From Hyphomonas johnsonii MHS-2 (GTDB lineage: Bacteria > Pseudomonadota > Alphaproteobacteria > Caulobacterales > Hyphomonadaceae), in assembly GCF_000685275.1 (NCBI RefSeq), contig NZ_ARYK01000001.1, positions 868,001 through 932,000 of the forward strand: a stretch of DNA of 64,000 nt, given 5' to 3'. Made by a program: the position numbers and the translations under genes. The notes below the pieces were generated by a model. That model saw only the letters and a list, made by a program, of their open reading frames with translations. It searched no databases and had not been told where the DNA came from. Positions 1 through 64,000 of the stretch are shown here, piece by piece (positions within the stretch are counted from its first letter, which is position 1; each line of letters begins with the position of its first letter).

Positions 1-1
1 T

Positions 2-415
2 TCTGCTTCCAAACCGCCGCCACCGCCAAAAGTGTCGGCAACAAAGTCGCAGATCAACCTGCCAACGCCCAGGATCGAAGGTGCGGCGCCGACTGAACTG
101 AATCTCGGTCGCATGCAGTCCCTGGCGATCGACCCGGTGGCAATTTCGGACCGTGATGCACAACCGATCCGGCCACCTACGCCGTCATTTCCTCAGCGCG
201 CGGCAGAACGCGGGATTGAGGGGAGCTGCGATGTCCGGTTTGACGTCGACACGCGGGGCAGGCCTTACAACATTCAGGCGAACTGCACGAATTCCATATT
301 CAAGTCTGAAGCCGAGCGTTCGGTTGCGAGAGTTGAATTCGCGCCGAAGATCATCCGCGGCAAAGCTGCAGAACGCAAGAACGTCGTTTATCCACTCGAG
401 TTCAAACTGAACTAG
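2..415 (+). CDS. TonB C-terminal domain protein, 5' end outside window
   Basis: This is the last 137 residues of a protein that begins before the window. A proline run (KPPPPPK) is followed by a short linker and then a C-terminal domain of about 90 residues containing GIEGSCDVRFDVD and ending YPLEFKLN. That is the layout of TonB: a periplasm-spanning proline-rich arm and a C-terminal domain that contacts TonB boxes of outer-membrane receptors. A GTG codon at 32 could serve as a start, but the upstream codons remain open and encode the proline arm, so the gene is most likely truncated by the window edge. A rho-independent terminator follows. The exported TPR protein downstream lies on the same strand but has its own spacing. 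The exact receptor partner cannot be told. Confidence 0.8.
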   Translation, partial: SASKPPPPPKVSATKSQINLPTPRIEGAAPTELNLGRMQSLAIDPVAISDRDAQPIRPPTPSFPQRAAERGIEGSCDVRFDVDTRGRPYNIQANCTNSIFKSEAERSVARVEFAPKIIRGKAAERKNVVYPLEFKLN

Positions 416-438
416 ATGGCATGCCGATGACCCATCAT

Positions 439-472
439 GAAAAGGGCGCCTTTCAGCGGGCGCTCTTTTTTT
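439..472 (+). terminator. Rho-independent terminator after the TonB-like gene
   Basis: A stem of about 11 pairs (AAAAGGGCGCC against GGCGCTCTTTT, one G-T pair) with a short loop ends in a run of T residues. It begins 24 bases after the stop codon. Confidence 0.75.
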
Positions 473-840
473 GCCAGTCCGCTGACAGTGCGGTGACATT
501 CCGATCACCGGATTGCGAGCTGGCACAAAATGATATATAGTAACAATTGTTTGATTTGAAAGGCATTGGAGCGCTACGCTCTATTTCCACACCGCGTTTC
601 CCGGTTCGATTCGATCGAGCATTTGCCAGCGTTTCTAGATCGGCAAGCTGTCTCAATCGGGGCGCCAGGGACGCCGACCGGGAGCGTCGAAACCCGGATC
701 GCACGGTCTGGAATGAGAACGATGCCTGAGAGGACCGCGCGCTGTGAAAAACCTGCCTATGCCTGCGGAAGTTCTTGATCCCGCCCGACAATTCCGGTTG
801 ATTGGGCCCAACGCCGCAATACGCGGAGAGGAGATGTAAC
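473..840. other. Intergenic region before the TPR gene
   Basis: No convincing gene is seen in this stretch: the short open frames lack ribosome binding sites and family resemblance. The only clear signal is the ribosome binding site GGAGAGGAG just before position 841. An AT-rich patch near 524-550 could hold a promoter, but I could not find a well-spaced -35/-10 pair. Confidence 0.5.
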
Positions 841-2241
841 ATGAGTATGAAAGCTACTCTCAAGGGAGCGGTGGTCGTCGCACTGATGGCGACGCTTGGA
901 GCCGGGGCAGCACTGGCTCAGACGTGTGAGCAGACTGAATTCTCGTCGAAAACAGGCCAGACCTATCTCGAAGCCGAACAGGCCGCGATGGTGAAGAAGG
1001 ATTATGCGACGGCGATCAGCAAGTTGAACTCGCTCCGGGCGATGGAGTTGAACTGCTACGAAGAAGGCGCGGTCATCAAGCTGTCGGCTTACATCAAGAT
1101 CGAGAACGGAGACAGGCGCGGCGCTGTTGAGGACCTGCTGTCCGCCCTGCAAAAGGGATACATTGCGCCTGCGGATGCACCGCAAACCTATTACAACATC
1201 GCCCAGATCTATCTTCAGGAAGAAGACCTCGCGAAGGCCCTTGAGTACATGACCAAGTGGCAGCAGGTCGGTGGCAAACCTGACCGGACCCAGAAATGGC
1301 AATTGGCCGTTCTGAACCAGCGGGCCGACAAGTTCAAAGAAGCCGTACGTTGGGCTGAAGAAGTGCGCCGCGAAGATGGTGCGAACTTCAAGCAAGAGGT
1401 CTATGACCTGCTGCTCTACCTCTACAACCAGACAGGCCAGAAGGCGAAACTCGCCGAAGTTCTGGAAATCCTGTTGGAGCGCAATCCGAATGAACGTAAA
1501 TATTGGGACGCGATTGCGGGTAACTATTTTGCGGAAAATGAAGAGCGCAAGGCCTTCGAAGTACAGAAAGCCATGTACCTTATCGGTCTGCTGAAGACTG
1601 ATGAAGAATTGATGCGGATCGTCAACTTCTACAACCGCTTCAACGCGCCTTACCACGCCGCCCGCATCCTCGAGAAGGAAATGAATGCAGGGCGTATCAA
1701 CAAGAACCTGGAACGGCTCGAACTCCTGGCAAACCTCTATCAGGTTGCGCGGGAGCACGAGAAAGCCATTCCCGTCATCAAGCAGGCTGCTGACGCGGGC
1801 GGTGGCGGCGCGATGTACGAGCGCCTCGGCCGGTCCTATGCCGACCTGCAGAAGTGGAAAGAAGCGGAAGAGGCTCTTACCAAGGCGCTTAGCTTGGGAG
1901 GCGTCAAGGACCGCGGCAATGCGTACGTCCTGATCGGACAATCTCGCTACGAGCGGAATGACCGTTCTGGCGCGCGTGAAGCGTTCAAGCAGGCCGGCAA
2001 CAATGCGGGACGAAGCTGGATCGACTTCATGAACTCCGAGGAGCAGACGAAGCGCGCACTGGTATGTTTCGAAGTACAGGCGTCCGTCCTGAACGTTCAG
2101 AACGAGGCGAAGATCTGCAAGAGCCTCGCCGTCCTTGGCCCGGAAAACGTCCCGGAATCCTGCAAGACCGTCAAGGAACGTTTGAGCGCTGCCGAAGCCA
2201 AGTTCAACGCTACGCCTGAGTGCAAAGGGCAAACCATGTAG
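841..2241 (+). CDS. Exported tetratricopeptide-repeat protein
   Basis: A protein of 466 residues that starts with a signal peptide (MSMKATLKG..., cleavage expected after GAALAQ) and continues as a chain of TPR-like helix pairs, for example AEQAAMVKKDYATAISKLNS, YYNIAQIYLQEEDLAKALEY and LGRSYADLQKWKEAEEALTK. TPR arrays bind proteins and have no catalytic residues. I place the start at 841 because a strong GGAGAGGAG site sits just upstream and the signal peptide then begins properly; an in-frame start at 802 would bury it. A periplasmic TPR protein next to a TonB-like protein suggests a role in TonB-energised uptake or its assembly, which is inference from position. A strong terminator follows. 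Confidence 0.8.
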   Translation: MSMKATLKGAVVVALMATLGAGAALAQTCEQTEFSSKTGQTYLEAEQAAMVKKDYATAISKLNSLRAMELNCYEEGAVIKLSAYIKIENGDRRGAVEDLLSALQKGYIAPADAPQTYYNIAQIYLQEEDLAKALEYMTKWQQVGGKPDRTQKWQLAVLNQRADKFKEAVRWAEEVRREDGANFKQEVYDLLLYLYNQTGQKAKLAEVLEILLERNPNERKYWDAIAGNYFAENEERKAFEVQKAMYLIGLLKTDEELMRIVNFYNRFNAPYHAARILEKEMNAGRINKNLERLELLANLYQVAREHEKAIPVIKQAADAGGGGAMYERLGRSYADLQKWKEAEEALTKALSLGGVKDRGNAYVLIGQSRYERNDRSGAREAFKQAGNNAGRSWIDFMNSEEQTKRALVCFEVQASVLNVQNEAKICKSLAVLGPENVPESCKTVKERLSAAEAKFNATPECKGQTM

Positions 2242-2278
2242 CCGAATGAAGCTTGGCTAGCCGAGTGAATTTTTTGGA

Positions 2279-2316
2279 GAGCCCCGAAGCTGGACAGCTT
2301 CGGGGCTCTTTTCTTT
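2279..2316 (+). terminator. Rho-independent terminator after the TPR gene
   Basis: An inverted repeat of about 12 pairs (AGCCCCGAAGCT against AGCTTCGGGGCT) with a short loop is followed by CTTTTCTTT. It lies 38 bases after the stop codon. Confidence 0.85.
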
Positions 2317-2398
2317 GCGGGCGCAGGGCCAAGTACGTGGCGTCCGAATTCTGATCGTAGTGTCCGGGATGCGGTTTCTTCCCGAACGGTGTCCGAAC

Positions 2399-2442
2399 AA
2401 AAGAAAGCGCCGAGGCCTGGAGAGGCCTCGGCGCTTTCTTTT
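2399..2442 (-). terminator. Terminator for the M23-bactofilin operon, 20-bp perfect stem
   Basis: A perfect 20-pair stem (AAAAGAAAGCGCCGAGGCCT and its complement) closes a GGAG loop. It is flanked by A and T runs, so it can act in both directions. It lies 27 bases beyond the stop codon of the bactofilin gene, which is read on the minus strand. Confidence 0.85.
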
Positions 2443-2469
2443 GTGACGTCTCTTTGCAGAGAGAAAAAT

Positions 2470-2994
2470 CTAGGAAGCCGACGTCGAAATTCCGAACGCT
2501 GTGGGTGACGAAGAACCAAGCGACGAATTCGACTCTGACGAGGTCGAGACAGCCGCAGCCTTGGGGCCCGAGTCCTTCAATGGATCGTCTGCGTGTTTTA
2601 CCTGGCCCTCGAAAACAGCATTTGCCTGAATCTGCAGTGATGCATGGACGATGTCGCCCTTTACATGGGCGCCCGATTCAAGTTCGACCTTGCGGGCGCG
2701 AATGGAGCCGCGGATCTTGCCTTTGACTTTGACAACCTCGGCTTTCACTTCGCCAGTAATGTGGCCTGATGCACCGATCGTAATGTCGGTAGCGCTGACG
2801 TCGCCGTCAACGACGCCGTCGATCTGAAGCGCGCCTTCAGACGTCACAGACCCGTTGATCTTCATGTCTGCGCAAATGATGGAAGCTGCCCGCGCAGCCG
2901 GTTTCATCGACGCACCACGAATAGCTTCTTGAGCCGGTGCAGGCTTCACGGGCTCTGGCGTGTTGGATTCGGGGGCTTTGTTTTTAGTGAACAT
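2470..2994 (-). CDS. Bactofilin, polymer-forming cytoskeletal protein
   Basis: A 174-residue bactofilin (DUF583). A disordered proline-rich N-terminus of about 35 residues is followed by the beta-helical core, roughly residues 38-135, with short repeating units such as INGSVTSEGALQIDGVVDGD and ASGHITGEVKAEVVKVKGKI, then a serine-rich tail. Bactofilins polymerise without nucleotide and recruit cell-wall enzymes to sites of shape change, such as stalks and buds. The gene overlaps the end of the upstream M23 peptidase gene by 11 bases, so the two are translationally coupled and probably act together. A strong terminator ends the operon. The family call is secure; the cellular structure it shapes is not shown by the sequence. 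Confidence 0.92.
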   Translation of the reverse strand: MFTKNKAPESNTPEPVKPAPAQEAIRGASMKPAARAASIICADMKINGSVTSEGALQIDGVVDGDVSATDITIGASGHITGEVKAEVVKVKGKIRGSIRARKVELESGAHVKGDIVHASLQIQANAVFEGQVKHADDPLKDSGPKAAAVSTSSESNSSLGSSSPTAFGISTSAS

Positions 2995-4204
2995 GTCGGC
3001 CTGCTTTCAAGAATTTTGCTGGATCATATGGTTTGCCGTTGAACCAGACTTCGAAGTGAAGGTGGTCTCCTGTGCTTCTACCGGTCGTACCCATCTTGCC
3101 CACCAAGTCACCGATTTCGACAACGTCCCCCTTTTTTACCGTAATTGCGCTCATGTGGCCATAGCGGGACTTGAATCCATGCCCATGGTCGATTTCGACC
3201 ATCCGTCCATAGCCCGAGCTTGCGCCGGCGAAAGAGACTTTCCCGGGACCTGAGGCCACAATCGGCGCTGCATGGTAAGCTGCCAGATCAAGCCCGTTGT
3301 GCCAGCCCGGCCGTTTGCGAAATGGATCGATCCGCATGCCGTAGTCGCTGGTTTGGCGGTAGGGAACGCCAACCGGACGCCCGAGCGGCAGGCTGCCGAC
3401 GATCTGTTCGTAGTATCTCATCTCTTCGACCCGCGCACGCGTCTGCACGAGCCGGTTGTAGAAGGACGTATCGGCAGCGGAGAGATTTGTCGCGCCCGAT
3501 GTAAGGTTTGCGACAGACACGAGCGGGCCGCCCATTTCGGCACCCGACATGATGCGGTCGCTGCCGACTGATGTCAGTTGAAGGACGCCGCGGGCGCGAT
3601 CAGCGCGCTCGATCGCAAGCTCTTCTGCCTCATCAAGAATGCGTTCCTGGTCGAATTTGAGATTTTTCAGGCTGACCCGGGTACCGGACTTGTCGAACGA
3701 GGCTGTAATGATTGGCTGGACATGACGGGACTGCCGGTTGTCGGCTTCCTCTATCGATGCCTTCACCAGCAAGCCTGTTCCGTCGCCCTTGAGCGCGGAC
3801 ACTTCCAGGTTTTCATCGCCCTTGAGTTTGTCGAACAGTTCTTCCAGCGCGTTTTGCCGGTCCTCCCATTCTGCGGTCTCTTTCTGGAAGGCGTCAGTGC
3901 GCTCTTCAAGCAGGGACCGAGACAGGGCGTCTTTCGCGCGAAGTTCCTGAACCCAGCGCTCATATTTTGCGAGTTCGCGATCATCGGGACTGCCAGCGAT
4001 AGCGCTTGGGGAACCGCCCAGCACATAGCTGCCGGTCAGAAAAAGTGTCCAGCTGGCAAGCGCTGCTGCGCCTGCAGCGATGATCGCCTGTTGCCAAGGC
4101 GAAACGGAAATATACCGGACAGTGCCGCCGCTGCGATGATAAATCTGCCGTTCTGGAAACGCACGATCAAACGCCGCTTTAGCGCTCGCACTCCACTTTG
4201 CCAT
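2984..4204 (-). CDS. Membrane-anchored M23 peptidoglycan endopeptidase (LmdC-like)
   Basis: A 406-residue protein with a short cytoplasmic N-terminus, one membrane segment near residues 38-63, a periplasmic coiled-coil-prone region and a C-terminal M23 (LytM) domain. The zinc motifs are complete: HNGLD at about 302 and HLHFE at about 381. M23 enzymes cut peptide cross-links in peptidoglycan. The N-terminal cytoplasmic peptide has the form FPERQIYHRSGG, the type of conserved segment known to bind bactofilin polymers in LmdC of Hyphomonas neptunium. The bactofilin gene overlaps its end. It is therefore likely an endopeptidase positioned by the bactofilin. The family and active site are certain; the LmdC assignment is strong inference. 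Confidence 0.88.
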   Translation of the reverse strand: MAKWSASAKAAFDRAFPERQIYHRSGGTVRYISVSPWQQAIIAAGAAALASWTLFLTGSYVLGGSPSAIAGSPDDRELAKYERWVQELRAKDALSRSLLEERTDAFQKETAEWEDRQNALEELFDKLKGDENLEVSALKGDGTGLLVKASIEEADNRQSRHVQPIITASFDKSGTRVSLKNLKFDQERILDEAEELAIERADRARGVLQLTSVGSDRIMSGAEMGGPLVSVANLTSGATNLSAADTSFYNRLVQTRARVEEMRYYEQIVGSLPLGRPVGVPYRQTSDYGMRIDPFRKRPGWHNGLDLAAYHAAPIVASGPGKVSFAGASSGYGRMVEIDHGHGFKSRYGHMSAITVKKGDVVEIGDLVGKMGTTGRSTGDHLHFEVWFNGKPYDPAKFLKAGRHVH

Positions 4205-4397
4205 TCACGCCACCCGTCGACTGGAAATCACACCTCATACTGCAATAAACATTACAGCACGTTTCCCAAACCCGTTGAGCATATAAATACTCAATTCGAA
4301 CTGAGGTGAAAGCCCCACTGAACATAATTCATGCAATTTTTCGCCTAATTGGGTAAACCCCCTGTTAAAGCTCGCGAAATCGGTTGAGTATTGCTGA

Positions 4398-4877
4398 TTA
4401 TTTAGCTTTCGAATCGGGCCGGATGCTGTCCAGGACGTCTTGCGCATGGCCCTTCACGCGGACCTTGGGCCAAATCCGAATGATCCTGCCGTCGGGGCCG
4501 ATCAGAAACGTGGACCTGGCGATGCCCATATACGTGCGCCCGTACATGTTCTTTTCGACCCATACTCCATAGGCCTCACACACGTCGCCGTCGGTATCGG
4601 CACCCAAATTGATGTCAATTCCGTGTTTCGTTGCGAATTTCTGATGCTTTGACAGGGTGTCTCTGGATATGCCGAGAATCTCTGCGCCGGTCGCCTCGAA
4701 CTCCTTTCGAGCCGATGTGAAATCGATGGCCTCGGTCGTGCAGCCGGGCGTGTCATCTTTCGGATAGAAGTAAAGCACGAGGTGCTTGCCCTTGAATGAA
4801 GAAAGGGAGCGCGGTCCTGCGGTGGTTTCGATAGTGAAATCAGGGGCGTTGTCACCTGCCATCAGTGCTTTGGTCAT
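4398..4877 (-). CDS. bcp: Thiol peroxidase of the Bcp/PrxQ family
   Basis: A 159-residue peroxiredoxin that reduces peroxides with thioredoxin or a similar donor in the cytoplasm. The peroxidatic motif DDTPGCTTEA puts the attacking cysteine at residue 46. The resolving cysteine usual five residues later is an alanine. The only other cysteine is at about residue 100, so the enzyme either resolves through that residue or works as a one-cysteine type. The start is supported by AGGAG about 6 bases upstream. It is transcribed divergently from the AsmA-like gene, with about 100 bases between them, and is separated from the M23 operon by an AT-rich gap. The family call is secure. Confidence 0.93.
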   Translation of the reverse strand: MTKALMAGDNAPDFTIETTAGPRSLSSFKGKHLVLYFYPKDDTPGCTTEAIDFTSARKEFEATGAEILGISRDTLSKHQKFATKHGIDINLGADTDGDVCEAYGVWVEKNMYGRTYMGIARSTFLIGPDGRIIRIWPKVRVKGHAQDVLDSIRPDSKAK

Positions 4878-4974
4878 ACAGTACTCCTATGGTGCGGTCG
4901 TGTGTCTGTGGCTATATCCATATCAGAAGCCCTACTGTTCAGTCGCCACCGCGTAAAGCTCAAGGAGCGTGCCT

Positions 4975-7900
4975 TTGGTCCGCCAGACCGCATCCACGAT
5001 CGTCCTCGAGATTCTTGGCGGATTGATCCTGCTTGTATTGGTATGCGGGGCGCTGCTCGCTGCGCGCCTTGCGAACGGGCCGGTCAAGCTCAGCATGCTG
5101 AAAGACGATGTCGAAAAAGCCCTGACTGACGGCCGGCAAGGTCGGAAGGTCGAGTTGGGTGACATTTTCCTGGAATGGTCGTCAGCGGATCGCCGTGTGC
5201 TTATCAACGCGCACGACGTGCAGCTGTTTGATGCCGCCGGGGAGCTGGCTGCAGAGGCCGACAGGTCCGACATTGTTCTTTCCGGGTCGTCCCTGGTCCT
5301 CGGCAAGATCGAGGTGCTGGGTATGAACCTCGACCATGGCTGGATAAACGTCGACAGTATTACGGACACGAGGTGGACTCTGGCAGGAGACCCGCTGCCC
5401 GAAATTCCTGCCGGCGAACTTCCGCAAACACTCGCTGAATGGCGTGCGCGCGCCAACGAAGTCCTGCCCAACGTGCTCCTTGGAGTCGAGCAGGTCCAGT
5501 CCAGCATCAGTCTCGAGAGCGTTTCTCTTGAGGATTTCGAAGTGCGCGTGCGCGCGCCAGACCAGTCGCGGCTGCTCACCCTGTCGGGAGCGAAAGGACG
5601 GATGACGCGCAAGCCCGACGGACTTTTGTTCGCGCTCTCCGGCCGCGGGGTTGGCAAGGGGCTGCCAGCTGGAATTGCCGTAACTCTGGATACGTCTCAA
5701 AATAACGAGCGCCTGCGTGCCGAGTTTGCCATCGCGGAGTGGCCGCTTGCCGAACTCGCTCGCCGGCTTGGCCTGGACGCGGAGAATTTCGAAGGCTTAC
5801 CCGGAAATCTGGACATTTCCTTTGACGTCACAAAGGAGGCTGGCATCGAACAGGTGATCACCAGTCTTGATGTGGGGAAGGGGGTCCTGCCGATCGGGAC
5901 AGAGGGAGTGCCCGTCGCCGACCTGAAGGTCCTCTCAACCTATTCTGCTGGTTCAGACGAATTGTCCGCGGATATATCGACTTCCGGGGCCGGGCCATTC
6001 AGTGGCGCTGCGCTCATCACGCTCCAGGATGCTTTCAAGGACCAGGCGTTTCATCGGTTCACGTTGGCGAGCCCGACGTTTCAATTCGACTTCACGCCCC
6101 AATTCGCCGCACCGGTAGAACTCACGAACGTGGTCGCGACGGGCGAGATCGGTTTGAAGGAACATGCCCTGCGCAGCACGAGTGTCACTTTCACGCGGGG
6201 TGAAGACCGGTTGGAGGCGTCCGGATCGATCATGCTGACGCCGGATCGGCAGCCCGGCGAGCCCCGGATTCTCGGATCGCTGGATTTTGCGTCGCCCGGC
6301 AACCTGAGCAAGGACACCGTCCTCGCGTTCTGGCCCGTCGGACTGGGTGCAGGTGCGCGGCGCTTTGCGGTCGGGCGCGTGGAAGAAGGCGTCATCACCT
6401 CAGCCACCGGGCACCTTGACCTGTCGCGTGACAGTCTTGCCGCCGGGTACCTGAGAGATGAAGATCTCAATCTGGACTTTACCATCACTGGCGGGAAGGT
6501 GCGGTTCGCCGACGATCTTCCGCCGGTCGAATCTGCCGGCGGCAAGGGCCATCTTTCAGGCAACAGTTTCAAGGTCATCGTGGAGCGCGGTGAGTATGGC
6601 GGCTGGGCAGTCGATGACGGTGTAGTCGATTTTCCGGCATTCAATCCCAAGGGCGTGGACTTCCGTGTTTTCGCCAAGGGGCACGGGCCCGCGCAGAACG
6701 TGATGAAGACCCTTGTCGAGTCGCAACTCAAACTCGACTTCGAGCCTGAGCGGTTGAGCGGGGATGCGGAACTGACGTTTGAAATGTTCCGTCCCGCATT
6801 GGACAATGTGCCGTATGACAAGATCCGGTTCACGGCCATCGGGTCCATCAAGAACGCAGGTCTGAAGGCGGCGGCGCTCGGGTTCGACCTCACCGACGGG
6901 GCATTGAAAGTTGACACCAGCCAGGATGGCATAGCGATTACCGGCTTCGGGCAGCTAGGCCCGACACCCGTCCAGTTCACCTGGCGAGACGGGTTCAACG
7001 ATGACGATGCGCCCTCCAACCTGTCAGCCACCGCAGTGGTGACGCCAGATGTGCTTAACAGTTTTGGCCTGCTGGGACGCGCCTACCTGACAGGCGAAGT
7101 CCCTGTCGAGCTGCAAGCCAAGCTGGGTGGTGAACAACTGGAATCGGCCGAAGCTGCGCTGGACCTCGGAGAGGCGCGGATCGATATTTCTGAGATTGGC
7201 TGGGTGAAGCCCAAAGGCGCGCCCGGAAAAGCATCCGTGAGTTACAAGAAAGTCGACGGCAGAATCGAGTCGACTGTCCTGTTCAAGTCCGAGCAGGCTT
7301 TTCTGGATATCGCGTACACGCTTGGCGCGGATGACAAGCTGGTTTCGGCCGCATTGCGGCGCGCATACCTTGCGGACACAGCGGATGTCGGCGGGTCAGT
7401 GTCCAGGACGGATGATGGGGTGCTCAACCTGAACCTGACGGGCACTTATCTGGACCTGTCCGGGGCAATGTCGGGTCTGGGTGCGATGGGGAGTTCGGCT
7501 GAGGGCAACAAGACGCCACTCAGGATTTCCGCGGATATCGAAACGCTCACGTTGCGACCGGGCCTGGACATGCGGAAGGCGAGCGTAACAGCTGAAACCA
7601 GCGTGAATGGCATCGCGTTGTTCACTGCCAGCGGAAATGCCAATGATGGCAGTCCTCTGTCGGCAGCATACGATGCCGCAGGGTCCGCCACAGGCGCGAC
7701 GATCCATATTGTTAGCGGAAATGCGGGATTCATGGCGCAGGCATTCATGGATGTGGATTTCCTTGAAGGGGGAGATCTCGATCTGGTCGGAACACTGCCC
7801 AGGGATCAGTCGCCGGCAAAGTTCGAGATTGGAATCACCAATGCGCGCTTGAGAAATGCCCCTTTTCTCACGCAGATATTGTCGCTGGCCTCGCTCCGGG

Positions 7901-8364
7901 GGCTGGCCGACACGCTGGGCGGTGAAGGCGTCCTGTTCTCGCGTATTGACGTGCCGCTCACAATTTCGAACGGTCGCTATGTCGTCACGGGCGCCAAGGC
8001 GCAGGGGCCAGCGCTGGGGCTGACGGCGAGCGGTTTCATGGACGGCAAGTCGAACGCGATTGAATTCGACGGCGTGCTGGTGCCGAGCTTTGGCATGAAC
8101 TCGGCGCTTGGCGGTATTCCGATCATTGGCGACCTTGTCGTCGGGCGCGATGGCGAAGGCGTGTTTTCGCTGACTTACGGAATTCGGGGTACGCTTGAAA
8201 AGGCGAGCGTGTCGGTGAACCCGCTTTCAGCGCTGGCGCCCGGCGTCATTCGAAGGATCTTCGAGAACCCGTCGGATACAAAGATTCCCGAAGCAAAGCC
8301 GAGGACGCCCGACGAGCCAATCCCGTCAGAACTGCCGCCCATCCCCGAAGAAACATTCGAATAG
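4975..8364 (+). CDS. Very large AsmA/YhdP-like envelope protein
   Basis: A protein of about 1,130 residues with one N-terminal membrane helix (VLEILGGLILLVLVCGALLA), then a long periplasmic beta-rich body of DUF3971 type and an AsmA-like C-terminal section (roughly residues 850-1090), with a proline-rich tail. Proteins of the AsmA/YhdP/TamB group form bridge-like grooves thought to carry phospholipids between inner and outer membranes. I choose a TTG start at 4975 because AAGGAG at 4962-4967 then has a 7-base spacing; a GTG at 4969 in the same frame would leave only one base. The gene ends 12 bases before the stop of tyrS, which runs toward it. The family is clear at the level of fold; the substrate is not known. 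Confidence 0.85.
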   Translation: MVRQTASTIVLEILGGLILLVLVCGALLAARLANGPVKLSMLKDDVEKALTDGRQGRKVELGDIFLEWSSADRRVLINAHDVQLFDAAGELAAEADRSDIVLSGSSLVLGKIEVLGMNLDHGWINVDSITDTRWTLAGDPLPEIPAGELPQTLAEWRARANEVLPNVLLGVEQVQSSISLESVSLEDFEVRVRAPDQSRLLTLSGAKGRMTRKPDGLLFALSGRGVGKGLPAGIAVTLDTSQNNERLRAEFAIAEWPLAELARRLGLDAENFEGLPGNLDISFDVTKEAGIEQVITSLDVGKGVLPIGTEGVPVADLKVLSTYSAGSDELSADISTSGAGPFSGAALITLQDAFKDQAFHRFTLASPTFQFDFTPQFAAPVELTNVVATGEIGLKEHALRSTSVTFTRGEDRLEASGSIMLTPDRQPGEPRILGSLDFASPGNLSKDTVLAFWPVGLGAGARRFAVGRVEEGVITSATGHLDLSRDSLAAGYLRDEDLNLDFTITGGKVRFADDLPPVESAGGKGHLSGNSFKVIVERGEYGGWAVDDGVVDFPAFNPKGVDFRVFAKGHGPAQNVMKTLVESQLKLDFEPERLSGDAELTFEMFRPALDNVPYDKIRFTAIGSIKNAGLKAAALGFDLTDGALKVDTSQDGIAITGFGQLGPTPVQFTWRDGFNDDDAPSNLSATAVVTPDVLNSFGLLGRAYLTGEVPVELQAKLGGEQLESAEAALDLGEARIDISEIGWVKPKGAPGKASVSYKKVDGRIESTVLFKSEQAFLDIAYTLGADDKLVSAALRRAYLADTADVGGSVSRTDDGVLNLNLTGTYLDLSGAMSGLGAMGSSAEGNKTPLRISADIETLTLRPGLDMRKASVTAETSVNGIALFTASGNANDGSPLSAAYDAAGSATGATIHIVSGNAGFMAQAFMDVDFLEGGDLDLVGTLPRDQSPAKFEIGITNARLRNAPFLTQILSLASLRGLADTLGGEGVLFSRIDVPLTISNGRYVVTGAKAQGPALGLTASGFMDGKSNAIEFDGVLVPSFGMNSALGGIPIIGDLVVGRDGEGVFSLTYGIRGTLEKASVSVNPLSALAPGVIRRIFENPSDTKIPEAKPRTPDEPIPSELPPIPEETFE

Positions 8365-8376
8365 GCCAGGCGGCCT

Positions 8377-9627
8377 TCAGAGCACTTTCAACAAGGCATG
8401 ACGCTTTTTGCCGGCGGACAGCTTGATCGAACCGTCGATGATGTCGGTGACGCCCAGCGTGGCGTTCGGGTCTGAGAGTGCGGAATCATTGACCCGGGCA
8501 GCACCCTGTTTGATCAGGCGCCGTGCTTCACCATTGCTGGCTGCGAGGCCGGCCGCAGCGAATGCGGCCGCGGCAAGCATTCCAGATTCGAGGTCGGTAC
8601 GGGCGATGTCCACGGTTGGCAAGGCGTCCGCCGTGGCGCCCTGTTCAAACACTGCTGCTGCGGCGGCGGCCGACCGTGCGGCCTCCTCTTCACCGTGAAG
8701 CAGGGATGTTGCCGCATTTGCCAGCGCAATTTTGGCCTCGTTGATCTCGGCACCTTCCAGCGCTTCGAGCGCCTGAATCTCGTCGAGGTGAAGTTCTGTA
8801 AACAGGCGCAGGAAACGGCCGACATCGCCATCCTCGGTATTCCGCCAGAACTGCCAATATTCGTAGGGGCTCTTTTTCTCTGCGTTCAGCCATACGGCTC
8901 CGTCTGCAGTCTTGCCCATCTTTCCGCCTGATGACGTCGTGATGAGGTGGGATGTCAAACCGTAGGCTTCACCACCGGCGACCCGCCGGGTGAGGTCGAC
9001 CCCGTTCACGATGTTGCCCCACTGGTCAGATCCGCCAAGCTGCAGGCGGACGCCGTAACGCCTGTAAAGCTCAAGGAAATCATACGCCTGGAGCAGCATG
9101 TAGTTGAATTCAAGGAATGTGTAGGGCTGCTCGTTGCGAAGGCGGCGGTCTACAGTCTCCTGTTTGATCATGGTGTTGATCGTGAAATGGACGCCATAAT
9201 CCCGCAGGAATTCGACGTAGCCGATCTTTGAAAGCCAGTCGTCATTGTTGACCATGATCGCGTCCGTCGGGCCGTCACCGAAAGTCAGGAACGGGTCGAA
9301 CGCCTTCTTGATCCCGGCCATGTTGGCCGCGATCTGGTCGTCTGTCAGCAAGGGGCGTGATTTTTCCTTGTCCGTCGGGTCGCCGACCTTGGTCGTACCG
9401 CCGCCCATGAGGACGACGGGTTTTCCGCCCGCCTGCTGGAAATGACGCAGCATCATGATCTGCAGGAGCGAACCGACATGAAGGCTGTCGGCTGTCGCGT
9501 CGAATCCGATATAGGCGACGGGCACCCCGGAAGCGCAATAAGCGTCCAGTTCAGCGGGGTGTGTCATCTGCTTGATGAAGCCGCGCGTATCCAGCGTTTT
9601 CAGGAATTCCGACTTGTATTCGCTCAT
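8377..9627 (-). CDS. tyrS: Tyrosyl-tRNA synthetase
   Basis: A complete 416-residue class I synthetase that charges tRNA-Tyr. The HIGH-type motif is HVGS at residues 50-53, the KMSKS-type loop is KMGKT at 236-240, and the tyrosine pocket segments GFDATADSLH and LQLGGSDQWGN are present. An S4 RNA-binding domain occupies the last 65 residues or so, containing RRLIKQGAARVN. Length and domain order match bacterial TyrRS. It is transcribed away from anmK, with only 49 bases between the two starts, an arrangement common in alphaproteobacteria. No T-box or other leader is seen. Confidence 0.97.
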   Translation of the reverse strand: MSEYKSEFLKTLDTRGFIKQMTHPAELDAYCASGVPVAYIGFDATADSLHVGSLLQIMMLRHFQQAGGKPVVLMGGGTTKVGDPTDKEKSRPLLTDDQIAANMAGIKKAFDPFLTFGDGPTDAIMVNNDDWLSKIGYVEFLRDYGVHFTINTMIKQETVDRRLRNEQPYTFLEFNYMLLQAYDFLELYRRYGVRLQLGGSDQWGNIVNGVDLTRRVAGGEAYGLTSHLITTSSGGKMGKTADGAVWLNAEKKSPYEYWQFWRNTEDGDVGRFLRLFTELHLDEIQALEALEGAEINEAKIALANAATSLLHGEEEAARSAAAAAAVFEQGATADALPTVDIARTDLESGMLAAAAFAAAGLAASNGEARRLIKQGAARVNDSALSDPNATLGVTDIIDGSIKLSAGKKRHALLKVL

Positions 9628-9676
9628 GGTCTCGTGTTCTCCGTAGCGCAGGCGCGTAACATGGAACGGGGCAATC

Positions 9677-10807
9677 TTGAACCATCCAATTCACGATCGC
9701 GAACCTGTATGGGTTGCAGGGTTCATGTCAGGGACATCGCTGGATGCGACTGATGCGGCGCTTATCCTGACAGACGGCGAACGCGTTCTGGAGTTCGGGC
9801 CGGCTGTTGAACGCAAGTACGCCCCGTCCGAACGGCAAGTCCTGCAGGACGCAACGGATGCCGCACGGGCCTGGAATTGGGAAGGGCCCGCGCCGGAAAC
9901 GGCGTTCGAGGCTGCCCGCAAGGTGGTGACGCAGACCCATGCGGAGGCGTGGCACATGCTGCGGGATGAGGGCGGGAAGGGGATGATCGCGGCGCTGGCC
10001 GGAGTTCACGGCCAGACTGTTCTCCACAGGCGCCCCCAGCCAAGCCGTCCGGGCGCAACGCTGCAACTGATTGATGCCGGGGCGCTACAGGCGCGACTTG
10101 GCATTCGGCTGGCTTATGACTTCAGGTCGGCCGATGTCGGCGCAGGCGGGCAAGGCGCACCCCTGGCGCCGGCCTATCACAAGGCGCTGCTTGAGCGGGC
10201 TGGTACGGGGACGAGCGCCGTTCTGAACATGGGCGGCGTGGCGAATATTACCGCGCGAATGTCTGACGGGTCCCTGATCGCATTCGATACGGGGCCGGCC
10301 AACGGGCCGATCGACGAATGGATTGCGAGCCACGGGCGGGGGACGCATGACGTTGGCGGTGCATTGGCGGCGGCAGGACGCGCGAACGATGGGCGTCTGG
10401 CTGAACTGCTGGACCATGCCTGGTTCTCGGAACGTCCACCCAAATCGCTGGATCGCTACGATTTCAATGCCGGCATGGCGCGTGGGCTTTCGGTGGAAGA
10501 TGGCGCGGCGACCTTGACCGCTTTTTCGGCACGGGCAGTGGCTGCTGGCGTCGCGCAACTGCCGGAAACACCGCAGCGCATCATCGTCTGTGGTGGCGGC
10601 CGTCATAACCCGACGCTTATGGCCGCGCTGCAGGATGCACTGCCATGCGAAGTGCTGAGCGCCGAAGCAGCCGGTTGGCGTGGGGATTCGATCGAAGCCG
10701 AGGCTTTCGCCTTCCTGGCGGCACGGACGGCCCGCGGTTTGCCGATCAGTTGGCCCGGAACGACGGGTGCGCCACGCCCGATGACCGGTGGCAAACTGCT
10801 GCCCTGA
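9677..10807 (+). CDS. anmK: Anhydro-N-acetylmuramic acid kinase
   Basis: A 376-residue ASKHA-fold kinase. It opens and phosphorylates 1,6-anhydro-MurNAc to MurNAc-6-phosphate in peptidoglycan recycling. The N-terminal signature GFMSGTSLDATD and the later segments GVHGQTVLHR, NMGGVANIT, FDTGPANGPIDEW and VCGGGRHNPTL are those of AnmK. The start is a TTG at 9677; it leaves 16 residues before the MSGTSLD motif, as in relatives, and no better-placed ATG exists in frame. The gene is divergent from tyrS, so the 49 bases between them must serve both. Its end is 46 bases from the stop of the hydrolase gene on the other strand. Confidence 0.95.
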   Translation: MNHPIHDREPVWVAGFMSGTSLDATDAALILTDGERVLEFGPAVERKYAPSERQVLQDATDAARAWNWEGPAPETAFEAARKVVTQTHAEAWHMLRDEGGKGMIAALAGVHGQTVLHRRPQPSRPGATLQLIDAGALQARLGIRLAYDFRSADVGAGGQGAPLAPAYHKALLERAGTGTSAVLNMGGVANITARMSDGSLIAFDTGPANGPIDEWIASHGRGTHDVGGALAAAGRANDGRLAELLDHAWFSERPPKSLDRYDFNAGMARGLSVEDGAATLTAFSARAVAAGVAQLPETPQRIIVCGGGRHNPTLMAALQDALPCEVLSAEAAGWRGDSIEAEAFAFLAARTARGLPISWPGTTGAPRPMTGGKLLP

Positions 10808-10852
10808 TATACCCGCAGGTTCCAGGGCAGCGATTGCCGGCGCAGGCGGACC

Positions 10853-11530
10853 TTAGTCTTCTTCGGCTTCCAGCCGCAGTTTTTCTTCCGCATCTTCGAG
10901 CCGCTTGAGAAGGTATTGCTCGCACAGCTCGATCAACTCGTCGCGCTTGTCGACGTAGAAATGGTTCGCGCCCTTGACCTTGGCACGTTCGATAACTTCG
11001 CCTTTCTGGACACGCACTTTGGTCAGCGCACGCTCGACGTCTTCCGGGCTGGCGATCGAATCCGCATCCCCGCTGACGATGAGCCCCGACGCGGGGCACG
11101 GCGCAAGGAACGAGAGGTCGTAGTGATTGGCGGGCGGCGAGATGGCGAGGAATCCATCGATTTCCGGACGGCGCATCAGAAGCTGCAGCGTGATCCATGC
11201 CCCAAAGCTGTAGCCGGCACACCAGACATAGCGGGGGCTCTCGCTGAGGTTCTCGATATAATCGAGGACGTAGGCAGCATCTTCGAGTTCTCCGATGCCC
11301 TGGTCGTAGACGCCCTGACTGCGACCGACGCCGCGCGAATTGTAGCGCAGGACGCCGAATCCGGCGCGCTCGAACATCTGGTACAGCATGATCGAGATGG
11401 GGTCCTGCATGGTGCCACCCGCTTTGGGGTGGGGGTGCAGTACCAGCGCGATAGGGGCGCCGGGGTATGGCGGCTCTGTGTAGCGCGCCTCAATTCGGCC
11501 CTGCGGCCCCGGAATGATCAGTTCTGCCAT
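10853..11530 (-). CDS. Alpha/beta hydrolase, dienelactone-hydrolase-like
   Basis: A 225-residue cytoplasmic alpha/beta hydrolase without a signal peptide. The nucleophile elbow GYSFGAW puts the serine at 108; the acid is an aspartate in SGDADS (155-157) and the base is the histidine of GANHF at 190. The oxyanion segment LHPHPKAGGTM is typical of a small conserved bacterial family whose substrate is unknown. It lies directly upstream of, and divergent from, the suf operon, a neighbourhood I recall from other alphaproteobacteria. The long charged C-terminal helix (RLEDAEEKLRLEAEE) is unusual. The hydrolase fold is certain; a link to Fe-S assembly would be guesswork. Confidence 0.85.
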   Translation of the reverse strand: MAELIIPGPQGRIEARYTEPPYPGAPIALVLHPHPKAGGTMQDPISIMLYQMFERAGFGVLRYNSRGVGRSQGVYDQGIGELEDAAYVLDYIENLSESPRYVWCAGYSFGAWITLQLLMRRPEIDGFLAISPPANHYDLSFLAPCPASGLIVSGDADSIASPEDVERALTKVRVQKGEVIERAKVKGANHFYVDKRDELIELCEQYLLKRLEDAEEKLRLEAEED

Positions 11531-11643
11531 GACACCCTCGCAGTAGTTTCTCTTGCAAGGGCGCGGTCATAAGCCAAATGGACTGTGAAATGCAAATTTT
11601 TCTGCAGGTGCGCACTCAAGCCCGAAGGGTTATACCAAAATCC

Positions 11644-12788
11644 ATGATCTACGCTGACCACAACGCCACGTCGCCGCTACGCCCGGAAGCGCGTGATGCC
11701 ATGCTTGCAGCTTTCGACATCGGCGCGACAAACCCGTCTTCGGTGCATACGAGCGGACGCGCAGCGCGGGCCGTGGTGGAGCGTGCGCGGGCGCAGGTGG
11801 GCGGTGCAATAGGCAGCCGGGCCGCGGACCTGATTTTTACAGGGGGTGGGACGGAATCCGACGCCCTCGCTGTGCAGGGCGTGGTGGACGCGCTGGAGGG
11901 ACGCTGTACGTTGATCGTCTCCGCCATCGAGCACGACGCCGTTGCCAAGTCGGCAGCCCATTCGGGCGCCATCGTGCAAACCGCGTATGTCACTCCGGCC
12001 GGAACGCTGGATCTTGATGATTTGCGCTTGCGGATGGCGCGTTGGGACAAGGAGACGTTGGGCACGCCCGTACTGTGCCTGATGCTGGCGAACAATGAGA
12101 CCGGGATCATACAACCGGTTGCCGAGGCCGCTTCGATCATGCGCGAAGCAGGCGGGCTGACGATCTGCGATGCCGTGCAGGGACTGGGCAAGATTCCAGT
12201 GAATGTCGGTCTCCTTGGTGTCGATTACCTGTCTGTCTCAGCCCACAAGGTGGGTGGCCCGCAGGGTGTAGGTGCCTTGTGGCACCGGGCCGGGGCACCG
12301 CTGAAGGCCATTCTTTATGGGGGCGGGCAGGAGCGGTCATTGCGGTCCGGAACCGAAAACGTGGCGGGCATTGCCGGCTTTGGTGCGGCTGCAGAGGCCG
12401 CGGTGCGGGATTTGCCCAGATATGCGGCGCTCGCGAAGCACCGGGATGCCATGGAATCGCGCCTGAAGGCCGAGGGTGGAGTCGTTGTCACGGGCGAGGG
12501 AAGCCCGCGCCTGGCCGGAACGTCAAACTTCGCGCGGACTGGTTTCAGGGCAGAAACGCAGGTCATGGCGCTGGACCTTGCGGGGGTGTGCGTGTCTGCG
12601 GGATCCGCTTGCTCTTCGGGCAAGGTCAAGCGATCTGTCGTGCTGATGGCCATGGGCGCATCTGACGCGGTTGCGGAATCGGCAATCCGTACCAGCTTTG
12701 GGTGGAATAGTGAGCCAGCCGATTTTGACGGTGTGGCTGAGGCATGGCTGGAAGCGGCGCGACGAACGGTTTTGAAGGAGAAGGTGTG

Positions 12789-12789
<1 letters not shown>
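11644..12789 (+). CDS. Cysteine desulfurase, first gene of the suf operon
   Basis: A 381-residue PLP enzyme of the NifS/IscS class that takes sulfur from cysteine as an enzyme persulfide. The PLP lysine is K202 in SAHKVGG and the persulfide cysteine is C323 in the loop [10 protein letters not shown] start at 11644 (MIYADHNAT), where the family N-terminus begins; an upstream start would add 22 unrelated residues. Its stop overlaps the sufB start (TGATG). The operon also carries a SufS-type desulfurase, so two sulfur donors are encoded together, as in several alphaproteobacteria. No iscR lies in the window upstream, where it is often found. Confidence 0.9.
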
Positions 12790-14351
<1,562 letters not shown>

Positions 14352-14595
14352 TACAGCCGAACAGGAAATCCCGCGTCATCGGTGTTTGGAACGCTGGCGG
14401 AGCTGAGGTTTCGGATTGCGCGGCTTACAGGCGTAATCACGCGCTGAGGTGACTGGCGTTGAAGGGTGATAAGGCGCGCTGGATTCGAAAAATTCCGTTT
14501 TGAGCGAGATGTCTTGCCGCGTCGACCACAGCACCAGATTGTGCGCGATGTCGCAGGGGCTTTCCCTTTAGTCACGAGAGGCTTACATCGGCTCC
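14352..14595. other. Unexplained gap inside the suf operon
   Basis: All other suf genes here nearly touch or overlap, but sufB and sufC are 244 bases apart. I find no supported gene in it: short open frames on either strand lack a ribosome binding site or recognisable motif. It may hold an internal promoter, an RNA processing site or the remains of a lost small gene. Confidence 0.4.
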
Positions 14596-15357
14596 ATGTT
14601 GAAGATCACAAATCTGAGCGCCACTGTTGGTGAAGCGGCTGAGGCCAAAGGCATTTTGAACGGGCTGACGCTGGACGTTCCGGCGGGCGAGGTCCACGCA
14701 ATCATGGGGCCGAACGGGGCGGGCAAATCGACCCTGTCCTACGTGCTGACGGGCCGGAATGGCTATGACGTCACAGGTGGCAGTGCGACCCTCAATGGCG
14801 AGGACATCCTGGCGATGGACCCCGAGACCCGCGCCGCGAAGGGAATGTTCCTGTCATTCCAGTATCCGGTGGAGATTCCAGGGGTGCCGGTGATGACCTT
14901 CGTGCGCACCGCTATCAACGCCCAGCGCAAGGCGCGCGGCGAGGATGAAATGTCGGCCCCGGACTTCATCAAGCGTTCGCGCGAGGTCGGCAAGACGCTG
15001 AACCTCAACGCTGAGATGCTGAAGCGGCCGGTCAATGTCGGCTTTTCGGGCGGTGAGAAGAAGCGCCTCGAAATCTACCAGATGATGATGCTGGAGCCGA
15101 AATTCCTGATCCTGGACGAAACTGACAGCGGCCTTGATATCGATGCGCTGAAGACCGTGGCGGACGGCGTCAATGCGATGCGTGATCCCTCTCGCGGCAT
15201 GCTCGTGATCACGCACTACCAGCGCCTGCTCGACTATATCAAGCCGGACAAGGTGCATGTGTTGGCCAAGGGCCGGATCATCAAGACGGGCGGACCTGAC
15301 CTCGCGCTGAGGCTCGAGAAGGAAGGTTATGACGGAGTACTGGGAGAGGCGGCGTGA
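14596..15357 (+). CDS. sufC: Fe-S assembly ATPase SufC
   Basis: A 253-residue ABC-type ATPase that drives the SufBC2D scaffold; it is cytoplasmic and has no permease partner. Walker A is GPNGAGKST at 38-46, the signature is SGGEKKR at 151, and Walker B is FLILDETDSGLD with the SufC-type ETDSGLD ending. The H-loop is seen in VITHYQRLL. The stop overlaps the start of sufD by four bases, so the two are translationally coupled. Confidence 0.97.
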   Translation: MLKITNLSATVGEAAEAKGILNGLTLDVPAGEVHAIMGPNGAGKSTLSYVLTGRNGYDVTGGSATLNGEDILAMDPETRAAKGMFLSFQYPVEIPGVPVMTFVRTAINAQRKARGEDEMSAPDFIKRSREVGKTLNLNAEMLKRPVNVGFSGGEKKRLEIYQMMMLEPKFLILDETDSGLDIDALKTVADGVNAMRDPSRGMLVITHYQRLLDYIKPDKVHVLAKGRIIKTGGPDLALRLEKEGYDGVLGEAA

Positions 15358-16580
15358 CCACCGCCCTGCGCGATTTCATCAGGAACCCGACAGCGGCCGA
15401 ACTGGAACTGGTCGCACGTTACGGCATGCAGCCGGAAGATGCGCGGCGTGAACGGGCGTTTCTGGCATTCGCTGAAACCGGGCTTCCGCACCGGCGGATG
15501 GAGGCCTGGAAGTGGAGCGACTTCAGGGCGTCACTGAAATCTCTGGACAGGCCGAAGCAGGCCGCGATCCCTGATCCCCTGCCGCATGACGGGGCACTCG
15601 TGTTCCGGTTTACTCCCTCCGGGTTCGCCTATCCCAAGACATTGCCATCCGGAATCTCGATGCTCGCCAAGCGCGAGGTTCAGGCGTTCAGTAGCGCAGA
15701 AGACCTGCCACTCGGCGCGTTGACGGCGGCTCTGGCGGGTAGCGACAGCAAGCCGGCAACTTTGCTGTTCGAGATTTCAGGGCGCGACCTTCCGCGCCTC
15801 CACTTTGTGTTTGAAGGCGCCGGCGAGGCAAGTTTCTCGCGGGTTGTTTTCCTTCTGCGACCGAACGCCGAACTTGTCGTCACTGAAAGCCATCTTGGTG
15901 GAGTTGGAATGGCCTCTGCGCTCTCCGAGTTTACGCTGGAAGCCGGAGCGAAGCTGACCCGCACGATCTACCAGCGTAGCGGGCCCGAAGATGCCATCGG
16001 CATCGCCAGCACGCTGACGCTCGACGCCGGCGCGGCTGTCACCCAGACGACCCTGGCATTTGGCGCAAAAGTGTCGCGGCTCGAAACCCGGGTCGTTCAC
16101 CGCCAGCCGGGCGCGCACCTGACCTTGAATGCAGCCTATCTCGCCGGAAAAGGCTTTCACGCCGATATCACGAGCCATGTGCGGCATGGCGCGCCGGAAT
16201 GTGTCACGCGCCAGCTGACCAAGGGTGCCGTGCTTGATGGCGGTACCGGCGTGTTCCAGGGCAAATTCCTGGTGCCGCGCATCACGGGCCAGCATACGGA
16301 TGCAGACATGCAGCACCAGGTTCTCCTTCTGGAAGATGGTGCCCAGGTCTTCGCGAAGCCGGAACTTGAAATTTATGCCGATGATGTTCAGTGCGCGCAC
16401 GGCAACACATCCGGCGCACTCGATGACGCGCAGCTGTTCTATTTGCGCCAGCGGGGCATACCGGAGCGCCAGGCGCGGGGCATGTTGACCGAGGCGTTCA
16501 TTGCCGAAGCGCTGGAAACGGCTGACGAGACGGTGCGGGACGTCATGCTGGCTGAAGCACAGGACTGGCTGGCATCATGA
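15354..16580 (+). CDS. sufD: Fe-S scaffold subunit SufD
   Basis: A 408-residue SufD, the partner of SufB in the scaffold. The N-terminal helical part contains the motif HRRMEAWKWSDFR and the C-terminal beta-helix has KPELEIYADDVQCAHGNTSG, both family marks. The C-terminal LFYLRQRGIPERQAR parallels the same element in SufB. The start is a GTG overlapping the sufC stop (GTGA). The stop overlaps the sufS ATG (ATGA). Confidence 0.96.
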   Translation: MTTALRDFIRNPTAAELELVARYGMQPEDARRERAFLAFAETGLPHRRMEAWKWSDFRASLKSLDRPKQAAIPDPLPHDGALVFRFTPSGFAYPKTLPSGISMLAKREVQAFSSAEDLPLGALTAALAGSDSKPATLLFEISGRDLPRLHFVFEGAGEASFSRVVFLLRPNAELVVTESHLGGVGMASALSEFTLEAGAKLTRTIYQRSGPEDAIGIASTLTLDAGAAVTQTTLAFGAKVSRLETRVVHRQPGAHLTLNAAYLAGKGFHADITSHVRHGAPECVTRQLTKGAVLDGGTGVFQGKFLVPRITGQHTDADMQHQVLLLEDGAQVFAKPELEIYADDVQCAHGNTSGALDDAQLFYLRQRGIPERQARGMLTEAFIAEALETADETVRDVMLAEAQDWLAS

Positions 16581-17800
16581 CCCGTCCGTTTGATGTTGCG
16601 ACCATTCGTGCGGAATTCCCGATCCTGACGCGTGAAATCCATGGTCGACCATTGGTTTATTTCGACAATGCGGCGAGTGCGCAGAAACCCAATGCCGTGA
16701 TTGACGCGGTGGCGAACCAGTGTCGGACGTCATACGCAAATGTGCACCGTGGTATTCATACTCTGTCGAATGAAACGACCGAAGCCTACGAAGCGGCGCG
16801 GGAAGCCGCGCGCGGTTTGCTGAATGCGCCGGATACGGACACCATAATATTCACAAAAGGCGCGACGGAAGGCATCAACCTCGTCGCGTCGGCGCTGGCT
16901 GGCACAATCCAGACCGGCGACGAAATCGTGCTGTCAGTGATGGAGCACCATTCCAATATCGTGCCGTGGCATTTCCTGCGGGAGCGGAATGGCGCGGTAC
17001 TGCGGTGGGTCGGCCTGAATGATGACGGCTCGCTCGACATGGACGCAATGCGTGCGGCCATCGGGCCGAAGACGCGCATGGTCGCGATCAGCCACATGAG
17101 CAATGTGCTTGGCACTGTGAACGACGTGACAGAGGTCGCGCGCCTGGCGCATGCGGCGGGCGCACGCGTGCTGGTCGATGGCTGCCAGGCGGCTGTCCAT
17201 CTCAGCGTTGATGTCCAGGCGATCGGCTGTGACTGGTATGTGTTTTCCGGACACAAGCTGTATGGCCCGACCGGTATCGGCATCCTCTACGGGACGGCGG
17301 CGGCGCTGTCTGAGGCGCGGCCATATCAGGGCGGCGGAGAGATGATCGAGACGGTCAGCATGGACCGGATCACCTATAACGAGGCCCCTCACAAGTTCGA
17401 GGCAGGTACACCTCCTATTCTGGAGGCGATCGGGCTTGGTGCCGCCATCGCGTGGTACCGGCAGTTCGACCAGGCAGAGGTTCAGGCGCACGAGCACGCG
17501 CTGTACCAGAAAGCACGTGACGGCTTGCGGGGCATTAACGGCCTTGCCGTGCACGGCGAGGCCCCCGGCAAGGGATCGGTTCTGTCATTCAGCCTTCAGG
17601 GCGTCCATCCGCATGACCTGGCGCAGATCCTCGACCGCTATGGCGTGGCCATCCGGGCCGGCCACCATTGCGCCCAGCCGCTGATGACCCATTTAGGAGT
17701 TAGCGCGACAGCCCGCGCAAGCTTTGGCATCTACAATACCGAAGCCGAAGTCGACGTCTTCATTGAGGCGCTGGAAAAAGCGCGCGGAATGCTGGTATAG
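16577..17800 (+). CDS. sufS: Cysteine desulfurase SufS
   Basis: A 407-residue group II cysteine desulfurase. The catalytic cysteine is C365 in RAGHHCAQP, and the PLP lysine is in FSGHKLYGPTG. SufS normally needs SufE or SufU as sulfur acceptor; neither is seen in this window. The gene overlaps sufD by four bases. It is the second desulfurase of the operon; the first is a NifS/IscS-type enzyme at 11644. Confidence 0.96.
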   Translation: MTRPFDVATIRAEFPILTREIHGRPLVYFDNAASAQKPNAVIDAVANQCRTSYANVHRGIHTLSNETTEAYEAAREAARGLLNAPDTDTIIFTKGATEGINLVASALAGTIQTGDEIVLSVMEHHSNIVPWHFLRERNGAVLRWVGLNDDGSLDMDAMRAAIGPKTRMVAISHMSNVLGTVNDVTEVARLAHAAGARVLVDGCQAAVHLSVDVQAIGCDWYVFSGHKLYGPTGIGILYGTAAALSEARPYQGGGEMIETVSMDRITYNEAPHKFEAGTPPILEAIGLGAAIAWYRQFDQAEVQAHEHALYQKARDGLRGINGLAVHGEAPGKGSVLSFSLQGVHPHDLAQILDRYGVAIRAGHHCAQPLMTHLGVSATARASFGIYNTEAEVDVFIEALEKARGMLV

Positions 17801-17810
17801 AGGGTCACAC

Positions 17811-18200
17811 ATGGCAGATGACATGACTTCTCGCGACATGATTGACGCATCCGCGCCAGCGGACGCGGCACCGTCGGCGATTTCGCCCGAAGAGCTGAAT
17901 CGCATTACGGATGCGCTGATTGCTGCCTTCAAGACGGTCTATGACCCTGAAATTCCGGTCGACATCTATGAATTGGGCCTGATCTACAAGGTCGATATCG
18001 ATGATGACCGCAAAGTGGACGTGGATATGACGCTGACAGCCCCTGGCTGCCCTGTGGCGGGCGATATGCCCGGATGGGTGGAGACGGCCGCGCGCACGGT
18101 CGAGGGCGTCACGGACGTCGAGGTGCGCCTCACGTTCGATCCGCCATGGGACCCGTCGCGGATGTCGGATGAAGCGCGTCTCTCACTGAACATGCTTTAA
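17811..18200 (+). CDS. SufT-like Fe-S assembly protein (MIP18/DUF59)
   Basis: A 129-residue protein. After a variable N-terminus of about 30 residues comes the DUF59 domain: VYDPEIPVDIYELGLIY, DMTLTAPGCP and FDPPWDPSRMSDEAR. Members help mature or deliver Fe-S clusters; the cysteine in APGCP is the conserved one. I start at 17811, ten bases after the sufS stop, because an earlier in-frame start would lie inside sufS. Position between sufS and the A-type carrier fits SufT. Confidence 0.93.
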   Translation: MADDMTSRDMIDASAPADAAPSAISPEELNRITDALIAAFKTVYDPEIPVDIYELGLIYKVDIDDDRKVDVDMTLTAPGCPVAGDMPGWVETAARTVEGVTDVEVRLTFDPPWDPSRMSDEARLSLNML

Positions 18201-18235
18201 TTGAATCGCAGCCCTTCAGACCTTATCTGTTGATC

Positions 18236-18592
18236 ATGGCCAGACGACCCCGCCCCAAACCGGTTACCCTGACTGACGATGCGGCAACGCGCGTCCGGGA
18301 GATCATGCAAGAACGCGGCGCAGGTTTCCTGCGCGTTGGCGTGAAGAATGGTGGGTGTGCCGGCATGGAATATGTCATGGACTATGCCATGGCGCCTGAG
18401 CCTCTGGACGAAGTCGTCGAAGAGAATGGCGTCACGATCCTGATTGATGCCAAGGCTGTCCTGTTCCTGCTCGGCAGCCAGATCGACTATGAAGTAGCGC
18501 CGCTGCACGAGAAGTTCGTATTCCGGAATCCCAACCAGACCGATGCGTGCGGGTGTGGTGAGAGCGTGACGATCGTGCCGGTCGTCGCCTGA
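18236..18592 (+). CDS. sufA: A-type Fe-S carrier (SufA/IscA/ErpA-like)
   Basis: A 118-residue HesB/IscA-family carrier that passes Fe-S clusters to target proteins. The three cluster cysteines are present: C41 in NGGCAGM and C105/C107 in ACGCGES. I use the ATG at 18236; a TTG two codons earlier is also possible, and neither has a strong ribosome binding site. It is 35 bases after the sufT-like stop and looks like the last gene of the operon. The next gene, on the other strand, ends 8 bases away. A-type carriers are hard to tell apart by sequence, so the symbol rests on the operon. Confidence 0.9.
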   Translation: MARRPRPKPVTLTDDAATRVREIMQERGAGFLRVGVKNGGCAGMEYVMDYAMAPEPLDEVVEENGVTILIDAKAVLFLLGSQIDYEVAPLHEKFVFRNPNQTDACGCGESVTIVPVVA

Positions 18593-18600
18593 GGCGAAGA

Positions 18601-19239
18601 TCAGTCGGTGGCTGTTGCCTCTGTCCGCATACCCTTTGCATTCTCGAAAATGGATTCATCGAATGTCCCGCCATTGGTGACCGGACAGGTCTTGGCGAAC
18701 ATGGTGAAAACGGGATCGACGCCAGGCACGGCGAGATCGTAGGTCTTGTTCCGGACTTTCAGCTGGACGGGATCGCCGCGCACGACGGCGTTGAACAGCC
18801 GTTTAGGCACCGTGCGGTTGCGAGGCGTTATCTTTGACGAGTCGGGATGATACTGGAACCGCTCGCTTTTGCGATCGCCTCCGACCGTCAGTTTTCCACT
18901 CATCTCGAGAAGCCGCAGGTGTTCCTTCGGGGCTTGCTCGTACGTGTTCTCAGGGTCGAGCTTGATTCCCGCCTGGAGCATCTGGTCGCCCCTGCTTGTT
19001 GCCTGGCAACTGAGTTGCAGGATCGGGCCTTCGCCGCCGGATACCGTTATGATTCGGACAAAGCTGAAAAAGTTGGGCGCATCACCGGCGTCTGAACTGT
19101 CCACACTCCAGAGCTGGTCGCGTTCCATGACCCAGTGGAGTCCCCCGTCAGTGCCGTGTTCATCCGCAAAGCTGCTGCCGGGTGAGAGGAAGAGCAAGCT
19201 GAGGACAAGACAGCTGGCCCTGGTAGAGCGACACGTCAT
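18601..19239 (-). CDS. Secreted protein of unknown function, paralogue A
   Basis: I do not recognise the family. The 212-residue product has a signal peptide (VLSLLFLSPGSSFADE, cleavage after FADE or nearby). The mature part has two cysteines in matching places (ILQLSCQA and FAKTCPV) that may form a disulfide. The C-terminal part LFNAVVRGDPVQLKV...FAKTC closely resembles the end of the next gene on this strand (19327-19857), so the two are tandem paralogues. It is convergent with the suf operon and separated from its sibling by 87 bases. Function unknown; a periplasmic location is likely. Confidence 0.7.
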   Translation of the reverse strand: MTCRSTRASCLVLSLLFLSPGSSFADEHGTDGGLHWVMERDQLWSVDSSDAGDAPNFFSFVRIITVSGGEGPILQLSCQATSRGDQMLQAGIKLDPENTYEQAPKEHLRLLEMSGKLTVGGDRKSERFQYHPDSSKITPRNRTVPKRLFNAVVRGDPVQLKVRNKTYDLAVPGVDPVFTMFAKTCPVTNGGTFDESIFENAKGMRTEATATD

Positions 19240-19326
19240 GATCCGCCTCCCGATACGCGTTAAAATAGAAAATCAACACGTATCTGAGGGAGGCGTCAAG
19301 CAGGGAATGGGAGACCGTTCGGAGCC

Positions 19327-19857
19327 TTACTTTTCTTTGCCTTCGTTGCGGCTTTCCTCACACACGCGGGCGAATGCCCTGAAGGCATCATTTGGTTCAG
19401 GGAGCACTGTTTCGACGTCTCCGAAGTGGCTGACCGATATTTTCAGGGGGGCGCCGATCACGGCTGCGTTGAAAACCTTGGCGGCTGCGTTGTGTGAACG
19501 TGCTTCGATCACATCAATCGCCGGGATGACACGCACTGTTGTTTCATAGGCGTCAGCCGTACCGACCATCACGCTGGCGTTTTCCGAACGGGAGTAGGGC
19601 GCATTCTTGGCAAGTTGTTCGGGAAGCGAGGCGGGCTTTACAGTGATCATCGCGGAAAGCAGGCCGTTGGCGCCACACGTCAACAGTGCGGATTGCTGGT
19701 CAGTGGCGTCTGAGTAGATCGCGCGTGGCGATGCCTGATCTTGGCCTTCCCACGCTTTCCACGCATTTGCAGAAGCAGGCAGGGCGGCAGTTGTCGCCAA
19801 GGCGATGGTGAGGGTGCTGATGCACGCAAGGTTTCGTTTCGTCTTCATGTTGGTCAT
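19327..19857 (-). CDS. Secreted protein of unknown function, paralogue B
   Basis: The 176-residue product has a signal peptide ending in ALPASANA. As in the neighbouring paralogue, the mature protein has a first cysteine in SALLTCGA and a second near the C-terminus in FARVCEES, and the segment VFNAAVIGAPLKISV lines up with LFNAVVRGDPVQLKV of paralogue A. I start at the MTNMKTKRN methionine; a start 7 codons earlier (19878) is also open. The gene lies upstream of paralogue A on the same strand. No enzyme motif is visible. Function unknown. Confidence 0.7.
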   Translation of the reverse strand: MTNMKTKRNLACISTLTIALATTAALPASANAWKAWEGQDQASPRAIYSDATDQQSALLTCGANGLLSAMITVKPASLPEQLAKNAPYSRSENASVMVGTADAYETTVRVIPAIDVIEARSHNAAAKVFNAAVIGAPLKISVSHFGDVETVLPEPNDAFRAFARVCEESRNEGKEK

Positions 19858-19946
19858 CCCGATTTGCCCCCGGGACATCCTGAGCCCTTATTGAATAACA
19901 ATAAAAATATCTCGCGTAAAGATATAATCGTGGGCGCTGACGGGAT

Positions 19947-20753
19947 TTATGCCTGAGATAAGCTGGCGGGGTCTTCGGAGGCGGGTTTGGCGTCGGTGCC
20001 GTTGGGTGGGTCGGGGATGAGTGTGGCTCGGGTGGCGGGTCCGCCGCGCGCCTCGGCGACGAGTTCGGCCGTGCGTGCCTCCACGACCTCAGTCAGCTGG
20101 GCCATGAACTCGTCCTTTGGAAGGCCGACCGGAATGGGGGAGAGGAATTCGATGACGGCGCGCCCTGGCGTTTTGCGGGTTTCCTGCTGCTTCCAGAAGA
20201 CCCCGATGTTTGTCGCCACCGGGACAACCGGTACGCCCATCGCTTCGGCCATATGCCAGACCCCCGGCTTGTATCGAAAATGGTGGTCGACCGGAGCGAG
20301 GTGGCCTTCAGGATAAATGAGAATCCGGCGGCCTTCCTGGCGGGCAACTTCCATGCCTTCACGCAGGGATTCCGCTTTGCGATCGCCGCCGCCGCAGGTG
20401 TCGATGACGATGGCGCCAAGTTTGCGCAGGATGCCGCCGACGAGGGGAAACTTCTCGAGATGGTCGCCGGTCACGAAAGCGAGGTTCTTCACTTCCGGAT
20501 AGATAAGATAGCCGTCGCCCCAACTCTGGTGCTTGGCCGCGATGATGAAGGCACCATCCGGAAGGTTTTCGCGCCCGCGAACCTCCTTGCTGATGCCGCC
20601 GATGAGGCGAAGATTCAGGTTCATCGCACGCGTGTAGCTGCGAATGATCAGGCTGACAGGACCACGCCCGGGCAGGGCCAGGAATGGCAGCGAAACCAGC
20701 ACGTAGCCGACTGACAGCAGGTAGTAGGTAACCGTGAAGAGGAAACCGCGCAT
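19947..20753 (-). CDS. 1-acyl-glycerol-3-phosphate acyltransferase (PlsC family)
   Basis: A 268-residue membrane-associated acyltransferase. The N-terminus carries a hydrophobic stretch (FLFTVTYYLLSVGYVLVSLPFLAL). The HX4D motif is H75QSWGD80, and the second motif YPEG at 147-150 corresponds to the FPEGT block. These enzymes acylate lysophosphatidate to phosphatidate. The C-terminal 40 residues are proline-rich and probably disordered. A TetR-type regulator gene lies 38 bases upstream of its start on the same strand, so the two probably form an operon. Substrate could be another lysophospholipid. Confidence 0.9.
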   Translation of the reverse strand: MRGFLFTVTYYLLSVGYVLVSLPFLALPGRGPVSLIIRSYTRAMNLNLRLIGGISKEVRGRENLPDGAFIIAAKHQSWGDGYLIYPEVKNLAFVTGDHLEKFPLVGGILRKLGAIVIDTCGGGDRKAESLREGMEVARQEGRRILIYPEGHLAPVDHHFRYKPGVWHMAEAMGVPVVPVATNIGVFWKQQETRKTPGRAVIEFLSPIPVGLPKDEFMAQLTEVVEARTAELVAEARGGPATRATLIPDPPNGTDAKPASEDPASLSQA

Positions 20754-20791
20754 GAGTGTGAGCTTTCTTGAGGCCGGGGACGGCGCCGCGT

Positions 20792-21400
20792 TCAGCCGGA
20801 ATGCAGGACAGCGATGATCGCCTTGGTGAAGGCGCTGGCATGCTGGGACAGCGGGCCGGGCAGGCGATTGTAGATCTTGTTCTGTCCAGCCTGCATGATG
20901 ACACCAAGGGCCATCGCAGCCTTCAGGGCCGGATCACCCTTGGGAATGGTGCCTTCTGCCATCAGGCCGGCGATGATGCGTTCTGTGATCGAGACAGGGT
21001 CGTCCTCGCGGCGTTTGTCGTAGGGCAGGTAGCGGTTCAGCGATACGAGGTGGAACGAGAACAGGAGGAAGTCCTCGTCGGCCAGCTGGCAGTATGCTGA
21101 CACGGCGGCGCCGATCTTTTCCTCGAGCGTTCCTTCAGCGGCGAGGGCTTCCATCATCATCTTGCCAAGGCGATTGTGCGTTTCCATGAACAGGGCAAGC
21201 GCCAGTTCATCCTTGCCTTTGTAGTGCCGGTACAGCGCGCCCTCAGAGACACCGGCCTGTTCCGCAATTTCACGGGTCGTGGCCGCGTCCACGCCTTCAT
21301 GGATAAACAGCTTCAGCGCCGCGCGCTCAATCTTGGGGCGGGCATTGCGTGCGCGCTGCTTCTTGGCGGGATCCTGAACCGGAGCGGTAGATCGGGGCAT
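20792..21400 (-). CDS. TetR-family transcriptional regulator
   Basis: A 202-residue TetR regulator. The N-terminal helix-turn-helix, about residues 20-65, reads AALKLFIHEGVDAATTREIA then AGVSEGALYRHYKGKDELA; the rest is the ligand-binding helical domain. I start at 21400 because AAGGAG with a six-base spacing precedes it; a start 9 codons earlier would be upstream of this site. It lies first in a probable operon with the PlsC-type acyltransferase, so it may control membrane lipid genes. A candidate operator is seen at 21454-21475. Confidence 0.9.
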   Translation of the reverse strand: MPRSTAPVQDPAKKQRARNARPKIERAALKLFIHEGVDAATTREIAEQAGVSEGALYRHYKGKDELALALFMETHNRLGKMMMEALAAEGTLEEKIGAAVSAYCQLADEDFLLFSFHLVSLNRYLPYDKRREDDPVSITERIIAGLMAEGTIPKGDPALKAAMALGVIMQAGQNKIYNRLPGPLSQHASAFTKAIIAVLHSG

Positions 21401-21453
21401 GCGGTACTCCTTGATTTCATGCTTCATCTAGCATGGGACAGAACTACACGCAA

Positions 21454-21475
21454 GTGATTAATCGCTCACATTAAT
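21454..21475 (-). promoter_or_regulatory. Candidate TetR operator
   Basis: Two copies of the self-complementary hexamer ATTAAT are spaced 7 bases apart, about 54 bases before the TetR start. A second overlapping arrangement, GTGA...TCAC, is also present. Spacing fits a dimeric TetR site, and autoregulation would be usual, but no binding data exist. Confidence 0.3.
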
Positions 21476-21552
21476 GCCTGGTGCTCCCGCCAGAGTATTG
21501 GAGGATCTGACAATAAGAGTGATAATAAAAGGCAACCCGGGAGGCCGAACCG

Positions 21553-22074
21553 ATGAGACAATTCCTTGTTCCAATCCTTGTCATCATGGCAAGCGGATCT
21601 GCGGCCGCGCAGCAAGAGGCGCCGGCGCCCGTGCCCTGTTCAGGCGAAGCATATCACGCCTTCGACTTCTGGGTCGGGACTTGGGATGTCTATGACGGGT
21701 CTGGCAACAAGGTGGGGGAAAACACGATCTTGCCGGAAGAGGGGGGATGCGTCCTCGTGGAGAGGTGGACGTCGACGTCCGGGACGACCGGTCAAAGCTA
21801 CAATTTCCTTGAGCCGGATTCCGGGAAGTGGCGGCAGGTATGGGTCAGCAAGGGATCAGTGATCGACTATGCGGGTGGCTTGTCACCGGAGGGATCAATG
21901 AAGCTTGAGGGCAGGATTCTCTACCATGCGAGTGGCCAGAGCGCGCCTTTTACCGGCGAATGGACGCCGAATGAGGACGGGTCTGTCACACAGCATTTCG
22001 AGCAATACAACGCCGCGACAGACACATGGGATCCGTGGTTCACGGGAAAATATGTTCGTAAAGCGCCCGAATGA
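21553..22074 (+). CDS. Secreted lipocalin-like protein of unknown function
   Basis: A 173-residue product with a signal peptide (PILVIMASGSAAAQ). The mature part starts with a proline-rich stretch and then shows FDFWVGTWDVYDGSG, a motif shared by small beta-barrel proteins of the DUF1579/lipocalin-like kind. Strands follow with several tryptophans (FTGEWTPNEDGSVTQHF). No catalytic site is visible. It stands alone between the divergent TetR gene and the convergent purS gene. The fold assignment is tentative and the function unknown. Confidence 0.7.
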   Translation: MRQFLVPILVIMASGSAAAQQEAPAPVPCSGEAYHAFDFWVGTWDVYDGSGNKVGENTILPEEGGCVLVERWTSTSGTTGQSYNFLEPDSGKWRQVWVSKGSVIDYAGGLSPEGSMKLEGRILYHASGQSAPFTGEWTPNEDGSVTQHFEQYNAATDTWDPWFTGKYVRKAPE

Positions 22075-22090
22075 TGCTCGGACGCAGCGG

Positions 22091-22336
22091 TCAGGCGCTG
22101 AGTTCGAACCGGTAGCTTTCGATCACCGTGTTCGCCAGCAGCTTCTCGCACATTTCCTTGACCCGGTTCTCCGCGTCGGTCGCGCTCAGGCCGCTGTCGA
22201 GGTCAAGCTCGATCACCTTGCTGATGCGCGCCGCTTCGACTTCCTTGTAACCCATGCGAGTGAGCGTGTCGGCGACCGCCTTGCCCTGTGGGTCGAGGAC
22301 GCCAGCCTTGAGGGCAACGTGGACAATGGCTTTCAT
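22091..22336 (-). CDS. purS: Phosphoribosylformylglycinamidine synthase subunit PurS
   Basis: An 81-residue small subunit of the three-part FGAM synthase (PurS, PurQ, PurL). It is recognised by MKAIVHVALKAGVLDPQG and the C-terminal CEKLLANTVIESYR. I start at 22336 because GGAG sits about 9 bases upstream; a start five codons earlier is possible. It follows purC on the same strand, 87 bases away, as is common. The purQ gene that often comes next is absent here: the next gene runs the other way. Confidence 0.93.
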   Translation of the reverse strand: MKAIVHVALKAGVLDPQGKAVADTLTRMGYKEVEAARISKVIELDLDSGLSATDAENRVKEMCEKLLANTVIESYRFELSA

Positions 22337-22423
22337 CGGGCAAGGCTCCATAGGTTTGAGTCGCGCATCGTTTAGCTCACTCCGGCAGGGATTGGAACGC
22401 GCATGGCAACGTTGTGCGGTGGT

Positions 22424-23197
22424 TTACTTGCCGCCGGTAAAGCTCACGACATTGTCCGTTTCCCCTGATTCCTTGATGATGCCGAGGCGGCGGGCGACTT
22501 CGGCATAGGCTTCGGTCACACCGCCCAGGTCGCGGCGGAAACGGTCCTTGTCGAGCTTTTCACCCGTTTCAAAATCCCACAACCGGCAGCTGTCCGGGCT
22601 GATCTCGTCCGCGAGGAGGATACGCGGGACATCACTGTCACCTTCGAAATAGCGACCAAACTCCAGCTTGAAATCGACGAGGCGAATTCCGACTGCGGCA
22701 AACAGCCCGGACATGAAGTCGTTCACGCGAAGCGACAGTGAAATCAGGTCGTCATATTCCTGCGGGCCGGCCCAGCCGAAGGCAGCAATGTGCTCTTCCG
22801 TGACGAGCGGATCGCCGAGAGCGTCGTCCTTGTAGTAAAACTCGACCATCGGCCGAGGCAGGACCTGACCTTCCTCGATGCCGAGGCGTTTGGACAAAGT
22901 GCCTGCCGCAATATTGCGGACGACCACTTCGAGGGGGATGATGTCGACCTTCTTGATCAACTGTTCGCGCATGTTGAGGCGGCGGATGAAGTGAGTCGGG
23001 ATGCCGACCGCACCGAGGCGGGTCATCATGAACTCGCTGATTCTGTTGTTCAGCACGCCCTTGCCGTCGAGCACGGCCTTCTTCTGCGCGTTGAAAGCCG
23101 TCGCGTCATCCTTGAAATACTGGATCAATGTGCCTGGCTCGGGTCCTTCATACAGGATCTTTGCCTTGCCTTCGTATACGACACGCTTTTTTGACAT
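22424..23197 (-). CDS. purC: SAICAR synthetase
   Basis: A 257-residue PurC, which joins CAIR and aspartate in de novo purine synthesis. Typical segments: [11 protein letters not shown] at the N-terminus, [23 protein letters not shown] and [14 protein letters not shown]. The start at 23197 follows GGAAGGG by about 9 bases; an earlier methionine six codons upstream would overlap this site. It is the first gene of a purC-purS pair. No purine riboswitch is seen in the 174 bases before it. Confidence 0.96.
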
Positions 23198-23371
23198 CCG
23201 AAATAGCCCTTCCATGGGTGATAGAGGGCAAAAGGCGGGTCGGAATCGCCAGCGTCCCCATCAGCTCGCGACTGTTACGCCAAGTCGCGGTGATAAACAA
23301 TTATTGCACACACCTGATCTGGCACCCTATATGGCTGCAAATTCTCAGATTACCGCTGAAAGGCCTCTCCG

Positions 23372-23698
23372 ATGAGCACATTTGACGATAGACAACGCGC
23401 TGAAGAAGCCAAGTATGCCCTGGACCAGCAAACCCAGTTCAAGGTCATGGCGCGGCGCAACAAGTTGCTGGGCCTGTGGGCGGCTGACCTGATGGGCATG
23501 TCAGGCGGTGATGCAGAGGCGTACGCCAAATCGGTCGTGCTGTCGGACCTTGAAGAAGCAGGGGATGAAGACGTATTTCGCAAGGTGCGTGCGGACTTTG
23601 ACAATGCAGGTGTCGACCGCACGGACGCTCGTATCCGCGAGCAAATGGCGCAGTTGTTGCCGATCGCCCGCGAACAAGTCCTGAAGGACCAAAGCTAG
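23372..23698 (+). CDS. DUF1476 protein, F1-ATPase zeta inhibitor
   Basis: A 108-residue helical protein of the DUF1476 family, found almost only in alphaproteobacteria. The best-studied member is the zeta subunit of Paracoccus denitrificans, which blocks ATP hydrolysis by F1. The N-terminal inhibitory region is seen in TFDDRQRAEEAKYALDQQ, and the family core in RRNKLLGLWAADLMG. Its last four bases overlap the end of the thioredoxin-like gene on the other strand. The family is certain; strength of inhibition varies among species. Confidence 0.9.
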   Translation: MSTFDDRQRAEEAKYALDQQTQFKVMARRNKLLGLWAADLMGMSGGDAEAYAKSVVLSDLEEAGDEDVFRKVRADFDNAGVDRTDARIREQMAQLLPIAREQVLKDQS

Positions 23699-24171
23699 GC
23701 GGGTGGCGGGCAGTCAGTACCGTCGGGCCTGCGTTTGCCCGGCGCCACATGCGTTGCCAGCACCAGGCTTTCCTGCATACGAGCGGCAATTTGTCTCGCG
23801 GTGAGTGACGCCGTAAGGCAGGTCAACGGCTCGCCATTATCGGCCGCGACAATGACTGCGAGCCCTGTCCGGTCGCCATACCAGTCCCACACTGCGCCGA
23901 CCTTGTGATGTATCGCGGTCAATCTCAGCGCGTTCGCAAGCTCGGAATCTGCCGCAATGTCCTTGCCGCGCAGGCTGGTCGTGTCGAGCTCCACTTTCTC
24001 TGTCGCAGCTGGATCAAACTGATCCATTGCGTCTTCAATGCGCGGATCAAGTACCCGGCATAGCGGACACCATGCAGAGGTGAAGCTGATGATCTTGATT
24101 TTCGGGCCCGCCGCAGCTGGCAGGCAAGACAATGCCGCGACGATGCCGAGCGCGATGATTCGTTTCAGCAT
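23695..24171 (-). CDS. Periplasmic thioredoxin-fold protein with CPLC motif
   Basis: A 158-residue protein with a signal peptide (ALGIVAALSCLPAAA) followed by a thioredoxin-like strand and active-site motif: ISFTSAWCPLCRVLDPRI. The CPLC pair suggests redox activity or a structural role in the periplasm. Two further cysteines occur downstream (PLTCLTA, TDCPPPA). It is short for a full thioredoxin with added elements, and the cis-proline is not clear. It lies downstream of the GH16 gene on the same strand, with 88 bases between. Confidence 0.75.
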   Translation of the reverse strand: MLKRIIALGIVAALSCLPAAAGPKIKIISFTSAWCPLCRVLDPRIEDAMDQFDPAATEKVELDTTSLRGKDIAADSELANALRLTAIHHKVGAVWDWYGDRTGLAVIVAADNGEPLTCLTASLTARQIAARMQESLVLATHVAPGKRRPDGTDCPPPA

Positions 24172-24259
24172 GCACAGGTCCCGAATTGATCAGCGTCTGG
24201 TGGAGATTGCCGTGCTTTCCCGGACAAAGCCAGAGGAAGGCGCGGGCGGACGTGGCCGT

Positions 24260-25345
24260 TCAGCGCGTCGGAATGTGCGAGATGTCAGCTGTCATCGGGG
24301 CATTTTCGATAGGGCGCTGCGGCAGGAACAGGTCGCTGCAGGATCGCGACTCCTGTCCATAGGGCGAGAAGGACACGCAAGAATAATGCGCGGCCGCCCC
24401 TGACTCGAAGTCCGGCTTGCCATGCCAGCCCTGCATGTCCGGTTTACCCGTCCAGGCATTGAACACGATGTTTCCTGCCGTTTTCGGAAGCCGCTTGTCA
24501 CCAGCTGGCGTGCTGTAATACGGCTTGCCGTCCACAAACCAGGTGATGCGGTCCGGCGTCCATTCGAAGGCGTAGACATGGTCGGCTTCCGCCGCATCGA
24601 ATGGCAGGTCGAACGTGGCAAACTCACCGCGTCGGCCCTTCCGGAAATAGTTGAAGTGAACGCGCGAAGTGTCCTTGCCGAGGAATTCGATATCGATTTC
24701 GTCGTGTGCCGTGCCTTGATAGGCGCCGGTATAGGTAAAGAACGAGGAAACCAGCCCCGACCCCTTCGCCGGGCGCATCACGACTTCGTACCGGCCATAG
24801 CCATATGTCTTCAGCGTTTTCATCTCTGCGCCGGTGAACGGGCCGGATCTGGACGGCGTGCGGCGCACCTCAAGGTCGGCGCCCTCTGCCGTGTTGGTGA
24901 TGTTCCTGGGGGACCAGTCACCGCCATAGTGCCCGGTGGGGTTGCTGTAGGATGACTGGTAGAAGAACGCGTCGTTTTGCGCATCACCCAGAAGCGTAAT
25001 GAAGCCCGGCGACTTCGAGATGACAGGAACCGGCGGGCGGGGTTTGATGAGAATGGTGCGCCGCGGAGGTGCGGGTGAGGGGATGGCTGGAACGGTCTCG
25101 GTGGGCCCGACGGTCGCCTCCGGAGCCGGATCATGCGGATCGACAAGTGCAGACGCGAGGACAGTCTGGGCGCTTGGTTCGACGTGTTTACCGGTCGGCG
25201 ACGGCGTCAGTAACCATATCCCGAAACTGCACACTGCGACGATGGCGGCCACAATGATCGCATCATCACGTGAGGTGCGATGTTCAATAATCTGTTTTTG
25301 CTTGTCTTTTTGCAATTCTGCACACGCGTCAAAAGGGTTAATCAA
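24260..25345 (-). CDS. Membrane-anchored glycoside hydrolase family 16 enzyme
   Basis: A 361-residue protein. One membrane segment at about residues 30-47 is followed by a proline-rich linker and a GH16 jelly-roll domain. The catalytic motif EIDIE has its nucleophile at E216, D218 and acid/base E220, followed by FLG as in lichenase/laminarinase/ExoK relatives. GH16 enzymes cut beta-1,3 or beta-1,4 glucans and galactans, and some trim the cell's own exopolysaccharide. The start is uncertain: the TTG at 25345 lacks good ribosome-site spacing. It is about 3 kb from the polysaccharide locus, so processing of that polymer is possible but unproven. Confidence 0.85.
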   Translation of the reverse strand: MINPFDACAELQKDKQKQIIEHRTSRDDAIIVAAIVAVCSFGIWLLTPSPTGKHVEPSAQTVLASALVDPHDPAPEATVGPTETVPAIPSPAPPRRTILIKPRPPVPVISKSPGFITLLGDAQNDAFFYQSSYSNPTGHYGGDWSPRNITNTAEGADLEVRRTPSRSGPFTGAEMKTLKTYGYGRYEVVMRPAKGSGLVSSFFTYTGAYQGTAHDEIDIEFLGKDTSRVHFNYFRKGRRGEFATFDLPFDAAEADHVYAFEWTPDRITWFVDGKPYYSTPAGDKRLPKTAGNIVFNAWTGKPDMQGWHGKPDFESGAAAHYSCVSFSPYGQESRSCSDLFLPQRPIENAPMTADISHIPTR

Positions 25346-25403
25346 TCCCTAAATACGCAAGAATTGCGCCAACGGTCATGGTTTACAACCGCTGGGTCGC
25401 AGG

Positions 25404-26030
25404 TCAGGCCGCGTCGGGGCCGTCTCCATCGGCGGCGTTGAGCGCCTTCATGTTGCGCATCATGAACAGCGGCACCGACCCGATGGGCGTGACGGCCCAG
25501 TCAAGCGGCTGGTCATGTGGCTCGGCTGGCACTGAGTCGATTTGCTGCGCGGCAAAGGCCAATGCGCAGGCGAAAGCGCGGCCTTCCGAACGTAGACTGG
25601 TCAATGCCGTGTCGTAGTGGCCTTTACCGTAACCCAGCCTGTTTCCCATGCCGTCGAACGCCAGGAGCGGCGTCAATACGAGGGTCGGGTGCGCCTCGGG
25701 GGCGTCGTTTGCCGGTTCCGACAGCCCGAAAGGCCGGCGCTCGAGCGGCTCGCCCGGTGTCCAGAGCCGCCATGTCATGCGTCCATCGTCCTCGATCCGG
25801 GGCAGGCAAAGTTCTGCCCCGGCGCGCATCAGGCGCTCCATCAGGGGCTTGGGATCGATTTCCTCATTGATTGCGACATATCCCGCGACAACAGGCCCGT
25901 AGCGGTCGAGCAGCTTCATGGGGAAGAGGTCAGCCAGCTTTTCAGCGGCGTCCGGGTCGCGGGCCGCCGCTTCTGCGCGGATGGTGCGCATCCGATGGCG
26001 CAATTGGGTCTTGTCGGGAAGCTGGGACAT
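25404..26030 (-). CDS. 5-formyltetrahydrofolate cyclo-ligase
   Basis: A 208-residue enzyme (5-FCL/MTHFS, YgfA) that turns 5-formyl-THF into 5,10-methenyl-THF using ATP. Family segments: DKTQLRHRMR at the N-terminus, VAGYVAINEEIDPKPLM, LCLPRIED, LLAFDGMGNRLGYGKGHYD and the C-terminal VTPIGS. The glycine-rich LGYGKGHYD is the ATP/substrate site. I start at MSQLPDKTQ (26030); the extra 18 codons upstream fall close to the RNA gene. The 6S RNA gene lies just upstream on the same strand, the classic arrangement for this gene. Confidence 0.94.
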   Translation of the reverse strand: MSQLPDKTQLRHRMRTIRAEAAARDPDAAEKLADLFPMKLLDRYGPVVAGYVAINEEIDPKPLMERLMRAGAELCLPRIEDDGRMTWRLWTPGEPLERRPFGLSEPANDAPEAHPTLVLTPLLAFDGMGNRLGYGKGHYDTALTSLRSEGRAFACALAFAAQQIDSVPAEPHDQPLDWAVTPIGSVPLFMMRNMKALNAADGDGPDAA

Positions 26031-26080
26031 GACGCAAGCCTTAACGCGCGAGCCAGCCCGCGTCACGCCTGAATGAGAGT

Positions 26081-26245
26081 GCACAAGAACCGCAGGCGTC
26101 GCAGGGCATATTCACTCCCGTCAACCTAGAGACTAGGTGGGCGCCGGATGAGCCCGGACCACGGTCCGTGCCAGAATGCCAGCTCCCTGACGGAAATTAA
26201 GGTCGCCGGAGTTCAGTCCCTTCGCGGGCGCCGCAGCCCTTGTAC
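26081..26245 (-). ncRNA. ssrS: 6S RNA
   Basis: About 165 bases with no gene, located upstream of and on the same strand as the cyclo-ligase gene, which is the usual place for 6S RNA. The two ends pair into a long closing stem: GTACAAGGGCTGCGG at the 5' end against CCTGCGGTTCTTGTGC at the 3' end. The 3' half contains CACCT...CTAGGTTGACGGG and CCCTGCGACGCC, which match the arrangement of the Escherichia coli RNA. 6S RNA binds the housekeeping RNA polymerase as a promoter mimic. Ends are estimated to within about 10 bases. A covariance-model search was not possible here. Confidence 0.8.
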
Positions 26246-26287
26246 AAGACCAGATGTAAGCTGCGTGGGTAAACAATGTAAGAGGAT

Positions 26288-27367
26288 TTATTCTGTCGGC
26301 AGTGCAACGTCGAACGCGTACAGCAGCGTCCGCTGCCGGTCCGAAAAATTATTGTCCGAAATCAACCAGATACGAAGTGTATCGGGCGCAGTCAGTTCGC
26401 CTGCCACGCCTTCGAAATTATCGACCAGAAGCGGGCGTTTCAACTCGATGGCAGGGCCGTCTGCCGCCCAGGTGACGATGTTGCGGCTGCCCCGTATGGG
26501 GTCGTAGCTTCGAAACAGGGTGACTGTCATGGCTTTGCCCGAGGGAAGCTGGACTTCATCGAGGCCAACCAGGGAATAGCCGGATGGGTTGCCCGCCAGT
26601 TCGCCGGTGAGCCACCCGTAACCGGTGTCGAGCACGACACCGAGCGGCGAGGCACTGCCCCTGAAGCTTTCCAGTCCGTAGTGAAGGAGGCCGGATGGCG
26701 AGATCGAAAGCGCCTCAGCACCCTGGTTTTCGTCGATATCACGCCCGTTCACGCTTGATGGCAGGGTGGCAACTTCGGTCGAGCGTGCCGCAGCGCTGCA
26801 CCGGGCGAGATAGAAAGCTTCGATGCGATGATTGCGCTCGAAGCTGACCAGGGCCACGCCGTTCTTCACGGCGAGACCTTCGGCATCCCCGTCTGCCTTG
26901 CCTGATAGTTGCGCGCCATTCTGGTCCAGCATGTAGGCGAGTTCACCCGTGCCGTCGGGCTGGCCGTTCGCCATGCCAATCCAGACGAACATGCCGGTAT
27001 CCGACACTGCCAGGAGCGCATTGTCTGACCAGGAATCGATGCCCGAAAGGCCCCCGAAGCCTGCATTGTCTGACGTGAGGTGCCATCCACCGGCGAAGGT
27101 CGCGCCTGCCGGCAGGACGTTGTCATGGTCCGAGCGGGCGTCGAGCGATACCGGTTCGGCGGTGATATGGATGTCTATTGGCTCCAGGCCGGCCTGATCA
27201 GCAGGGCAGGAGAGGTCGCCGAGCCTGTCTGCCGCTGTTTCAAAGCTCCACTGGGCTCTTTCAGCGGATACCGGGTCTTCCGGAAGCGGATTCTTGGGGG
27301 CGGCACAAACTGCGAGTGCCAACAGGCTGGCGCATAGGACGAGGGACGTTCTGACGGGCGTGCGCAT
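26288..27367 (-). CDS. Phytase-like esterase-family lipoprotein
   Basis: A product of about 359 residues. The N-terminal signal sequence ends in a lipobox (LALAVC), so it is probably a lipoprotein. The body belongs to the esterase-like phytase family (PF13449), seen in GGLSGIDSWSDNALLAVSDT, GDAEGLAV and NQGAEALSIS, and probably forms a beta-propeller. Family members are poorly characterised and few have proven activity. Two more methionines (at 27379 and, as GTG, 27403) could also start; I use 27367 because it gives a compact signal peptide. It is upstream of the 6S RNA and divergent from the HxlR gene. Confidence 0.8.
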   Translation of the reverse strand: MRTPVRTSLVLCASLLALAVCAAPKNPLPEDPVSAERAQWSFETAADRLGDLSCPADQAGLEPIDIHITAEPVSLDARSDHDNVLPAGATFAGGWHLTSDNAGFGGLSGIDSWSDNALLAVSDTGMFVWIGMANGQPDGTGELAYMLDQNGAQLSGKADGDAEGLAVKNGVALVSFERNHRIEAFYLARCSAAARSTEVATLPSSVNGRDIDENQGAEALSISPSGLLHYGLESFRGSASPLGVVLDTGYGWLTGELAGNPSGYSLVGLDEVQLPSGKAMTVTLFRSYDPIRGSRNIVTWAADGPAIELKRPLLVDNFEGVAGELTAPDTLRIWLISDNNFSDRQRTLLYAFDVALPTE

Positions 27368-27488
27368 GCGATCGTGCATCCTGTTATTCGCAAGCCGTTT
27401 CACACTTCAAAACGGCGAATGCAAGGCCAATGCTCAAAAACTGCTTCGGCGCCAAAACGGCCTCTGGATTTCGAAAGCGAACCCATCC

Positions 27489-27965
27489 ATGAAACAGGAC
27501 ATGACGCAGATTCCCCTGGCCCGCCGATCGCCCATTCCCCCGGACAGTTGCAACCTGGCAAGCGCCATTGAAATTGTGGGAGACAGGTGGACGCTCCTTA
27601 TACTCCGCGCCGCGCTGTACGGTGTGAGGCGGTTTGACGATTTCCAGGCCGAACTCAGTTGTCCCCGCACAGTCCTGTCGGGCCGGCTGAAATCTCTGGT
27701 CGATGCTGGGCTGCTGACAAAGCGTCCCTACAAGGCACCAGGGAAGCGGGCGCGACCGGAATACACGCTTTCGGCAATGGGCCTTTCGCTGCGACCAATC
27801 CTGATTGGCCTGACGCAATGGGGCGACGCGTGGCTCGGGGCCGGTGAGCCACCGCCCATCAGTTTTACCCGGGCCGGTACGAAAGCGGCGATTCGCGCCG
27901 CCTTCGTGGACAGCGATGGCAGGGAAGTGAGACCCGACCAGATCCGCACCGTCATTCGCGGATAG
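27489..27965 (+). CDS. HxlR-family transcriptional regulator
   Basis: A 158-residue regulator with a winged helix-turn-helix of HxlR type: CNLASAIEIVGDRWTLLILR, then YGVRRFDDFQAELSCPRTVLSGRLKSLVDAGLL. The cysteine ahead of the first helix is the residue that senses electrophiles in some members. A C-terminal extension of about 50 residues after the DNA-binding domain (GTKAAIRAAFVDSDGREV) is found in a subgroup. The target genes are unknown; it is divergent from the phytase-like gene. Confidence 0.88.
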   Translation: MKQDMTQIPLARRSPIPPDSCNLASAIEIVGDRWTLLILRAALYGVRRFDDFQAELSCPRTVLSGRLKSLVDAGLLTKRPYKAPGKRARPEYTLSAMGLSLRPILIGLTQWGDAWLGAGEPPPISFTRAGTKAAIRAAFVDSDGREVRPDQIRTVIRG

Positions 27966-28133
27966 TGAGGCTGTGCGGCCGGGTACGGTGGACAGCCGGG
28001 CCGCCGCCAGGCCCTGGTTCTGGTGCCGTGCCGGAATTGTACAGCAGGGCCGAACTAAGCTCTTGCAAACGCCTACGTGATGCGCTTTATCACGCCTCTC
28101 GGCAGGCCTCCTGCCGGGTACCTAATTCAGGAT

Positions 28134-28208
28134 GCGGGCGTAGCTCAGTGGTAGAGCACAACCTTGCCAAGGTTGGGGTCGAGAGTTCGAATCTCTTCGC
28201 CCGCTCCA
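28134..28208 (+). tRNA. tRNA-Gly, anticodon GCC
   Basis: A complete cloverleaf. Acceptor arms GCGGGCG and CGCCCGC pair perfectly. The D arm is GCTC...GAGC, the anticodon stem is CAACC/GGTTG with loop TTGCCAA (anticodon GCC at 28166-28168), and the T arm contains TTCGAAT. The encoded end is TCCA. A possible promoter, TTGCAA at 28063 and TTTATC at 28086 with 17 bases between, lies upstream. A 7-pair hairpin at 28100-28116 sits in the leader. Confidence 0.97.
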
Positions 28209-28457
28209 GAATAGCCAGACAATTCGAGATGAAACAGACCGCGCGTCGCCGTGCGCTGTCTGAGGCCCCGGTGCAGATCGTCGTGCTGGCGGCAAGCGTG
28301 AATGCGGCATGGCGGCCTGCGACGCCAACAAGACAGGCTTCCAAAAAGGGACACCAGGACGCCTGGGTCGCGGCACATGGCTTGCACACGAACGCCCAAT
28401 GATATTGATGCATGAGGCGGCGTGTCGCCTTGTCGAGTGATTTAAGGAGAATAAAGG
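28209..28457. other. Gap between tRNA-Gly and the polysaccharide locus
   Basis: I see no supported gene. A 57-codon open frame from 28228 lacks a ribosome binding site. AAGGAGA at 28444-28450 is the ribosome binding site for the epimerase gene. The base composition is like the neighbours and no integrase or repeat of the tRNA end was found. Confidence 0.5.
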
Positions 28458-29444
28458 GTGACGAAGTCGGTTCTGGTTTGTGGTGCGGGTGGTTTCATTG
28501 GGGGACATCTGGTCCGGCGTCTGAAGCGCGAAGGGTATTGGGTTCGCGGCGTTGACCTCAAGATGCATGAATTCAGCGAAACTGAAGCTGATGATTTCGT
28601 GATGGGCGATCTGCGCGAACAGTCTTTTGTGCGCGAAGTTGTCGACCGCAAGTTTGACGAAATCTATCAGCTCGCAGCTGACATGGGCGGTGCCGGCTAT
28701 ATCTTCACTGGCGACAACGATGCCGACGTGATGCACAATTCCGCGACAATCAACCTGAACGTCCTCGACGCAGCCTACAGGCGCAATTGCAAACGTATCT
28801 TCTATTCCTCGTCGGCCTGCATGTACCCGTCCTACAATCAGGAAGACCCGGACAATCCGAACTGCCGTGAGGATTCGGCCTATCCGGCTGCACCCGACAG
28901 CGAATACGGCTGGGAGAAGCTGTTCTCCGAGCGTCTCTACCTGACCTATGCGCGTTGCCGCGGCATGGAGTCACGCGTCGCCCGCTACCACAATATCTTT
29001 GGCCCGGAGGGCACATGGGACGGCGGACGCGAGAAGGCGCCGGCAGCCCTGTGCCGCAAGATTGCCATGGCAAAATCGGGTGATTCGATCGAGATCTGGG
29101 GTGACGGTCTCCAGACGCGCTCATTCCTTTTCGTCGACGAGTGCGTCGAAGGAACGGTACGCCTGACCCGTTCCGGCGTAGCAGAGCCGTTGAATATCGG
29201 TTCTGACGAGATGGTGACGATCAACCAGCTGTCCGACATGATTGCCGACATTGCGGGCAAGAAGATCATTCGCAACAACATCCCCGGGCCAACCGGTGTG
29301 CGCGGTCGCAACTCGGAAAATACCCTGATCCGCGAAAAGCTGGATTGGGCGCCGAGCCAGACACTGCAGGCAGGCCTCGAAAAAACCTATGAATGGATCG
29401 AGCGTCAGGTGCACGCCAACGCGCGCCAGACCGCTTCCGCGTGA
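28458..29444 (+). CDS. GDP-mannose 3,5-epimerase-like sugar epimerase
   Basis: A 328-residue short-chain dehydrogenase-type epimerase. NAD binds at GAGGFIGGH. It is strikingly like plant GDP-mannose 3,5-epimerase (GME): C121 in SSACMYP, Y150/K154 in YGWEK and K193 in GGREKAPAA match Arabidopsis C145, Y174, K178 and K217 with a constant offset of 24, and WGDGLQTRSF and GPTGVRGRNS are also shared. GME makes GDP-L-galactose and GDP-L-gulose from GDP-mannose. The start is a GTG with AAGGAGA seven bases upstream. It opens the polysaccharide locus; a different GDP-sugar or GDP-heptose substrate is possible. Confidence 0.9.
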   Translation: MTKSVLVCGAGGFIGGHLVRRLKREGYWVRGVDLKMHEFSETEADDFVMGDLREQSFVREVVDRKFDEIYQLAADMGGAGYIFTGDNDADVMHNSATINLNVLDAAYRRNCKRIFYSSSACMYPSYNQEDPDNPNCREDSAYPAAPDSEYGWEKLFSERLYLTYARCRGMESRVARYHNIFGPEGTWDGGREKAPAALCRKIAMAKSGDSIEIWGDGLQTRSFLFVDECVEGTVRLTRSGVAEPLNIGSDEMVTINQLSDMIADIAGKKIIRNNIPGPTGVRGRNSENTLIREKLDWAPSQTLQAGLEKTYEWIERQVHANARQTASA

Positions 29445-29449
29445 CCTGT

Positions 29450-29479
29450 CGGGAGGAGCGGGTTTGCCGCGTCCTCCCG
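29450..29479. terminator. Hairpin between convergent sugar epimerase genes
   Basis: A GC-rich hairpin (CGGGAGGA and GCGG pairing with CCGC and TCCTCCCG) sits in the 65-base gap between two converging genes. There is no T run, so its role as a terminator is uncertain. Confidence 0.35.
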
Positions 29480-29509
29480 CTACGCCGGCTGCAGATCCTA
29501 GGGACGAGC

Positions 29510-30394
29510 CTAAACCAGGCTGTCGATCACGGATCTGATGCCGGCTTCAAACCCGATTCGCGGCTGCCACCCTGTTGCCGCCGTCAGGGCTGAAATGTCT
29601 GCCACGATATCCATGACCTCGTTCGGGCGCACCTCGCCGCGATCGCGGACCGGTTTTGCTGTGCCGGCCGCATTGAGGCAGGCTGCGATCACGTCTCCCA
29701 CGGAATGCGAGGTACCGCTGCCAACATTGTAGGCGCCGCCGCCTGGCAGCCTGGCCGACGCGACCAAGGCATCCACCACGTCATCAACATGAACGAAGTC
29801 CCGGCGTGGGGCGAGGTTGGCTGCCGAAATCTCGGACACGGCCGGATCGACAGCCTGACGGGCAATCGTTGGCACGAGGAAGGGCCCGGACTGCCCCGGG
29901 CCGTACGTGTTGAAGAGTCGAAGAATGGTAATGTCCATGTCGAACGTGCGCGCATAGAACCGGCAGGCATCTTCGGCGGCCAGCTTGGAGAAGGCGTAAG
30001 GGTTGGCGGGGGCTGGCAAGGCGGCTTCCGAGACCGGCATCGGTGCGTCGGCGGCGTAGACGAAAGTGCTGACAAAGGTCATCGACACGCCGGCCCTGCG
30101 ACATTTCTCGAGTACCCGCGTGGTGCCGTGCGTGTTGACGAGGTGGAAGGCCGCAGGATCGTTCCAGGAATCCGGCACATAGGACAGCGCGGCCAGGTGG
30201 AACACGTGTCCGACGCCGTCCATCGGAATCTCATCATGGAGAAGGTCGCCGCCAGTGGACTTTGAAAAGCCGACGACGTCCACGCCGTTGTTCGCCAGCC
30301 GGGCTGCCAGGTGCCCTCCGATGAACCCGGTGTGGCCTGTTACCACGGCTCGCGTGGGCAACGTGCGAACAGGGAGCTGTGTACCGACGTCCAT
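29510..30394 (-). CDS. NAD-dependent nucleotide-sugar epimerase/dehydratase
   Basis: A 294-residue extended SDR enzyme. It shows the NAD motif GHTGFIGGH, HVFHLAALSYVPDSW and the catalytic tyrosine-lysine pair YAFSK, then LRLFNTYGPGQ and FVHVDDVVDAL. The pattern resembles GDP-mannose 4,6-dehydratase and GDP-6-deoxy-4-keto-mannose reductases more than UDP-glucose epimerases. It probably makes or reduces a GDP-linked keto-sugar for the surface glycan. No separate gmd gene is seen in the window, so the origin of such a keto-sugar is open. It converges with the GME-like gene and diverges from the next SDR gene. Confidence 0.85.
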   Translation of the reverse strand: MDVGTQLPVRTLPTRAVVTGHTGFIGGHLAARLANNGVDVVGFSKSTGGDLLHDEIPMDGVGHVFHLAALSYVPDSWNDPAAFHLVNTHGTTRVLEKCRRAGVSMTFVSTFVYAADAPMPVSEAALPAPANPYAFSKLAAEDACRFYARTFDMDITILRLFNTYGPGQSGPFLVPTIARQAVDPAVSEISAANLAPRRDFVHVDDVVDALVASARLPGGGAYNVGSGTSHSVGDVIAACLNAAGTAKPVRDRGEVRPNEVMDIVADISALTAATGWQPRIGFEAGIRSVIDSLV

Positions 30395-30720
30395 TCTATG
30401 TTGGTTTCCTGAAAATCCGGATCATGAGGCTAATTCCTGTCTTGCTGTGGTGACCCGCGCAAGGGCCCCAGCTTGAATTTGCTCCTGTTGGCACACAACC
30501 TGGATCACGGCGACGCTTTGCGGTCCCTTTCACACGATGATTGCCCGTTTCGATGGGTGACGCGGGCCGATGTGTCATATACACACGCAAGGTGCGGGGG
30601 GTGACCCTGCGGGGACGCATTTATCTTGCCTTCGATCGCATTTTTGTCTGGCGCGAGAGTTGCATCGGGAGAAATGGATGCGCGCCTAGAGTGCGTTAAA
30701 GACAGAGCCAGAGGGTAAAC
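30395..30720. other. Divergent promoter region between two sugar-nucleotide genes
   Basis: No gene is seen in these 326 bases. The region must carry promoters for the two diverging SDR genes. AGAGGG just before position 721 is a weak ribosome binding site. I could not find a -35/-10 pair with good spacing on either strand. Confidence 0.4.
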
Positions 30721-31653
30721 ATGAAAATTCTAATTACAGGCGGTGCGGGATATATCGGGTCAATCATGGTGCCCCGCTTGCTCGACCTTGGTCACGAGGT
30801 CACGGTTCTGGACACGTTCGCCAGCGGCACGACCGAACTCGCTGCTGTGTGTGCGAACGAGCGCTTCACGCCTGTTCGCGGTGATGCCCGCGACCATCGT
30901 ATCCTTGATGAACTGGTGCCCAAGGCGGATGTCATCATCCCGCTCGCCGCGCTGGTCGGCGCGCCGCTGTGCAAGGCTGACCCGATCGCTGCGAAGACCA
31001 CGAACCAGGACGCCGTCATTGACGCCGTCAAGCGGACGTCGAAGTCGCAGATCGTTCTTTTCCCTGTGACAAACTCCGGATACGGGATCGGCGAATCCGG
31101 GAAGTTCTGCACTGAAGAAACGCCTCTCCGTCCAATTTCGCTTTACGGTGTCACCAAGGTCGAAGCTGAAAAGGCTGTCCTGGATAATGGCAACGGGGTG
31201 ACCCTCCGGCTCGCGACCGTCTTCGGCATGTCGCCGCGCATGCGTCTCGACCTGCTCGTCAATGACTTCACATGGCGTGCTGTTACCGACCGCGCCGTCG
31301 TCATTTTCGAAGGCCACTTCAAACGCAACTACATCCATGTGCGCGACGTCGTGAAAGGCTTCGAACATGCGCTCGAGAATTATGACTCGATGCGCGGCGA
31401 GGCCTACAATCTCGGCCTGTCTGACGCCAACCTTTCGAAGATCGAACTTTGTCAGCGGATCCAGGAACAGGTGCCTAGCTTTGTGTACCTCGAAGCGCCA
31501 ATCGGGGAAGACCCTGACAAGCGCGACTATATCGTTTCCAATGAAAAGGTGGAATCCACAGGATGGCGTCCGGAGTGGCCGCTTGACCGGGGTATCGCCG
31601 AACTCCTGCGTGGTTACCGGATGATCCGGAACTCGCGTTACTCGAACGTATGA
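30721..31653 (+). CDS. NAD-dependent nucleotide-sugar epimerase
   Basis: A 310-residue extended SDR. The NAD motif is GGAGYIGS at the very N-terminus; the catalytic pair is in YGVTK; LRLATVFGMSPRMR and YIHVRDVVKGFEHAL follow. It lies 10 bases before a GHMP kinase gene and is followed by an aminotransferase gene, so the three form one operon. That company suggests a step on an activated heptose or deoxy-sugar. The substrate cannot be read from the sequence. Confidence 0.87.
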   Translation: MKILITGGAGYIGSIMVPRLLDLGHEVTVLDTFASGTTELAAVCANERFTPVRGDARDHRILDELVPKADVIIPLAALVGAPLCKADPIAAKTTNQDAVIDAVKRTSKSQIVLFPVTNSGYGIGESGKFCTEETPLRPISLYGVTKVEAEKAVLDNGNGVTLRLATVFGMSPRMRLDLLVNDFTWRAVTDRAVVIFEGHFKRNYIHVRDVVKGFEHALENYDSMRGEAYNLGLSDANLSKIELCQRIQEQVPSFVYLEAPIGEDPDKRDYIVSNEKVESTGWRPEWPLDRGIAELLRGYRMIRNSRYSNV

Positions 31654-31663
31654 AACCTGATTC

Positions 31664-32701
31664 ATGATTATCGTCCGAAGCCCTCTGCGCGTATCATTCT
31701 TTGGTGGCGGCACCGACCATCCGGCCTGGATCGACCGGGGCGAAAAAGGTGCCGTTCTGTCGACTTCGATCGACAAGTACATCTACATCCAGTTGCGGCG
31801 TCTGCCGGCCGTGTTCGACTTCAACTACCGCGTCGCCTGGGGCATGCTGGAAGAAGTGGACTCGATCAATGAAATCGAGCACCCGGTGGTTCGTGAAGTG
31901 CTCAAGTACTATGCGGGCGAGAACGAGACCGGTTACGAGATCATCCACAACTCGGACCTGCCTTCGAAGTCGGGCCTGGGGTCCAGCTCGGCGTTTACGG
32001 TGTCACTGCTTCACGCGTTCCATGGCAATCAGGAACTGCTGTGCTCGAAACGCCGGCTGGCGAAAGAGGCGATCTTCGTCGAACAGAAATTGTTGGGTGA
32101 AACCGTCGGATACCAGGACCAGATCGCGTCGGCGCATGGCGGTCTCAACCGCATCGATTTCAATGCGGATGGCGACTACGATATCACGCCGATCCACCTG
32201 ACGGGCGCCCGGAAGACCGAGCTTGAAGATTCGATGATGCTGTTCTTTACCGGGTTTACGCGGTACGCGGACGCAATCGAAAAGCGGAAAGTGGCCCAGT
32301 TCGGAGACCGGACAAAGGAACTGCGCGCGATCTACGACATGGTCGGCGAAGGTGAGCGGATCCTGACGACGCCGGAATGCAATCTTGCCGAATTCGGCGA
32401 GCTTCTGCACGAGACCTGGGTCAACAAGCGCAAACTCGACGCATCGGTGACGAATCCGATGATCGACGAACGGTATGAGGCAGCGCGCCGTGCGGGTGCA
32501 TTGGGCGGCAAGCTGCTCGGTGCCGGCGGCGGCGGCTTCCTGCTCATGTTCGTGCCGCCGGACAAGCGCGCAGCCGTTACGGAGGCGATGGCTGGCATGG
32601 TCCACGTACCGCTCCGTATGGAGCGTACTGGCACCTCTGTCGTCCTCTACGATCCTGATCTCACGTCCAATTATCTTGCTGCTGGTGCCAAGGTTTCCTG
32701 A
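31664..32701 (+). CDS. GHMP kinase, heptose-7-phosphate kinase-like (HddA-like)
   Basis: A 345-residue GHMP kinase. The N-terminus SPLRVSFFGGGTDHPAW is the sugar-binding segment of D-glycero-D-manno-heptose-7-phosphate kinases; the ATP loop is PSKSGLGSSSA, and the C-terminal glycine motif is GAGGGGFLL. HddA makes heptose 1,7-bisphosphate, the first activated step toward GDP-heptose. The GmhB-like phosphatase and HddC-like nucleotidyltransferase that would follow are fused in one gene at 40499. Related kinases act on fucose, so the substrate is inferred. It is three bases from the next gene. Confidence 0.85.
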   Translation: MIIVRSPLRVSFFGGGTDHPAWIDRGEKGAVLSTSIDKYIYIQLRRLPAVFDFNYRVAWGMLEEVDSINEIEHPVVREVLKYYAGENETGYEIIHNSDLPSKSGLGSSSAFTVSLLHAFHGNQELLCSKRRLAKEAIFVEQKLLGETVGYQDQIASAHGGLNRIDFNADGDYDITPIHLTGARKTELEDSMMLFFTGFTRYADAIEKRKVAQFGDRTKELRAIYDMVGEGERILTTPECNLAEFGELLHETWVNKRKLDASVTNPMIDERYEAARRAGALGGKLLGAGGGGFLLMFVPPDKRAAVTEAMAGMVHVPLRMERTGTSVVLYDPDLTSNYLAAGAKVS

Positions 32702-32703
32702 AA

Positions 32704-34134
32704 ATGATTGAAGCAAACGAATCCCGTCCTGCGAATGCCGACCCGGCGATCGCAGCCATGACATGTGGCCAAGGCGATGCGGTCTGGGTGGGTATCGAGC
32801 GGGCGCTCGATAACGGACAGGGCTTCGTGTTCGTCACGGACGCCGAGGGTGTCCTGACTGGATTTGCGAGCCTGACGGCGATGCGCGCGTCGCTGATGCA
32901 GGGTGGGCACCTCGGCCAGCTTACATTGTCCGATGTTGCCGAACCGTGGGGGACATCTTCCGTCACGCTTGGTGCTGCGCCGGTCCTGGACGACAAGGGG
33001 CGGCTTGTTGGAATCGATCATTCCGGCCCGCAACCTTTCCTTCCGGTGTCTGAACCGGATCTTACGCATCGTGAAATGCGCTTTGCCTTTGACGCCTTCC
33101 TGTCGACGTGGATTTCGTCGACGGGTGATTATATCCGCCGCTTCGAACAGGATTTCGCCGACAAGGTTGGCATGGCACACGGCGTTGCTACGTCCAATGG
33201 TACAGTGTCGCTGCACCTGGCTCTTGCTACGCTCGGGATCGGTGAGGGCGATGAAGTCATCGTTCCCGACCTTACTTTCGCTGCATCGATCAATACGGTG
33301 ATGCATGTCGGTGCGCGTCCGGTCATCGTCGATGTCGATCCTGACAGCTGGTGCATGACCGCTGAATCTATTGCCCGGGCCATCACGCCGCGTACGCGGG
33401 CCATCATGCCGGTTCACGTCTTCGGTCGGCCATCGGAAATGACGGAAATCGTCGAATTGGCGCGTTCTCACGGCCTGTACGTCATCGAGGATGCCGCAGA
33501 AGCGCATGGGGCGCAGTATGACGGCAAGCAGGTTGGGTCGTTTTCCGACATTTCCAGCTTTTCCTTTTTTGCCAACAAGATCATCACGACCGGCGAAGGC
33601 GGTATTTGCCTGACCAATGACGCCGACCTTGCAGGCCGCATGCGGATGTTGCGAGACCACGGTATGCGACCAGAGCGCCGGTACTGGCACGAAGAGCCGG
33701 GATTCAATTTCCGAATGACCAATATGCAGGCCGCGATTGGGTGTGCACAGATTGAACGCATGGATGAATTGCTCGCCATGAGGGCCAATGTGCACGCGAT
33801 GTACGAGAAGGCGATGGCGGGCATTCCGGGCGTGGCATTTCCGCCTGCAATGTCTCAGCGGGCGCAGCCGGTGACATGGTTTTCATGCGCACAGGTACCT
33901 GCCGACAAGCGTGACGCACTGATTGCGGCATGTCGCGATGCGAATATTGATCTGCGGCCATTCTTCAATGGCCTGTCGGCGATGCCTGCCTACCGTCGGT
34001 TCGCGCGTCATTGCCCTAACAGCAATGGCCTGTCCAAGACCGGGGTCAACCTGCCGACATCCCGCCGCGTCGATCAGGGCACTGTGGATCGCATTGCGCA
34101 GATTTTTGAGAATGTCCTCGGTCCCAAGACCTAG
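32704..34134 (+). CDS. Degenerate CBS-like domain fused to a DegT aminotransferase (perosamine-synthase-like)
   Basis: A 476-residue fusion. Residues about 15-108 resemble a shortened CBS-domain pair (GFVFVTDAEGVLTGF, APVLDDKGRLVGI), of the kind normally attached to sugar nucleotidyltransferases. From residue 112 (FLPVSEPDLTH) on comes a complete DegT/DnrJ/EryC1 PLP aminotransferase with the lysine at K292 in FANKIITTGEGG. YWHEEPGFNFRMTNMQAAIG is the block seen in GDP-perosamine synthases. The enzyme probably puts an amino group on C4 of a GDP-keto-sugar. It ends the operon before a terminator. The N-terminal domain may bind nucleotides or hold a partner. Confidence 0.85.
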   Translation: MIEANESRPANADPAIAAMTCGQGDAVWVGIERALDNGQGFVFVTDAEGVLTGFASLTAMRASLMQGGHLGQLTLSDVAEPWGTSSVTLGAAPVLDDKGRLVGIDHSGPQPFLPVSEPDLTHREMRFAFDAFLSTWISSTGDYIRRFEQDFADKVGMAHGVATSNGTVSLHLALATLGIGEGDEVIVPDLTFAASINTVMHVGARPVIVDVDPDSWCMTAESIARAITPRTRAIMPVHVFGRPSEMTEIVELARSHGLYVIEDAAEAHGAQYDGKQVGSFSDISSFSFFANKIITTGEGGICLTNDADLAGRMRMLRDHGMRPERRYWHEEPGFNFRMTNMQAAIGCAQIERMDELLAMRANVHAMYEKAMAGIPGVAFPPAMSQRAQPVTWFSCAQVPADKRDALIAACRDANIDLRPFFNGLSAMPAYRRFARHCPNSNGLSKTGVNLPTSRRVDQGTVDRIAQIFENVLGPKT

Positions 34135-34162
34135 TCAGCCAACACGTGACAAACTGAACAAG

Positions 34163-34194
34163 CAAAAGCGCTCCTGCCGGGAGCGCTTTTTTTG
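34163..34194 (+). terminator. Rho-independent terminator after the aminotransferase gene
   Basis: A stem of about 11 pairs (AAAAGCGCTCC against GGGAGCGCTTTT) is followed by more T residues, 29 bases beyond the stop. It ends the epimerase-kinase-aminotransferase operon; A residues on the other side may let it also serve the converging glycosyltransferase gene. Confidence 0.85.
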
Positions 34195-34227
34195 TCGGTG
34201 AGTGCCCGTGAAAGAAGGTGGAGAGAC

Positions 34228-35481
34228 TCAGCCGCGCTCCGGGTTGCGCATCCAGTCCGTTGACAGGAGCTTCTTGTCTTCCGCGTCCAGCGGGCGTCCG
34301 GCGGCGCGCCGGTAGAGCGCACGGTTCGCGCGGGCGGTGCGCAGGAAGTCGAAGTCGGAAAGGCGCCGCGTTCCCTTGGTGACCAGGTCCGCGCATAGCG
34401 CATCATCCGTAAAAAGTCGTTCAATGACAGCGCCCATATCTGCCGGATCGAAAGGATCGAACAGGAGACCGGCGTCGCCGACCTGTTCGGGCAGGGCGGT
34501 GACATTGGAGCTGGCGACGGGAATGCCCTCAGCCCAAGCTTCGAAAATCGGTAAGCTGTTAGCTTCGAACAGGCTGGGCACCACAAGGCACCGTGCCATC
34601 TGGTAGAGTGCCCTCAAGTCTTGAGTCGACACAAAGCCGAGGAAGTGGACTTGCGATTCAAGGCCGAGTTCGCGGATCCGCGCGTCCAGTTTTTCCCGGG
34701 AAGGTTCGTGGCGCGCGCCGGTCGATACGAGCGGTACGGTCAGTCCTTTCTTGTCTCGCAGCAGGGCCAAGGACTCGACGAGGCGAAGGTGGTTCTTATG
34801 CGGCCAGGTATTGTTCGGGTAAAAAATGAACTTGTCCGGCAGGTTGTAGCGCGTCCGGGTCGCTTGCTTGTCTTCATCGCTGACATCTGCGAGCAGCTGC
34901 GTCGGTGCTGCTTCGGGAATGACCTGAACCTTGGCCGGGCTAACGGCGAACTGGGCGACCACGTCGTCCTTGATCCATTGTGAGTTCACGATGATTGCGT
35001 GCGCCGTGCGGCAGGCGGCCCGATAGATCGTCTCGCGCCAGGCGAGGTCCTCAATTTCGAAGAATTGCGGGTAATGCAGGTGCTGCAGATCGTGCGGGTT
35101 GTAGACACTCGGTATGGCGCAATAGGTGAACCCCTGCGTCGGGAAGTGAATGACGTCGAGGCCGAGGCTTTCGAAATAGCCACTTGATAACGGCACGATA
35201 GGCCAACCGGCCCGCCCATCACGTCCAGCCAGCTTGTTGACCATGTCGCGCACCGCTCGCAACGTCTTTTTGATTGCGCTTTCAGTGTGAGCCGGGCGCA
35301 TCTCGAAACGCTGGTTGGGTGCCAGCGGGCTCAGCCAATCCACCTGCGTCTCTGACTCCACGAGCAGGACGTAGGTTTCCGGGCCTTCCAGTTTGCCAAG
35401 CGCGGTAATCAGGCTGCGAAGCGCTGTTGCAATTCCGCCGTGAATGCCCGGCTCGACGTCGACCAAGATGCCAACCTTCAA
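34228..35481 (-). CDS. Glycosyltransferase family 4
   Basis: A 417-residue GT-B retaining glycosyltransferase. The N-terminal acceptor domain starts VGILVDVEPGIHGGIATAL; the C-terminal donor domain has PNNTWPHKNHLRLVESL, VHFLGFVSTQDLRALY and the signature SLFEANSLPIFEAWAEGIPV (EX7E). It works at the cytoplasmic side of the membrane. It follows the Wzt gene by 41 bases on the same strand, so it is the third gene of the exporter operon. The sugar transferred is unknown. Confidence 0.88.
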   Translation of the reverse strand: MKVGILVDVEPGIHGGIATALRSLITALGKLEGPETYVLLVESETQVDWLSPLAPNQRFEMRPAHTESAIKKTLRAVRDMVNKLAGRDGRAGWPIVPLSSGYFESLGLDVIHFPTQGFTYCAIPSVYNPHDLQHLHYPQFFEIEDLAWRETIYRAACRTAHAIIVNSQWIKDDVVAQFAVSPAKVQVIPEAAPTQLLADVSDEDKQATRTRYNLPDKFIFYPNNTWPHKNHLRLVESLALLRDKKGLTVPLVSTGARHEPSREKLDARIRELGLESQVHFLGFVSTQDLRALYQMARCLVVPSLFEANSLPIFEAWAEGIPVASSNVTALPEQVGDAGLLFDPFDPADMGAVIERLFTDDALCADLVTKGTRRLSDFDFLRTARANRALYRRAAGRPLDAEDKKLLSTDWMRNPERG

Positions 35482-35522
35482 TGTAGTCTCCTTTCGGGAG
35501 GAAATGGATTTGGACCAGCGCT

Positions 35523-36806
35523 TCAGTCGCTGCTGCTCTGTGTACCCACGCCGTTGGCCGATTCCATCGTCCAGGGCAATTGTACGCGGATGAGGCCGGC
35601 GCGACTGTCCGGAACATGCCCGCCGACCATGTCGGCTGATGCCTCCACCGTAAATGTTAAAACACGGTCCACATTAAAATGTCCTTGCACCATGGGAAAA
35701 TCTGACCCGACTGACAGAAAGAACTGGCCGATGTTCAGGAAGTTTGCGGGTATTTCGCATGTGCTGATGTGCCGGCCAGCTGGGCGTGCGAGGTCCGGAT
35801 CGAAGACATCCAGATCCTTGGACGACAGGACGGTTTCACCGCCGCTGCCCACAAGCGTAACACCCAGGCGAAGCCCTTTGGTCGGGCGCAGCGTTTCATA
35901 GTCGAGTTCGACACGAATCCGTTCGTTCGTGCCAAACGTGTTGGTGGTCTGGCCCGCGCCATTGCGCGTTCGTACGCCGAGGAGGCGGACAGCGTCGGAC
36001 CCGGGGGCCGCCGCGGTGTCAAACCGGACGTGTCCGGAATCCTCACCACCGTGTTGCAGATAGCGCGTCACAATACCCTGTGTGGAGCCGATTTCCTTCA
36101 CATGGCCGCGGTCGAGCCAGATGGTGCGCGGACAGAAGCTGGTAACGGCTGCCATATTATGGCTGACGAACAGGACCGTGCGGCCTTGCTTGGCGACATC
36201 TCCCATCTTTCCGAGACAGCGGGCTTGAAACCGGGCGTCTCCCACGGCCAGTACTTCGTCAATAATCAGGATTTCGGGTTCGAGATGGGCTGCGACGGCG
36301 AAAGCGAGGCGGGTGTACATGCCGCTGGAATAGCGCTTCACAGGCGTATCGATGAACTTTTCGATCTCCGCGAAGGCGACAATTTCATCAAACTTGCGGT
36401 CGATCTCCTTCTTTCGCATCCCGAGGATGGCGCCGTTGAGATAGGTGTTCTCACGGCCGGTCAATTCCCGGTCAAACCCGGTTCCGACTTCCAGCAGGGA
36501 CCCGACCCGGCCCTGGATTTCGATGCGGCCCTCGGTCGGGTGGGTAATGCGTGAGAGCAGCTTGAGAAGTGTGCTCTTGCCGGCGCCGTTACGGCCGATC
36601 ACGCCGACGACTTCGCCCTGTGCGACATCAAAATTTATATCGCGGAGCGCCCAGAATTCACGGTTGGCTGTTTCCGTTTCGGATTTCCCTACGAGCGCCT
36701 TGACCCCCGCCATGATCTCATCACGCAGCGTATCGTGCTGTTGCCTGGAACCCGACAACAGGTACTGCTTACCAACTCCGGAGACGTGAATAGCGGTTCT
36801 GGTCAT
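35523..36806 (-). CDS. Polysaccharide ABC exporter ATPase with Wzt-type C-terminal domain
   Basis: A 427-residue ABC ATPase. Walker A GRNGAGKST is at 71-79, the signature YSSGM is at 159-163, and Walker B ILIIDE is near 179-184. From about residue 265 a beta-sandwich of the Wzt C-terminal type follows; in O-antigen exporters this domain recognises the non-reducing end cap of the chain. With the permease three bases upstream it forms a Wzm/Wzt exporter of lipid-linked polysaccharide. A capped glycan is therefore expected. The symbol is left open because the polymer is unknown. Confidence 0.92.
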   Translation of the reverse strand: MTRTAIHVSGVGKQYLLSGSRQQHDTLRDEIMAGVKALVGKSETETANREFWALRDINFDVAQGEVVGVIGRNGAGKSTLLKLLSRITHPTEGRIEIQGRVGSLLEVGTGFDRELTGRENTYLNGAILGMRKKEIDRKFDEIVAFAEIEKFIDTPVKRYSSGMYTRLAFAVAAHLEPEILIIDEVLAVGDARFQARCLGKMGDVAKQGRTVLFVSHNMAAVTSFCPRTIWLDRGHVKEIGSTQGIVTRYLQHGGEDSGHVRFDTAAAPGSDAVRLLGVRTRNGAGQTTNTFGTNERIRVELDYETLRPTKGLRLGVTLVGSGGETVLSSKDLDVFDPDLARPAGRHISTCEIPANFLNIGQFFLSVGSDFPMVQGHFNVDRVLTFTVEASADMVGGHVPDSRAGLIRVQLPWTMESANGVGTQSSSD

Positions 36807-36809
36807 GCG

Positions 36810-37688
36810 TTATATGATGTCCGCGAAAGTGCGCTCAGTGGCTTTGAAGTAGAAGAAGCCGGACGGCAGGACGATTGCGATGGTCAGTAGGCCCATGCCG
36901 ACCATCTCAAATGATGGTGCTGGTGTACCGAGCAAGCACCAACGGAACCCTTCGATGACGGCGACCATGGGATTGAGTTCGTAGAACAGTCGCCACTGTT
37001 CGGGCACCAGGCTGGTCATGTACGCGACGGGGGACGCGAACATGCCGATCTGGACGAAAAACGGGATGAGGTACTGGACATCGCGATAGCGCACGTTGAG
37101 AGCGGCAAGCCAAAGGCTGAAGCCAAACGCAGCGACGATCGCCATGACAATGAACAAGGGAAGAAAGACCACCGCGAGATTTGGCGCAACCTGGTACCAG
37201 ACCAGCATGCCGGTCAGGAACAGGAAAGCGAGAACAAAGTCGATCAGCGGTGTAATCGTTGTCGCGAGGGGCAGGATAATGCGCGGGAAGTAGACCTTGC
37301 TGATCAGATTGGCTTCCTTGACCATCCCAAGCCCTGACCGGCTCACGGCCTGCGAGAAATAGGTCCAGGGCACGATCGCCGCGAACGCCATCAGCGAATA
37401 GGGGACGCCTCCGGTTGGAATTCGCGCGATCCGGCCGAATATGAATATGAACACGATCATTGTCAGTACGGGCTGGATGACGGCCCAGGCTATGCCGAGA
37501 ACGGTTTGCTTGTACCGCGCGGAAACATCCCGCCAGACCATGAAGAACACGAGCTCACGGAAATCCCACAGATCCCCCCAGGCCATGCTGAACAAACCGC
37601 GATCAGCGTCGATAATCGTCTTTTGGGATTCGCTAAGCGGGGCAGCGCTGATATCTTTGGGAAGTCTCTCGTCAGTCACTATTTTCAT
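36810..37688 (-). CDS. Polysaccharide ABC exporter permease (Wzm-like)
   Basis: A 292-residue membrane protein of the ABC-2 type with about six membrane segments, including IAWAVIQPVLTMIVFIFIFG and LMAFAAIVPWTYFSQA. ABC-2 exporters of this kind move complete lipid-linked glycans across the inner membrane. It is three bases before the Wzt-type ATPase gene, and the two make one exporter. Upstream is a 346-base region shared with a divergent gene. Confidence 0.92.
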   Translation of the reverse strand: MKIVTDERLPKDISAAPLSESQKTIIDADRGLFSMAWGDLWDFRELVFFMVWRDVSARYKQTVLGIAWAVIQPVLTMIVFIFIFGRIARIPTGGVPYSLMAFAAIVPWTYFSQAVSRSGLGMVKEANLISKVYFPRIILPLATTITPLIDFVLAFLFLTGMLVWYQVAPNLAVVFLPLFIVMAIVAAFGFSLWLAALNVRYRDVQYLIPFFVQIGMFASPVAYMTSLVPEQWRLFYELNPMVAVIEGFRWCLLGTPAPSFEMVGMGLLTIAIVLPSGFFYFKATERTFADII

Positions 37689-38034
37689 CCCGAACGGGTT
37701 TCAATATTGCGGCGCTGAGTCGGTCTTGAGGTGCGTCGGCACGGAGTGCGCCGCAGGGAATGCGTCGGTCCCACACATTCCTCTCAAGCAAGTCTCAGGC
37801 CAAATAGCAAGCCGCCTCACCTGTGCCGCCCACGTATCGCCCAGGGGGCATGGGCGGAGGGAGGCAAGTCCGCGCCGTGATGGTAATCGAACCTGTCAGA
37901 ATGGAAGACTGTCGCGGTTCCGAAGACTTCCGACAGCTGGTATGGCCTTTGCAATCGTATCGGTGTTTACGTAAGTGTTCCAAGGTCGCACGCTGGTATT
38001 GTCGTTCGCACCTTTGGGAGAGGTGGCTCATAAA
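37689..38034. other. Divergent control region between exporter and biosynthesis operons
   Basis: No supported gene is seen in these 346 bases. The region separates the Wzm/Wzt operon from the operon starting at 38035, so it likely holds promoters for both. GGGAGAGG near 38015 is the ribosome binding site for the downstream gene. No clear operator repeat was found. Confidence 0.45.
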
Positions 38035-39240
38035 ATGAAACTCGCAGTTCCTTTTGGATTCTATTGCGCCGGTAATGTCGGAGACGAATCCACTCTCCTC
38101 GGTTTCGGACGCCTGATCAGGCAGTTCGGTGATGGCGTTGAGGTTGATGTGGCAACCAGCTGTGTCAACCAGGCGCGCAAGGTCGAGCCGTTCTTCCGCT
38201 ATTACCAATATACCGACGGGATCATGGGCTTTGAGCCCAAGTTGCGGGCGCACATGGCCAGCGGCTATGTCTTCGCTGGCGGCACGCCGATTTCCGACAG
38301 CCTCGGGGATTGGCCACTGCGTACGGTGGGCGGCATCCTGGAGCATGCGCACAATTGGGGGAAACCGACAGCCTTCGTGGGTATCGGCGTCGAACACCTG
38401 TTTGAAGAGATTTCTCAGCAGAGGATGAAGGAACAGATCATTCCGAACGCACTGGGCTGGAGCGTGCGAAGCGCGAAGGACCGTGACCGCCTGCTGGATC
38501 TCGGCGCTGCCGAAGACGACGTGGCTGTGGCCGCAGACATGGCGTGGCTGCTGGATCCGGTAGACCCGGCTTATGGCCGCGAAGTCTTCGAAAGCCTGGG
38601 GCTGGAGGATGGCCCGGTTGTGGGTGTGAACATCAATGCCGAGCCGCATCTTATTGCAAAGTCCCCGCAGCTGTTTCGTGAGACCGCTGCAGCATTGGAC
38701 CACCTTGTCGAACACCATGGCGTCAAGGTCCTGTTCCTGTTTGCTGAAACTCGCGAAGGCGAGACCTTTGACAAGGCGGCTTCAGAAAAGGTTCGGGAGC
38801 TGATGGTTCACAAGGACGCAGCGATCATGGGGCCGGACGAGTACCTCATCCCACAACAGATGATGTCGATCATTTCGCAATGCACCACGACAATCAGCAC
38901 GCGTTATCATTTCTGCCTTTTCTCGGTGCTGCAGAGCGTGCCGTTCGTTGCCATCTCCCGGTCAGACAAGGTCACGGATTTCTGCCAGGACATTGACTGG
39001 AAGGCGGACATCGACCCGGCGAAGGTGAGCCGCGAGTTGATCATTGCGCAAGTCGAGCGCCAGCTTGCCGGTATTCCAGAGGAAATGGCTCTGCTTCCGG
39101 CAAAGATCGAAGTCATGCGCCGCCGGGCGGAGCAAAACAGTTTTGTTCTCGACAAGCTCCGTGCAGCGGCAGGGGGTGTGGGAGCACAGACCTGGTTGCT
39201 CCACGCGGCAGGGCGCGTTGGCAAGAAGCTCGGGGCCTGA
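38035..39240 (+). CDS. Polysaccharide pyruvyl transferase family protein
   Basis: A 401-residue GT-B-like protein of PF04230. Family features: FYCAGNVGDESTL at the N-terminus, the GGGTPI-type loop (FAGGTPISDS), a GVGIE-type segment (VGIGVEHLF) and near the C-terminus STRYHFCLFSVLQSVPFVAI. Members transfer pyruvate ketals from PEP, or act as sialyltransferase-like glycosyltransferases. I start at 38035, which begins the family N-terminus directly; an upstream start at 37975 would add 20 unrelated residues. It is followed after 5 bases by a glycosyltransferase gene. A pyruvylated end cap would fit the capped-chain exporter, as inference. Confidence 0.85.
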   Translation: MKLAVPFGFYCAGNVGDESTLLGFGRLIRQFGDGVEVDVATSCVNQARKVEPFFRYYQYTDGIMGFEPKLRAHMASGYVFAGGTPISDSLGDWPLRTVGGILEHAHNWGKPTAFVGIGVEHLFEEISQQRMKEQIIPNALGWSVRSAKDRDRLLDLGAAEDDVAVAADMAWLLDPVDPAYGREVFESLGLEDGPVVGVNINAEPHLIAKSPQLFRETAAALDHLVEHHGVKVLFLFAETREGETFDKAASEKVRELMVHKDAAIMGPDEYLIPQQMMSIISQCTTTISTRYHFCLFSVLQSVPFVAISRSDKVTDFCQDIDWKADIDPAKVSRELIIAQVERQLAGIPEEMALLPAKIEVMRRRAEQNSFVLDKLRAAAGGVGAQTWLLHAAGRVGKKLGA

Positions 39241-39245
39241 ATCAG

Positions 39246-40502
39246 ATGAAATCGAATAAGACGAGAGTCCTTGTCATCACGGGCGTGTTTCCACCCATGG
39301 CGATTGCTGAAGGCGACCATATTGCCCGTCTCAGCGAGGGGCTGGCTGAGCGCGGTTACGAGGTTGATGTACTGGCAGGCAAGGGCGCCAACGGTGCCAG
39401 CGTGAAGGGATGCCGTGTGCATCCCGTCATGGCGAACTGGAACTGGTCTTCGCAGGCGAAGATCCTGCGCTTCGCAGAAGACATGAAGCCGGACATCATC
39501 TTCTTCTGGTTTATCGGCATGGCTTTCGAATTCCATCCGATGATCTCGCACGTGGCGACGCGGTTGAAGGCGGTGCTGCCGCAGACCCGGATCGTTACGC
39601 AGATTACCGCACCGGTGGGCGTGCGCCCGAAGGAGCATCCATTCCTCACGCGCGCCGGCCTGAAACTTTCCGCGGTCAAGCTCGGCGGCGGAAACATCAG
39701 TTATGAATATGGTACACTGCTGCGCGACAGCGACCGTATAATCGCCATGGCTGAACCTCATCTCCAGCGCTTCGCCGAACAGATGCCAGGCCTTGAATCC
39801 AAGGCCGTCGTCATTCCGCCGCCGCCGCTCATTCCGATGAGCGCGCCGGGGGAAACCTCGCGCATGAAGGGGCGGGAGATGCTGGGTGTTCCAGCTGAAG
39901 CGCCGCTGTTTGCCTATTTTGGCCGCCTGTATGTGGGCAAGGGGCTGGAGTATCTGATTCAGGCTTTCAGCAAGGTACGCAAACAGGTGCCGGATGCGCG
40001 GCTCGCGATTATCGGTGGAGCCGCCCCCGACTATTTCAAATCAGGCTGGAGTGTCGACGCACTGCATGAACTCGCCCGCGAAGAAGGTGTGGCAGATGCG
40101 ATCAGCTGGACTGGAGAATTTCCGTTCGAGACGGATGACGGCTCGCTGTATCTGCGCGCGGCCGACTATGCTGTCTTGCCGTTCACGGAAGGTGCAGCGT
40201 TGAACAACAGTTCCATTGCCGCCTGTGCGGCCCACGATTTGCCTGTCATCACGACTACGGGCGATCGCCGCGAGCCTGAATTCATGGATGGACAAAACGT
40301 ACTGCTCTGCCAGCCGAAGGACGCAGACGCGCTTGCGGACGGCATGCTGCGCGTTCTGAGCGACAAGGATCTCACGAGCCGCCTCAAGGCAGGCTCCGCC
40401 GACCTTACGGGGCGTTACTTCAGCTGGAAGGCGACGCTGGACAGTACGGTCAAGGTGTTCGAGGACGCACTTCAGGGTGCCGCAGCGCGGGAAACGGCAT
40501 GA
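39246..40502 (+). CDS. Glycosyltransferase family 4
   Basis: A 418-residue GT-B glycosyltransferase. It has ITGVFPPMAIAEGDHIARLSE-type N-terminal loop, FAYFGRLYVGKGLEYLIQAF as the donor-domain start, and DYAVLPFTEGAALNNSSIAA in place of the usual EX7E segment. The replacement of the first glutamate block is a mild oddity. It shares its last four bases with the start of the fused nucleotidyltransferase gene. The donor sugar is unknown, perhaps a heptose given the neighbours. Confidence 0.86.
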   Translation: MKSNKTRVLVITGVFPPMAIAEGDHIARLSEGLAERGYEVDVLAGKGANGASVKGCRVHPVMANWNWSSQAKILRFAEDMKPDIIFFWFIGMAFEFHPMISHVATRLKAVLPQTRIVTQITAPVGVRPKEHPFLTRAGLKLSAVKLGGGNISYEYGTLLRDSDRIIAMAEPHLQRFAEQMPGLESKAVVIPPPPLIPMSAPGETSRMKGREMLGVPAEAPLFAYFGRLYVGKGLEYLIQAFSKVRKQVPDARLAIIGGAAPDYFKSGWSVDALHELAREEGVADAISWTGEFPFETDDGSLYLRAADYAVLPFTEGAALNNSSIAACAAHDLPVITTTGDRREPEFMDGQNVLLCQPKDADALADGMLRVLSDKDLTSRLKAGSADLTGRYFSWKATLDSTVKVFEDALQGAAARETA

Positions 40503-41725
40503 CCCGTGTAAAGCAAGCCCTGTTCCTGGTTGGTGGGAGGGGAACACGGCTCGGTGCCTTGTCGGCGAATACGCCGAAACCGATGCAGGAAATTGCACCC
40601 GGCGTGCGCTTCCTGGATATCCTGCTGGAAAACGCCGCGCGGATGGGCTTCTCGGACATTGTCCTGCTTGCCGGGCATCTGGGAGAACAGGTTGAGAGCG
40701 CGTACAATGGCCGGACCATTGGCGAAGCAACAATCCGGGTTGTTCGTGAAAGCGAACCCATGGGTACGGGTGGCGCGTTGGCCCAGGCTGCTCATGTGCT
40801 GGACGAGACGTTCGTGCTGCTGAATGGAGATTCATTCTTCGACATCAATCTGCGTGCGCTGACCGCCGCGCCGCTGCCAGCGGGCGGGGGGCGGCTTGCC
40901 CTTCGCATGGTGGACGACACATCCCGTTACGGTTCCGTGAAACTGGACGGCATGAACGTTGCCGCCTTTATCGAAAAGAACCCGGATGTTTCTGGTCCGG
41001 GCCTCATCAATGGCGGCATCTACTATCTGGGGCGCGATCTCGTGGACCGCATTGCGGCACCTTCCTCGATCGAAACCGACGTGTTTCCGGACCTGGTGCG
41101 CGAGGGGCGCCTGGAGGGGGTGCCTTTCGATGGCTACTTCCTGGATATCGGCCTGCCTGAAACGCTGGCGCAGGCGCAGCGTGAGACAGCGGCCCTCCGG
41201 ATGCGTCCAGCGGCTTTTCTTGATCGGGATGGCGTGCTCAACGAGGACAGGGGCTATACGCACCGCGTCGCCGATCTTGCCTGGATGCCGGGCGCGAAAT
41301 CAGCGATCCGCTTGTTGAACGACCGCGGTTACAGGGTGATTGTCGTGACCAACCAGGCTGGTGTCGCGCGCGGCTATTATGATGAACCTGCGGTGTTGGA
41401 CTTTCATGCCGCCATGCAGGAACAACTGGCGCCCGATGGCGCCTACATCGATGCGTTCTATCATTGCCCGTATCATGCAGACGGTTGCGTGCCTGCGTTC
41501 ACAGTTGATAATCACCCGGACAGGAAACCCAATCCGGGCATGCTTTTGCAGGCCATGACAGATTGGTCGGTCGACAAGGCCGGTAGTTTTCTGATCGGAG
41601 ATAGTACCACCGACATCGAGGCGGCAACCCGGGCAGGGATTCCAGGACACCTTTTTGAATCGGGCGAGCTTGATGTAATCGTGTCAGGAATAATCGACCA
41701 CCCTTCAGACAAGCCTGCGGATTGA
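40499..41725 (+). CDS. Fused sugar nucleotidyltransferase (HddC-like) and GmhB-like HAD phosphatase
   Basis: A 408-residue two-domain enzyme. Residues 1-235 form a nucleotidyltransferase with GGRGTRLG at 12-19, the TPKPM segment and NGDSFFD. Residues about 238-400 form a HAD phosphatase with the nucleophile motif FLDRDGVLN (D242, D244) and GDSTTDIEAA. In GDP-heptose synthesis GmhB removes the 7-phosphate and HddC adds GMP, so the fusion joins successive steps. GmhB's zinc-binding second cysteine pair is absent (HPDRKPNPG replaces CDCRKP), although CPYH and GCVP remain. It overlaps the upstream gene by four bases. Confidence 0.9.
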   Translation: MTRVKQALFLVGGRGTRLGALSANTPKPMQEIAPGVRFLDILLENAARMGFSDIVLLAGHLGEQVESAYNGRTIGEATIRVVRESEPMGTGGALAQAAHVLDETFVLLNGDSFFDINLRALTAAPLPAGGGRLALRMVDDTSRYGSVKLDGMNVAAFIEKNPDVSGPGLINGGIYYLGRDLVDRIAAPSSIETDVFPDLVREGRLEGVPFDGYFLDIGLPETLAQAQRETAALRMRPAAFLDRDGVLNEDRGYTHRVADLAWMPGAKSAIRLLNDRGYRVIVVTNQAGVARGYYDEPAVLDFHAAMQEQLAPDGAYIDAFYHCPYHADGCVPAFTVDNHPDRKPNPGMLLQAMTDWSVDKAGSFLIGDSTTDIEAATRAGIPGHLFESGELDVIVSGIIDHPSDKPAD

Positions 41726-41742
41726 TTGCGGGAGGAAGCAAA

Positions 41743-42882
41743 ATGCATCGGGCCATTCCGTTTGACGAAATTCACCGCTGGATGTTCGATACCGCTCTCC
41801 CGCTTTGGGCCGATGTCGGGTTCGACGGTCAAACCGGAACGTTTGCCGAGAAGCTCGCCTTCTCCGGCAAGCCGATCGACACGGGCTTCCACCGAACACG
41901 TGTGACCGGACGCCAGACGTACGTCTTCGCCCATGCTGCTTTGATGGGCTGGGAGCGTGGCCAGGACCTGGCCGCCGCGGGCGCCAGGAAACTGAACGCC
42001 ATTTACCAGGGGCCGGAACACGGCTGGCCGCGTACGACAAATACAGCTGGCGACGTGATAGATGGTACACCCGATCTCTATGATCTCGCCTTCACACTGT
42101 TCGGATTTGCCTGGCACTATCGGGCGTCCCAAGATCCAGAGTCGTTGGCGTCAGCGCATCGTGCGCTGGATTTCATTGAATTGCACATGCGCGCACCGGT
42201 CGGCTTCTGGCATGAACTGCCGCCCAGCGGTTGGCGACTGCAAAACCCCCACATGCATCTGCTTGAGGCATCGCTCGTTGCGTTTGAAGCAAGTGGCGAT
42301 GAACGGTTCCTCAAAACAGCGAAACAGATTGTAACCCTGTTTCGTGCCCATCTTTTCGACGGCCGCACGCTCGCCGAGTATTTTGACGCTGACTGGAATC
42401 GCGCACCCGGTGACGAAGGGCAGCTGGCGGAACCCGGGCACCAGCTGGAATGGGCCTGGATTCTCATTCAGTACGGACGTCTTGCGGGAGAGGACACCTT
42501 GGCGCTCGCCGAAGCGCTTGTCGGCTTTGCTGAGGCCCATGGCTTCGATGATCGCACGGGACGCGTCCTGCAAGTCGTGCGTTCCGACGGGACGATCGTC
42601 GATGGCGGGTCGCGAACCTGGCCGAACACCGAACGGATAAAGGGGCACCTCGCCCTGTTTGAAGCGACAGGCAGGGATCCGCGACAGGCGGTCGCGACGA
42701 GCGCGCGCGTTCTGCTGGATACATATCTTGCGACCGAGGTTCCCGGCCTGTGGATCGACAGGTTCAATGCTGACGGCTTGCCGGAAGCGAGTGATGCGCC
42801 AGCGTCGACGCTCTACCATGTTTTTCTGGCCTTCGCCGAAATCCTGAGGTTGCGCGACGCAATCGAGGCGATTGCTGACTAA
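41743..42882 (+). CDS. AGE-family sugar epimerase/isomerase
   Basis: A 379-residue alpha6/alpha6-barrel protein of the N-acylglucosamine 2-epimerase / mannose isomerase superfamily. It shows TRVTGRQTYVFAHAAL, NPHMHLLEASLVAFEAS and EPGHQLEWAWIL, which hold the catalytic histidines. Related enzymes interconvert mannose and fructose or GlcNAc and ManNAc, sometimes as phosphates. I start at 41743, which has GGGAGGAA upstream. It closes the operon and is followed by a strong hairpin. It could supply the mannose branch that feeds the GDP-sugar enzymes, which is inference. Confidence 0.85.
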   Translation: MHRAIPFDEIHRWMFDTALPLWADVGFDGQTGTFAEKLAFSGKPIDTGFHRTRVTGRQTYVFAHAALMGWERGQDLAAAGARKLNAIYQGPEHGWPRTTNTAGDVIDGTPDLYDLAFTLFGFAWHYRASQDPESLASAHRALDFIELHMRAPVGFWHELPPSGWRLQNPHMHLLEASLVAFEASGDERFLKTAKQIVTLFRAHLFDGRTLAEYFDADWNRAPGDEGQLAEPGHQLEWAWILIQYGRLAGEDTLALAEALVGFAEAHGFDDRTGRVLQVVRSDGTIVDGGSRTWPNTERIKGHLALFEATGRDPRQAVATSARVLLDTYLATEVPGLWIDRFNADGLPEASDAPASTLYHVFLAFAEILRLRDAIEAIAD

Positions 42883-42993
42883 GCCCGGCAGGGCGTGAAG
42901 CACGCCGGCTGAGCGTGGCAAGCCGTCTGTATTTCTGAAATAAATTCATACCCGCTGCCGCGGTGCCTGCCGTCGCAGTTCATTTCGCTTGCC

Positions 42994-43023
42994 CCGGGAG
43001 CGCCAGCACTCTGGCGCTCCCGG
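42994..43023. terminator. Perfect 13-bp hairpin between convergent genes
   Basis: CCGGGAGCGCCAG and its exact complement close a CACT loop. It lies between the AGE-family gene and the converging acyltransferase gene. There is no T run on either side, so it may be a weak terminator or an RNA-stabilising structure. Confidence 0.45.
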
Positions 43024-43068
43024 AATGGTGCGTGACCTGGTCAACAAAAGCCGACGCGTAAAGCGTTG

Positions 43069-45894
43069 CTATTGCTCAGGCGCAGGTTCGTCAGTGCCTT
43101 CGGGGGCATCAGAACTTGCGGAAAGCCCCATGTTGATGCGTCCGTTCAGGTCGAGCTCCTTCAAGCCCTTGCTGATGGCGTCTGCGATGAGCCTGTGGCC
43201 AGCCTCGTTCGGATGGGTGTCGAAGCGTGAGATGCGGTAATCATCCCGGTTGGGCAGGCCATCGAACAGGTTTGCCAGATTGATGGTTTCGAAACCCGCA
43301 TCCCTGGCATATTGCTCCAGGACCGGCGGCGGCGCTTCGTGTTCGCGGATATCATCGTCCACGCTCGGGACGTAGATCCATACACCGCGAATACCGTCAG
43401 CCTCTAGGTCTTTACCGAGCATCTTGTAGACGTTCTGGACAAACTCGAGCCGATAGGGTGCCAGTCGGCGGGAGATTTCTGTATCAGTCATCGAGCTGTT
43501 GAGACCCGCCCGAGCATTGATGTCGTCAAGGAACGGCCAGGGCATCGGGACGCCTTGTCGAATCATGCGGGCATGGTGATCGAAGATGGAATCCCTGATT
43601 CCCGCGACAAAGAAGACAATGTCAGGACGGAACTTGCGGACCTTCGATTCATATTCCATCACACGTTGGGCCGCGACTTGGCCATCGAACGAGAAGTTCA
43701 TCATCTCGTATTTTGCGTTAGGGCGAGCCGACTCGTTTTCGAAGTCCTGACGCAGCAGGGATGTAAAGCGCTTGTCACGTTCCACCCCGCGTCCACGGGT
43801 CCGGGATGCGCCGAGGATGGCGACGCGATAGGCGCCTTCTGGCTTCGTCAACGGATAGTCGTAGTCATCCATGCCCCACTGGTTGGTGGGCGTGGTGACT
43901 CCGGCAGCCGAATACGTAGCGTTCGGAACATATTCGCGTTCCATGTAGGAATCGACGAAGTGGACGCCTTCGTAATCTTCCTGCATCTTGTGCGCCTGAC
44001 CGGGGTTCTGCATGAAGAATTCCCAGAGTTCGCCATTGAACCGTTGGCTGGAAATCAGGCCTTCATAATAGCCACGCTCCAGCATGATCTGGTCCTGCGC
44101 ATTCAGCTTCGATGCACCGATATCTTCTGCCAGCTGCCGGGCACCGATGGTGTCGTGCACCTTGGGATTCTGTAGGGCGACAAGGCCGACGGCGATCGCG
44201 CCACAGAGAACGATTGCGCCATAGAAATCCTTTTTCTTCTTGGCGAGGTTGCGTTTGACGCGCGGAGCCGGCTTCGCCAGGCCGAAATGGATGCCCAACG
44301 TGATCACGCAGAGAAGGATGCCGATCGCAGCGGAGGCGAGCGTGACGCCCCAGTCGGCCGGGGTTGCGGCACTAATATCCGTGAATGCCGGGGCAAGACC
44401 CGCCCGGGCGACCATGTCCACCCAGTCATGCGCCGTCGGACTCGTCCAGAACGACCACAGGATACAGATGAACAGGAAGGTTGAGACCGTGCGGATCACC
44501 AGCGTCACCTTCGGTGGAATGAAGGCGATCGGCGATGGCTGCTTGCTCTTGGGACGGGCCTCAAGCCAGGTTTGCCCGATCAGCAACGCGCCAAGGATCA
44601 ACCAGAACAGCACGTCCGGGAGGGTTAAGAGGACCGTACCGGTCAACCAGTACCATTGATAGGCATGCAGTGCCCATGTCGCTATGAACACCGTCGCGAT
44701 CGCCAGCATGACGCCGGTCATGTGAGGCACGCCCATCTTCTTGAACACCATGTAGGATGGGTTGAAGACCATCTTCTGCATGAAGTCTTTCCAGTAGATG
44801 TTGATACGGCGCCAGAAGTCGATGAAGCTGGTCGAGAAGTAGAAGCGCGAGTGCGTTTCAGGCAGATTGTAGCCGAACAGAACGATCAGGCCGACGATCA
44901 GGTGGAAGAGGCCCGAAACCTTGAGGTAGAGGCCGAAATTCGAAACCACGTATTGCAGGAAACCAAGTGCGCTGGTGACCTCATTCATGCCGAGGACGTA
45001 CTCGACGTGGATCAGTCGATAGAGCAGCAGGTGGACGAAGCCGCGCAGGATATAGGTGGCACCGTGACGGTAAATGCGGGTCGCTTCATCATTATAATAG
45101 GTGCGCCCATAGGTGGAGTAATCCACAGCGGGAAAGAACGGGAACACGATGTTCGGGAACAGGAAGAAATAGCTCAACCGGTCCCAGATGTTCTTCGGCC
45201 CTTTGCCGTTGGAAATGTCGTAAAGATAGATCGCCAGGCGGAACATGAATATCGCAGCGAGAACCGGCAAGATGGCCATCACCCAGCCGGTATAGACGAA
45301 GCCGGATCGGAACGCAGCAAGGCCTGCCGTGCAGGCGAGCAGCAGCGCGAGCCGAATCCAGATCGAGACGGGCAGGTGGCATATGCCGATCAGCACGAGG
45401 CTGGCGCCGATCAGGCCGACCGCAGCGGGGATGCTGACAACACCGAATACGCCGATGATGGCGACGAGGCCGAGGCCGAGGAAGAATGGGCGGCGCAGGC
45501 TGGTCGGCAGATAATGGTTGATGATGAAGCCGGACAAGGTGAGCGGCGCAATGAACTTGTAGAAGGCCGTGCTCTCGATCTCGTAGATACGGATCGCCCA
45601 GGTGGTGATGCCGACCAGAAGAACAACTGACCAGAAGCGCATGGTTTCGGCGAAGGTCCGTTGCCCGCTGGCGATTTCCCAAAGGATGCCAAGACCCATG
45701 ACGCCGCCGAATCCGGCGACGATCAATTTCCCCTGCAGCGAGAAGTTCTCGGCCGCAGACAAGTGGTTTTCTGCGAACACCGCAAAGATCGCGATCGCGG
45801 CGATAATGATCAGGACGGAAGGGCCCCATTTGTTTGGAACCGAACGCTCGGCCGTTTCTACGGAATCCGAACTTGATTGTGTCGAGACTTCCAT
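43069..45894 (-). CDS. MBOAT O-acyltransferase fused to an SGNH/AlgX-like domain
   Basis: A 941-residue protein. Residues about 25-590 form a polytopic MBOAT domain with TSFIDFWRRINIYWKDFM and the invariant histidine at H410 (ALHAYQWYW). After a last membrane helix (IVLCGAIAVGLVAL), residues about 620-915 make a periplasmic SGNH domain with serine S697 in LGASRTRG and D892/H894 in DTHPNEAGH. MBOATs of AlgI, PatA and DltB type move acyl groups across the membrane, and the SGNH partner (AlgJ/X, PatB, DltD) completes transfer to the glycan. Here both are one chain. The upstream carrier-protein gene is on the same strand. Confidence 0.9.
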   Translation of the reverse strand: MEVSTQSSSDSVETAERSVPNKWGPSVLIIIAAIAIFAVFAENHLSAAENFSLQGKLIVAGFGGVMGLGILWEIASGQRTFAETMRFWSVVLLVGITTWAIRIYEIESTAFYKFIAPLTLSGFIINHYLPTSLRRPFFLGLGLVAIIGVFGVVSIPAAVGLIGASLVLIGICHLPVSIWIRLALLLACTAGLAAFRSGFVYTGWVMAILPVLAAIFMFRLAIYLYDISNGKGPKNIWDRLSYFFLFPNIVFPFFPAVDYSTYGRTYYNDEATRIYRHGATYILRGFVHLLLYRLIHVEYVLGMNEVTSALGFLQYVVSNFGLYLKVSGLFHLIVGLIVLFGYNLPETHSRFYFSTSFIDFWRRINIYWKDFMQKMVFNPSYMVFKKMGVPHMTGVMLAIATVFIATWALHAYQWYWLTGTVLLTLPDVLFWLILGALLIGQTWLEARPKSKQPSPIAFIPPKVTLVIRTVSTFLFICILWSFWTSPTAHDWVDMVARAGLAPAFTDISAATPADWGVTLASAAIGILLCVITLGIHFGLAKPAPRVKRNLAKKKKDFYGAIVLCGAIAVGLVALQNPKVHDTIGARQLAEDIGASKLNAQDQIMLERGYYEGLISSQRFNGELWEFFMQNPGQAHKMQEDYEGVHFVDSYMEREYVPNATYSAAGVTTPTNQWGMDDYDYPLTKPEGAYRVAILGASRTRGRGVERDKRFTSLLRQDFENESARPNAKYEMMNFSFDGQVAAQRVMEYESKVRKFRPDIVFFVAGIRDSIFDHHARMIRQGVPMPWPFLDDINARAGLNSSMTDTEISRRLAPYRLEFVQNVYKMLGKDLEADGIRGVWIYVPSVDDDIREHEAPPPVLEQYARDAGFETINLANLFDGLPNRDDYRISRFDTHPNEAGHRLIADAISKGLKELDLNGRINMGLSASSDAPEGTDEPAPEQ

Positions 45895-46132
45895 CTCTCT
45901 CCCCTTAGGCTACTGTACTGGGCTCCCGACCCCCGGAGCATGTGGCTGGCAACAAAGCAAGTTCCTTGCCGACCGCGGCCCAGCATATGCGACATCCGGT
46001 TGATGGAATGCAATGTTTGATCCCAAATATTAATGCTTCGCCTTAAGCGAAGACATCTGCAGGCGAATTTTCGAGTGCTTGGCTAATTTGAGATGAAGCA
46101 GGGCTTTCCGGGATGAAGCAATTTTGTGATTA
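45895..46132. other. AT-rich region upstream of the acyltransferase gene
   Basis: No gene is seen in this AT-rich stretch. It contains an imperfect inverted repeat near 46035-46052 (CTTCGC...GCGAAG). It likely holds the promoter of the acyltransferase gene. Confidence 0.4.
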
Positions 46133-46173
46133 AAAATGCGGCCTTCATCGGAAATTCCGTGAAGGCCGCATTT
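46133..46173 (-). terminator. Rho-independent terminator after the carrier-protein gene
   Basis: A 12- to 14-pair stem (ATGCGGCCTTCA with its complement) encloses a second small palindrome (CGGAAATTCCG). Read on the minus strand it ends in TTTTTAA. It lies 42 bases beyond the stop codon of the acyl carrier protein gene. Confidence 0.85.
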
Positions 46174-46214
46174 GTCGACTACGAATCGGACCTGAGCAGG
46201 CCCTTGTCGGTCAG

Positions 46215-46469
46215 TCAGCCACCCTTGGCGACGACCATCTGGGCGATCAGCTCGAGCGTGTCGAGGTGCTCAACGTCCACTTCATGCGCATCGACCGATA
46301 TTCCGAAAGTCTCTTCCAGGAAGGCGACGAGCTTGAGGCTGCCCAGCGAGTCCAGCACACCATCTGTCACCAGAAGCGTGTCGTCCGTTAGGCTTTCAGG
46401 ATCTTCTCCTGGCAGGAACTGCGCGACGATAAAGTCCCGAACCGCTTCCTTGATCTTATTCTTGTCCAC
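46215..46469 (-). CDS. Acyl/peptidyl carrier protein
   Basis: An 84-residue carrier protein. The phosphopantetheine site is S41 in GVLDSLGSL, and the helices around it (FLEETFGISVDAHEVDVEHL) are standard. It is acidic, as usual. Being next to a stand-alone adenylating enzyme and a flavin dehydrogenase, it is most likely the dedicated carrier of their substrate rather than the fatty-acid ACP. Its start lies 213 bases from the start of the adenylating enzyme, in the opposite direction. A strong terminator separates it from the acyltransferase gene. Confidence 0.93.
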   Translation of the reverse strand: MDKNKIKEAVRDFIVAQFLPGEDPESLTDDTLLVTDGVLDSLGSLKLVAFLEETFGISVDAHEVDVEHLDTLELIAQMVVAKGG

Positions 46470-46682
46470 TATTTTCTCCTATGATAGGCGCGCAATGTGC
46501 CGGATTGACCCGAACGTGTAACATGGTGACGTCCGCAGGCAACAACGGGGCCAATCTGCCCTGTGCGAACTTGCCGGGGTGGGAGTAGACCAGCAACGAG
46601 GCTTGCCTGTGGCGCCTCGGGAGTGCTGGTACGATTCATGCTTTAGGATAGGTTTCGAATATACGGTAGAGTGGGGACAATC

Positions 46683-48212
46683 ATGCGTCTGGAAGAACTT
46701 GTGTCAAATTCGGCCCGCCGGACACCCGGGGCCGTCGCAGCAATATCTTCGGCGGGGCAAACCATTACCTATGCGGGATTGGACGATCACTCTGATCGTG
46801 TGAGCGCGGCGTTGCGGGCCTTGAATGTACAAGCCGGCGACCGGGTGGGCCTGTGCCTCCGTAAAACGATCAATGCGCTGGGCGCGGTGTTCGGAGTCCT
46901 GAAGGCAGGGGCTGCTTACGTTCCGGTGGACTACAGTGCGCCTGCCGAACGGAATGGCTATATTTTTTCCAATTGCGCGGCAATGGCGATCATTGTCGAA
47001 CGCGCGGTCGCGGATGAATTGCAGGCGAAGCTTGAAGGTGGTCCCTGGGCCATGCATGAGTTTCCCATGGCGGGCGAAGAGCCGGTGGACTTTGTTGTCC
47101 TGGCCCGTGACCGGGCGCCTGAAGACCAATCCGGGCTTGTCGAAGGCCTTGCCTACATCCTCTACACATCCGGTTCGACAGGGCAGCCGAAAGGCGTGAT
47201 GCATTCGCACAAAACCGCACTCGCTTTTGTGGATTGGGTCTCGGACGAGTTTCAGCCGGTCGCGAGCGATCGATTCAGCTCCCACGCTCCGTTCCATTTC
47301 GACCTGTCAATCCTGGACATCTATGTCCCGCTGAAGCATGGCGCCTCCGTCGTGCTCATCAACTCGGAAACCGGCAAGCAACCTGCGCGCCTGCCGGAGC
47401 TGATAGAAAAGCATCGGATCACGATCTGGTATTCGACGCCGTCAATACTTCGTCTGATCGTTGACTTTGGCAAACCCGAGACGCGGGATTGCTCATCGCT
47501 ACGCATCGTGAATTTCGCAGGCGAGGTTTTTCCGACCAAACATCTGCGCGGATTGATGGGGATCTGGCCCAAGCCGGTCTATTACAACCTCTACGGCCCG
47601 ACCGAGACAAACGTCTGCACCTTTTTCAAGGTCCCAAGCCAGATACCGGATGACGCCGATTACGTGTTGCCCATCGGCAAGGCTTGCTCAGGGGACACGC
47701 TCCTCGTTGCCGAGCCGGACAACACGCCTGTCTCGCCAGGGTCACAAGGTGAGTTGCTGGTAAGCGGCAGTTCGGTGATGTTGAACTACTGGAAACTGCC
47801 GGAGCACAATTCAGCGGCCTTCACGGACGTGGACGGCATTAAGTGGTATCGCACCGGCGACATCGTGATGGAACTGGCATCCGGCGACATCAAGTTCGTC
47901 GGGCGGCGCGACCGCATGGTGAAGCGCCGCGGGTTCCGGGTTGAACTCGGCGAAATTGAAGCAGCGCTACACAAGCATCCTTCCATTCCCGAAGCGGCCG
48001 TTCTGGCTGCCGACATGGGGGAAGCCGGGCTCGAGATCCGCGCTTACTATGTTTGGTCGGATGAAGCCCCGCCATCGCTCCTCAAACTGAAAAAGTTCTG
48101 TTCGCAGAACCTGCCTTACTACATGGCGCCAGACAAATTCGTCTGCCTGCCCGAACTACCCAAGACGTCGACCGACAAGGTCGACTATCAGCGTTTAAAG
48201 GAAATTGCATAA
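46683..48212 (+). CDS. Stand-alone amino-acid adenylating enzyme, predicted for proline
   Basis: A 509-residue AMP-forming ligase like NRPS A-domains and DltA. ATP motif YTSGSTGQPKG, YGPTE, YRTGD and the catalytic lysine K499 (TDKVD) are intact. The ten-residue-code positions read D207, L208, L211, Y250, N277, A279, L303, V311 and C312; eight match the code I recall for the proline enzymes of pyrrole biosynthesis (PltF, RedM type), the exception being N277. I predict it loads proline, or a related amino acid, onto the neighbouring carrier protein. The ATG at 46683 is chosen with GGGGA upstream. It overlaps the next gene by one base. Confidence 0.87.
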   Translation: MRLEELVSNSARRTPGAVAAISSAGQTITYAGLDDHSDRVSAALRALNVQAGDRVGLCLRKTINALGAVFGVLKAGAAYVPVDYSAPAERNGYIFSNCAAMAIIVERAVADELQAKLEGGPWAMHEFPMAGEEPVDFVVLARDRAPEDQSGLVEGLAYILYTSGSTGQPKGVMHSHKTALAFVDWVSDEFQPVASDRFSSHAPFHFDLSILDIYVPLKHGASVVLINSETGKQPARLPELIEKHRITIWYSTPSILRLIVDFGKPETRDCSSLRIVNFAGEVFPTKHLRGLMGIWPKPVYYNLYGPTETNVCTFFKVPSQIPDDADYVLPIGKACSGDTLLVAEPDNTPVSPGSQGELLVSGSSVMLNYWKLPEHNSAAFTDVDGIKWYRTGDIVMELASGDIKFVGRRDRMVKRRGFRVELGEIEAALHKHPSIPEAAVLAADMGEAGLEIRAYYVWSDEAPPSLLKLKKFCSQNLPYYMAPDKFVCLPELPKTSTDKVDYQRLKEIA

Positions 48213-49369
48213 TGGACTTCAGCTTCAATGCCGACCAGCGCGCATTGCGCGATCAGATCATCAAGTTTGCGCGAAAGGAATTGAATCATGACGTCGTGGA
48301 ACGTGACGCGGCGAAGACGTTCCCACGTGATCTCTGGCTGAAGTGCGGGGATATGGGCCTGCAAGGCCTCACTGTACCTGAAGAATTCGGCGGCGCGAAT
48401 CTCGACTCCCTGACGACGGCAATTGCGATTGAGGCGTTGGGCTACGGATGCGAAGACTCCGGTCTCGTATTCGCAGTCTGTGCGCACCTGCTGGCATGTG
48501 TGACTCCCATCTGGAAGTACGGGACGCAGGAGCAGAAGGAGCGTTACCTGCCGGATCTTTGCAGCGGTCGCCGTATCGCGGTGAACGCGATGACCGAACC
48601 GGAAAGCGGCTCGGACGCTTTCAATATGCGCACCCGTGCCCGGCGAGACGGCGATGATTACATCATCAACGGCGTCAAGACTTTCAGCTCGAATGGTCCG
48701 ATCGCAGATGTCGCCGTCGTCTATGCCCGTACCGACGACACAAAGGGATATCTCGGCGGCATCACAGGTTTCCTCGTCGACAAAGGCACGCCGGGTTTCA
48801 TGCCGGGACAGGCCTTCGACAAGTCTGCCCTTCGCACTTGCCCAATCGGAGAGCTGGTGTTCGAGGACGTCAGAGTGCCGGAGAGCGCCATAATCGGGAA
48901 GGTGGGCGCGGGTGGACCCATCTTCAATCAATCGATGGAATGGGAGCGGACATGCCTCGTCGCGGCGCATCTTGGCAAGATGGAGCGCCTTCTTGAGAAG
49001 TCGATCGACTATGCCAAGACGCGCTCTTCCTTCGGTAAACTGATCGGCCAGAACCAGGCAGTGTCACACAGGATCGTGGACATGAAGGTGCGCCTGGAAG
49101 CGGCTCGCCTGTTGACCTACCGGGCCGCCATGCGCCTTGAGACATCGAAGGCTGTGGGCCTCGATGCATCCATGGCCAAGCTCTTCACGAGCGAAGCCCT
49201 GTTGGAAACGGCCATTGATACTGTGCGGGTTCTGGGCGGCTACGGCCTGATGACCGAGTATGGTGCTGAACGGGCGCTACGGGATGCAATGGCTGGTACC
49301 ATCTATTCCGGCACCAACGACATGCAGCGCAACATCATTGCCGGCTGGCTCGGCCTGTCCAGCATGTAG
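48212..49369 (+). CDS. Acyl-CoA-dehydrogenase-like flavoprotein, predicted prolyl-carrier oxidase
   Basis: A 385-residue FAD-dependent dehydrogenase of the acyl-CoA dehydrogenase fold: AMTEPESGSDAF, FGKLIGQNQAV, GGYGLMTEYG. The usual catalytic glutamate in the C-terminal IYEGT motif is a serine here (S366 in IYSGT). A glutamate is instead found at E245 in MEWER, the position used by isovaleryl-CoA dehydrogenase. Oxidases of prolyl-carrier thioesters in pyrrole pathways (PltE, RedW type) belong to this family. Translational coupling (one-base overlap) to the adenylating enzyme supports that job. A fatty acyl substrate is the alternative. Confidence 0.9.
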   Translation: MDFSFNADQRALRDQIIKFARKELNHDVVERDAAKTFPRDLWLKCGDMGLQGLTVPEEFGGANLDSLTTAIAIEALGYGCEDSGLVFAVCAHLLACVTPIWKYGTQEQKERYLPDLCSGRRIAVNAMTEPESGSDAFNMRTRARRDGDDYIINGVKTFSSNGPIADVAVVYARTDDTKGYLGGITGFLVDKGTPGFMPGQAFDKSALRTCPIGELVFEDVRVPESAIIGKVGAGGPIFNQSMEWERTCLVAAHLGKMERLLEKSIDYAKTRSSFGKLIGQNQAVSHRIVDMKVRLEAARLLTYRAAMRLETSKAVGLDASMAKLFTSEALLETAIDTVRVLGGYGLMTEYGAERALRDAMAGTIYSGTNDMQRNIIAGWLGLSSM

Positions 49370-49440
49370 CGCGCGCCCCCTCGTTACCGGTTCCGGCCAG
49401 ACGGTCGTGAACCGGTGCGATCGGGATGGCTCATGCGAGC

Positions 49441-50487
49441 CTAGACTTTACGACTGTCCCAATTGGCCGTCTGGGCGGCCTGCTGGTTGCCCAGACGCGT
49501 TCCCATCGCCTTGATCGCGGGAAGCAATGCAATAGTGGCCAGGCTCTGGACCTTGTGGCTGTGCCCGATCAGCGGCAGCTTTCGAACCAGAGGGCGCACG
49601 ACCCCGTCGCGGTAACGCCAGGTCATCAGCTTCTCATATTTCTTGAAGTATGGATCGGACTCCAGCCCCCATTTCGTCCGGAAATGGTCGAGGCTTTTGC
49701 GCTGCCACGCTGGCGACCAGCGAAGAATGAACAGCTTGCGATCCATGGGCTCCACAGGGTGTGTGCGATCTGGATGGCAGAATGTGACAATGGACGAAGG
49801 CTCGAGCATGATGCGGCCGCCGTTTGCCCAGACCGTGACGCTGAAATCCACATGGTCCTTGGAGCACGGCATGTTCTCGTCGAAGTCGCCGAAGCGTTCG
49901 AATACGTCACGCCGAACGAGAATGCAGTGGACCTCGCAGACCTGGGTTTCGGTGCGCGACAATTCCACTTCGTCGACTCGTTTACCCTGATGGTTCAGGT
50001 GCTTGTCGGTGAGGCGGTGAGCTTCGGCCGGACCATTGAAGAAAGCATCGAGGTCGTCCGTAAAGTTCCCGCCAGCCTGGTGAATTTCGGTGTGGAGTGG
50101 AACGCCCTGGCAAAGCAGTGGCTGGACGACCTCAGCACCCGTCTCATCCGCACATTTAATGAGGGCTTCCAGCCAGCCTTCCGACGCCATCACGTCATTT
50201 TCAATGAAAGCGACATACTTAGTCTGCGCGAGATGGTGTCCCCGGTTGCGTGATTGGCAAGGGCTGAGGAAGTGCTCGAACCGCTCGTAACGAAAGCTGT
50301 TTTCCGCGCAGATGCGTTCCAATTCGGATGCGACTCTGGTCGGGCTGCCCGCGTCGATATAGATCAGTTCGAAAGGCGGCTTCGTGACAGCGACAAGATT
50401 TTCCAGCGCCCGCACCGCCAGGCTGAAACGGTCGCGGGCAGTCACGATGATGGTGACATTGGGCTGGCTCGGTGTTGAATCGGTCAT
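49441..50487 (-). CDS. Glycosyltransferase family 2
   Basis: A 348-residue GT-A inverting glycosyltransferase: TIIVTARDRFSLAVRALENL at the start, IYIDAGSP, and FIENDVMAS with the END variant of the DXD motif. The C-terminal part is basic with amphipathic helices. Its start overlaps the stop of the upstream GT4 gene by four bases. It converges with the dehydrogenase gene. It resembles transferases that act on lipid-linked sugars; the donor is unknown. Confidence 0.85.
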   Translation of the reverse strand: MTDSTPSQPNVTIIVTARDRFSLAVRALENLVAVTKPPFELIYIDAGSPTRVASELERICAENSFRYERFEHFLSPCQSRNRGHHLAQTKYVAFIENDVMASEGWLEALIKCADETGAEVVQPLLCQGVPLHTEIHQAGGNFTDDLDAFFNGPAEAHRLTDKHLNHQGKRVDEVELSRTETQVCEVHCILVRRDVFERFGDFDENMPCSKDHVDFSVTVWANGGRIMLEPSSIVTFCHPDRTHPVEPMDRKLFILRWSPAWQRKSLDHFRTKWGLESDPYFKKYEKLMTWRYRDGVVRPLVRKLPLIGHSHKVQSLATIALLPAIKAMGTRLGNQQAAQTANWDSRKV

Positions 50488-51773
50488 GTTGCGATCATCC
50501 TCAAGGCGTTGTTGTTAACAGGTTCGGCGTTGTCGTTGGCGCGCGCCAGGCATTTCTCATAGTGGCTGACAAGCTTGTCGGTACACTTGTCGAGGCCGTA
50601 CATGTCTTCGACCTTGCGCCGGGCACGCTTGACGATTGCCGGCCAGGCTGACGGGGCAGCGGTCAGGCGCTCGATTGCGGCACACAGGCTTGAGACGTCG
50701 GCCTCATCGGCCATCGCCCCGGTCTCTCCCTCGATGACGAGTTCCGGGATGCCACCATGGTACGTCGCGATGACGGGGCGTCCAATTGCCATGGCTTCCT
50801 TGAGCGTATTGACGGGTGCGTCCTGGCCGCCTGTTGCGCTCGTCATGGAGGGTGCAAGGAAGACGTCTGTGCGCCGGATGAAATCTGCGATTTCGGAGTG
50901 TGTGCGGGCGCCGTGAAACCTGACGGATTGGCCAAGCCCGAGCGCGTGTGCGAGGGCTTCCAGTTCCGCACGCATGGCGCCGTCCCCTACGATGTCGACG
51001 TGTATGCGCGCCGACGACTGCGCCGAGAAGCTGGCGAGTGCGCGCAGGGCTACATGAAAGCCTTTCCGTTCAATCAGACGTCCGACCATGAGAAATCGCA
51101 ATGCGTTCCCGGCAGGTGGCGACGCAGGCTCAAACGGGAAATTCTCCAACCGGATTCCGGAACCGATCACTTCGATACGGTCACTCGGGCATCCGATCGC
51201 CACAGCACGGTCTTTGAAATAGTCACAGTTGGCGATGAAGCTCGCCGCTTCGTCCCAGACGTGGTCATAGACCTGCGGGCCTACTGCATCGACGGTTTCC
51301 GTAATGTCATAGCCCCGGAAATTGACGACGATGTTTCCCGACAGGAATCCCGCCTTTCGATGCTTGATTACGTCTTCCGCCAATGTCGCAAACTGGCAAT
51401 GGAGGATGTCATAAGCACCCGGCCCCTCGATCGCGCTTGCCTGATAGACTGCAGAAAGGTCGGCGAATGTCCGCCGGTAAATGGCCGGGCGAAGGCGCCG
51501 AAGTGAGGAAAGTCCCCCATTCTTTGATATTTTGCTTAGCGCCGAAGGGAGTTCGGCGAGCCGTCCGGCACGCGAGCGCGGCCAGCGGGCATTAAAGGTG
51601 TGGGCGTCCATTTCATCAATTGCTGCCGCTTCGACGGAGCAGCCCGTCGGCTGAACGTTTCCAAGCCCGAATATGTCGACAGAATGTCCTGCGTCCATCA
51701 ACGCAGCGGCACTGTTGGCGATGAACGCCTCGGACATCATCGGAAAGGCATTGACGAAGAACGCGATTTTCAT
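50484..51773 (-). CDS. Glycosyltransferase family 4
   Basis: A 429-residue GT-B transferase. It has FFVNAFPMMSEAFIANSAA, then FLMVGRLIERKGFHVALRAL and VRFHGARTHSEIADFIRR; the EX7E-type segment is DAPVNTLKEAMAIGRPVIAT. That layout resembles colanic-acid WcaL-type transferases, which work late in repeat-unit assembly. It is coupled to the downstream GT2 gene by a four-base overlap. The divergent gene at 51941 lies 167 bases away. Confidence 0.87.
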   Translation of the reverse strand: MKIAFFVNAFPMMSEAFIANSAAALMDAGHSVDIFGLGNVQPTGCSVEAAAIDEMDAHTFNARWPRSRAGRLAELPSALSKISKNGGLSSLRRLRPAIYRRTFADLSAVYQASAIEGPGAYDILHCQFATLAEDVIKHRKAGFLSGNIVVNFRGYDITETVDAVGPQVYDHVWDEAASFIANCDYFKDRAVAIGCPSDRIEVIGSGIRLENFPFEPASPPAGNALRFLMVGRLIERKGFHVALRALASFSAQSSARIHVDIVGDGAMRAELEALAHALGLGQSVRFHGARTHSEIADFIRRTDVFLAPSMTSATGGQDAPVNTLKEAMAIGRPVIATYHGGIPELVIEGETGAMADEADVSSLCAAIERLTAAPSAWPAIVKRARRKVEDMYGLDKCTDKLVSHYEKCLARANDNAEPVNNNALRMIAT

Positions 51774-51940
51774 TTTCGACCGGCGCTGTGTTTAATGAGA
51801 GGTTTATATCGTTGCATAATGTTCTGGATCCCGACTTGGCGCGCTAATTGCTTCTGTCAGACAGAGCAATTCTGGTGCCATGCTCCGGCGCGGCGATCTG
51901 GCCGAATCGGCACTGACAGACTGAAACATCAGGGGGACGC

Positions 51941-53149
51941 ATGCCAAATAACGACGTGACTGTCCTGATTCCGACCTTTAACCGATCGGCATTGCTCGTC
52001 GAGAGCCTTGAGTCCGTGCTCGCACAGACCCGGCCAGCACATGAAATCATCGTTATAAATGACGGCTCCACCGACGACACGCTTGACGTTTTGAAGCCCT
52101 ATCAGGGGAAGATCCGCGTTATTTCTAAGTCAAATGGTGGCAAGGCATCGGCCTTGAACCTTGGCATGCGACACGTGAGCGGTGGCCTGGTCTGGATATT
52201 CGATGATGATGATATTGCTTCGCCGAACGCCCTTGAGGTTCTAGTTGGCATGCTTGAGGCGAAACCAGGCGCGGATTTGGCCTATGGAAGACATGATCGC
52301 TTCAGAATAGACGGTTTCGGAAGGACTCGCAGTTTCGGGACCGGCTACTGGCGGACCTGCGGATCCGACGAATTCCTGGCAGAAACACTGGACGACATGT
52401 TTGCGCACCAACAGGGCATGATCGCCCGCAAGGAACTCTATGACCGGGTCGGAGCGTTCAACGAGGAGCTCATCAGGTCGCAGGACTATGACATGTTGAT
52501 CCGTCTTGCCCGGGTGGCCACAACGGTGGCGACCAACGAGGTCGTGTTCCACCAGCGGCTTCACGATGGTATCCGAGGAACAGATTCAAAACCCGTTCCA
52601 GCCTCCAGCCGGGATTCGGCCTGGTCCAGTTTTGACAAGATCATTTTTCAGAAATGCTACCCGCAACTAAGGCTGCACGAGTACCTCAAGAAGGGGCGTT
52701 CGGACATGAATCCCGTCATGCACCGGCAGGCTCTGCTTCGCCGAGCGTCGGTCATGGCACGCAAGAAGCTTTGGAATCTGACACTGGCAGATCTGCGTTC
52801 GGCCGTCGCAACCAGTCAGGAACCATTGACGAAGGCAGAAATTGCCATACTCCGCGGCGCTTTCTCCTCAAAATACGGGTGCGAAGAAATCCTTCGGGAT
52901 CCGAAGCTCATTGATGAACTCTGCAAGTTGGCGGCGACGTCGCCCGCAGCGGCGGAAGTCGTCGCCCCGTTGGCACGCGGCCTGAGATGGAAAGTGCGAT
53001 CCGAGCTATTTGGAATGAAAATTTGGCGATCCGTCAGCTATTTCCTGATAATGAACAAATTGCGGAAGGCCGCCTCGAAGGCTTCCCGTGATTTCAACCC
53101 TGAGCCTGCCTCACTGGGGCGGTCCATTCGACGATTTGGGTCCTTGTAA
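51941..53149 (+). CDS. Glycosyltransferase family 2
   Basis: A 402-residue protein. The GT-A domain at residues 1-235 has TVLIPTFNRSALLVESLESV, VINDGSTDDT and FDDDD as metal-binding site. The C-terminal 170 residues are helical and basic and do not match a family I know; they may bind the membrane or a partner. The stop overlaps the flippase start by one base (TAATG). Confidence 0.86.
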   Translation: MPNNDVTVLIPTFNRSALLVESLESVLAQTRPAHEIIVINDGSTDDTLDVLKPYQGKIRVISKSNGGKASALNLGMRHVSGGLVWIFDDDDIASPNALEVLVGMLEAKPGADLAYGRHDRFRIDGFGRTRSFGTGYWRTCGSDEFLAETLDDMFAHQQGMIARKELYDRVGAFNEELIRSQDYDMLIRLARVATTVATNEVVFHQRLHDGIRGTDSKPVPASSRDSAWSSFDKIIFQKCYPQLRLHEYLKKGRSDMNPVMHRQALLRRASVMARKKLWNLTLADLRSAVATSQEPLTKAEIAILRGAFSSKYGCEEILRDPKLIDELCKLAATSPAAAEVVAPLARGLRWKVRSELFGMKIWRSVSYFLIMNKLRKAASKASRDFNPEPASLGRSIRRFGSL

Positions 53150-54687
53150 TGTCACAATCCTTGCTTCGACGCGCTGGCAAAGCCGTCATCCTCAACGCTC
53201 TGGGTAACTGGATCGGATTGATCGGTGGCATGCTGTCGCTCGTATTCATTGCTCGAATCCTGTCGCCGATGGATTTTGGCATCTACGGCATGACGCTGGT
53301 CGTATTTGCGATTCCGGAGATTTTCGCCTCGGACAGCCTGAATGACTCGCTCATCCAGCGCCCGGACCTGCGAGACGGGCACGTCAACTCGATTTTCATC
53401 CAATCCCTGGTTCTCGCCTTCATTTTCTGGGGCGGTGTCAATCTGCTTGCGCCACTCATTGCCCAAGGGTTCGATGAGCCGGCGCTGGCGCCGATGATCC
53501 GGATGTTTTCCATTGTCCTCTTCCTCGGTGCGCTGACTTCGGTTCCCTCCGCACTTCTGCAGCGAGATCTCCGCTATCGAGAGATCACCATCGTGGACGT
53601 TATCGGCACGATATCTGCGGCCGTGATCGGTGTGACCCTCGCAATATTGTTGAAAAGCGCCTGGGCACTGGTCTTCATGGAAATATCGCGCCGGGTCATT
53701 CGCCTGGTCGCTTTTGCGATACTCGCCAGGTGGCGGCCTTCGTTTCAATCGACCTGGGTCGAGACACGCGAATTGACCCAGTTCAATTCCAGGAACGTTC
53801 TTTCCAAACTCGTACTTGCGGTGGACCAGGCACTGCCGCGGGTATTCATCGGTGGTGCATTGGGGCCGGCTGCTTTGGGTATGTACAACATGTCGGTGCG
53901 GATGCTGGACCAGGCACGCGCCGCGCTTGTCACGCCGTTCGCCGCCGTCTCGCTGCCGGTTGCATCGCAAGCCCAGAACGACTTGCCAACGCTGCATCGT
54001 GCGATGGAGGGCGCAATGCGCCTCGCCGCACTCGTTGTCTATCCGGCATTCATTGGCGCTGCAGTGATCGCGCCGATCGCTGTGCCTTTCGTGTTTGGCG
54101 GGCAGTGGGTACCTGCCGTAACCGTGATCCAGATTTCCCTGCTCAGCGGCATCCGCGCGCCTACGTCAGCCTTCAATACAGGCGTGCTGAACGGTGTGGG
54201 CAGGGTCGACTGGACGCTCAAGATGTTCACCACAGGTCTCGCCCTTTCGGTCGTGTTTGTCCTGGCGACGATCCAGTTCGGCCTTGAGGCTGTTGCTCTG
54301 GCGCTGCTGGTGAAGACATTCCTGATCTGGGCGCTCGGTGCATACGCCGTCAAATCGGTGATCGGATTCCCGATGCACCGCCAAGTCGTTGCAGGTTGGC
54401 AGGCATTGGTCGCATCCTTCGCCATGGGGGCAATTGTATGGCTCTGCATGCATCAGCTGCCAGTGGCGATGGAGCCGCTGGTCAAGTTGGCGATTCTGGT
54501 TCCCCTCGGGGCGCTGGCCTATATCGGCATTCTGGCAATCCTGATGCCGAGGTTGGCCCTGCGTGCCGTTCAGGCATCGACGATGATCGTGCAGGGGCGC
54601 AGGCAGGAAGCCATCAGTCTGGTGAAGAGTGCGGTCTATGCAGGCTCGCAACCGCCTGTTGCTGCAAGCAACGCGGCTACGCCCTGA
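53149..54687 (+). CDS. Wzx-type oligosaccharide flippase
   Basis: A 512-residue polytopic membrane protein of the MOP superfamily with about 12-14 helices, such as LIGGMLSLVFIARILSPMDF and SALLQRDLRYREITIVDV. Wzx proteins flip undecaprenyl-linked repeat units to the periplasm. Normally a Wzy polymerase would then act; none is seen in the window. The coexistence with a Wzm/Wzt exporter suggests two glycans, or one glycan made in parts. Its 3' end overlaps a converging glycosyltransferase gene by 52 bases. Confidence 0.9.
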   Translation: MSQSLLRRAGKAVILNALGNWIGLIGGMLSLVFIARILSPMDFGIYGMTLVVFAIPEIFASDSLNDSLIQRPDLRDGHVNSIFIQSLVLAFIFWGGVNLLAPLIAQGFDEPALAPMIRMFSIVLFLGALTSVPSALLQRDLRYREITIVDVIGTISAAVIGVTLAILLKSAWALVFMEISRRVIRLVAFAILARWRPSFQSTWVETRELTQFNSRNVLSKLVLAVDQALPRVFIGGALGPAALGMYNMSVRMLDQARAALVTPFAAVSLPVASQAQNDLPTLHRAMEGAMRLAALVVYPAFIGAAVIAPIAVPFVFGGQWVPAVTVIQISLLSGIRAPTSAFNTGVLNGVGRVDWTLKMFTTGLALSVVFVLATIQFGLEAVALALLVKTFLIWALGAYAVKSVIGFPMHRQVVAGWQALVASFAMGAIVWLCMHQLPVAMEPLVKLAILVPLGALAYIGILAILMPRLALRAVQASTMIVQGRRQEAISLVKSAVYAGSQPPVAASNAATP

Positions 54688-55655
54688 TCCAGGGCGTGTT
54701 CTCCGCCGGCTGAACTCGGCACCGGTTCCAGGCCAGCCAGGTGACGGGCCGTGCGCAGTATGAGCGCGCCCATGACTTGCGGAGGCACGGCAATAACAGC
54801 GAGTGCGCCAGTGAGGTTACGGTCCCGCTTCATTTCGATCAGGTGCATCCAGGCCCATTGCTTGTGGGCAAGCGTTTTGTGTTCGGCAACGGCCTTGCGT
54901 GCATCCGGACTTAGGTCGGGATGGCGCAACAGCTCGATGTCCCGATCCAGGATTTTCCTGAGGTCACTGGCCGCATATTCTTTCGACAGGGAATTGGGGT
55001 AGTCCACGGAGAAATATCCGCAGGGATCCACGACGCCGAACCTGGCCCCGGCCACAAGGGCGCGGGCATACAGGTCGTAATCTTCCGACAGGCGCATGCT
55101 CTCATTGTAGGAAATGGAGTTCGAACGGAGGAAGCCTGTCCGCATGATCGGCTTCAGATATCCAAGTTCCCGGCGGCTTCCGGTGTATTTGTCGATGTTC
55201 TCGCGTGCGAACCGCGCGAGATCGAGCTCTACGAGACCGATCGGCTGATCTGACCAGAGGCGTGAACCTCGTTTCGGGTCGGGGCCTGGATCGACCCGTA
55301 TCAGGTCATCTGCCAGGAAGTCGAAATGCTTGTCTTCGGCAATCTCCAGCAAGCGTCGCAGCCGATCCTCATGCATGAAATCATCGCCATCAAGGATTGC
55401 GATCCACTCCGTCTCGACCATTGATATCGCCCGATTGCGGGCGGCTGACGGTCCGCGGTTCTGAGGTTGGATCAGCAGGGCAAGATTGGGCTCGCTGGCC
55501 GCCAGGACCTGCACCTTTGGTACGGTTTCATCGGACGAGCCGTCATCGACGACGATGACCTGTGTCGGCACGGTCTGGCGCAGCGCACTGAGAATTGCTG
55601 CCTCAATGGTCGCCGCATTGTTGTAGCAGGGTATGACGACTGTGATTTCAATCAT
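54636..55655 (-). CDS. Glycosyltransferase family 2
   Basis: A 339-residue GT-A protein: TVVIPCYNNAATIEAAILSA, VVDDGSSDET and ILDGDDFM (the metal motif). The C-terminal part continues with MRLSEDYDLYARAL, typical of the acceptor site. Its last 52 bases lie inside the end of the flippase gene on the other strand, which is a large overlap for convergent genes and could cause antisense effects. It follows the SDR gene by 61 bases on the same strand. Confidence 0.87.
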   Translation of the reverse strand: MIEITVVIPCYNNAATIEAAILSALRQTVPTQVIVVDDGSSDETVPKVQVLAASEPNLALLIQPQNRGPSAARNRAISMVETEWIAILDGDDFMHEDRLRRLLEIAEDKHFDFLADDLIRVDPGPDPKRGSRLWSDQPIGLVELDLARFARENIDKYTGSRRELGYLKPIMRTGFLRSNSISYNESMRLSEDYDLYARALVAGARFGVVDPCGYFSVDYPNSLSKEYAASDLRKILDRDIELLRHPDLSPDARKAVAEHKTLAHKQWAWMHLIEMKRDRNLTGALAVIAVPPQVMGALILRTARHLAGLEPVPSSAGGEHALDQGVAALLAATGGCEPA

Positions 55656-55716
55656 GACTTGCCCACTACATGCCGTTTGCCAACCGTGGCCGTGGAGATT
55701 GCAAAATTCGCGCCCG

Positions 55717-56532
55717 TTACGCCATCATCGCCCCATCCACGACGTGTTCCTGCCCGGTAATGTAGCTTGAGGCATCACTCGCCAGGAACACGATCAGATT
55801 CGCAACTTCGTCAGGTCGTCCTGCGCGCCCCATCGGTGTCGATGCCAGTGCAATCGCTTCAGCGCTGATGGCATTGGCTCCCGCCTGCAATTGCATCGCT
55901 TCCACTTGTTCTGCCGGCAAGCCGTCCATCATGCCGGTGATGGACTTCTGCCAGATCGGCGTATCGATGATGCCGGGATGGACAGAGTTTACCCGGATCG
56001 GAAGGCCCAAACGGGCACATTCGACAGCCGCGGCCTTCGTGAACAGCCGGACGCCGCCCTTGCTCGCGCAATATGCGCCGAGGTTCGCCGAGCCGCGTAG
56101 CCCCGCGACCGACGAAATGTTGATGATGGACCCGCCGGTCTTCTGCATTTCGCGCATGGCTGCACGCGTACCAAGGAATACGCTGTCCAGATTGACCGAC
56201 ATCTGCTTTTTCCAGTCAGCGAGGCTGAATTCCATGATCGCGCCGCCGATCGCGATGCCGGCATTGTTCACAAGGATTGACGCAGCTCCCAATTCAGTCC
56301 GGCAGAGGCCCATTATGGCGTCCCAGCGCGCTTCGTCGGTAACGTCCTGAACGGCCGCGTGGGCGGTGCCGCCTGAGCCGGTGATCAGCGTTGCAGTGTC
56401 CTTGGCGCCAGCTTCGTCCAAATCAGTCGCAAGGACTGACGCGCCTTCTGCCGCCAGGCTGACCGCGGCCGCCCGGCCAATGCCGCTCGCAGCGCCGGTA
56501 ACGATCGCGACGCGCCCCTCAAGTGATGCCAT
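55717..56532 (-). CDS. Short-chain dehydrogenase/reductase
   Basis: A 271-residue classical SDR. The cofactor motif TGAASGIG is at 12-19, D38/D40 region ATDLDEAGAK favours NAD, NNAG follows, and the catalytic tyrosine-lysine is YCASK. The C-terminal DGAMMA is usual. Such enzymes oxidise or reduce hydroxyl groups on many small molecules, and the substrate here is unknown. It lies between the polysaccharide genes and rpsD and may belong to neither. It is more like catabolic dehydrogenases than sugar-nucleotide enzymes. Confidence 0.87.
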   Translation of the reverse strand: MASLEGRVAIVTGAASGIGRAAAVSLAAEGASVLATDLDEAGAKDTATLITGSGGTAHAAVQDVTDEARWDAIMGLCRTELGAASILVNNAGIAIGGAIMEFSLADWKKQMSVNLDSVFLGTRAAMREMQKTGGSIINISSVAGLRGSANLGAYCASKGGVRLFTKAAAVECARLGLPIRVNSVHPGIIDTPIWQKSITGMMDGLPAEQVEAMQLQAGANAISAEAIALASTPMGRAGRPDEVANLIVFLASDASSYITGQEHVVDGAMMA

Positions 56533-56714
56533 GTTGTGCTCCCGTGAATATTATCTGCAGCCTCGCTGCTGCTGCAACAGGGGCACGGCTTGACGCTGCC
56601 GTCAATTTGGTGTTTTACCCGCCCCTTATCTACGGGGTGGTGCGGAGCCGCCGTTGAAATCGTGGGCGTGATCGAACATCGCCCACCGGCCCGCGCTGAA
56701 AACGAGGTACTACC

Positions 56715-57332
56715 ATGTCACGTCGCCACAGCGCGAAGTACAAGATCGACCGTCGGGTCGGCGAAAATATCTGGGGCCGTCCGAAGTCTCCCGTCAACAA
56801 GCGTAACTACAAGCCTGGACAGCACGGCCAGAACCGCCGCAGCAAAGTGTCCGACTTTGGTATGCAGCTCATGGCGAAGCAGAAGCTGAAGGGCTATTAC
56901 GGCGATATCACCGAGAAGCAGTTCTCACGTGTGTACGTCGAAGCCAGCCGGATGAAGGGCAACGCAGCCGAGAACCTGATCGGCCTGCTCGAATCACGCC
57001 TTGAAGCGTTCGTGTATCGCGCGAAGTTTGTTCCGACGATCTTTGCCGCCCGCCAGTTCGTCAACCATGGCCATGTCACGGTCAATGGTCGTCGTTGCAA
57101 TATTGGATCGGCTCGCCTGAAACCGGGTGATGTGGTCCAGATTCGCGAAAAGTCGCGCAACATTGCCCTCGTACTCGAAGCGCTCGGCAGCCCGGAACGC
57201 GACCTCCCGGAATACGTGGACGTTGACCCCAAGGCGATGTCGGCGACGTTCGTCCGCGTGCCGGAACTGGCCGACGTGCCCTATCCGGTCCAGATGGAAC
57301 CGGCGCAGGTGGTCGAATTCTACTCGTCCTGA
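56715..57332 (+). CDS. rpsD: 30S ribosomal protein S4
   Basis: A 205-residue ribosomal protein that starts 30S assembly by binding 16S rRNA. It shows the N-terminal [31 protein letters not shown] and the S4 domain with [14 protein letters not shown]...[14 protein letters not shown]. As in many alphaproteobacteria the gene is alone rather than in the alpha operon. A terminator follows. No S4 leader structure is evident in the 182 bases before it. Confidence 0.97.
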
Positions 57333-57358
57333 TGCACTTGTTTTTCTTGTAGTTTTAG

Positions 57359-57389
57359 AAAGGCCGCGCCAGACTGGAGCGGCCTTTTT
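57359..57389 (+). terminator. Rho-independent terminator after rpsD
   Basis: AAAGGCCGC pairs with GCGGCCTTT and continues into a T run. The loop is about 11 bases. It begins 27 bases after the stop codon. Confidence 0.85.
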
Positions 57390-57407
57390 GTATTTGGAGC
57401 CTCCCAC

Positions 57408-58235
57408 ATGCCGATACCCAGCATCAGCCAGGTGCGCCGCACACTTATCGTCCCGCATGGGAAGCCGTTCGACCTGGCCGCGCGGGACACAGGTGACCGG
57501 TCCCTGTTCGAAGACAAGGAAAATGCGAAAACCAGCCTGAAAAAGGACGCGGCGGTCATCAATGAATTGAAGGACAGGCTGTACGCCGGGAAGAAGCGGT
57601 CGGTCCTCGTGGTGCTGCAGGGAATGGACACTGCCGGCAAGTCCGGGACGATCAAGGGCGTGTTCGCCGACACGACGCCCCTCGGCATGGAAGTCAAGGC
57701 GTTCAAGGCGCCAAGTACGAACGAACTCGCCCGCGATTATCTCTGGCGCGTCCATGATGCAGTGCCGCGGAAAGGCCATATCGGCATTTTTGACCGGTCC
57801 CACTACGAGGACGTCCTGGTCGTCAAGGTGCGGGGGTTCGCTCCACCTGAAGCGATTGCCGAGCGCTACGCCCAAATCAATGCCTTCGAAAAGCACCTCA
57901 CCGAAAATGGTGTTGTCATCGTCAAATGCATGCTGAACGTTGGCTATGCAGAGCAGGGCATCCGGCTCCAGGAGCGCCTGATCGAACCGCACAAGCGGTG
58001 GAAATTCAATCCGGCCGATCTGGAAGATCGTGCTTTGTGGTCAGACTTCATGGCTGCCTATGAGACGGCCTTGTCACGGTGTTCCACACGCCATGCCCCC
58101 TGGTACGTGATTCCGTCCGACAGCCGTTCCCGGCGAAACGCCATGATCGCGCGGCTGGTACGCGGCGCGCTGGAAGACATGGACCTTGAATGGCCGGACC
58201 CGGGTCACGATGCCGGCGACTTCACGATCGTCTAG
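57408..58235 (+). CDS. Polyphosphate kinase 2 family protein
   Basis: A 275-residue PPK2 enzyme, which moves phosphate between polyphosphate and nucleotides. Walker A GMDTAGKSG is at 72-80 and the second motif DRSHYEDVL is at 129-137, followed by a lid region rich in arginine (LQERLIEPHKRWKFNP). It is a single-domain form, so it most likely phosphorylates AMP or ADP with polyphosphate as donor. It starts 19 bases after the rpsD terminator. It overlaps the next gene's stop by four bases on the opposite strand. Confidence 0.92.
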   Translation: MPIPSISQVRRTLIVPHGKPFDLAARDTGDRSLFEDKENAKTSLKKDAAVINELKDRLYAGKKRSVLVVLQGMDTAGKSGTIKGVFADTTPLGMEVKAFKAPSTNELARDYLWRVHDAVPRKGHIGIFDRSHYEDVLVVKVRGFAPPEAIAERYAQINAFEKHLTENGVVIVKCMLNVGYAEQGIRLQERLIEPHKRWKFNPADLEDRALWSDFMAAYETALSRCSTRHAPWYVIPSDSRSRRNAMIARLVRGALEDMDLEWPDPGHDAGDFTIV

Positions 58236-58864
58236 TGGAAATTCGTCGAGCCGCCTGAAACCGGGTTGTTGGCTTCCCGGTCAGCCGGATTGCCATAGAT
58301 GTCGACCGAACCGCCGCTGGATGTATGGCTGTGGGCTGCTTCACTGGCATAGGCGCTGGCTGACCCACCGCTGCTCGCATTCGCGGCAACTTTCCGGCAT
58401 TCGACCTTTCGAGCCTGTGCATTGCCGCCGGAATTGGCAACAATCTTCATCGACCCGCATTCGCCATCTGCAATGATCGAGGCGCCACTGGATGCATCAA
58501 TGGTCAACAGCTCCGCCGCCAGTCCGCTTGCCTTGATGCTGGATCCGGAGCTCGCTTCGATTTCCCGAAGCGTCGGCGCCGAGATGCGGACTTTGGCTTT
58601 AACGTCATGGCGCCAGTTTCTCATCGTCTTCTGGGATACGAAAAGGCGCTTGCCGTCCTGGCGGAGCTTCATGTCGTCCGGACCGCCTTGTTCGAACTCG
58701 ATCTCGACCGAATATTCAGGCGCGGCAACGAACGTGACGTCGACCCCTGCCGAGATGTCGAGCTCGTCAAAACCGGAATAGTTGTAGGTTTCCGTTGTGC
58801 CCGCGAGGGCATGCAGGGGGGCGAGGAGGGCGAGGGTGAGGGCCGCTAGGAGTGGCTTGCGCAT
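58232..58864 (-). CDS. Secreted DUF2807 (head GIN domain) protein A
   Basis: A 210-residue product with a signal peptide (LLAALTLALLAPLHALA). The mature part is a DUF2807 domain, a right-handed beta-helix recognised by repeating short turns such as SSGSSIKASG, DASSGASIIA and SSGGSVDIYGNP. The family is widespread and of unknown function; a role at the envelope is assumed. Downstream of a longer paralogue on the same strand, with 21 bases between, so they form one operon. Confidence 0.85.
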   Translation of the reverse strand: MRKPLLAALTLALLAPLHALAGTTETYNYSGFDELDISAGVDVTFVAAPEYSVEIEFEQGGPDDMKLRQDGKRLFVSQKTMRNWRHDVKAKVRISAPTLREIEASSGSSIKASGLAAELLTIDASSGASIIADGECGSMKIVANSGGNAQARKVECRKVAANASSGGSASAYASEAAHSHTSSGGSVDIYGNPADREANNPVSGGSTNFH

Positions 58865-58885
58865 GCTGGACGTCCTTGTCTTGGG

Positions 58886-59815
58886 TTAGCCGTTGAAGTC
58901 GATATCGCCGCCGCTGGATTCCTGGACATCGCGAGAGGCCGGGTTGCCGTGCACGGAAATATCCGCGCCACTTGATGCGCGGGCCTTGACGGAACCTGAA
59001 AGCGACGTGGAGATATCGGCGCCGCTGCTGGCCTGGATGTCACCCGAGACGCAGTCGAGATCATCCGCTTCGACGTCGGCGCTCGAGGACGCCGAGATAT
59101 TGATGTCCTTGCACGTGCCGCTGATGATGACGTCAGCGCTGGACGATGCATCGATCACGACTTGCGCGGTGTTCGCGGCGGTCACCTCGACATCCGTGCT
59201 GGATGAGGCCTCAAGGTCCAGTGATCCACCGCCGACGGCGGCCCTTATGTCCGAGCTGGACGACGCATCCAGCGTCAGGGACTCCGCAAGAAAGGCGCTG
59301 GCGTCGAGGTCGCCGCTGGACGATCCGCGCAGGTCTGCCGACGCGGCAGTTCCCGAAAGCGAGAGGTCGGCACTGGATGAGACAGACCCCGAAAAAGCGT
59401 TGCTGGCGATCCCCGTCGCGTCGAGGCGGGCGGACTGGGACGCAGCCGCGCCGTCCAGCGCCGGCGCGGTGACGCGCACGGTGTAGGTCGGGACCCGCTT
59501 GCCGTTGATCTTGATGATTTTCCGGCCGTTCTTGACGTTGACCGAGACGTTTCGTGCCCAGCCTTTCTTGTCGCGGAGGCTGTTGCGGCCGAGGTTTAGC
59601 TCGGAGCCCTCCTGCTCGATGTAGATATCGCTGAAGTCGCCGTCGTCCTGTTCGACGATAATCGAGGGCACCGGGCCGGTCTGGAATTCGACATCAATCG
59701 GACCACGGGCATTGATGGATGAAAAATCACCCGCAGGGAATGACTTGGTTTCGGCGAGGGCCAGCGGTGCCAGGAGGGCGGTCGTGGCCAGCAGGGTCAG
59801 GACAGGTTTCATCAT
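58886..59815 (-). CDS. Secreted DUF2807 (head GIN domain) protein B
   Basis: A 309-residue product with a signal peptide (LLATTALLAPLALA). After a strand-rich N-terminal part comes a ladder of repeats with the core SS(S/G)AD, for example DASSSSDI, EASSSTDV, DASSSADV, SASSSADV and QASSGADI, spaced about 18-22 residues. This is a DUF2807 beta-helix with more turns than its paralogue downstream. The surface would be a striped array of serine and aspartate. The upstream region carries two palindromes (59850-59891). Confidence 0.85.
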   Translation of the reverse strand: MMKPVLTLLATTALLAPLALAETKSFPAGDFSSINARGPIDVEFQTGPVPSIIVEQDDGDFSDIYIEQEGSELNLGRNSLRDKKGWARNVSVNVKNGRKIIKINGKRVPTYTVRVTAPALDGAAASQSARLDATGIASNAFSGSVSSSADLSLSGTAASADLRGSSSGDLDASAFLAESLTLDASSSSDIRAAVGGGSLDLEASSSTDVEVTAANTAQVVIDASSSADVIISGTCKDINISASSSADVEADDLDCVSGDIQASSGADISTSLSGSVKARASSGADISVHGNPASRDVQESSGGDIDFNG

Positions 59816-59849
59816 GATGAGGCTCCAGTTCGATCTGGCGCCACTAAAT

Positions 59850-59891
59850 ATATCGAATTACGATATGTCAACATATTGTTTTTCAATATGT
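59850..59891 (-). promoter_or_regulatory. Paired palindromes upstream of the DUF2807 operon
   Basis: Two inverted repeats sit side by side in an AT-rich island: ATATCG/CGATAT with 5 bases between, and ACATATTG/CAATATGT with 5 bases between. ATATGTCAA also occurs twice as a direct repeat. They lie 35-76 bases before the start codon, a good place for a repressor site. No regulator gene is adjacent. Confidence 0.45.
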
Positions 59892-59921
59892 CAAAAATCG
59901 AAATGAAACAGGGCCCTGAAA

Positions 59922-61259
59922 TCAGGCGGGCGCGCCGTAGAGGTCGTAGGCGTCGGAATCCGTGATTCTGACTGAAACGATATCGCCGGCTTTGAAGTTG
60001 GCGGCGCCGGTCAGGTGAACAATGCCATCAACTTCCGGGGCGTCTGCCTTGGTGCGGCCGATCATTTCGCCCGGTTCGTCACCGGGGCCGTCCAGGATGA
60101 CGTCCTGGAGGGTGCCGACCTGGCGCTTTGCGCGGTCGGCGGAGACCTCGGCCTGCGTTTCCATGAAGCGCTCCCAGCGGGATTGCTTGACCTCGTCCGG
60201 AACGTGCCCAGGCAGGGCGCGACTGTCGGCGTGGGCGACGTTTTCATAACGGAAACAACCGGCGCGGTCGATTTTGGCCTCGCGGACAAAGTCGAGCAAA
60301 ATTTCGAAATCCTCTTCGGTTTCGCCCGGGAACCCGACAATGAAGGTCGACCTGATGGCAAGATCCGGCACATCCCGACGCCATTGCTGGATGCGTTCAA
60401 GGACGCGGTCCTGTTTGGCGGGGCGCTTCATGGCCTTGAGGACATTTGCCGAGGCGTGCTGAAACGGGATGTCGAGATAGGGGGTGATCAGGCCTTCGGC
60501 CATCAGGGGGATGACCTGATCGACGTGGGGGTAGGGGTAGACGTAGTGCAGGCGTGTCCACACGCCGAGGCTGCCGAGGCCCTTCGCAAGATCAAGGAAG
60601 CGAGTCTCATAGGCGCTGCCTCGCCATGTTTCAGGCTTGTAGCGCACATCGAGGCCGTAGGCCGACGTATCCTGGCTGATCACCAGGAGTTCCTTTACAC
60701 CGGCGCGGACGAGTTGCTCTGCTTCGGTGAGAACATGGTGGATGGGGCGGGAAACCAGGTCGCCGCGGAGTTTCGGGATGATGCAGAAACTGCAGCGATT
60801 GTTACAGCCTTCGGATATTTTGAGGTAGGCATAGTGGCGCGGCGTGAGGCGCAGGCCAGCTTCCGGAACGAGGTCCATGTGGGGGTTGTGTGGGGGTGTC
60901 AGGTGCGTGTGGACCGCCGCCATGACGTCTTCGTACTGATGCGGCCCGGTAATGGCGAGCACCTTGGGATGGGCCTGCTCGATCACATCGGGTTCAGCGC
61001 CGAGGCAGCCGGTGACAATCACCTTGCCATTCGCCTCGATGGCTTCACCGATCGCTTCCAGGCTTTCGGTGCGCGCACTGTCGAGGAACCCGCACGTGTT
61101 GACCAGAACCAGGTCTGCCCCGGCATAGTCGGGCGCAATCTGGTACCCTTCGGCGCGCAGGCGGGTAATGATCCGCTCGGAATCCACAAGCGCCTTCGGG
61201 CAACCTAGCGAGACGATGCCGACTTTCGGCGCGGAAGTGCGAGTTGTGGTGATGGTCAT
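59922..61259 (-). CDS. rimO: Ribosomal protein S12 methylthiotransferase
   Basis: A 445-residue radical-SAM enzyme that adds a methylthio group to an aspartate of ribosomal protein S12. It has an N-terminal UPF0004 domain with cluster cysteines C20, C56 and C85, a radical-SAM domain with C152, C156 and C159 (CNNRCSFC) and a C-terminal TRAM domain. [14 protein letters not shown] at the start separates RimO from MiaB. Both Fe-S clusters depend on assembly such as the suf system at 11.6-18.6 kb. Confidence 0.96.
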
Positions 61260-61431
61260 GGCGCGCGCTTTAGCACATCGGAACGGGTTTGCGAGCGGCT
61301 TGTATCAGCCGCCATGCCTGTTCGAACGGCTAACCGGACGTAAACAGGCGCGCTGAAATTCTGTCGACCTGCTTTTTCTAACCAAAACCCAAGCCGTGTA
61401 GGGTGATGGCTGGAGGCGGCAGGAGGAATTC

Positions 61432-61689
61432 ATGGCTTGGTTCGGCACAGGCATTCTGTATTGGCTGGCTTCGGCCGTGGGCCTGTATCTGGTGGTCTAC
61501 GTGCTGCGCCAGTGGCGCAAGTCGGCGCGGGCCTGCTATCCCATGCCGTTCCGCCGGCGCAAAGGATACCTGATGGGCCTGTTGTTCAGTGTCAGCGTGA
61601 TGATGGTGCCGCTCGGCCTGAGGCCGGACTCTTGCGCTGGATGCATCGACAGTGCATACGCAGTCCCGGACGGGATATCCCGGAACTGA
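61432..61689 (+). CDS. Small membrane protein of unknown function
   Basis: An 85-residue product with two probable membrane helices (GILYWLASAVGLYLVVYVL and GYLMGLLFSVSVMMVPLGL) joined by a basic loop RRRKG. A pair of cysteines (SCAGC) follows the second helix. A strong GGAGGAA ribosome binding site supports the start. I do not recognise a family. The next gene, another small membrane protein, starts 74 bases later and may be co-transcribed. Confidence 0.7.
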   Translation: MAWFGTGILYWLASAVGLYLVVYVLRQWRKSARACYPMPFRRRKGYLMGLLFSVSVMMVPLGLRPDSCAGCIDSAYAVPDGISRN

Positions 61690-61763
61690 AGCGCGTGGCC
61701 CGCCGGCTGCGAAACCCCGTCGAATCTGGTAAGGTGTGCGCCTGACTGCGGGGGGACACGCCA

Positions 61764-62156
61764 ATGACGGACAAACCTGATTTCAGGAAATTGAGGCGCC
61801 TGCAGTTGATCGCCCTGTTGGCGGGCCTGGTTGTTTTCGGCGTGTCACTTTGGCTGATGGGGCAATTGCACCGGCCGGAATTGGCACCATTCGTCATGTG
61901 CTTTGCGTTCGCGAGCATCACATTCAGCGGCCTGTTCTATTTCGGCGCGCTGCTGACAGAGGGCTCGCTGCAGAAATACATCCTGTCCGACGATACGGTC
62001 ATCAAGGGCGAGTCCGTGGAAATGGTCACGCGAACCGAGACGACCGGCGATCCGCGGATCGACAAGTGGATCGGTACCTACGCCTTCGCGCGCAACCTGT
62101 TTGGTATGTCGATTATCCCGCTTGTCCTGCTCGCGGGCCTGTTTCTGTTCGGGTGA
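61764..62156 (+). CDS. Small membrane protein of unknown function
   Basis: A 130-residue protein with three predicted helices (LIALLAGLVVFGVSLWLMG, FVMCFAFASITFSGLFYFGAL, and MSIIPLVLLAGLFLFG at the C-terminus). The middle loop is charged and contains TRTETTGDPRIDKWIGTY. GGGG occurs shortly upstream as a ribosome binding site. The family is not known to me. It converges with the glutaredoxin gene at a distance of 2 bases. Confidence 0.7.
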   Translation: MTDKPDFRKLRRLQLIALLAGLVVFGVSLWLMGQLHRPELAPFVMCFAFASITFSGLFYFGALLTEGSLQKYILSDDTVIKGESVEMVTRTETTGDPRIDKWIGTYAFARNLFGMSIIPLVLLAGLFLFG

Positions 62157-62158
62157 AG

Positions 62159-62497
62159 TCAGGCGGCTTCGATTGCGACGCCCTGTTCGGTAAAGAAATC
62201 GCGGAGTTCGCCGCTTTCGAACATTTCCTTGACGATGTCACACCCGCCGACAAATTCACCCTTCACATACAGCTGGGGAATGGTCGGCCATTGCGAGTAG
62301 ACCTTGATGCCTTCACGCACGGCGGCGTCTTCCAGCACATTGGTCGATACGTATTCGACGCCGAGATAATCGAGCATCTGAACGACGACCGACGAGAATC
62401 CGCATTGCGGGAAGGTGGGCGTGCCCTTCATGAAAAGCACGACATCGTTTGATTTGACGGCTGTTTCGATAGCATCGAGCGTGGTCTGGTCAGTCAT
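62159..62497 (-). CDS. grxD: Monothiol glutaredoxin, Grx4/GrxD type
   Basis: A 112-residue monothiol glutaredoxin. The active site is CGFS in [29 protein letters not shown] follows, and both glutathione-binding sites are present. These proteins hold a [2Fe-2S] cluster with a BolA partner and take part in Fe-S delivery and iron sensing. A bolA gene, often next to it, is not seen here. Upstream is the M2 peptidase gene, 80 bases away. Confidence 0.95.
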
Positions 62498-62577
62498 GTT
62501 GAGGTCCTGGATAGCGCATTAGCCAGACATGTGTGGTGCGGAGCGGCCCGCGTCAAGCAGGCCGCCCCGCTGTGCGA

Positions 62578-64000
62578 CTATTCGACTGCAGGTGCATCCC
62601 ACCCGCAGGTCTGGTCCTTGGTCTCTTCCTTCAGGTAGGTCATCAGCGGATCGAAATACTCGACAATTGCGCTGCCATCCATCTCGCGTGTGCCCGTGAA
62701 CGATTCCAGAGCATCAGGCCAAGGCTTCGATGCGCCCATTTCCATCATCGCGTTGAAGCGCTGGCCGACTTCCTTGTTGTTGTAGATCGAACAGCGGTGA
62801 AGCGGGCCTTCCCAGCCAGCCTGCTCGCAGGCTGCTTTGTGGAACTGGAACTGCATCACGTATGACAGGAAGTAGCGCAGGTAAGGCGTGTTGCCTGGAA
62901 TGTGGTACTTCGCGCCCGGGTCGAATGCGCCGGCGGGGCGTTCGCCTGGGGGCACGATGCCCTGCAGTTCGAGGCGTTTCGCCCACCATGCGTCATTGTA
63001 GTCTTCCGGTGCGGTCTTGCCCGACAGTACATCCCAGCGCCAGCCGTCGACTGTGAGCGCAAATGGCAGGAAGGCGACCTTCTTGAGGGCGACGTTGAGA
63101 AGGAGCGCCGTGTCAGCGTCTGCTGGCGGCATTTCGCTCTCATCGATCAAGCCGATCTGCTTAAGGTATTCAGGGGTGATCGACAGCCCGATGAAATCGC
63201 CAATGGCTTCGTGGAAGCCGTCATGGGCTCCGTCCTTATAGAGGAAGTCCTGATCCTTGTAGGCGCGCTGGTAGAAATTGTGTCCGAGTTCATGATGGAC
63301 CGTGTCGAAGTCTTCCTCATTGACCTCGGTGCACATCTTGATCCGCACGTCGTCCATGTTGTCGACATCCCAGGCCGAGGCGTGGCAGACCACTTCGCGA
63401 TCCTCGGGCCGGGTGATCATCGAACGCTCCCAGAAGGTTTCTGGCAGCGGCGCAAAGCCGAGTGACGTGAAAAACGCCTCGCCGGTTTTCACCATCCGGA
63501 TCGCGTCATAGCCCTTTTCGCCGAGACGCGTGGTGAGATTGTAGCTTGGACCGGGTGTGTCCGTCTTCACGACGTCATAGATCGCGGCCCAGTCCTGGGC
63601 CCACATGTTTCCGAGCAGGTCGGCCCGGATCGGCCCTGTAGCAGGCTGGACATCGTCGCCGTATTTTTCATTGAGCTTCATGCGCGTGTAGCAGTGCAGC
63701 TCTTCATAGAGTGGTTCGACCTGGCTCCAGAGCCGGTCAACTTCCTGTTCCATCTGTTCCGGTGCCATGTCGTAGTTCGACAGCCACATCTGGTCGAGGC
63801 TTGGATAGCCGAGTTCCTGCGCCCCTTCATTGGCAATCTCGACCATGCGGGCATAAGGCGCCTTCATCGGCGGCGAAACCGTTCGCCAGCCTTCCCAGAC
63901 GGCCTTGAGCTCTTCCGGATCGCGCGACGTTTCAATGATCGTCGACAATTCATCAAGCGTCAGGTCCTTGCCCTTGTAGTTGAACTTGCCGGTGCCATAC
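62578..64000 (-). CDS. M2-family zinc dipeptidyl carboxypeptidase, 5' end outside window
   Basis: The last 474 or so residues of a peptidase of the angiotensin-converting-enzyme family. The zinc motif HELGH is seen in DTVHHELGHNFYQRAY, with the third ligand glutamate in GFHEAIGDFIGLS. The reading frame stays open to the window end, so the start lies beyond it; an internal TTG at 63948 is not the true start. Members cut C-terminal dipeptides from peptides and are usually exported in bacteria. The export signal would be in the missing part. Confidence 0.93.
   Translation of the reverse strand, partial: YGTGKFNYKGKDLTLDELSTIIETSRDPEELKAVWEGWRTVSPPMKAPYARMVEIANEGAQELGYPSLDQMWLSNYDMAPEQMEQEVDRLWSQVEPLYEELHCYTRMKLNEKYGDDVQPATGPIRADLLGNMWAQDWAAIYDVVKTDTPGPSYNLTTRLGEKGYDAIRMVKTGEAFFTSLGFAPLPETFWERSMITRPEDREVVCHASAWDVDNMDDVRIKMCTEVNEEDFDTVHHELGHNFYQRAYKDQDFLYKDGAHDGFHEAIGDFIGLSITPEYLKQIGLIDESEMPPADADTALLLNVALKKVAFLPFALTVDGWRWDVLSGKTAPEDYNDAWWAKRLELQGIVPPGERPAGAFDPGAKYHIPGNTPYLRYFLSYVMQFQFHKAACEQAGWEGPLHRCSIYNNKEVGQRFNAMMEMGASKPWPDALESFTGTREMDGSAIVEYFDPLMTYLKEETKDQTCGWDAPAVE

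Follow-up and report, generated by a model that had tools for sequence, protein, structure and literature searches.

A conserved four-gene cassette that may couple prolyl-carrier oxidation to Dlt-like acylation of an exported polymer

What would a carrier protein, an adenylating enzyme and a flavoenzyme do beside a membrane acyltransferase in a glycan locus? In the window, by which we mean the whole 64,000-nucleotide stretch of Hyphomonas johnsonii MHS-2 DNA that was analysed, an MBOAT–SGNH acyltransferase, a carrier, a stand-alone adenylase and an acyl-CoA-dehydrogenase-like oxidase are four neighbours within such a locus. Gene positions and domain matches confirm this arrangement, which had been described in an earlier reading of the letters without database searches (the sequence-only reading). 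The features are as follows.

28458..55655, no strand assigned: surrounding glycan locus with genes for sugar-nucleotide enzymes, an exporter, glycosyltransferases and a flippase; context, outside the cassette
43069..45894, minus strand: fused MBOAT–SGNH acyltransferase, 941 aa (ORF, profile match, AF2 model, alignment)
43159..44043, minus strand: SGNH domain, residues 618–912
44065..44070, minus strand: Tyr609–Tyr610 in the linker (GYYExL), proposed acyl shuttle on the basis of conservation
44416..45570, minus strand: MBOAT domain, residues 109–493 (best solved match, DltB)
44665..44667, minus strand: His410, putative MBOAT catalytic His (conservation; codon verified)
46215..46469, minus strand: acyl/aminoacyl carrier protein, 84 aa (Pfam PP-binding over cut-off)
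46347..46349, minus strand: Ser41 of the carrier, phosphopantetheine attachment site (D-S-L in the window; codon verified)
46470..46682, no strand assigned: intergenic region separating the divergent pairs carrier/MBOAT and adenylase/oxidase (gene coordinates); presumably their promoter region
46683..48212, plus strand: stand-alone L-proline adenylating enzyme, predicted (frame open from 46671; NCBIfam, PDB match, pocket code)
48212..49369, plus strand: prolyl-carrier dehydrogenase/oxidase, predicted, acyl-CoA dehydrogenase fold (PDB and NCBIfam matches)
48944..48946, plus strand: Glu245, catalytic base position (lines up with the Glu position at which PDB 6af6 has Ala)

We propose, with a probability of roughly two in three, that the four genes encode a proline-fed, Dlt-like acylation machine, in which a pyrrole-2-carboxyl group is made on the carrier, moved across the membrane and esterified to an exported polymer. 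The adenylase would activate L-proline and load the phosphopantetheine of the carrier, as its pocket code predicts; the host's own genome holds two PPTase-family matches. The flavoenzyme, with Glu245 as base, is predicted by homology to convert carrier-bound prolyl to pyrrole-2-carboxyl, and in some relatives a halogenase would probably then halogenate the ring. By analogy with PatA and DltX, the DltB-like MBOAT half would use His410 to bring the carrier-bound acyl group across the membrane and onto Tyr609 or Tyr610 of the linker, from where the fused SGNH half would deliver it via Ser697 to a hydroxyl outside the cytoplasm, most likely, judging from context, on a sugar of the glycan that the surrounding locus makes and exports.

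The sequence-only reading suggested looking for this neighbourhood in other genomes, and it proved not to be confined to this strain. All four genes were present in 25 of the 80 loci surveyed through the oxidase (the top 80 among 279 confirmed relatives), distributed over seven named phyla. When the acyltransferase was the starting query, it led to 16 genomes beyond those already sampled, of which 11 have carrier and adenylase adjoining it and five lack them there; this count leaves out L145, L148 and L149 from the Aromatoleum family search, which duplicate L076, L071 and L054 at 100% identity. Genomes with the cassette include those of Aromatoleum anaerobium LuFRes1, Pseudothauera rhizosphaerae CC-YHH848, Methylomonas sp. 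SURF-2 and Microvirga sp. VF16. Whole-genome searches, in which the first few candidates per genome were scored, found no MBOAT–SGNH protein at E 1e-20 in 5 of 13 genomes with cassette-clade oxidases, several of them MAGs. The four-gene set is a conserved cassette, and in the host's genus, where 2 of 42 genomes contain it, it is accessory.

Pfam MBOAT gave no match to the window acyltransferase, and profile and fold comparison were therefore used for that half. The profile matched an MBOAT family protein (prob 96.8), and the AF2 model comprises a DltB-like half and an SGNH half; together with the conserved residues, this fold model supports the Dlt-like acyltransferase of the sequence-only reading. 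His410 is found in 39/39 covering rows of a first alignment and 12/12 of a second set, Tyr609 in 39/39 and Tyr610 in 40/40 (both 12/12 in the second set), and SGNH Ser697 and His894 in every covering row of both, with Asp892 in 38/39 and 10/12. MBOAT and SGNH form one chain in the window and in 21 aligned relatives, and are split into two ORFs in L118; this alignment (A2) takes in 21 of the 24 loci with MBOAT–SGNH, leaving out L034, L040 and the two-ORF L118, and incomplete copies at L042, L048 and L068 lie outside the 24-locus list. The shuttle motif with which we compared the linker Tyr pair, FXYXXF (PMC12148441), is not matched, the linker consensus GYYExL agreeing with it just at the Tyr (position 3) and a hydrophobic residue (position 6), and the linker stretches that bear the pair (608–640) have pLDDT under 50 in the AF2 model.

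Is the acceptor a polysaccharide? An unlikely alternative, though one to be taken seriously, retains the acyl chemistry and export route and puts the group on something other than a polysaccharide: a small molecule or secreted protein, a lipid, or a unit of peptidoglycan. Many relatives lie outside glycan loci: among 123 flanking proteins at 26 loci (129 minus the six longest), called by a simple ORF script with false ORFs among them, the 25 of 180 Pfam families listed include glycosyltransferase group 1 in four members and sulfotransferase in three. TatC, an aldehyde dehydrogenase and a protein resembling poly(A) polymerase are among the direct neighbours of relatives, and one genome gave five acyltransferase matches in the whole-genome search. 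Against this, the copies in the window, G018, Microvirga and Calditrichia sit among glycan genes, and the characterised MBOAT–SGNH pairs named in PMC12148441 act on envelope polymers. Esterification of a carrier-bound pyrrole-2-carboxyl group to a sugar hydroxyl is described for clorobiocin, where CloN3/N4/N5 work with CloN7 (PMC11218499). The sequence-only reading had merged pyrrole formation on a carrier with Dlt-type transfer to an exported glycan. Its proline, prolyl-carrier oxidase and Dlt-like MBOAT–SGNH acyltransferase are supported, and the set is conserved far beyond this strain; of the relatives looked at, a minority have glycan genes in their flanks.

The identity of the acyl group depends on the oxidase, which is closest to solved prolyl-carrier dehydrogenases (best PDB matches 4irn, 1.6e-109; 5zw0, 2.1e-103; 6cxt, 1.3e-91). 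These matches, with Glu245, lend homology support to the carrier-bound amino-acid oxidase of the earlier reading. The first of them, at 369.6 bits over 349.5 for 5zw0, is what we take to be AnaB, said to yield a two-electron (pyrroline-carboxyl) product, and the oxidase is short of both NCBIfam equivalog cut-offs (PigA, 458.2 against 500; RedW, 428.2 against 650). Both observations speak for a transferred group that is not pyrrole, being either the two-electron product or prolyl itself, which we regard as improbable while giving it some weight; sequence separates the four-electron from the two-electron outcome poorly. By eye, however, the active-site stretches are nearer 5zw0 than 4irn (AHLLACV against AHLCACV and AHIWACE, respectively; GTND against GTND and GTSE). 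In the alignment Glu245 is kept in 30/30 cassette oxidases, counting the window, and in 7/7 further ones. According to PMC10849742, 6cxt, labelled butyryl-CoA dehydrogenase in the PDB, is the pyrrole-forming Bmp3, and AnaB is listed among enzymes having the Glu essential for pyrrole formation. At L076 a shorter oxidase frame of 338 aa is accompanied by a second frame, possibly owing to a frameshift.

An FADH2 halogenase of the PltA/Mpy16 kind is added in some cassettes of Calditrichia, Rhodothermota, Bacteroidota and Planctomycetota. Since halogenases of this carrier-bound-pyrrole kind adjoin the oxidase in several relatives, the comparison favours pyrrole as the product, presumably by a four-electron oxidation. 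A profile of the cassette halogenases run over the window found none there, and the tryptophan-halogenase family matches of the host genome, two of them strong and one weak, are all on other contigs, so that none was assigned to the window cassette.

That the genes form a pathway to a pyrrole antibiotic or another secondary metabolite and adjoin the acyltransferase by chance is quite improbable, and we turned this reading down. At many of L083–L115 a related oxidase does have an NRPS-sized adenylation ORF next to it, and such ORFs occur also at the class-level matches G061 and G242 (L038 and L039). Yet NRPS and PKS proteins are absent among the scanned neighbours in the window, and the acyltransferase belongs to the set, as the counts from both starting queries indicate. 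Furthermore, 28 of 30 labelled cassette oxidases fall within one 38-row clade (SH-aLRT 100) in a tree that was a quick build with no bootstrap.

That the adenylase takes L-proline is predicted because its pocket code fits the consensus for stand-alone L-Pro adenylases, D-L(L/F)YLALVC-K (PMC3874040). The window reads DLLYNALVCK against DL(L/F)YLALVCK in the family, Asn replacing Leu at one position in the window and its relative G018. The consensus is exact in 22 of 31 adenylases, window counted, and held at at least 9 of 10 positions in all 31; six of seven further adenylases are exact and the remaining one has 9/10, all 38 compared thus having 9 or 10 of 10 and the window 9. The enzyme scores 350.9 bits on the NCBIfam amino acid adenylation domain (cut-off 317.4) and 312.9 bits on PDB 6o6e, an L-proline--[L-prolyl-carrier protein] ligase; PDB rows ranking over 6o6e are NRPS chains of several domains, each matched over two stretches, and rows under it reach at most 240.6 bits. 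With the low DltA scores given below, these results agree with the proline predicted by the sequence-only reading; an enzyme for D-alanine or a fatty acid only, the outcome it had set against that prediction, was rejected on the DltA scores and the pocket code. A proline supply gene beside the cassette was considered and rejected: the AA_kinase family occurs in 4 of the 123 flank proteins, but a homologous group from L054, L055, L069 and L076 resembles N-acetylglutamate kinase by eye.

Ser41 is invariant in 31/31 aligned carriers. Among NCBIfam models, that of the OlsH/OlsI-associated carrier fits the window carrier best (108.9 bits; cut-off 130). Because neither a GH3-like enzyme nor an alpha/beta-hydrolase, the types with which OlsH/OlsI ornithine lipid work is concerned (PMC12493201), is among the four cassette genes, we took this match as carrier similarity only and rejected a role in ornithine lipid synthesis. 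Ordinary Dlt-like D-alanylation, with the dehydrogenase an unrelated neighbour, is barely credible: the adenylase scores on DltA models (275.4 and 264.8 bits), the carrier scores on DltC (31.6 bits) and the MBOAT fold is nearest DltB, but the DltA scores are far under the cut-offs of 476 and 559.85, the pocket code is that for L-proline and the oxidase is kept with the set across phyla.

The broader proposal, that proline-derived pyrrole-2-carboxyl, halogenated in some lineages, is esterified to exported glycans by fused MBOAT–SGNH proteins as a widespread class of surface acylation, has in our judgement an even chance of being right. To our knowledge, the groups attached in bacterial surface acylations are small ones such as acetyl, D-alanyl and succinyl. 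Among the papers listed by full-text searches of an open-access collection, outside which subscription papers mostly fall, none describes the cassette or pyrrole-carboxyl on a bacterial polysaccharide; this is weak evidence of novelty, in line with the sequence-only reading, which knew of no polysaccharide system laid out in this way. If the proposal is true, the decoration of a surface polymer with an aromatic heterocycle, perhaps a halogenated one, would be new cell-envelope chemistry, natural-product chemistry would serve as cell coating, and thiotemplated natural products and envelope modification would become linked fields. Carrier-fed MBOAT–SGNH transfer would be widened past Dlt, and the fused protein would offer a single-chain model for acyl-Tyr shuttling. 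Halogenated pyrrole groups are predicted on the envelopes of some Bacteroidota, Calditrichota, Rhodothermota and Planctomycetota.

The cassette resembles the Dlt system (DltA, DltB, DltC, DltD, DltX) in its order of stand-alone adenylase, carrier, DltB-fold MBOAT and SGNH protein outside; a small carrier with a phosphopantetheine Ser and a DltB-like MBOAT with a catalytic His are present in both. It differs in having an L-Pro code where DltA is D-Ala-specific, in adding an oxidase (and in some relatives a halogenase) and in fusing the SGNH domain to the MBOAT, whereas Dlt has a separate DltD; the linker Tyr–Tyr pair may be a stand-in for DltX. With the thiotemplated pyrrole-2-carboxyl pathways, such as pyoluteorin, prodigiosin PigA, Bmp1/3 and clorobiocin CloN3/N4/N5, it has in common an L-Pro adenylase, a dedicated carrier, an oxidase with catalytic Glu and sometimes a halogenase, but its output would go to a membrane MBOAT–SGNH protein and theirs goes to an NRPS, a PKS or a soluble acyltransferase.

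Polymer O-acetylation by MBOAT–SGNH systems is known also from AlgI/J/X and WssH/I. In PatAB as in the cassette, the MBOAT has its catalytic His, two additional helices and a motif with a Tyr, and an SGNH triad follows. The PatAB type uses an acyl-CoA donor and separate proteins (PMC12148441), whereas the cassette has a conserved adjacent carrier, which disfavours acyl-CoA as its donor, and has MBOAT and SGNH in one chain. The OatA-type AT3–SGNH fusions likewise join a membrane acyltransferase to an SGNH domain, the fold being AT3 in OatA and MBOAT in the cassette.

The four genes described in the sequence-only reading proved correct in both coordinates and content, as judged from the window ORFs and domain scans. 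They form two divergent pairs, the 941-aa protein and the carrier on the minus strand and the adenylase and oxidase on the plus strand.

43069-45894, minus strand: MBOAT-SGNH acyltransferase, 941 aa (window ORF)
46215-46469, minus strand: carrier, 84 aa (window ORF)
46683-48212, plus strand: adenylating enzyme (frame open from a GTG at 46671)
48212-49369, plus strand: acyl-CoA-dehydrogenase-like enzyme (window ORF)

This cassette lies within a glycan locus that encodes a Wzt-like ABC transporter with its permease, a Wzx-type flippase, several glycosyltransferases, a pyruvyl transferase and sugar-nucleotide enzymes. The locus also carries, at 40499-41725, a sugar nucleotidyltransferase fused to a HAD phosphatase (114.8 bits to HddC, 137.2 bits to GmhB) and, at 31664-32701, an HddA-related GHMP kinase (131.1 bits). 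All three scores lie under their cut-offs; the genes together suggest a putative GDP-D-glycero-D-manno-heptose-like branch.

With 350.9 bits, the window adenylase clears the 317.4-bit cut-off of the NCBIfam model for amino-acid adenylation, while the NCBIfam DltA models fell far below theirs (275.4 versus 476; 264.8 versus 559.85). In the PDB, the L-proline--[L-prolyl-carrier protein] ligase 6o6e was matched at 312.9 bits (E = 2.9e-92). Six rows ranked higher, all of them NRPS chains of several domains that matched over two stretches, and none of the lower-ranked rows exceeded 240.6 bits. For a related adenylase from a Rhodothermales MAG, 6o6e scored 341.9 bits as compared with 233.3 for the next single-adenylation-domain row. 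With the pocket positions placed in the alignment by GrsA landmarks, the window enzyme reads DLLYNALVCK. Stand-alone L-proline domains are described in PMC3874040 as having the pocket code L(L/F)YLALVC flanked by an invariant D and K. This consensus is exact in 22 of 31 adenylases, that of the window being among the 31, and all 31 agree at 9 or 10 of the 10 positions; in seven adenylases found later, agreement was 10/10 in six and 9/10 in one.

The top PDB matches of the window oxidase were 4irn, a prolyl-ACP dehydrogenase (1.6e-109), and 5zw0, an L-prolyl-[peptidyl-carrier protein] dehydrogenase (2.1e-103), followed by 6af6, a variant of 5zw0, and 6cxt (1.3e-91). The PDB names the last a butyryl-CoA dehydrogenase; PMC10849742 identifies it as Bmp3, and has RedW, PltE and Bmp3 performing the four-electron oxidation to pyrrole. 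Glu245 of the window oxidase aligns with the Glu that reads Ala in 6af6, and was kept in 30/30 cassette oxidases, window included, and in 7/7 more. NCBIfam scores were below cut-off for both PigA (458.2 bits versus 500) and RedW (428.2 versus 650), so that the window oxidase is a relative rather than a formal member of either family. A proline-type adenylase and a prolyl-carrier type flavoenzyme, both proposed in the sequence-only reading, are thus predicted, the former from its pocket code, the 6o6e match and the low DltA scores, the latter from the 4irn and 5zw0 matches and the aligned Glu245. At two loci, electron transfer flavoprotein genes adjoin the oxidase (L044, 2628-3377, by Pfam; L065, 12836-14568, by cluster membership), suggesting that this flavoprotein would be the oxidase's electron acceptor.

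The four-gene neighbourhood was found well beyond the window. In a relative of the same genus (G018, single contig) the genes have the same order and orientation, with 49, 83, 74 and 85% identity, and adjoin sugar genes related to those of the window; a Microvirga plasmid carries all four, with glycosyltransferase genes flanking both sides. When named prokaryote genomes were scanned with the oxidase, 25 of the best 80 of 279 loci held all four genes; in three of these 25 the acyltransferase is truncated where the contig stops, L118 has its halves as separate ORFs, and in L065 the genes form two pairs a few genes apart. Two more sets are completed elsewhere in the genome, on another contig (L053) or roughly 14 kb away (L063). 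The usual order in full sets is MBOAT-SGNH, carrier, adenylase, oxidase. Full sets occur in Pseudomonadota, Gemmatimonadota, Rhodothermota, Calditrichota, Bacteroidota, Acidobacteriota and Planctomycetota, with single labels possibly wrong because many of the genomes are MAGs.

A quick tree of 84 oxidases placed 28 of 30 labelled cassette members in one 38-member clade (SH-aLRT 100), whose remaining ten members are contig-cut, partial or lack an acyltransferase nearby. Not in this clade are the oxidases from Microvirga (L040) and from an uncultured planctomycete (L118), although at both loci the remaining three genes are those of the set; this suggests more than one recruitment of a prolyl oxidase to the cassette. 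Two Gemmatimonadetes MAG loci, L045 and L061, have adenylase and oxidase, and neither a carrier nor an acyltransferase turned up in their vicinity; the gene immediately upstream in L045 is thioredoxin/DsbA-like. Many of the loci L077-L115, mostly from Acidobacteriota and Chloroflexota MAGs, belong to a second prolyl-oxidase group ordered oxidase-adenylase-carrier, often with NRPS-sized ORFs, and are possibly undescribed pyrrole secondary-metabolite clusters.

A reverse search with the acyltransferase alone is free of oxidase-query bias. In the family of the Aromatoleum genome (150 genomes) the acyltransferase was present in eight, and carrier and adenylase directly adjoined it in 8/8, the fetched loci ending inside the adenylase; four had already been found by oxidase (L069, L054, L071 and L076), leaving four new. 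The class of genome G801 (345 genomes) yielded 12, ten of them besides the two seeds, with carrier, adenylase and oxidase adjacent in seven of the ten and not in the other three. In the phylum of G793, the Rhodothermaceae genome of locus L044 (345 genomes), there were three, two of them new: one with a lone acyltransferase (G1325), the other with one lone copy and one accompanied by a carrier only (G1513). Carrier and adenylase therefore stand beside the acyltransferase in 11 of the 16 genomes new to this search. G793 itself has five MBOAT-SGNH profile matches on contigs C388, C193 and C8, with tandem copies on C388; within the stretches fetched (L137-L139), carrier, adenylase and oxidase occur on C8 only, and the several copies may serve several acceptors.

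Around the window the distribution is sparse. The carrier was found in 2 of 42 genomes of the genus, the acyltransferase (1e-60) in the same two only among 398 genomes sampled from the phylum, and the oxidase (1e-95) in three of 385 from the class, own genome included; the two other copies lie beside NRPS-like ORFs with no acyltransferase nearby. The cassette is accessory and has probably moved horizontally.

Halogenase genes accompany some relatives. One of FADH2-dependent type directly follows the oxidase in L043 (Calditrichia), L046 (Rhodothermaceae) and L052, L053 and L063 (Bacteroidetes), and lies one gene further away in L059 (Planctomycetota), where the intervening gene (5967-7019) resembles an O-methyltransferase by eye; L060 has a weaker match upstream. 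By profile search a halogenase is present in 7/27 cassettes, and also directly after the oxidase in L066 (Chloroflexi), where no acyltransferase was found; the cassette halogenase profile had no match in the other 20/27 or in the window cassette. A weaker match near L065 lies outside that locus (L163). Among the seven cassettes found by reverse search in the G801 class, four have a halogenase, one of them two. PDB matches include 8zop, CmlS (3i3l), 3e1t, 5buk, PltA (5dbj) and 5bva. PltA- and Mpy16-type halogenases use pyrrole bound to a carrier as their substrate, whereas CmlS and 3e1t presumably belong outside pyrrole pathways; the gene in relatives thus favours a predicted pyrrole product, short of proof. 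Far from the cassette, two genes of the window's own genome (C2:203734-205083 and C4:243636-244985) match the tryptophan-halogenase family strongly.

Glycan genes surround the cassette in the window, G018, Microvirga and Calditrichia, but are a minority in the flanks examined: among the 25 of 180 Pfam families listed for 123 of 129 flanking proteins at 26 loci, glycosyltransferase group 1 counted 4 and sulfotransferase 3. From gene context, a glycan is the likely acceptor for the window cassette and a possible one for the others. Directly upstream of the acyltransferase, L041 (2-2053), L069 (3027-5342), L043 (4471-5382) and L052 (4013-5708) carry genes for sulfate activation (APS kinase with a GTPase) or for a sulfotransferase.

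In conclusion, the proposal that proline is loaded on the carrier, oxidised to pyrrole-2-carboxyl and moved to an exported polymer is largely borne out as regards predicted chemistry and conservation; the four-electron oxidation to pyrrole, rather than a two-electron one, and the polymer acceptor would be its more tentative parts. We found no description of the cassette in the open-access full-text papers searched. With Dlt the cassette would share the route up to and including the SGNH transfer step; it differs in specificity and gene architecture, and its adenylase is not of the D-alanine type, so that it is not a Dlt system. The acyl-making half agrees on three criteria with the thiotemplated proline-to-pyrrole pathway, as predicted from sequence, and falls short of the equivalog cut-off. 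In clorobiocin biosynthesis, as outlined in PMC11218499, the acyltransferase CloN7 esterifies carrier-bound pyrrole-2-carboxyl to a sugar hydroxyl. The MBOAT/SGNH pathways other than Dlt, as described in PMC12148441, have no such carrier, and the fused bacterial form is there AT3-SGNH; the cassette departs from them on both counts, having a carrier and a fused MBOAT-SGNH protein.
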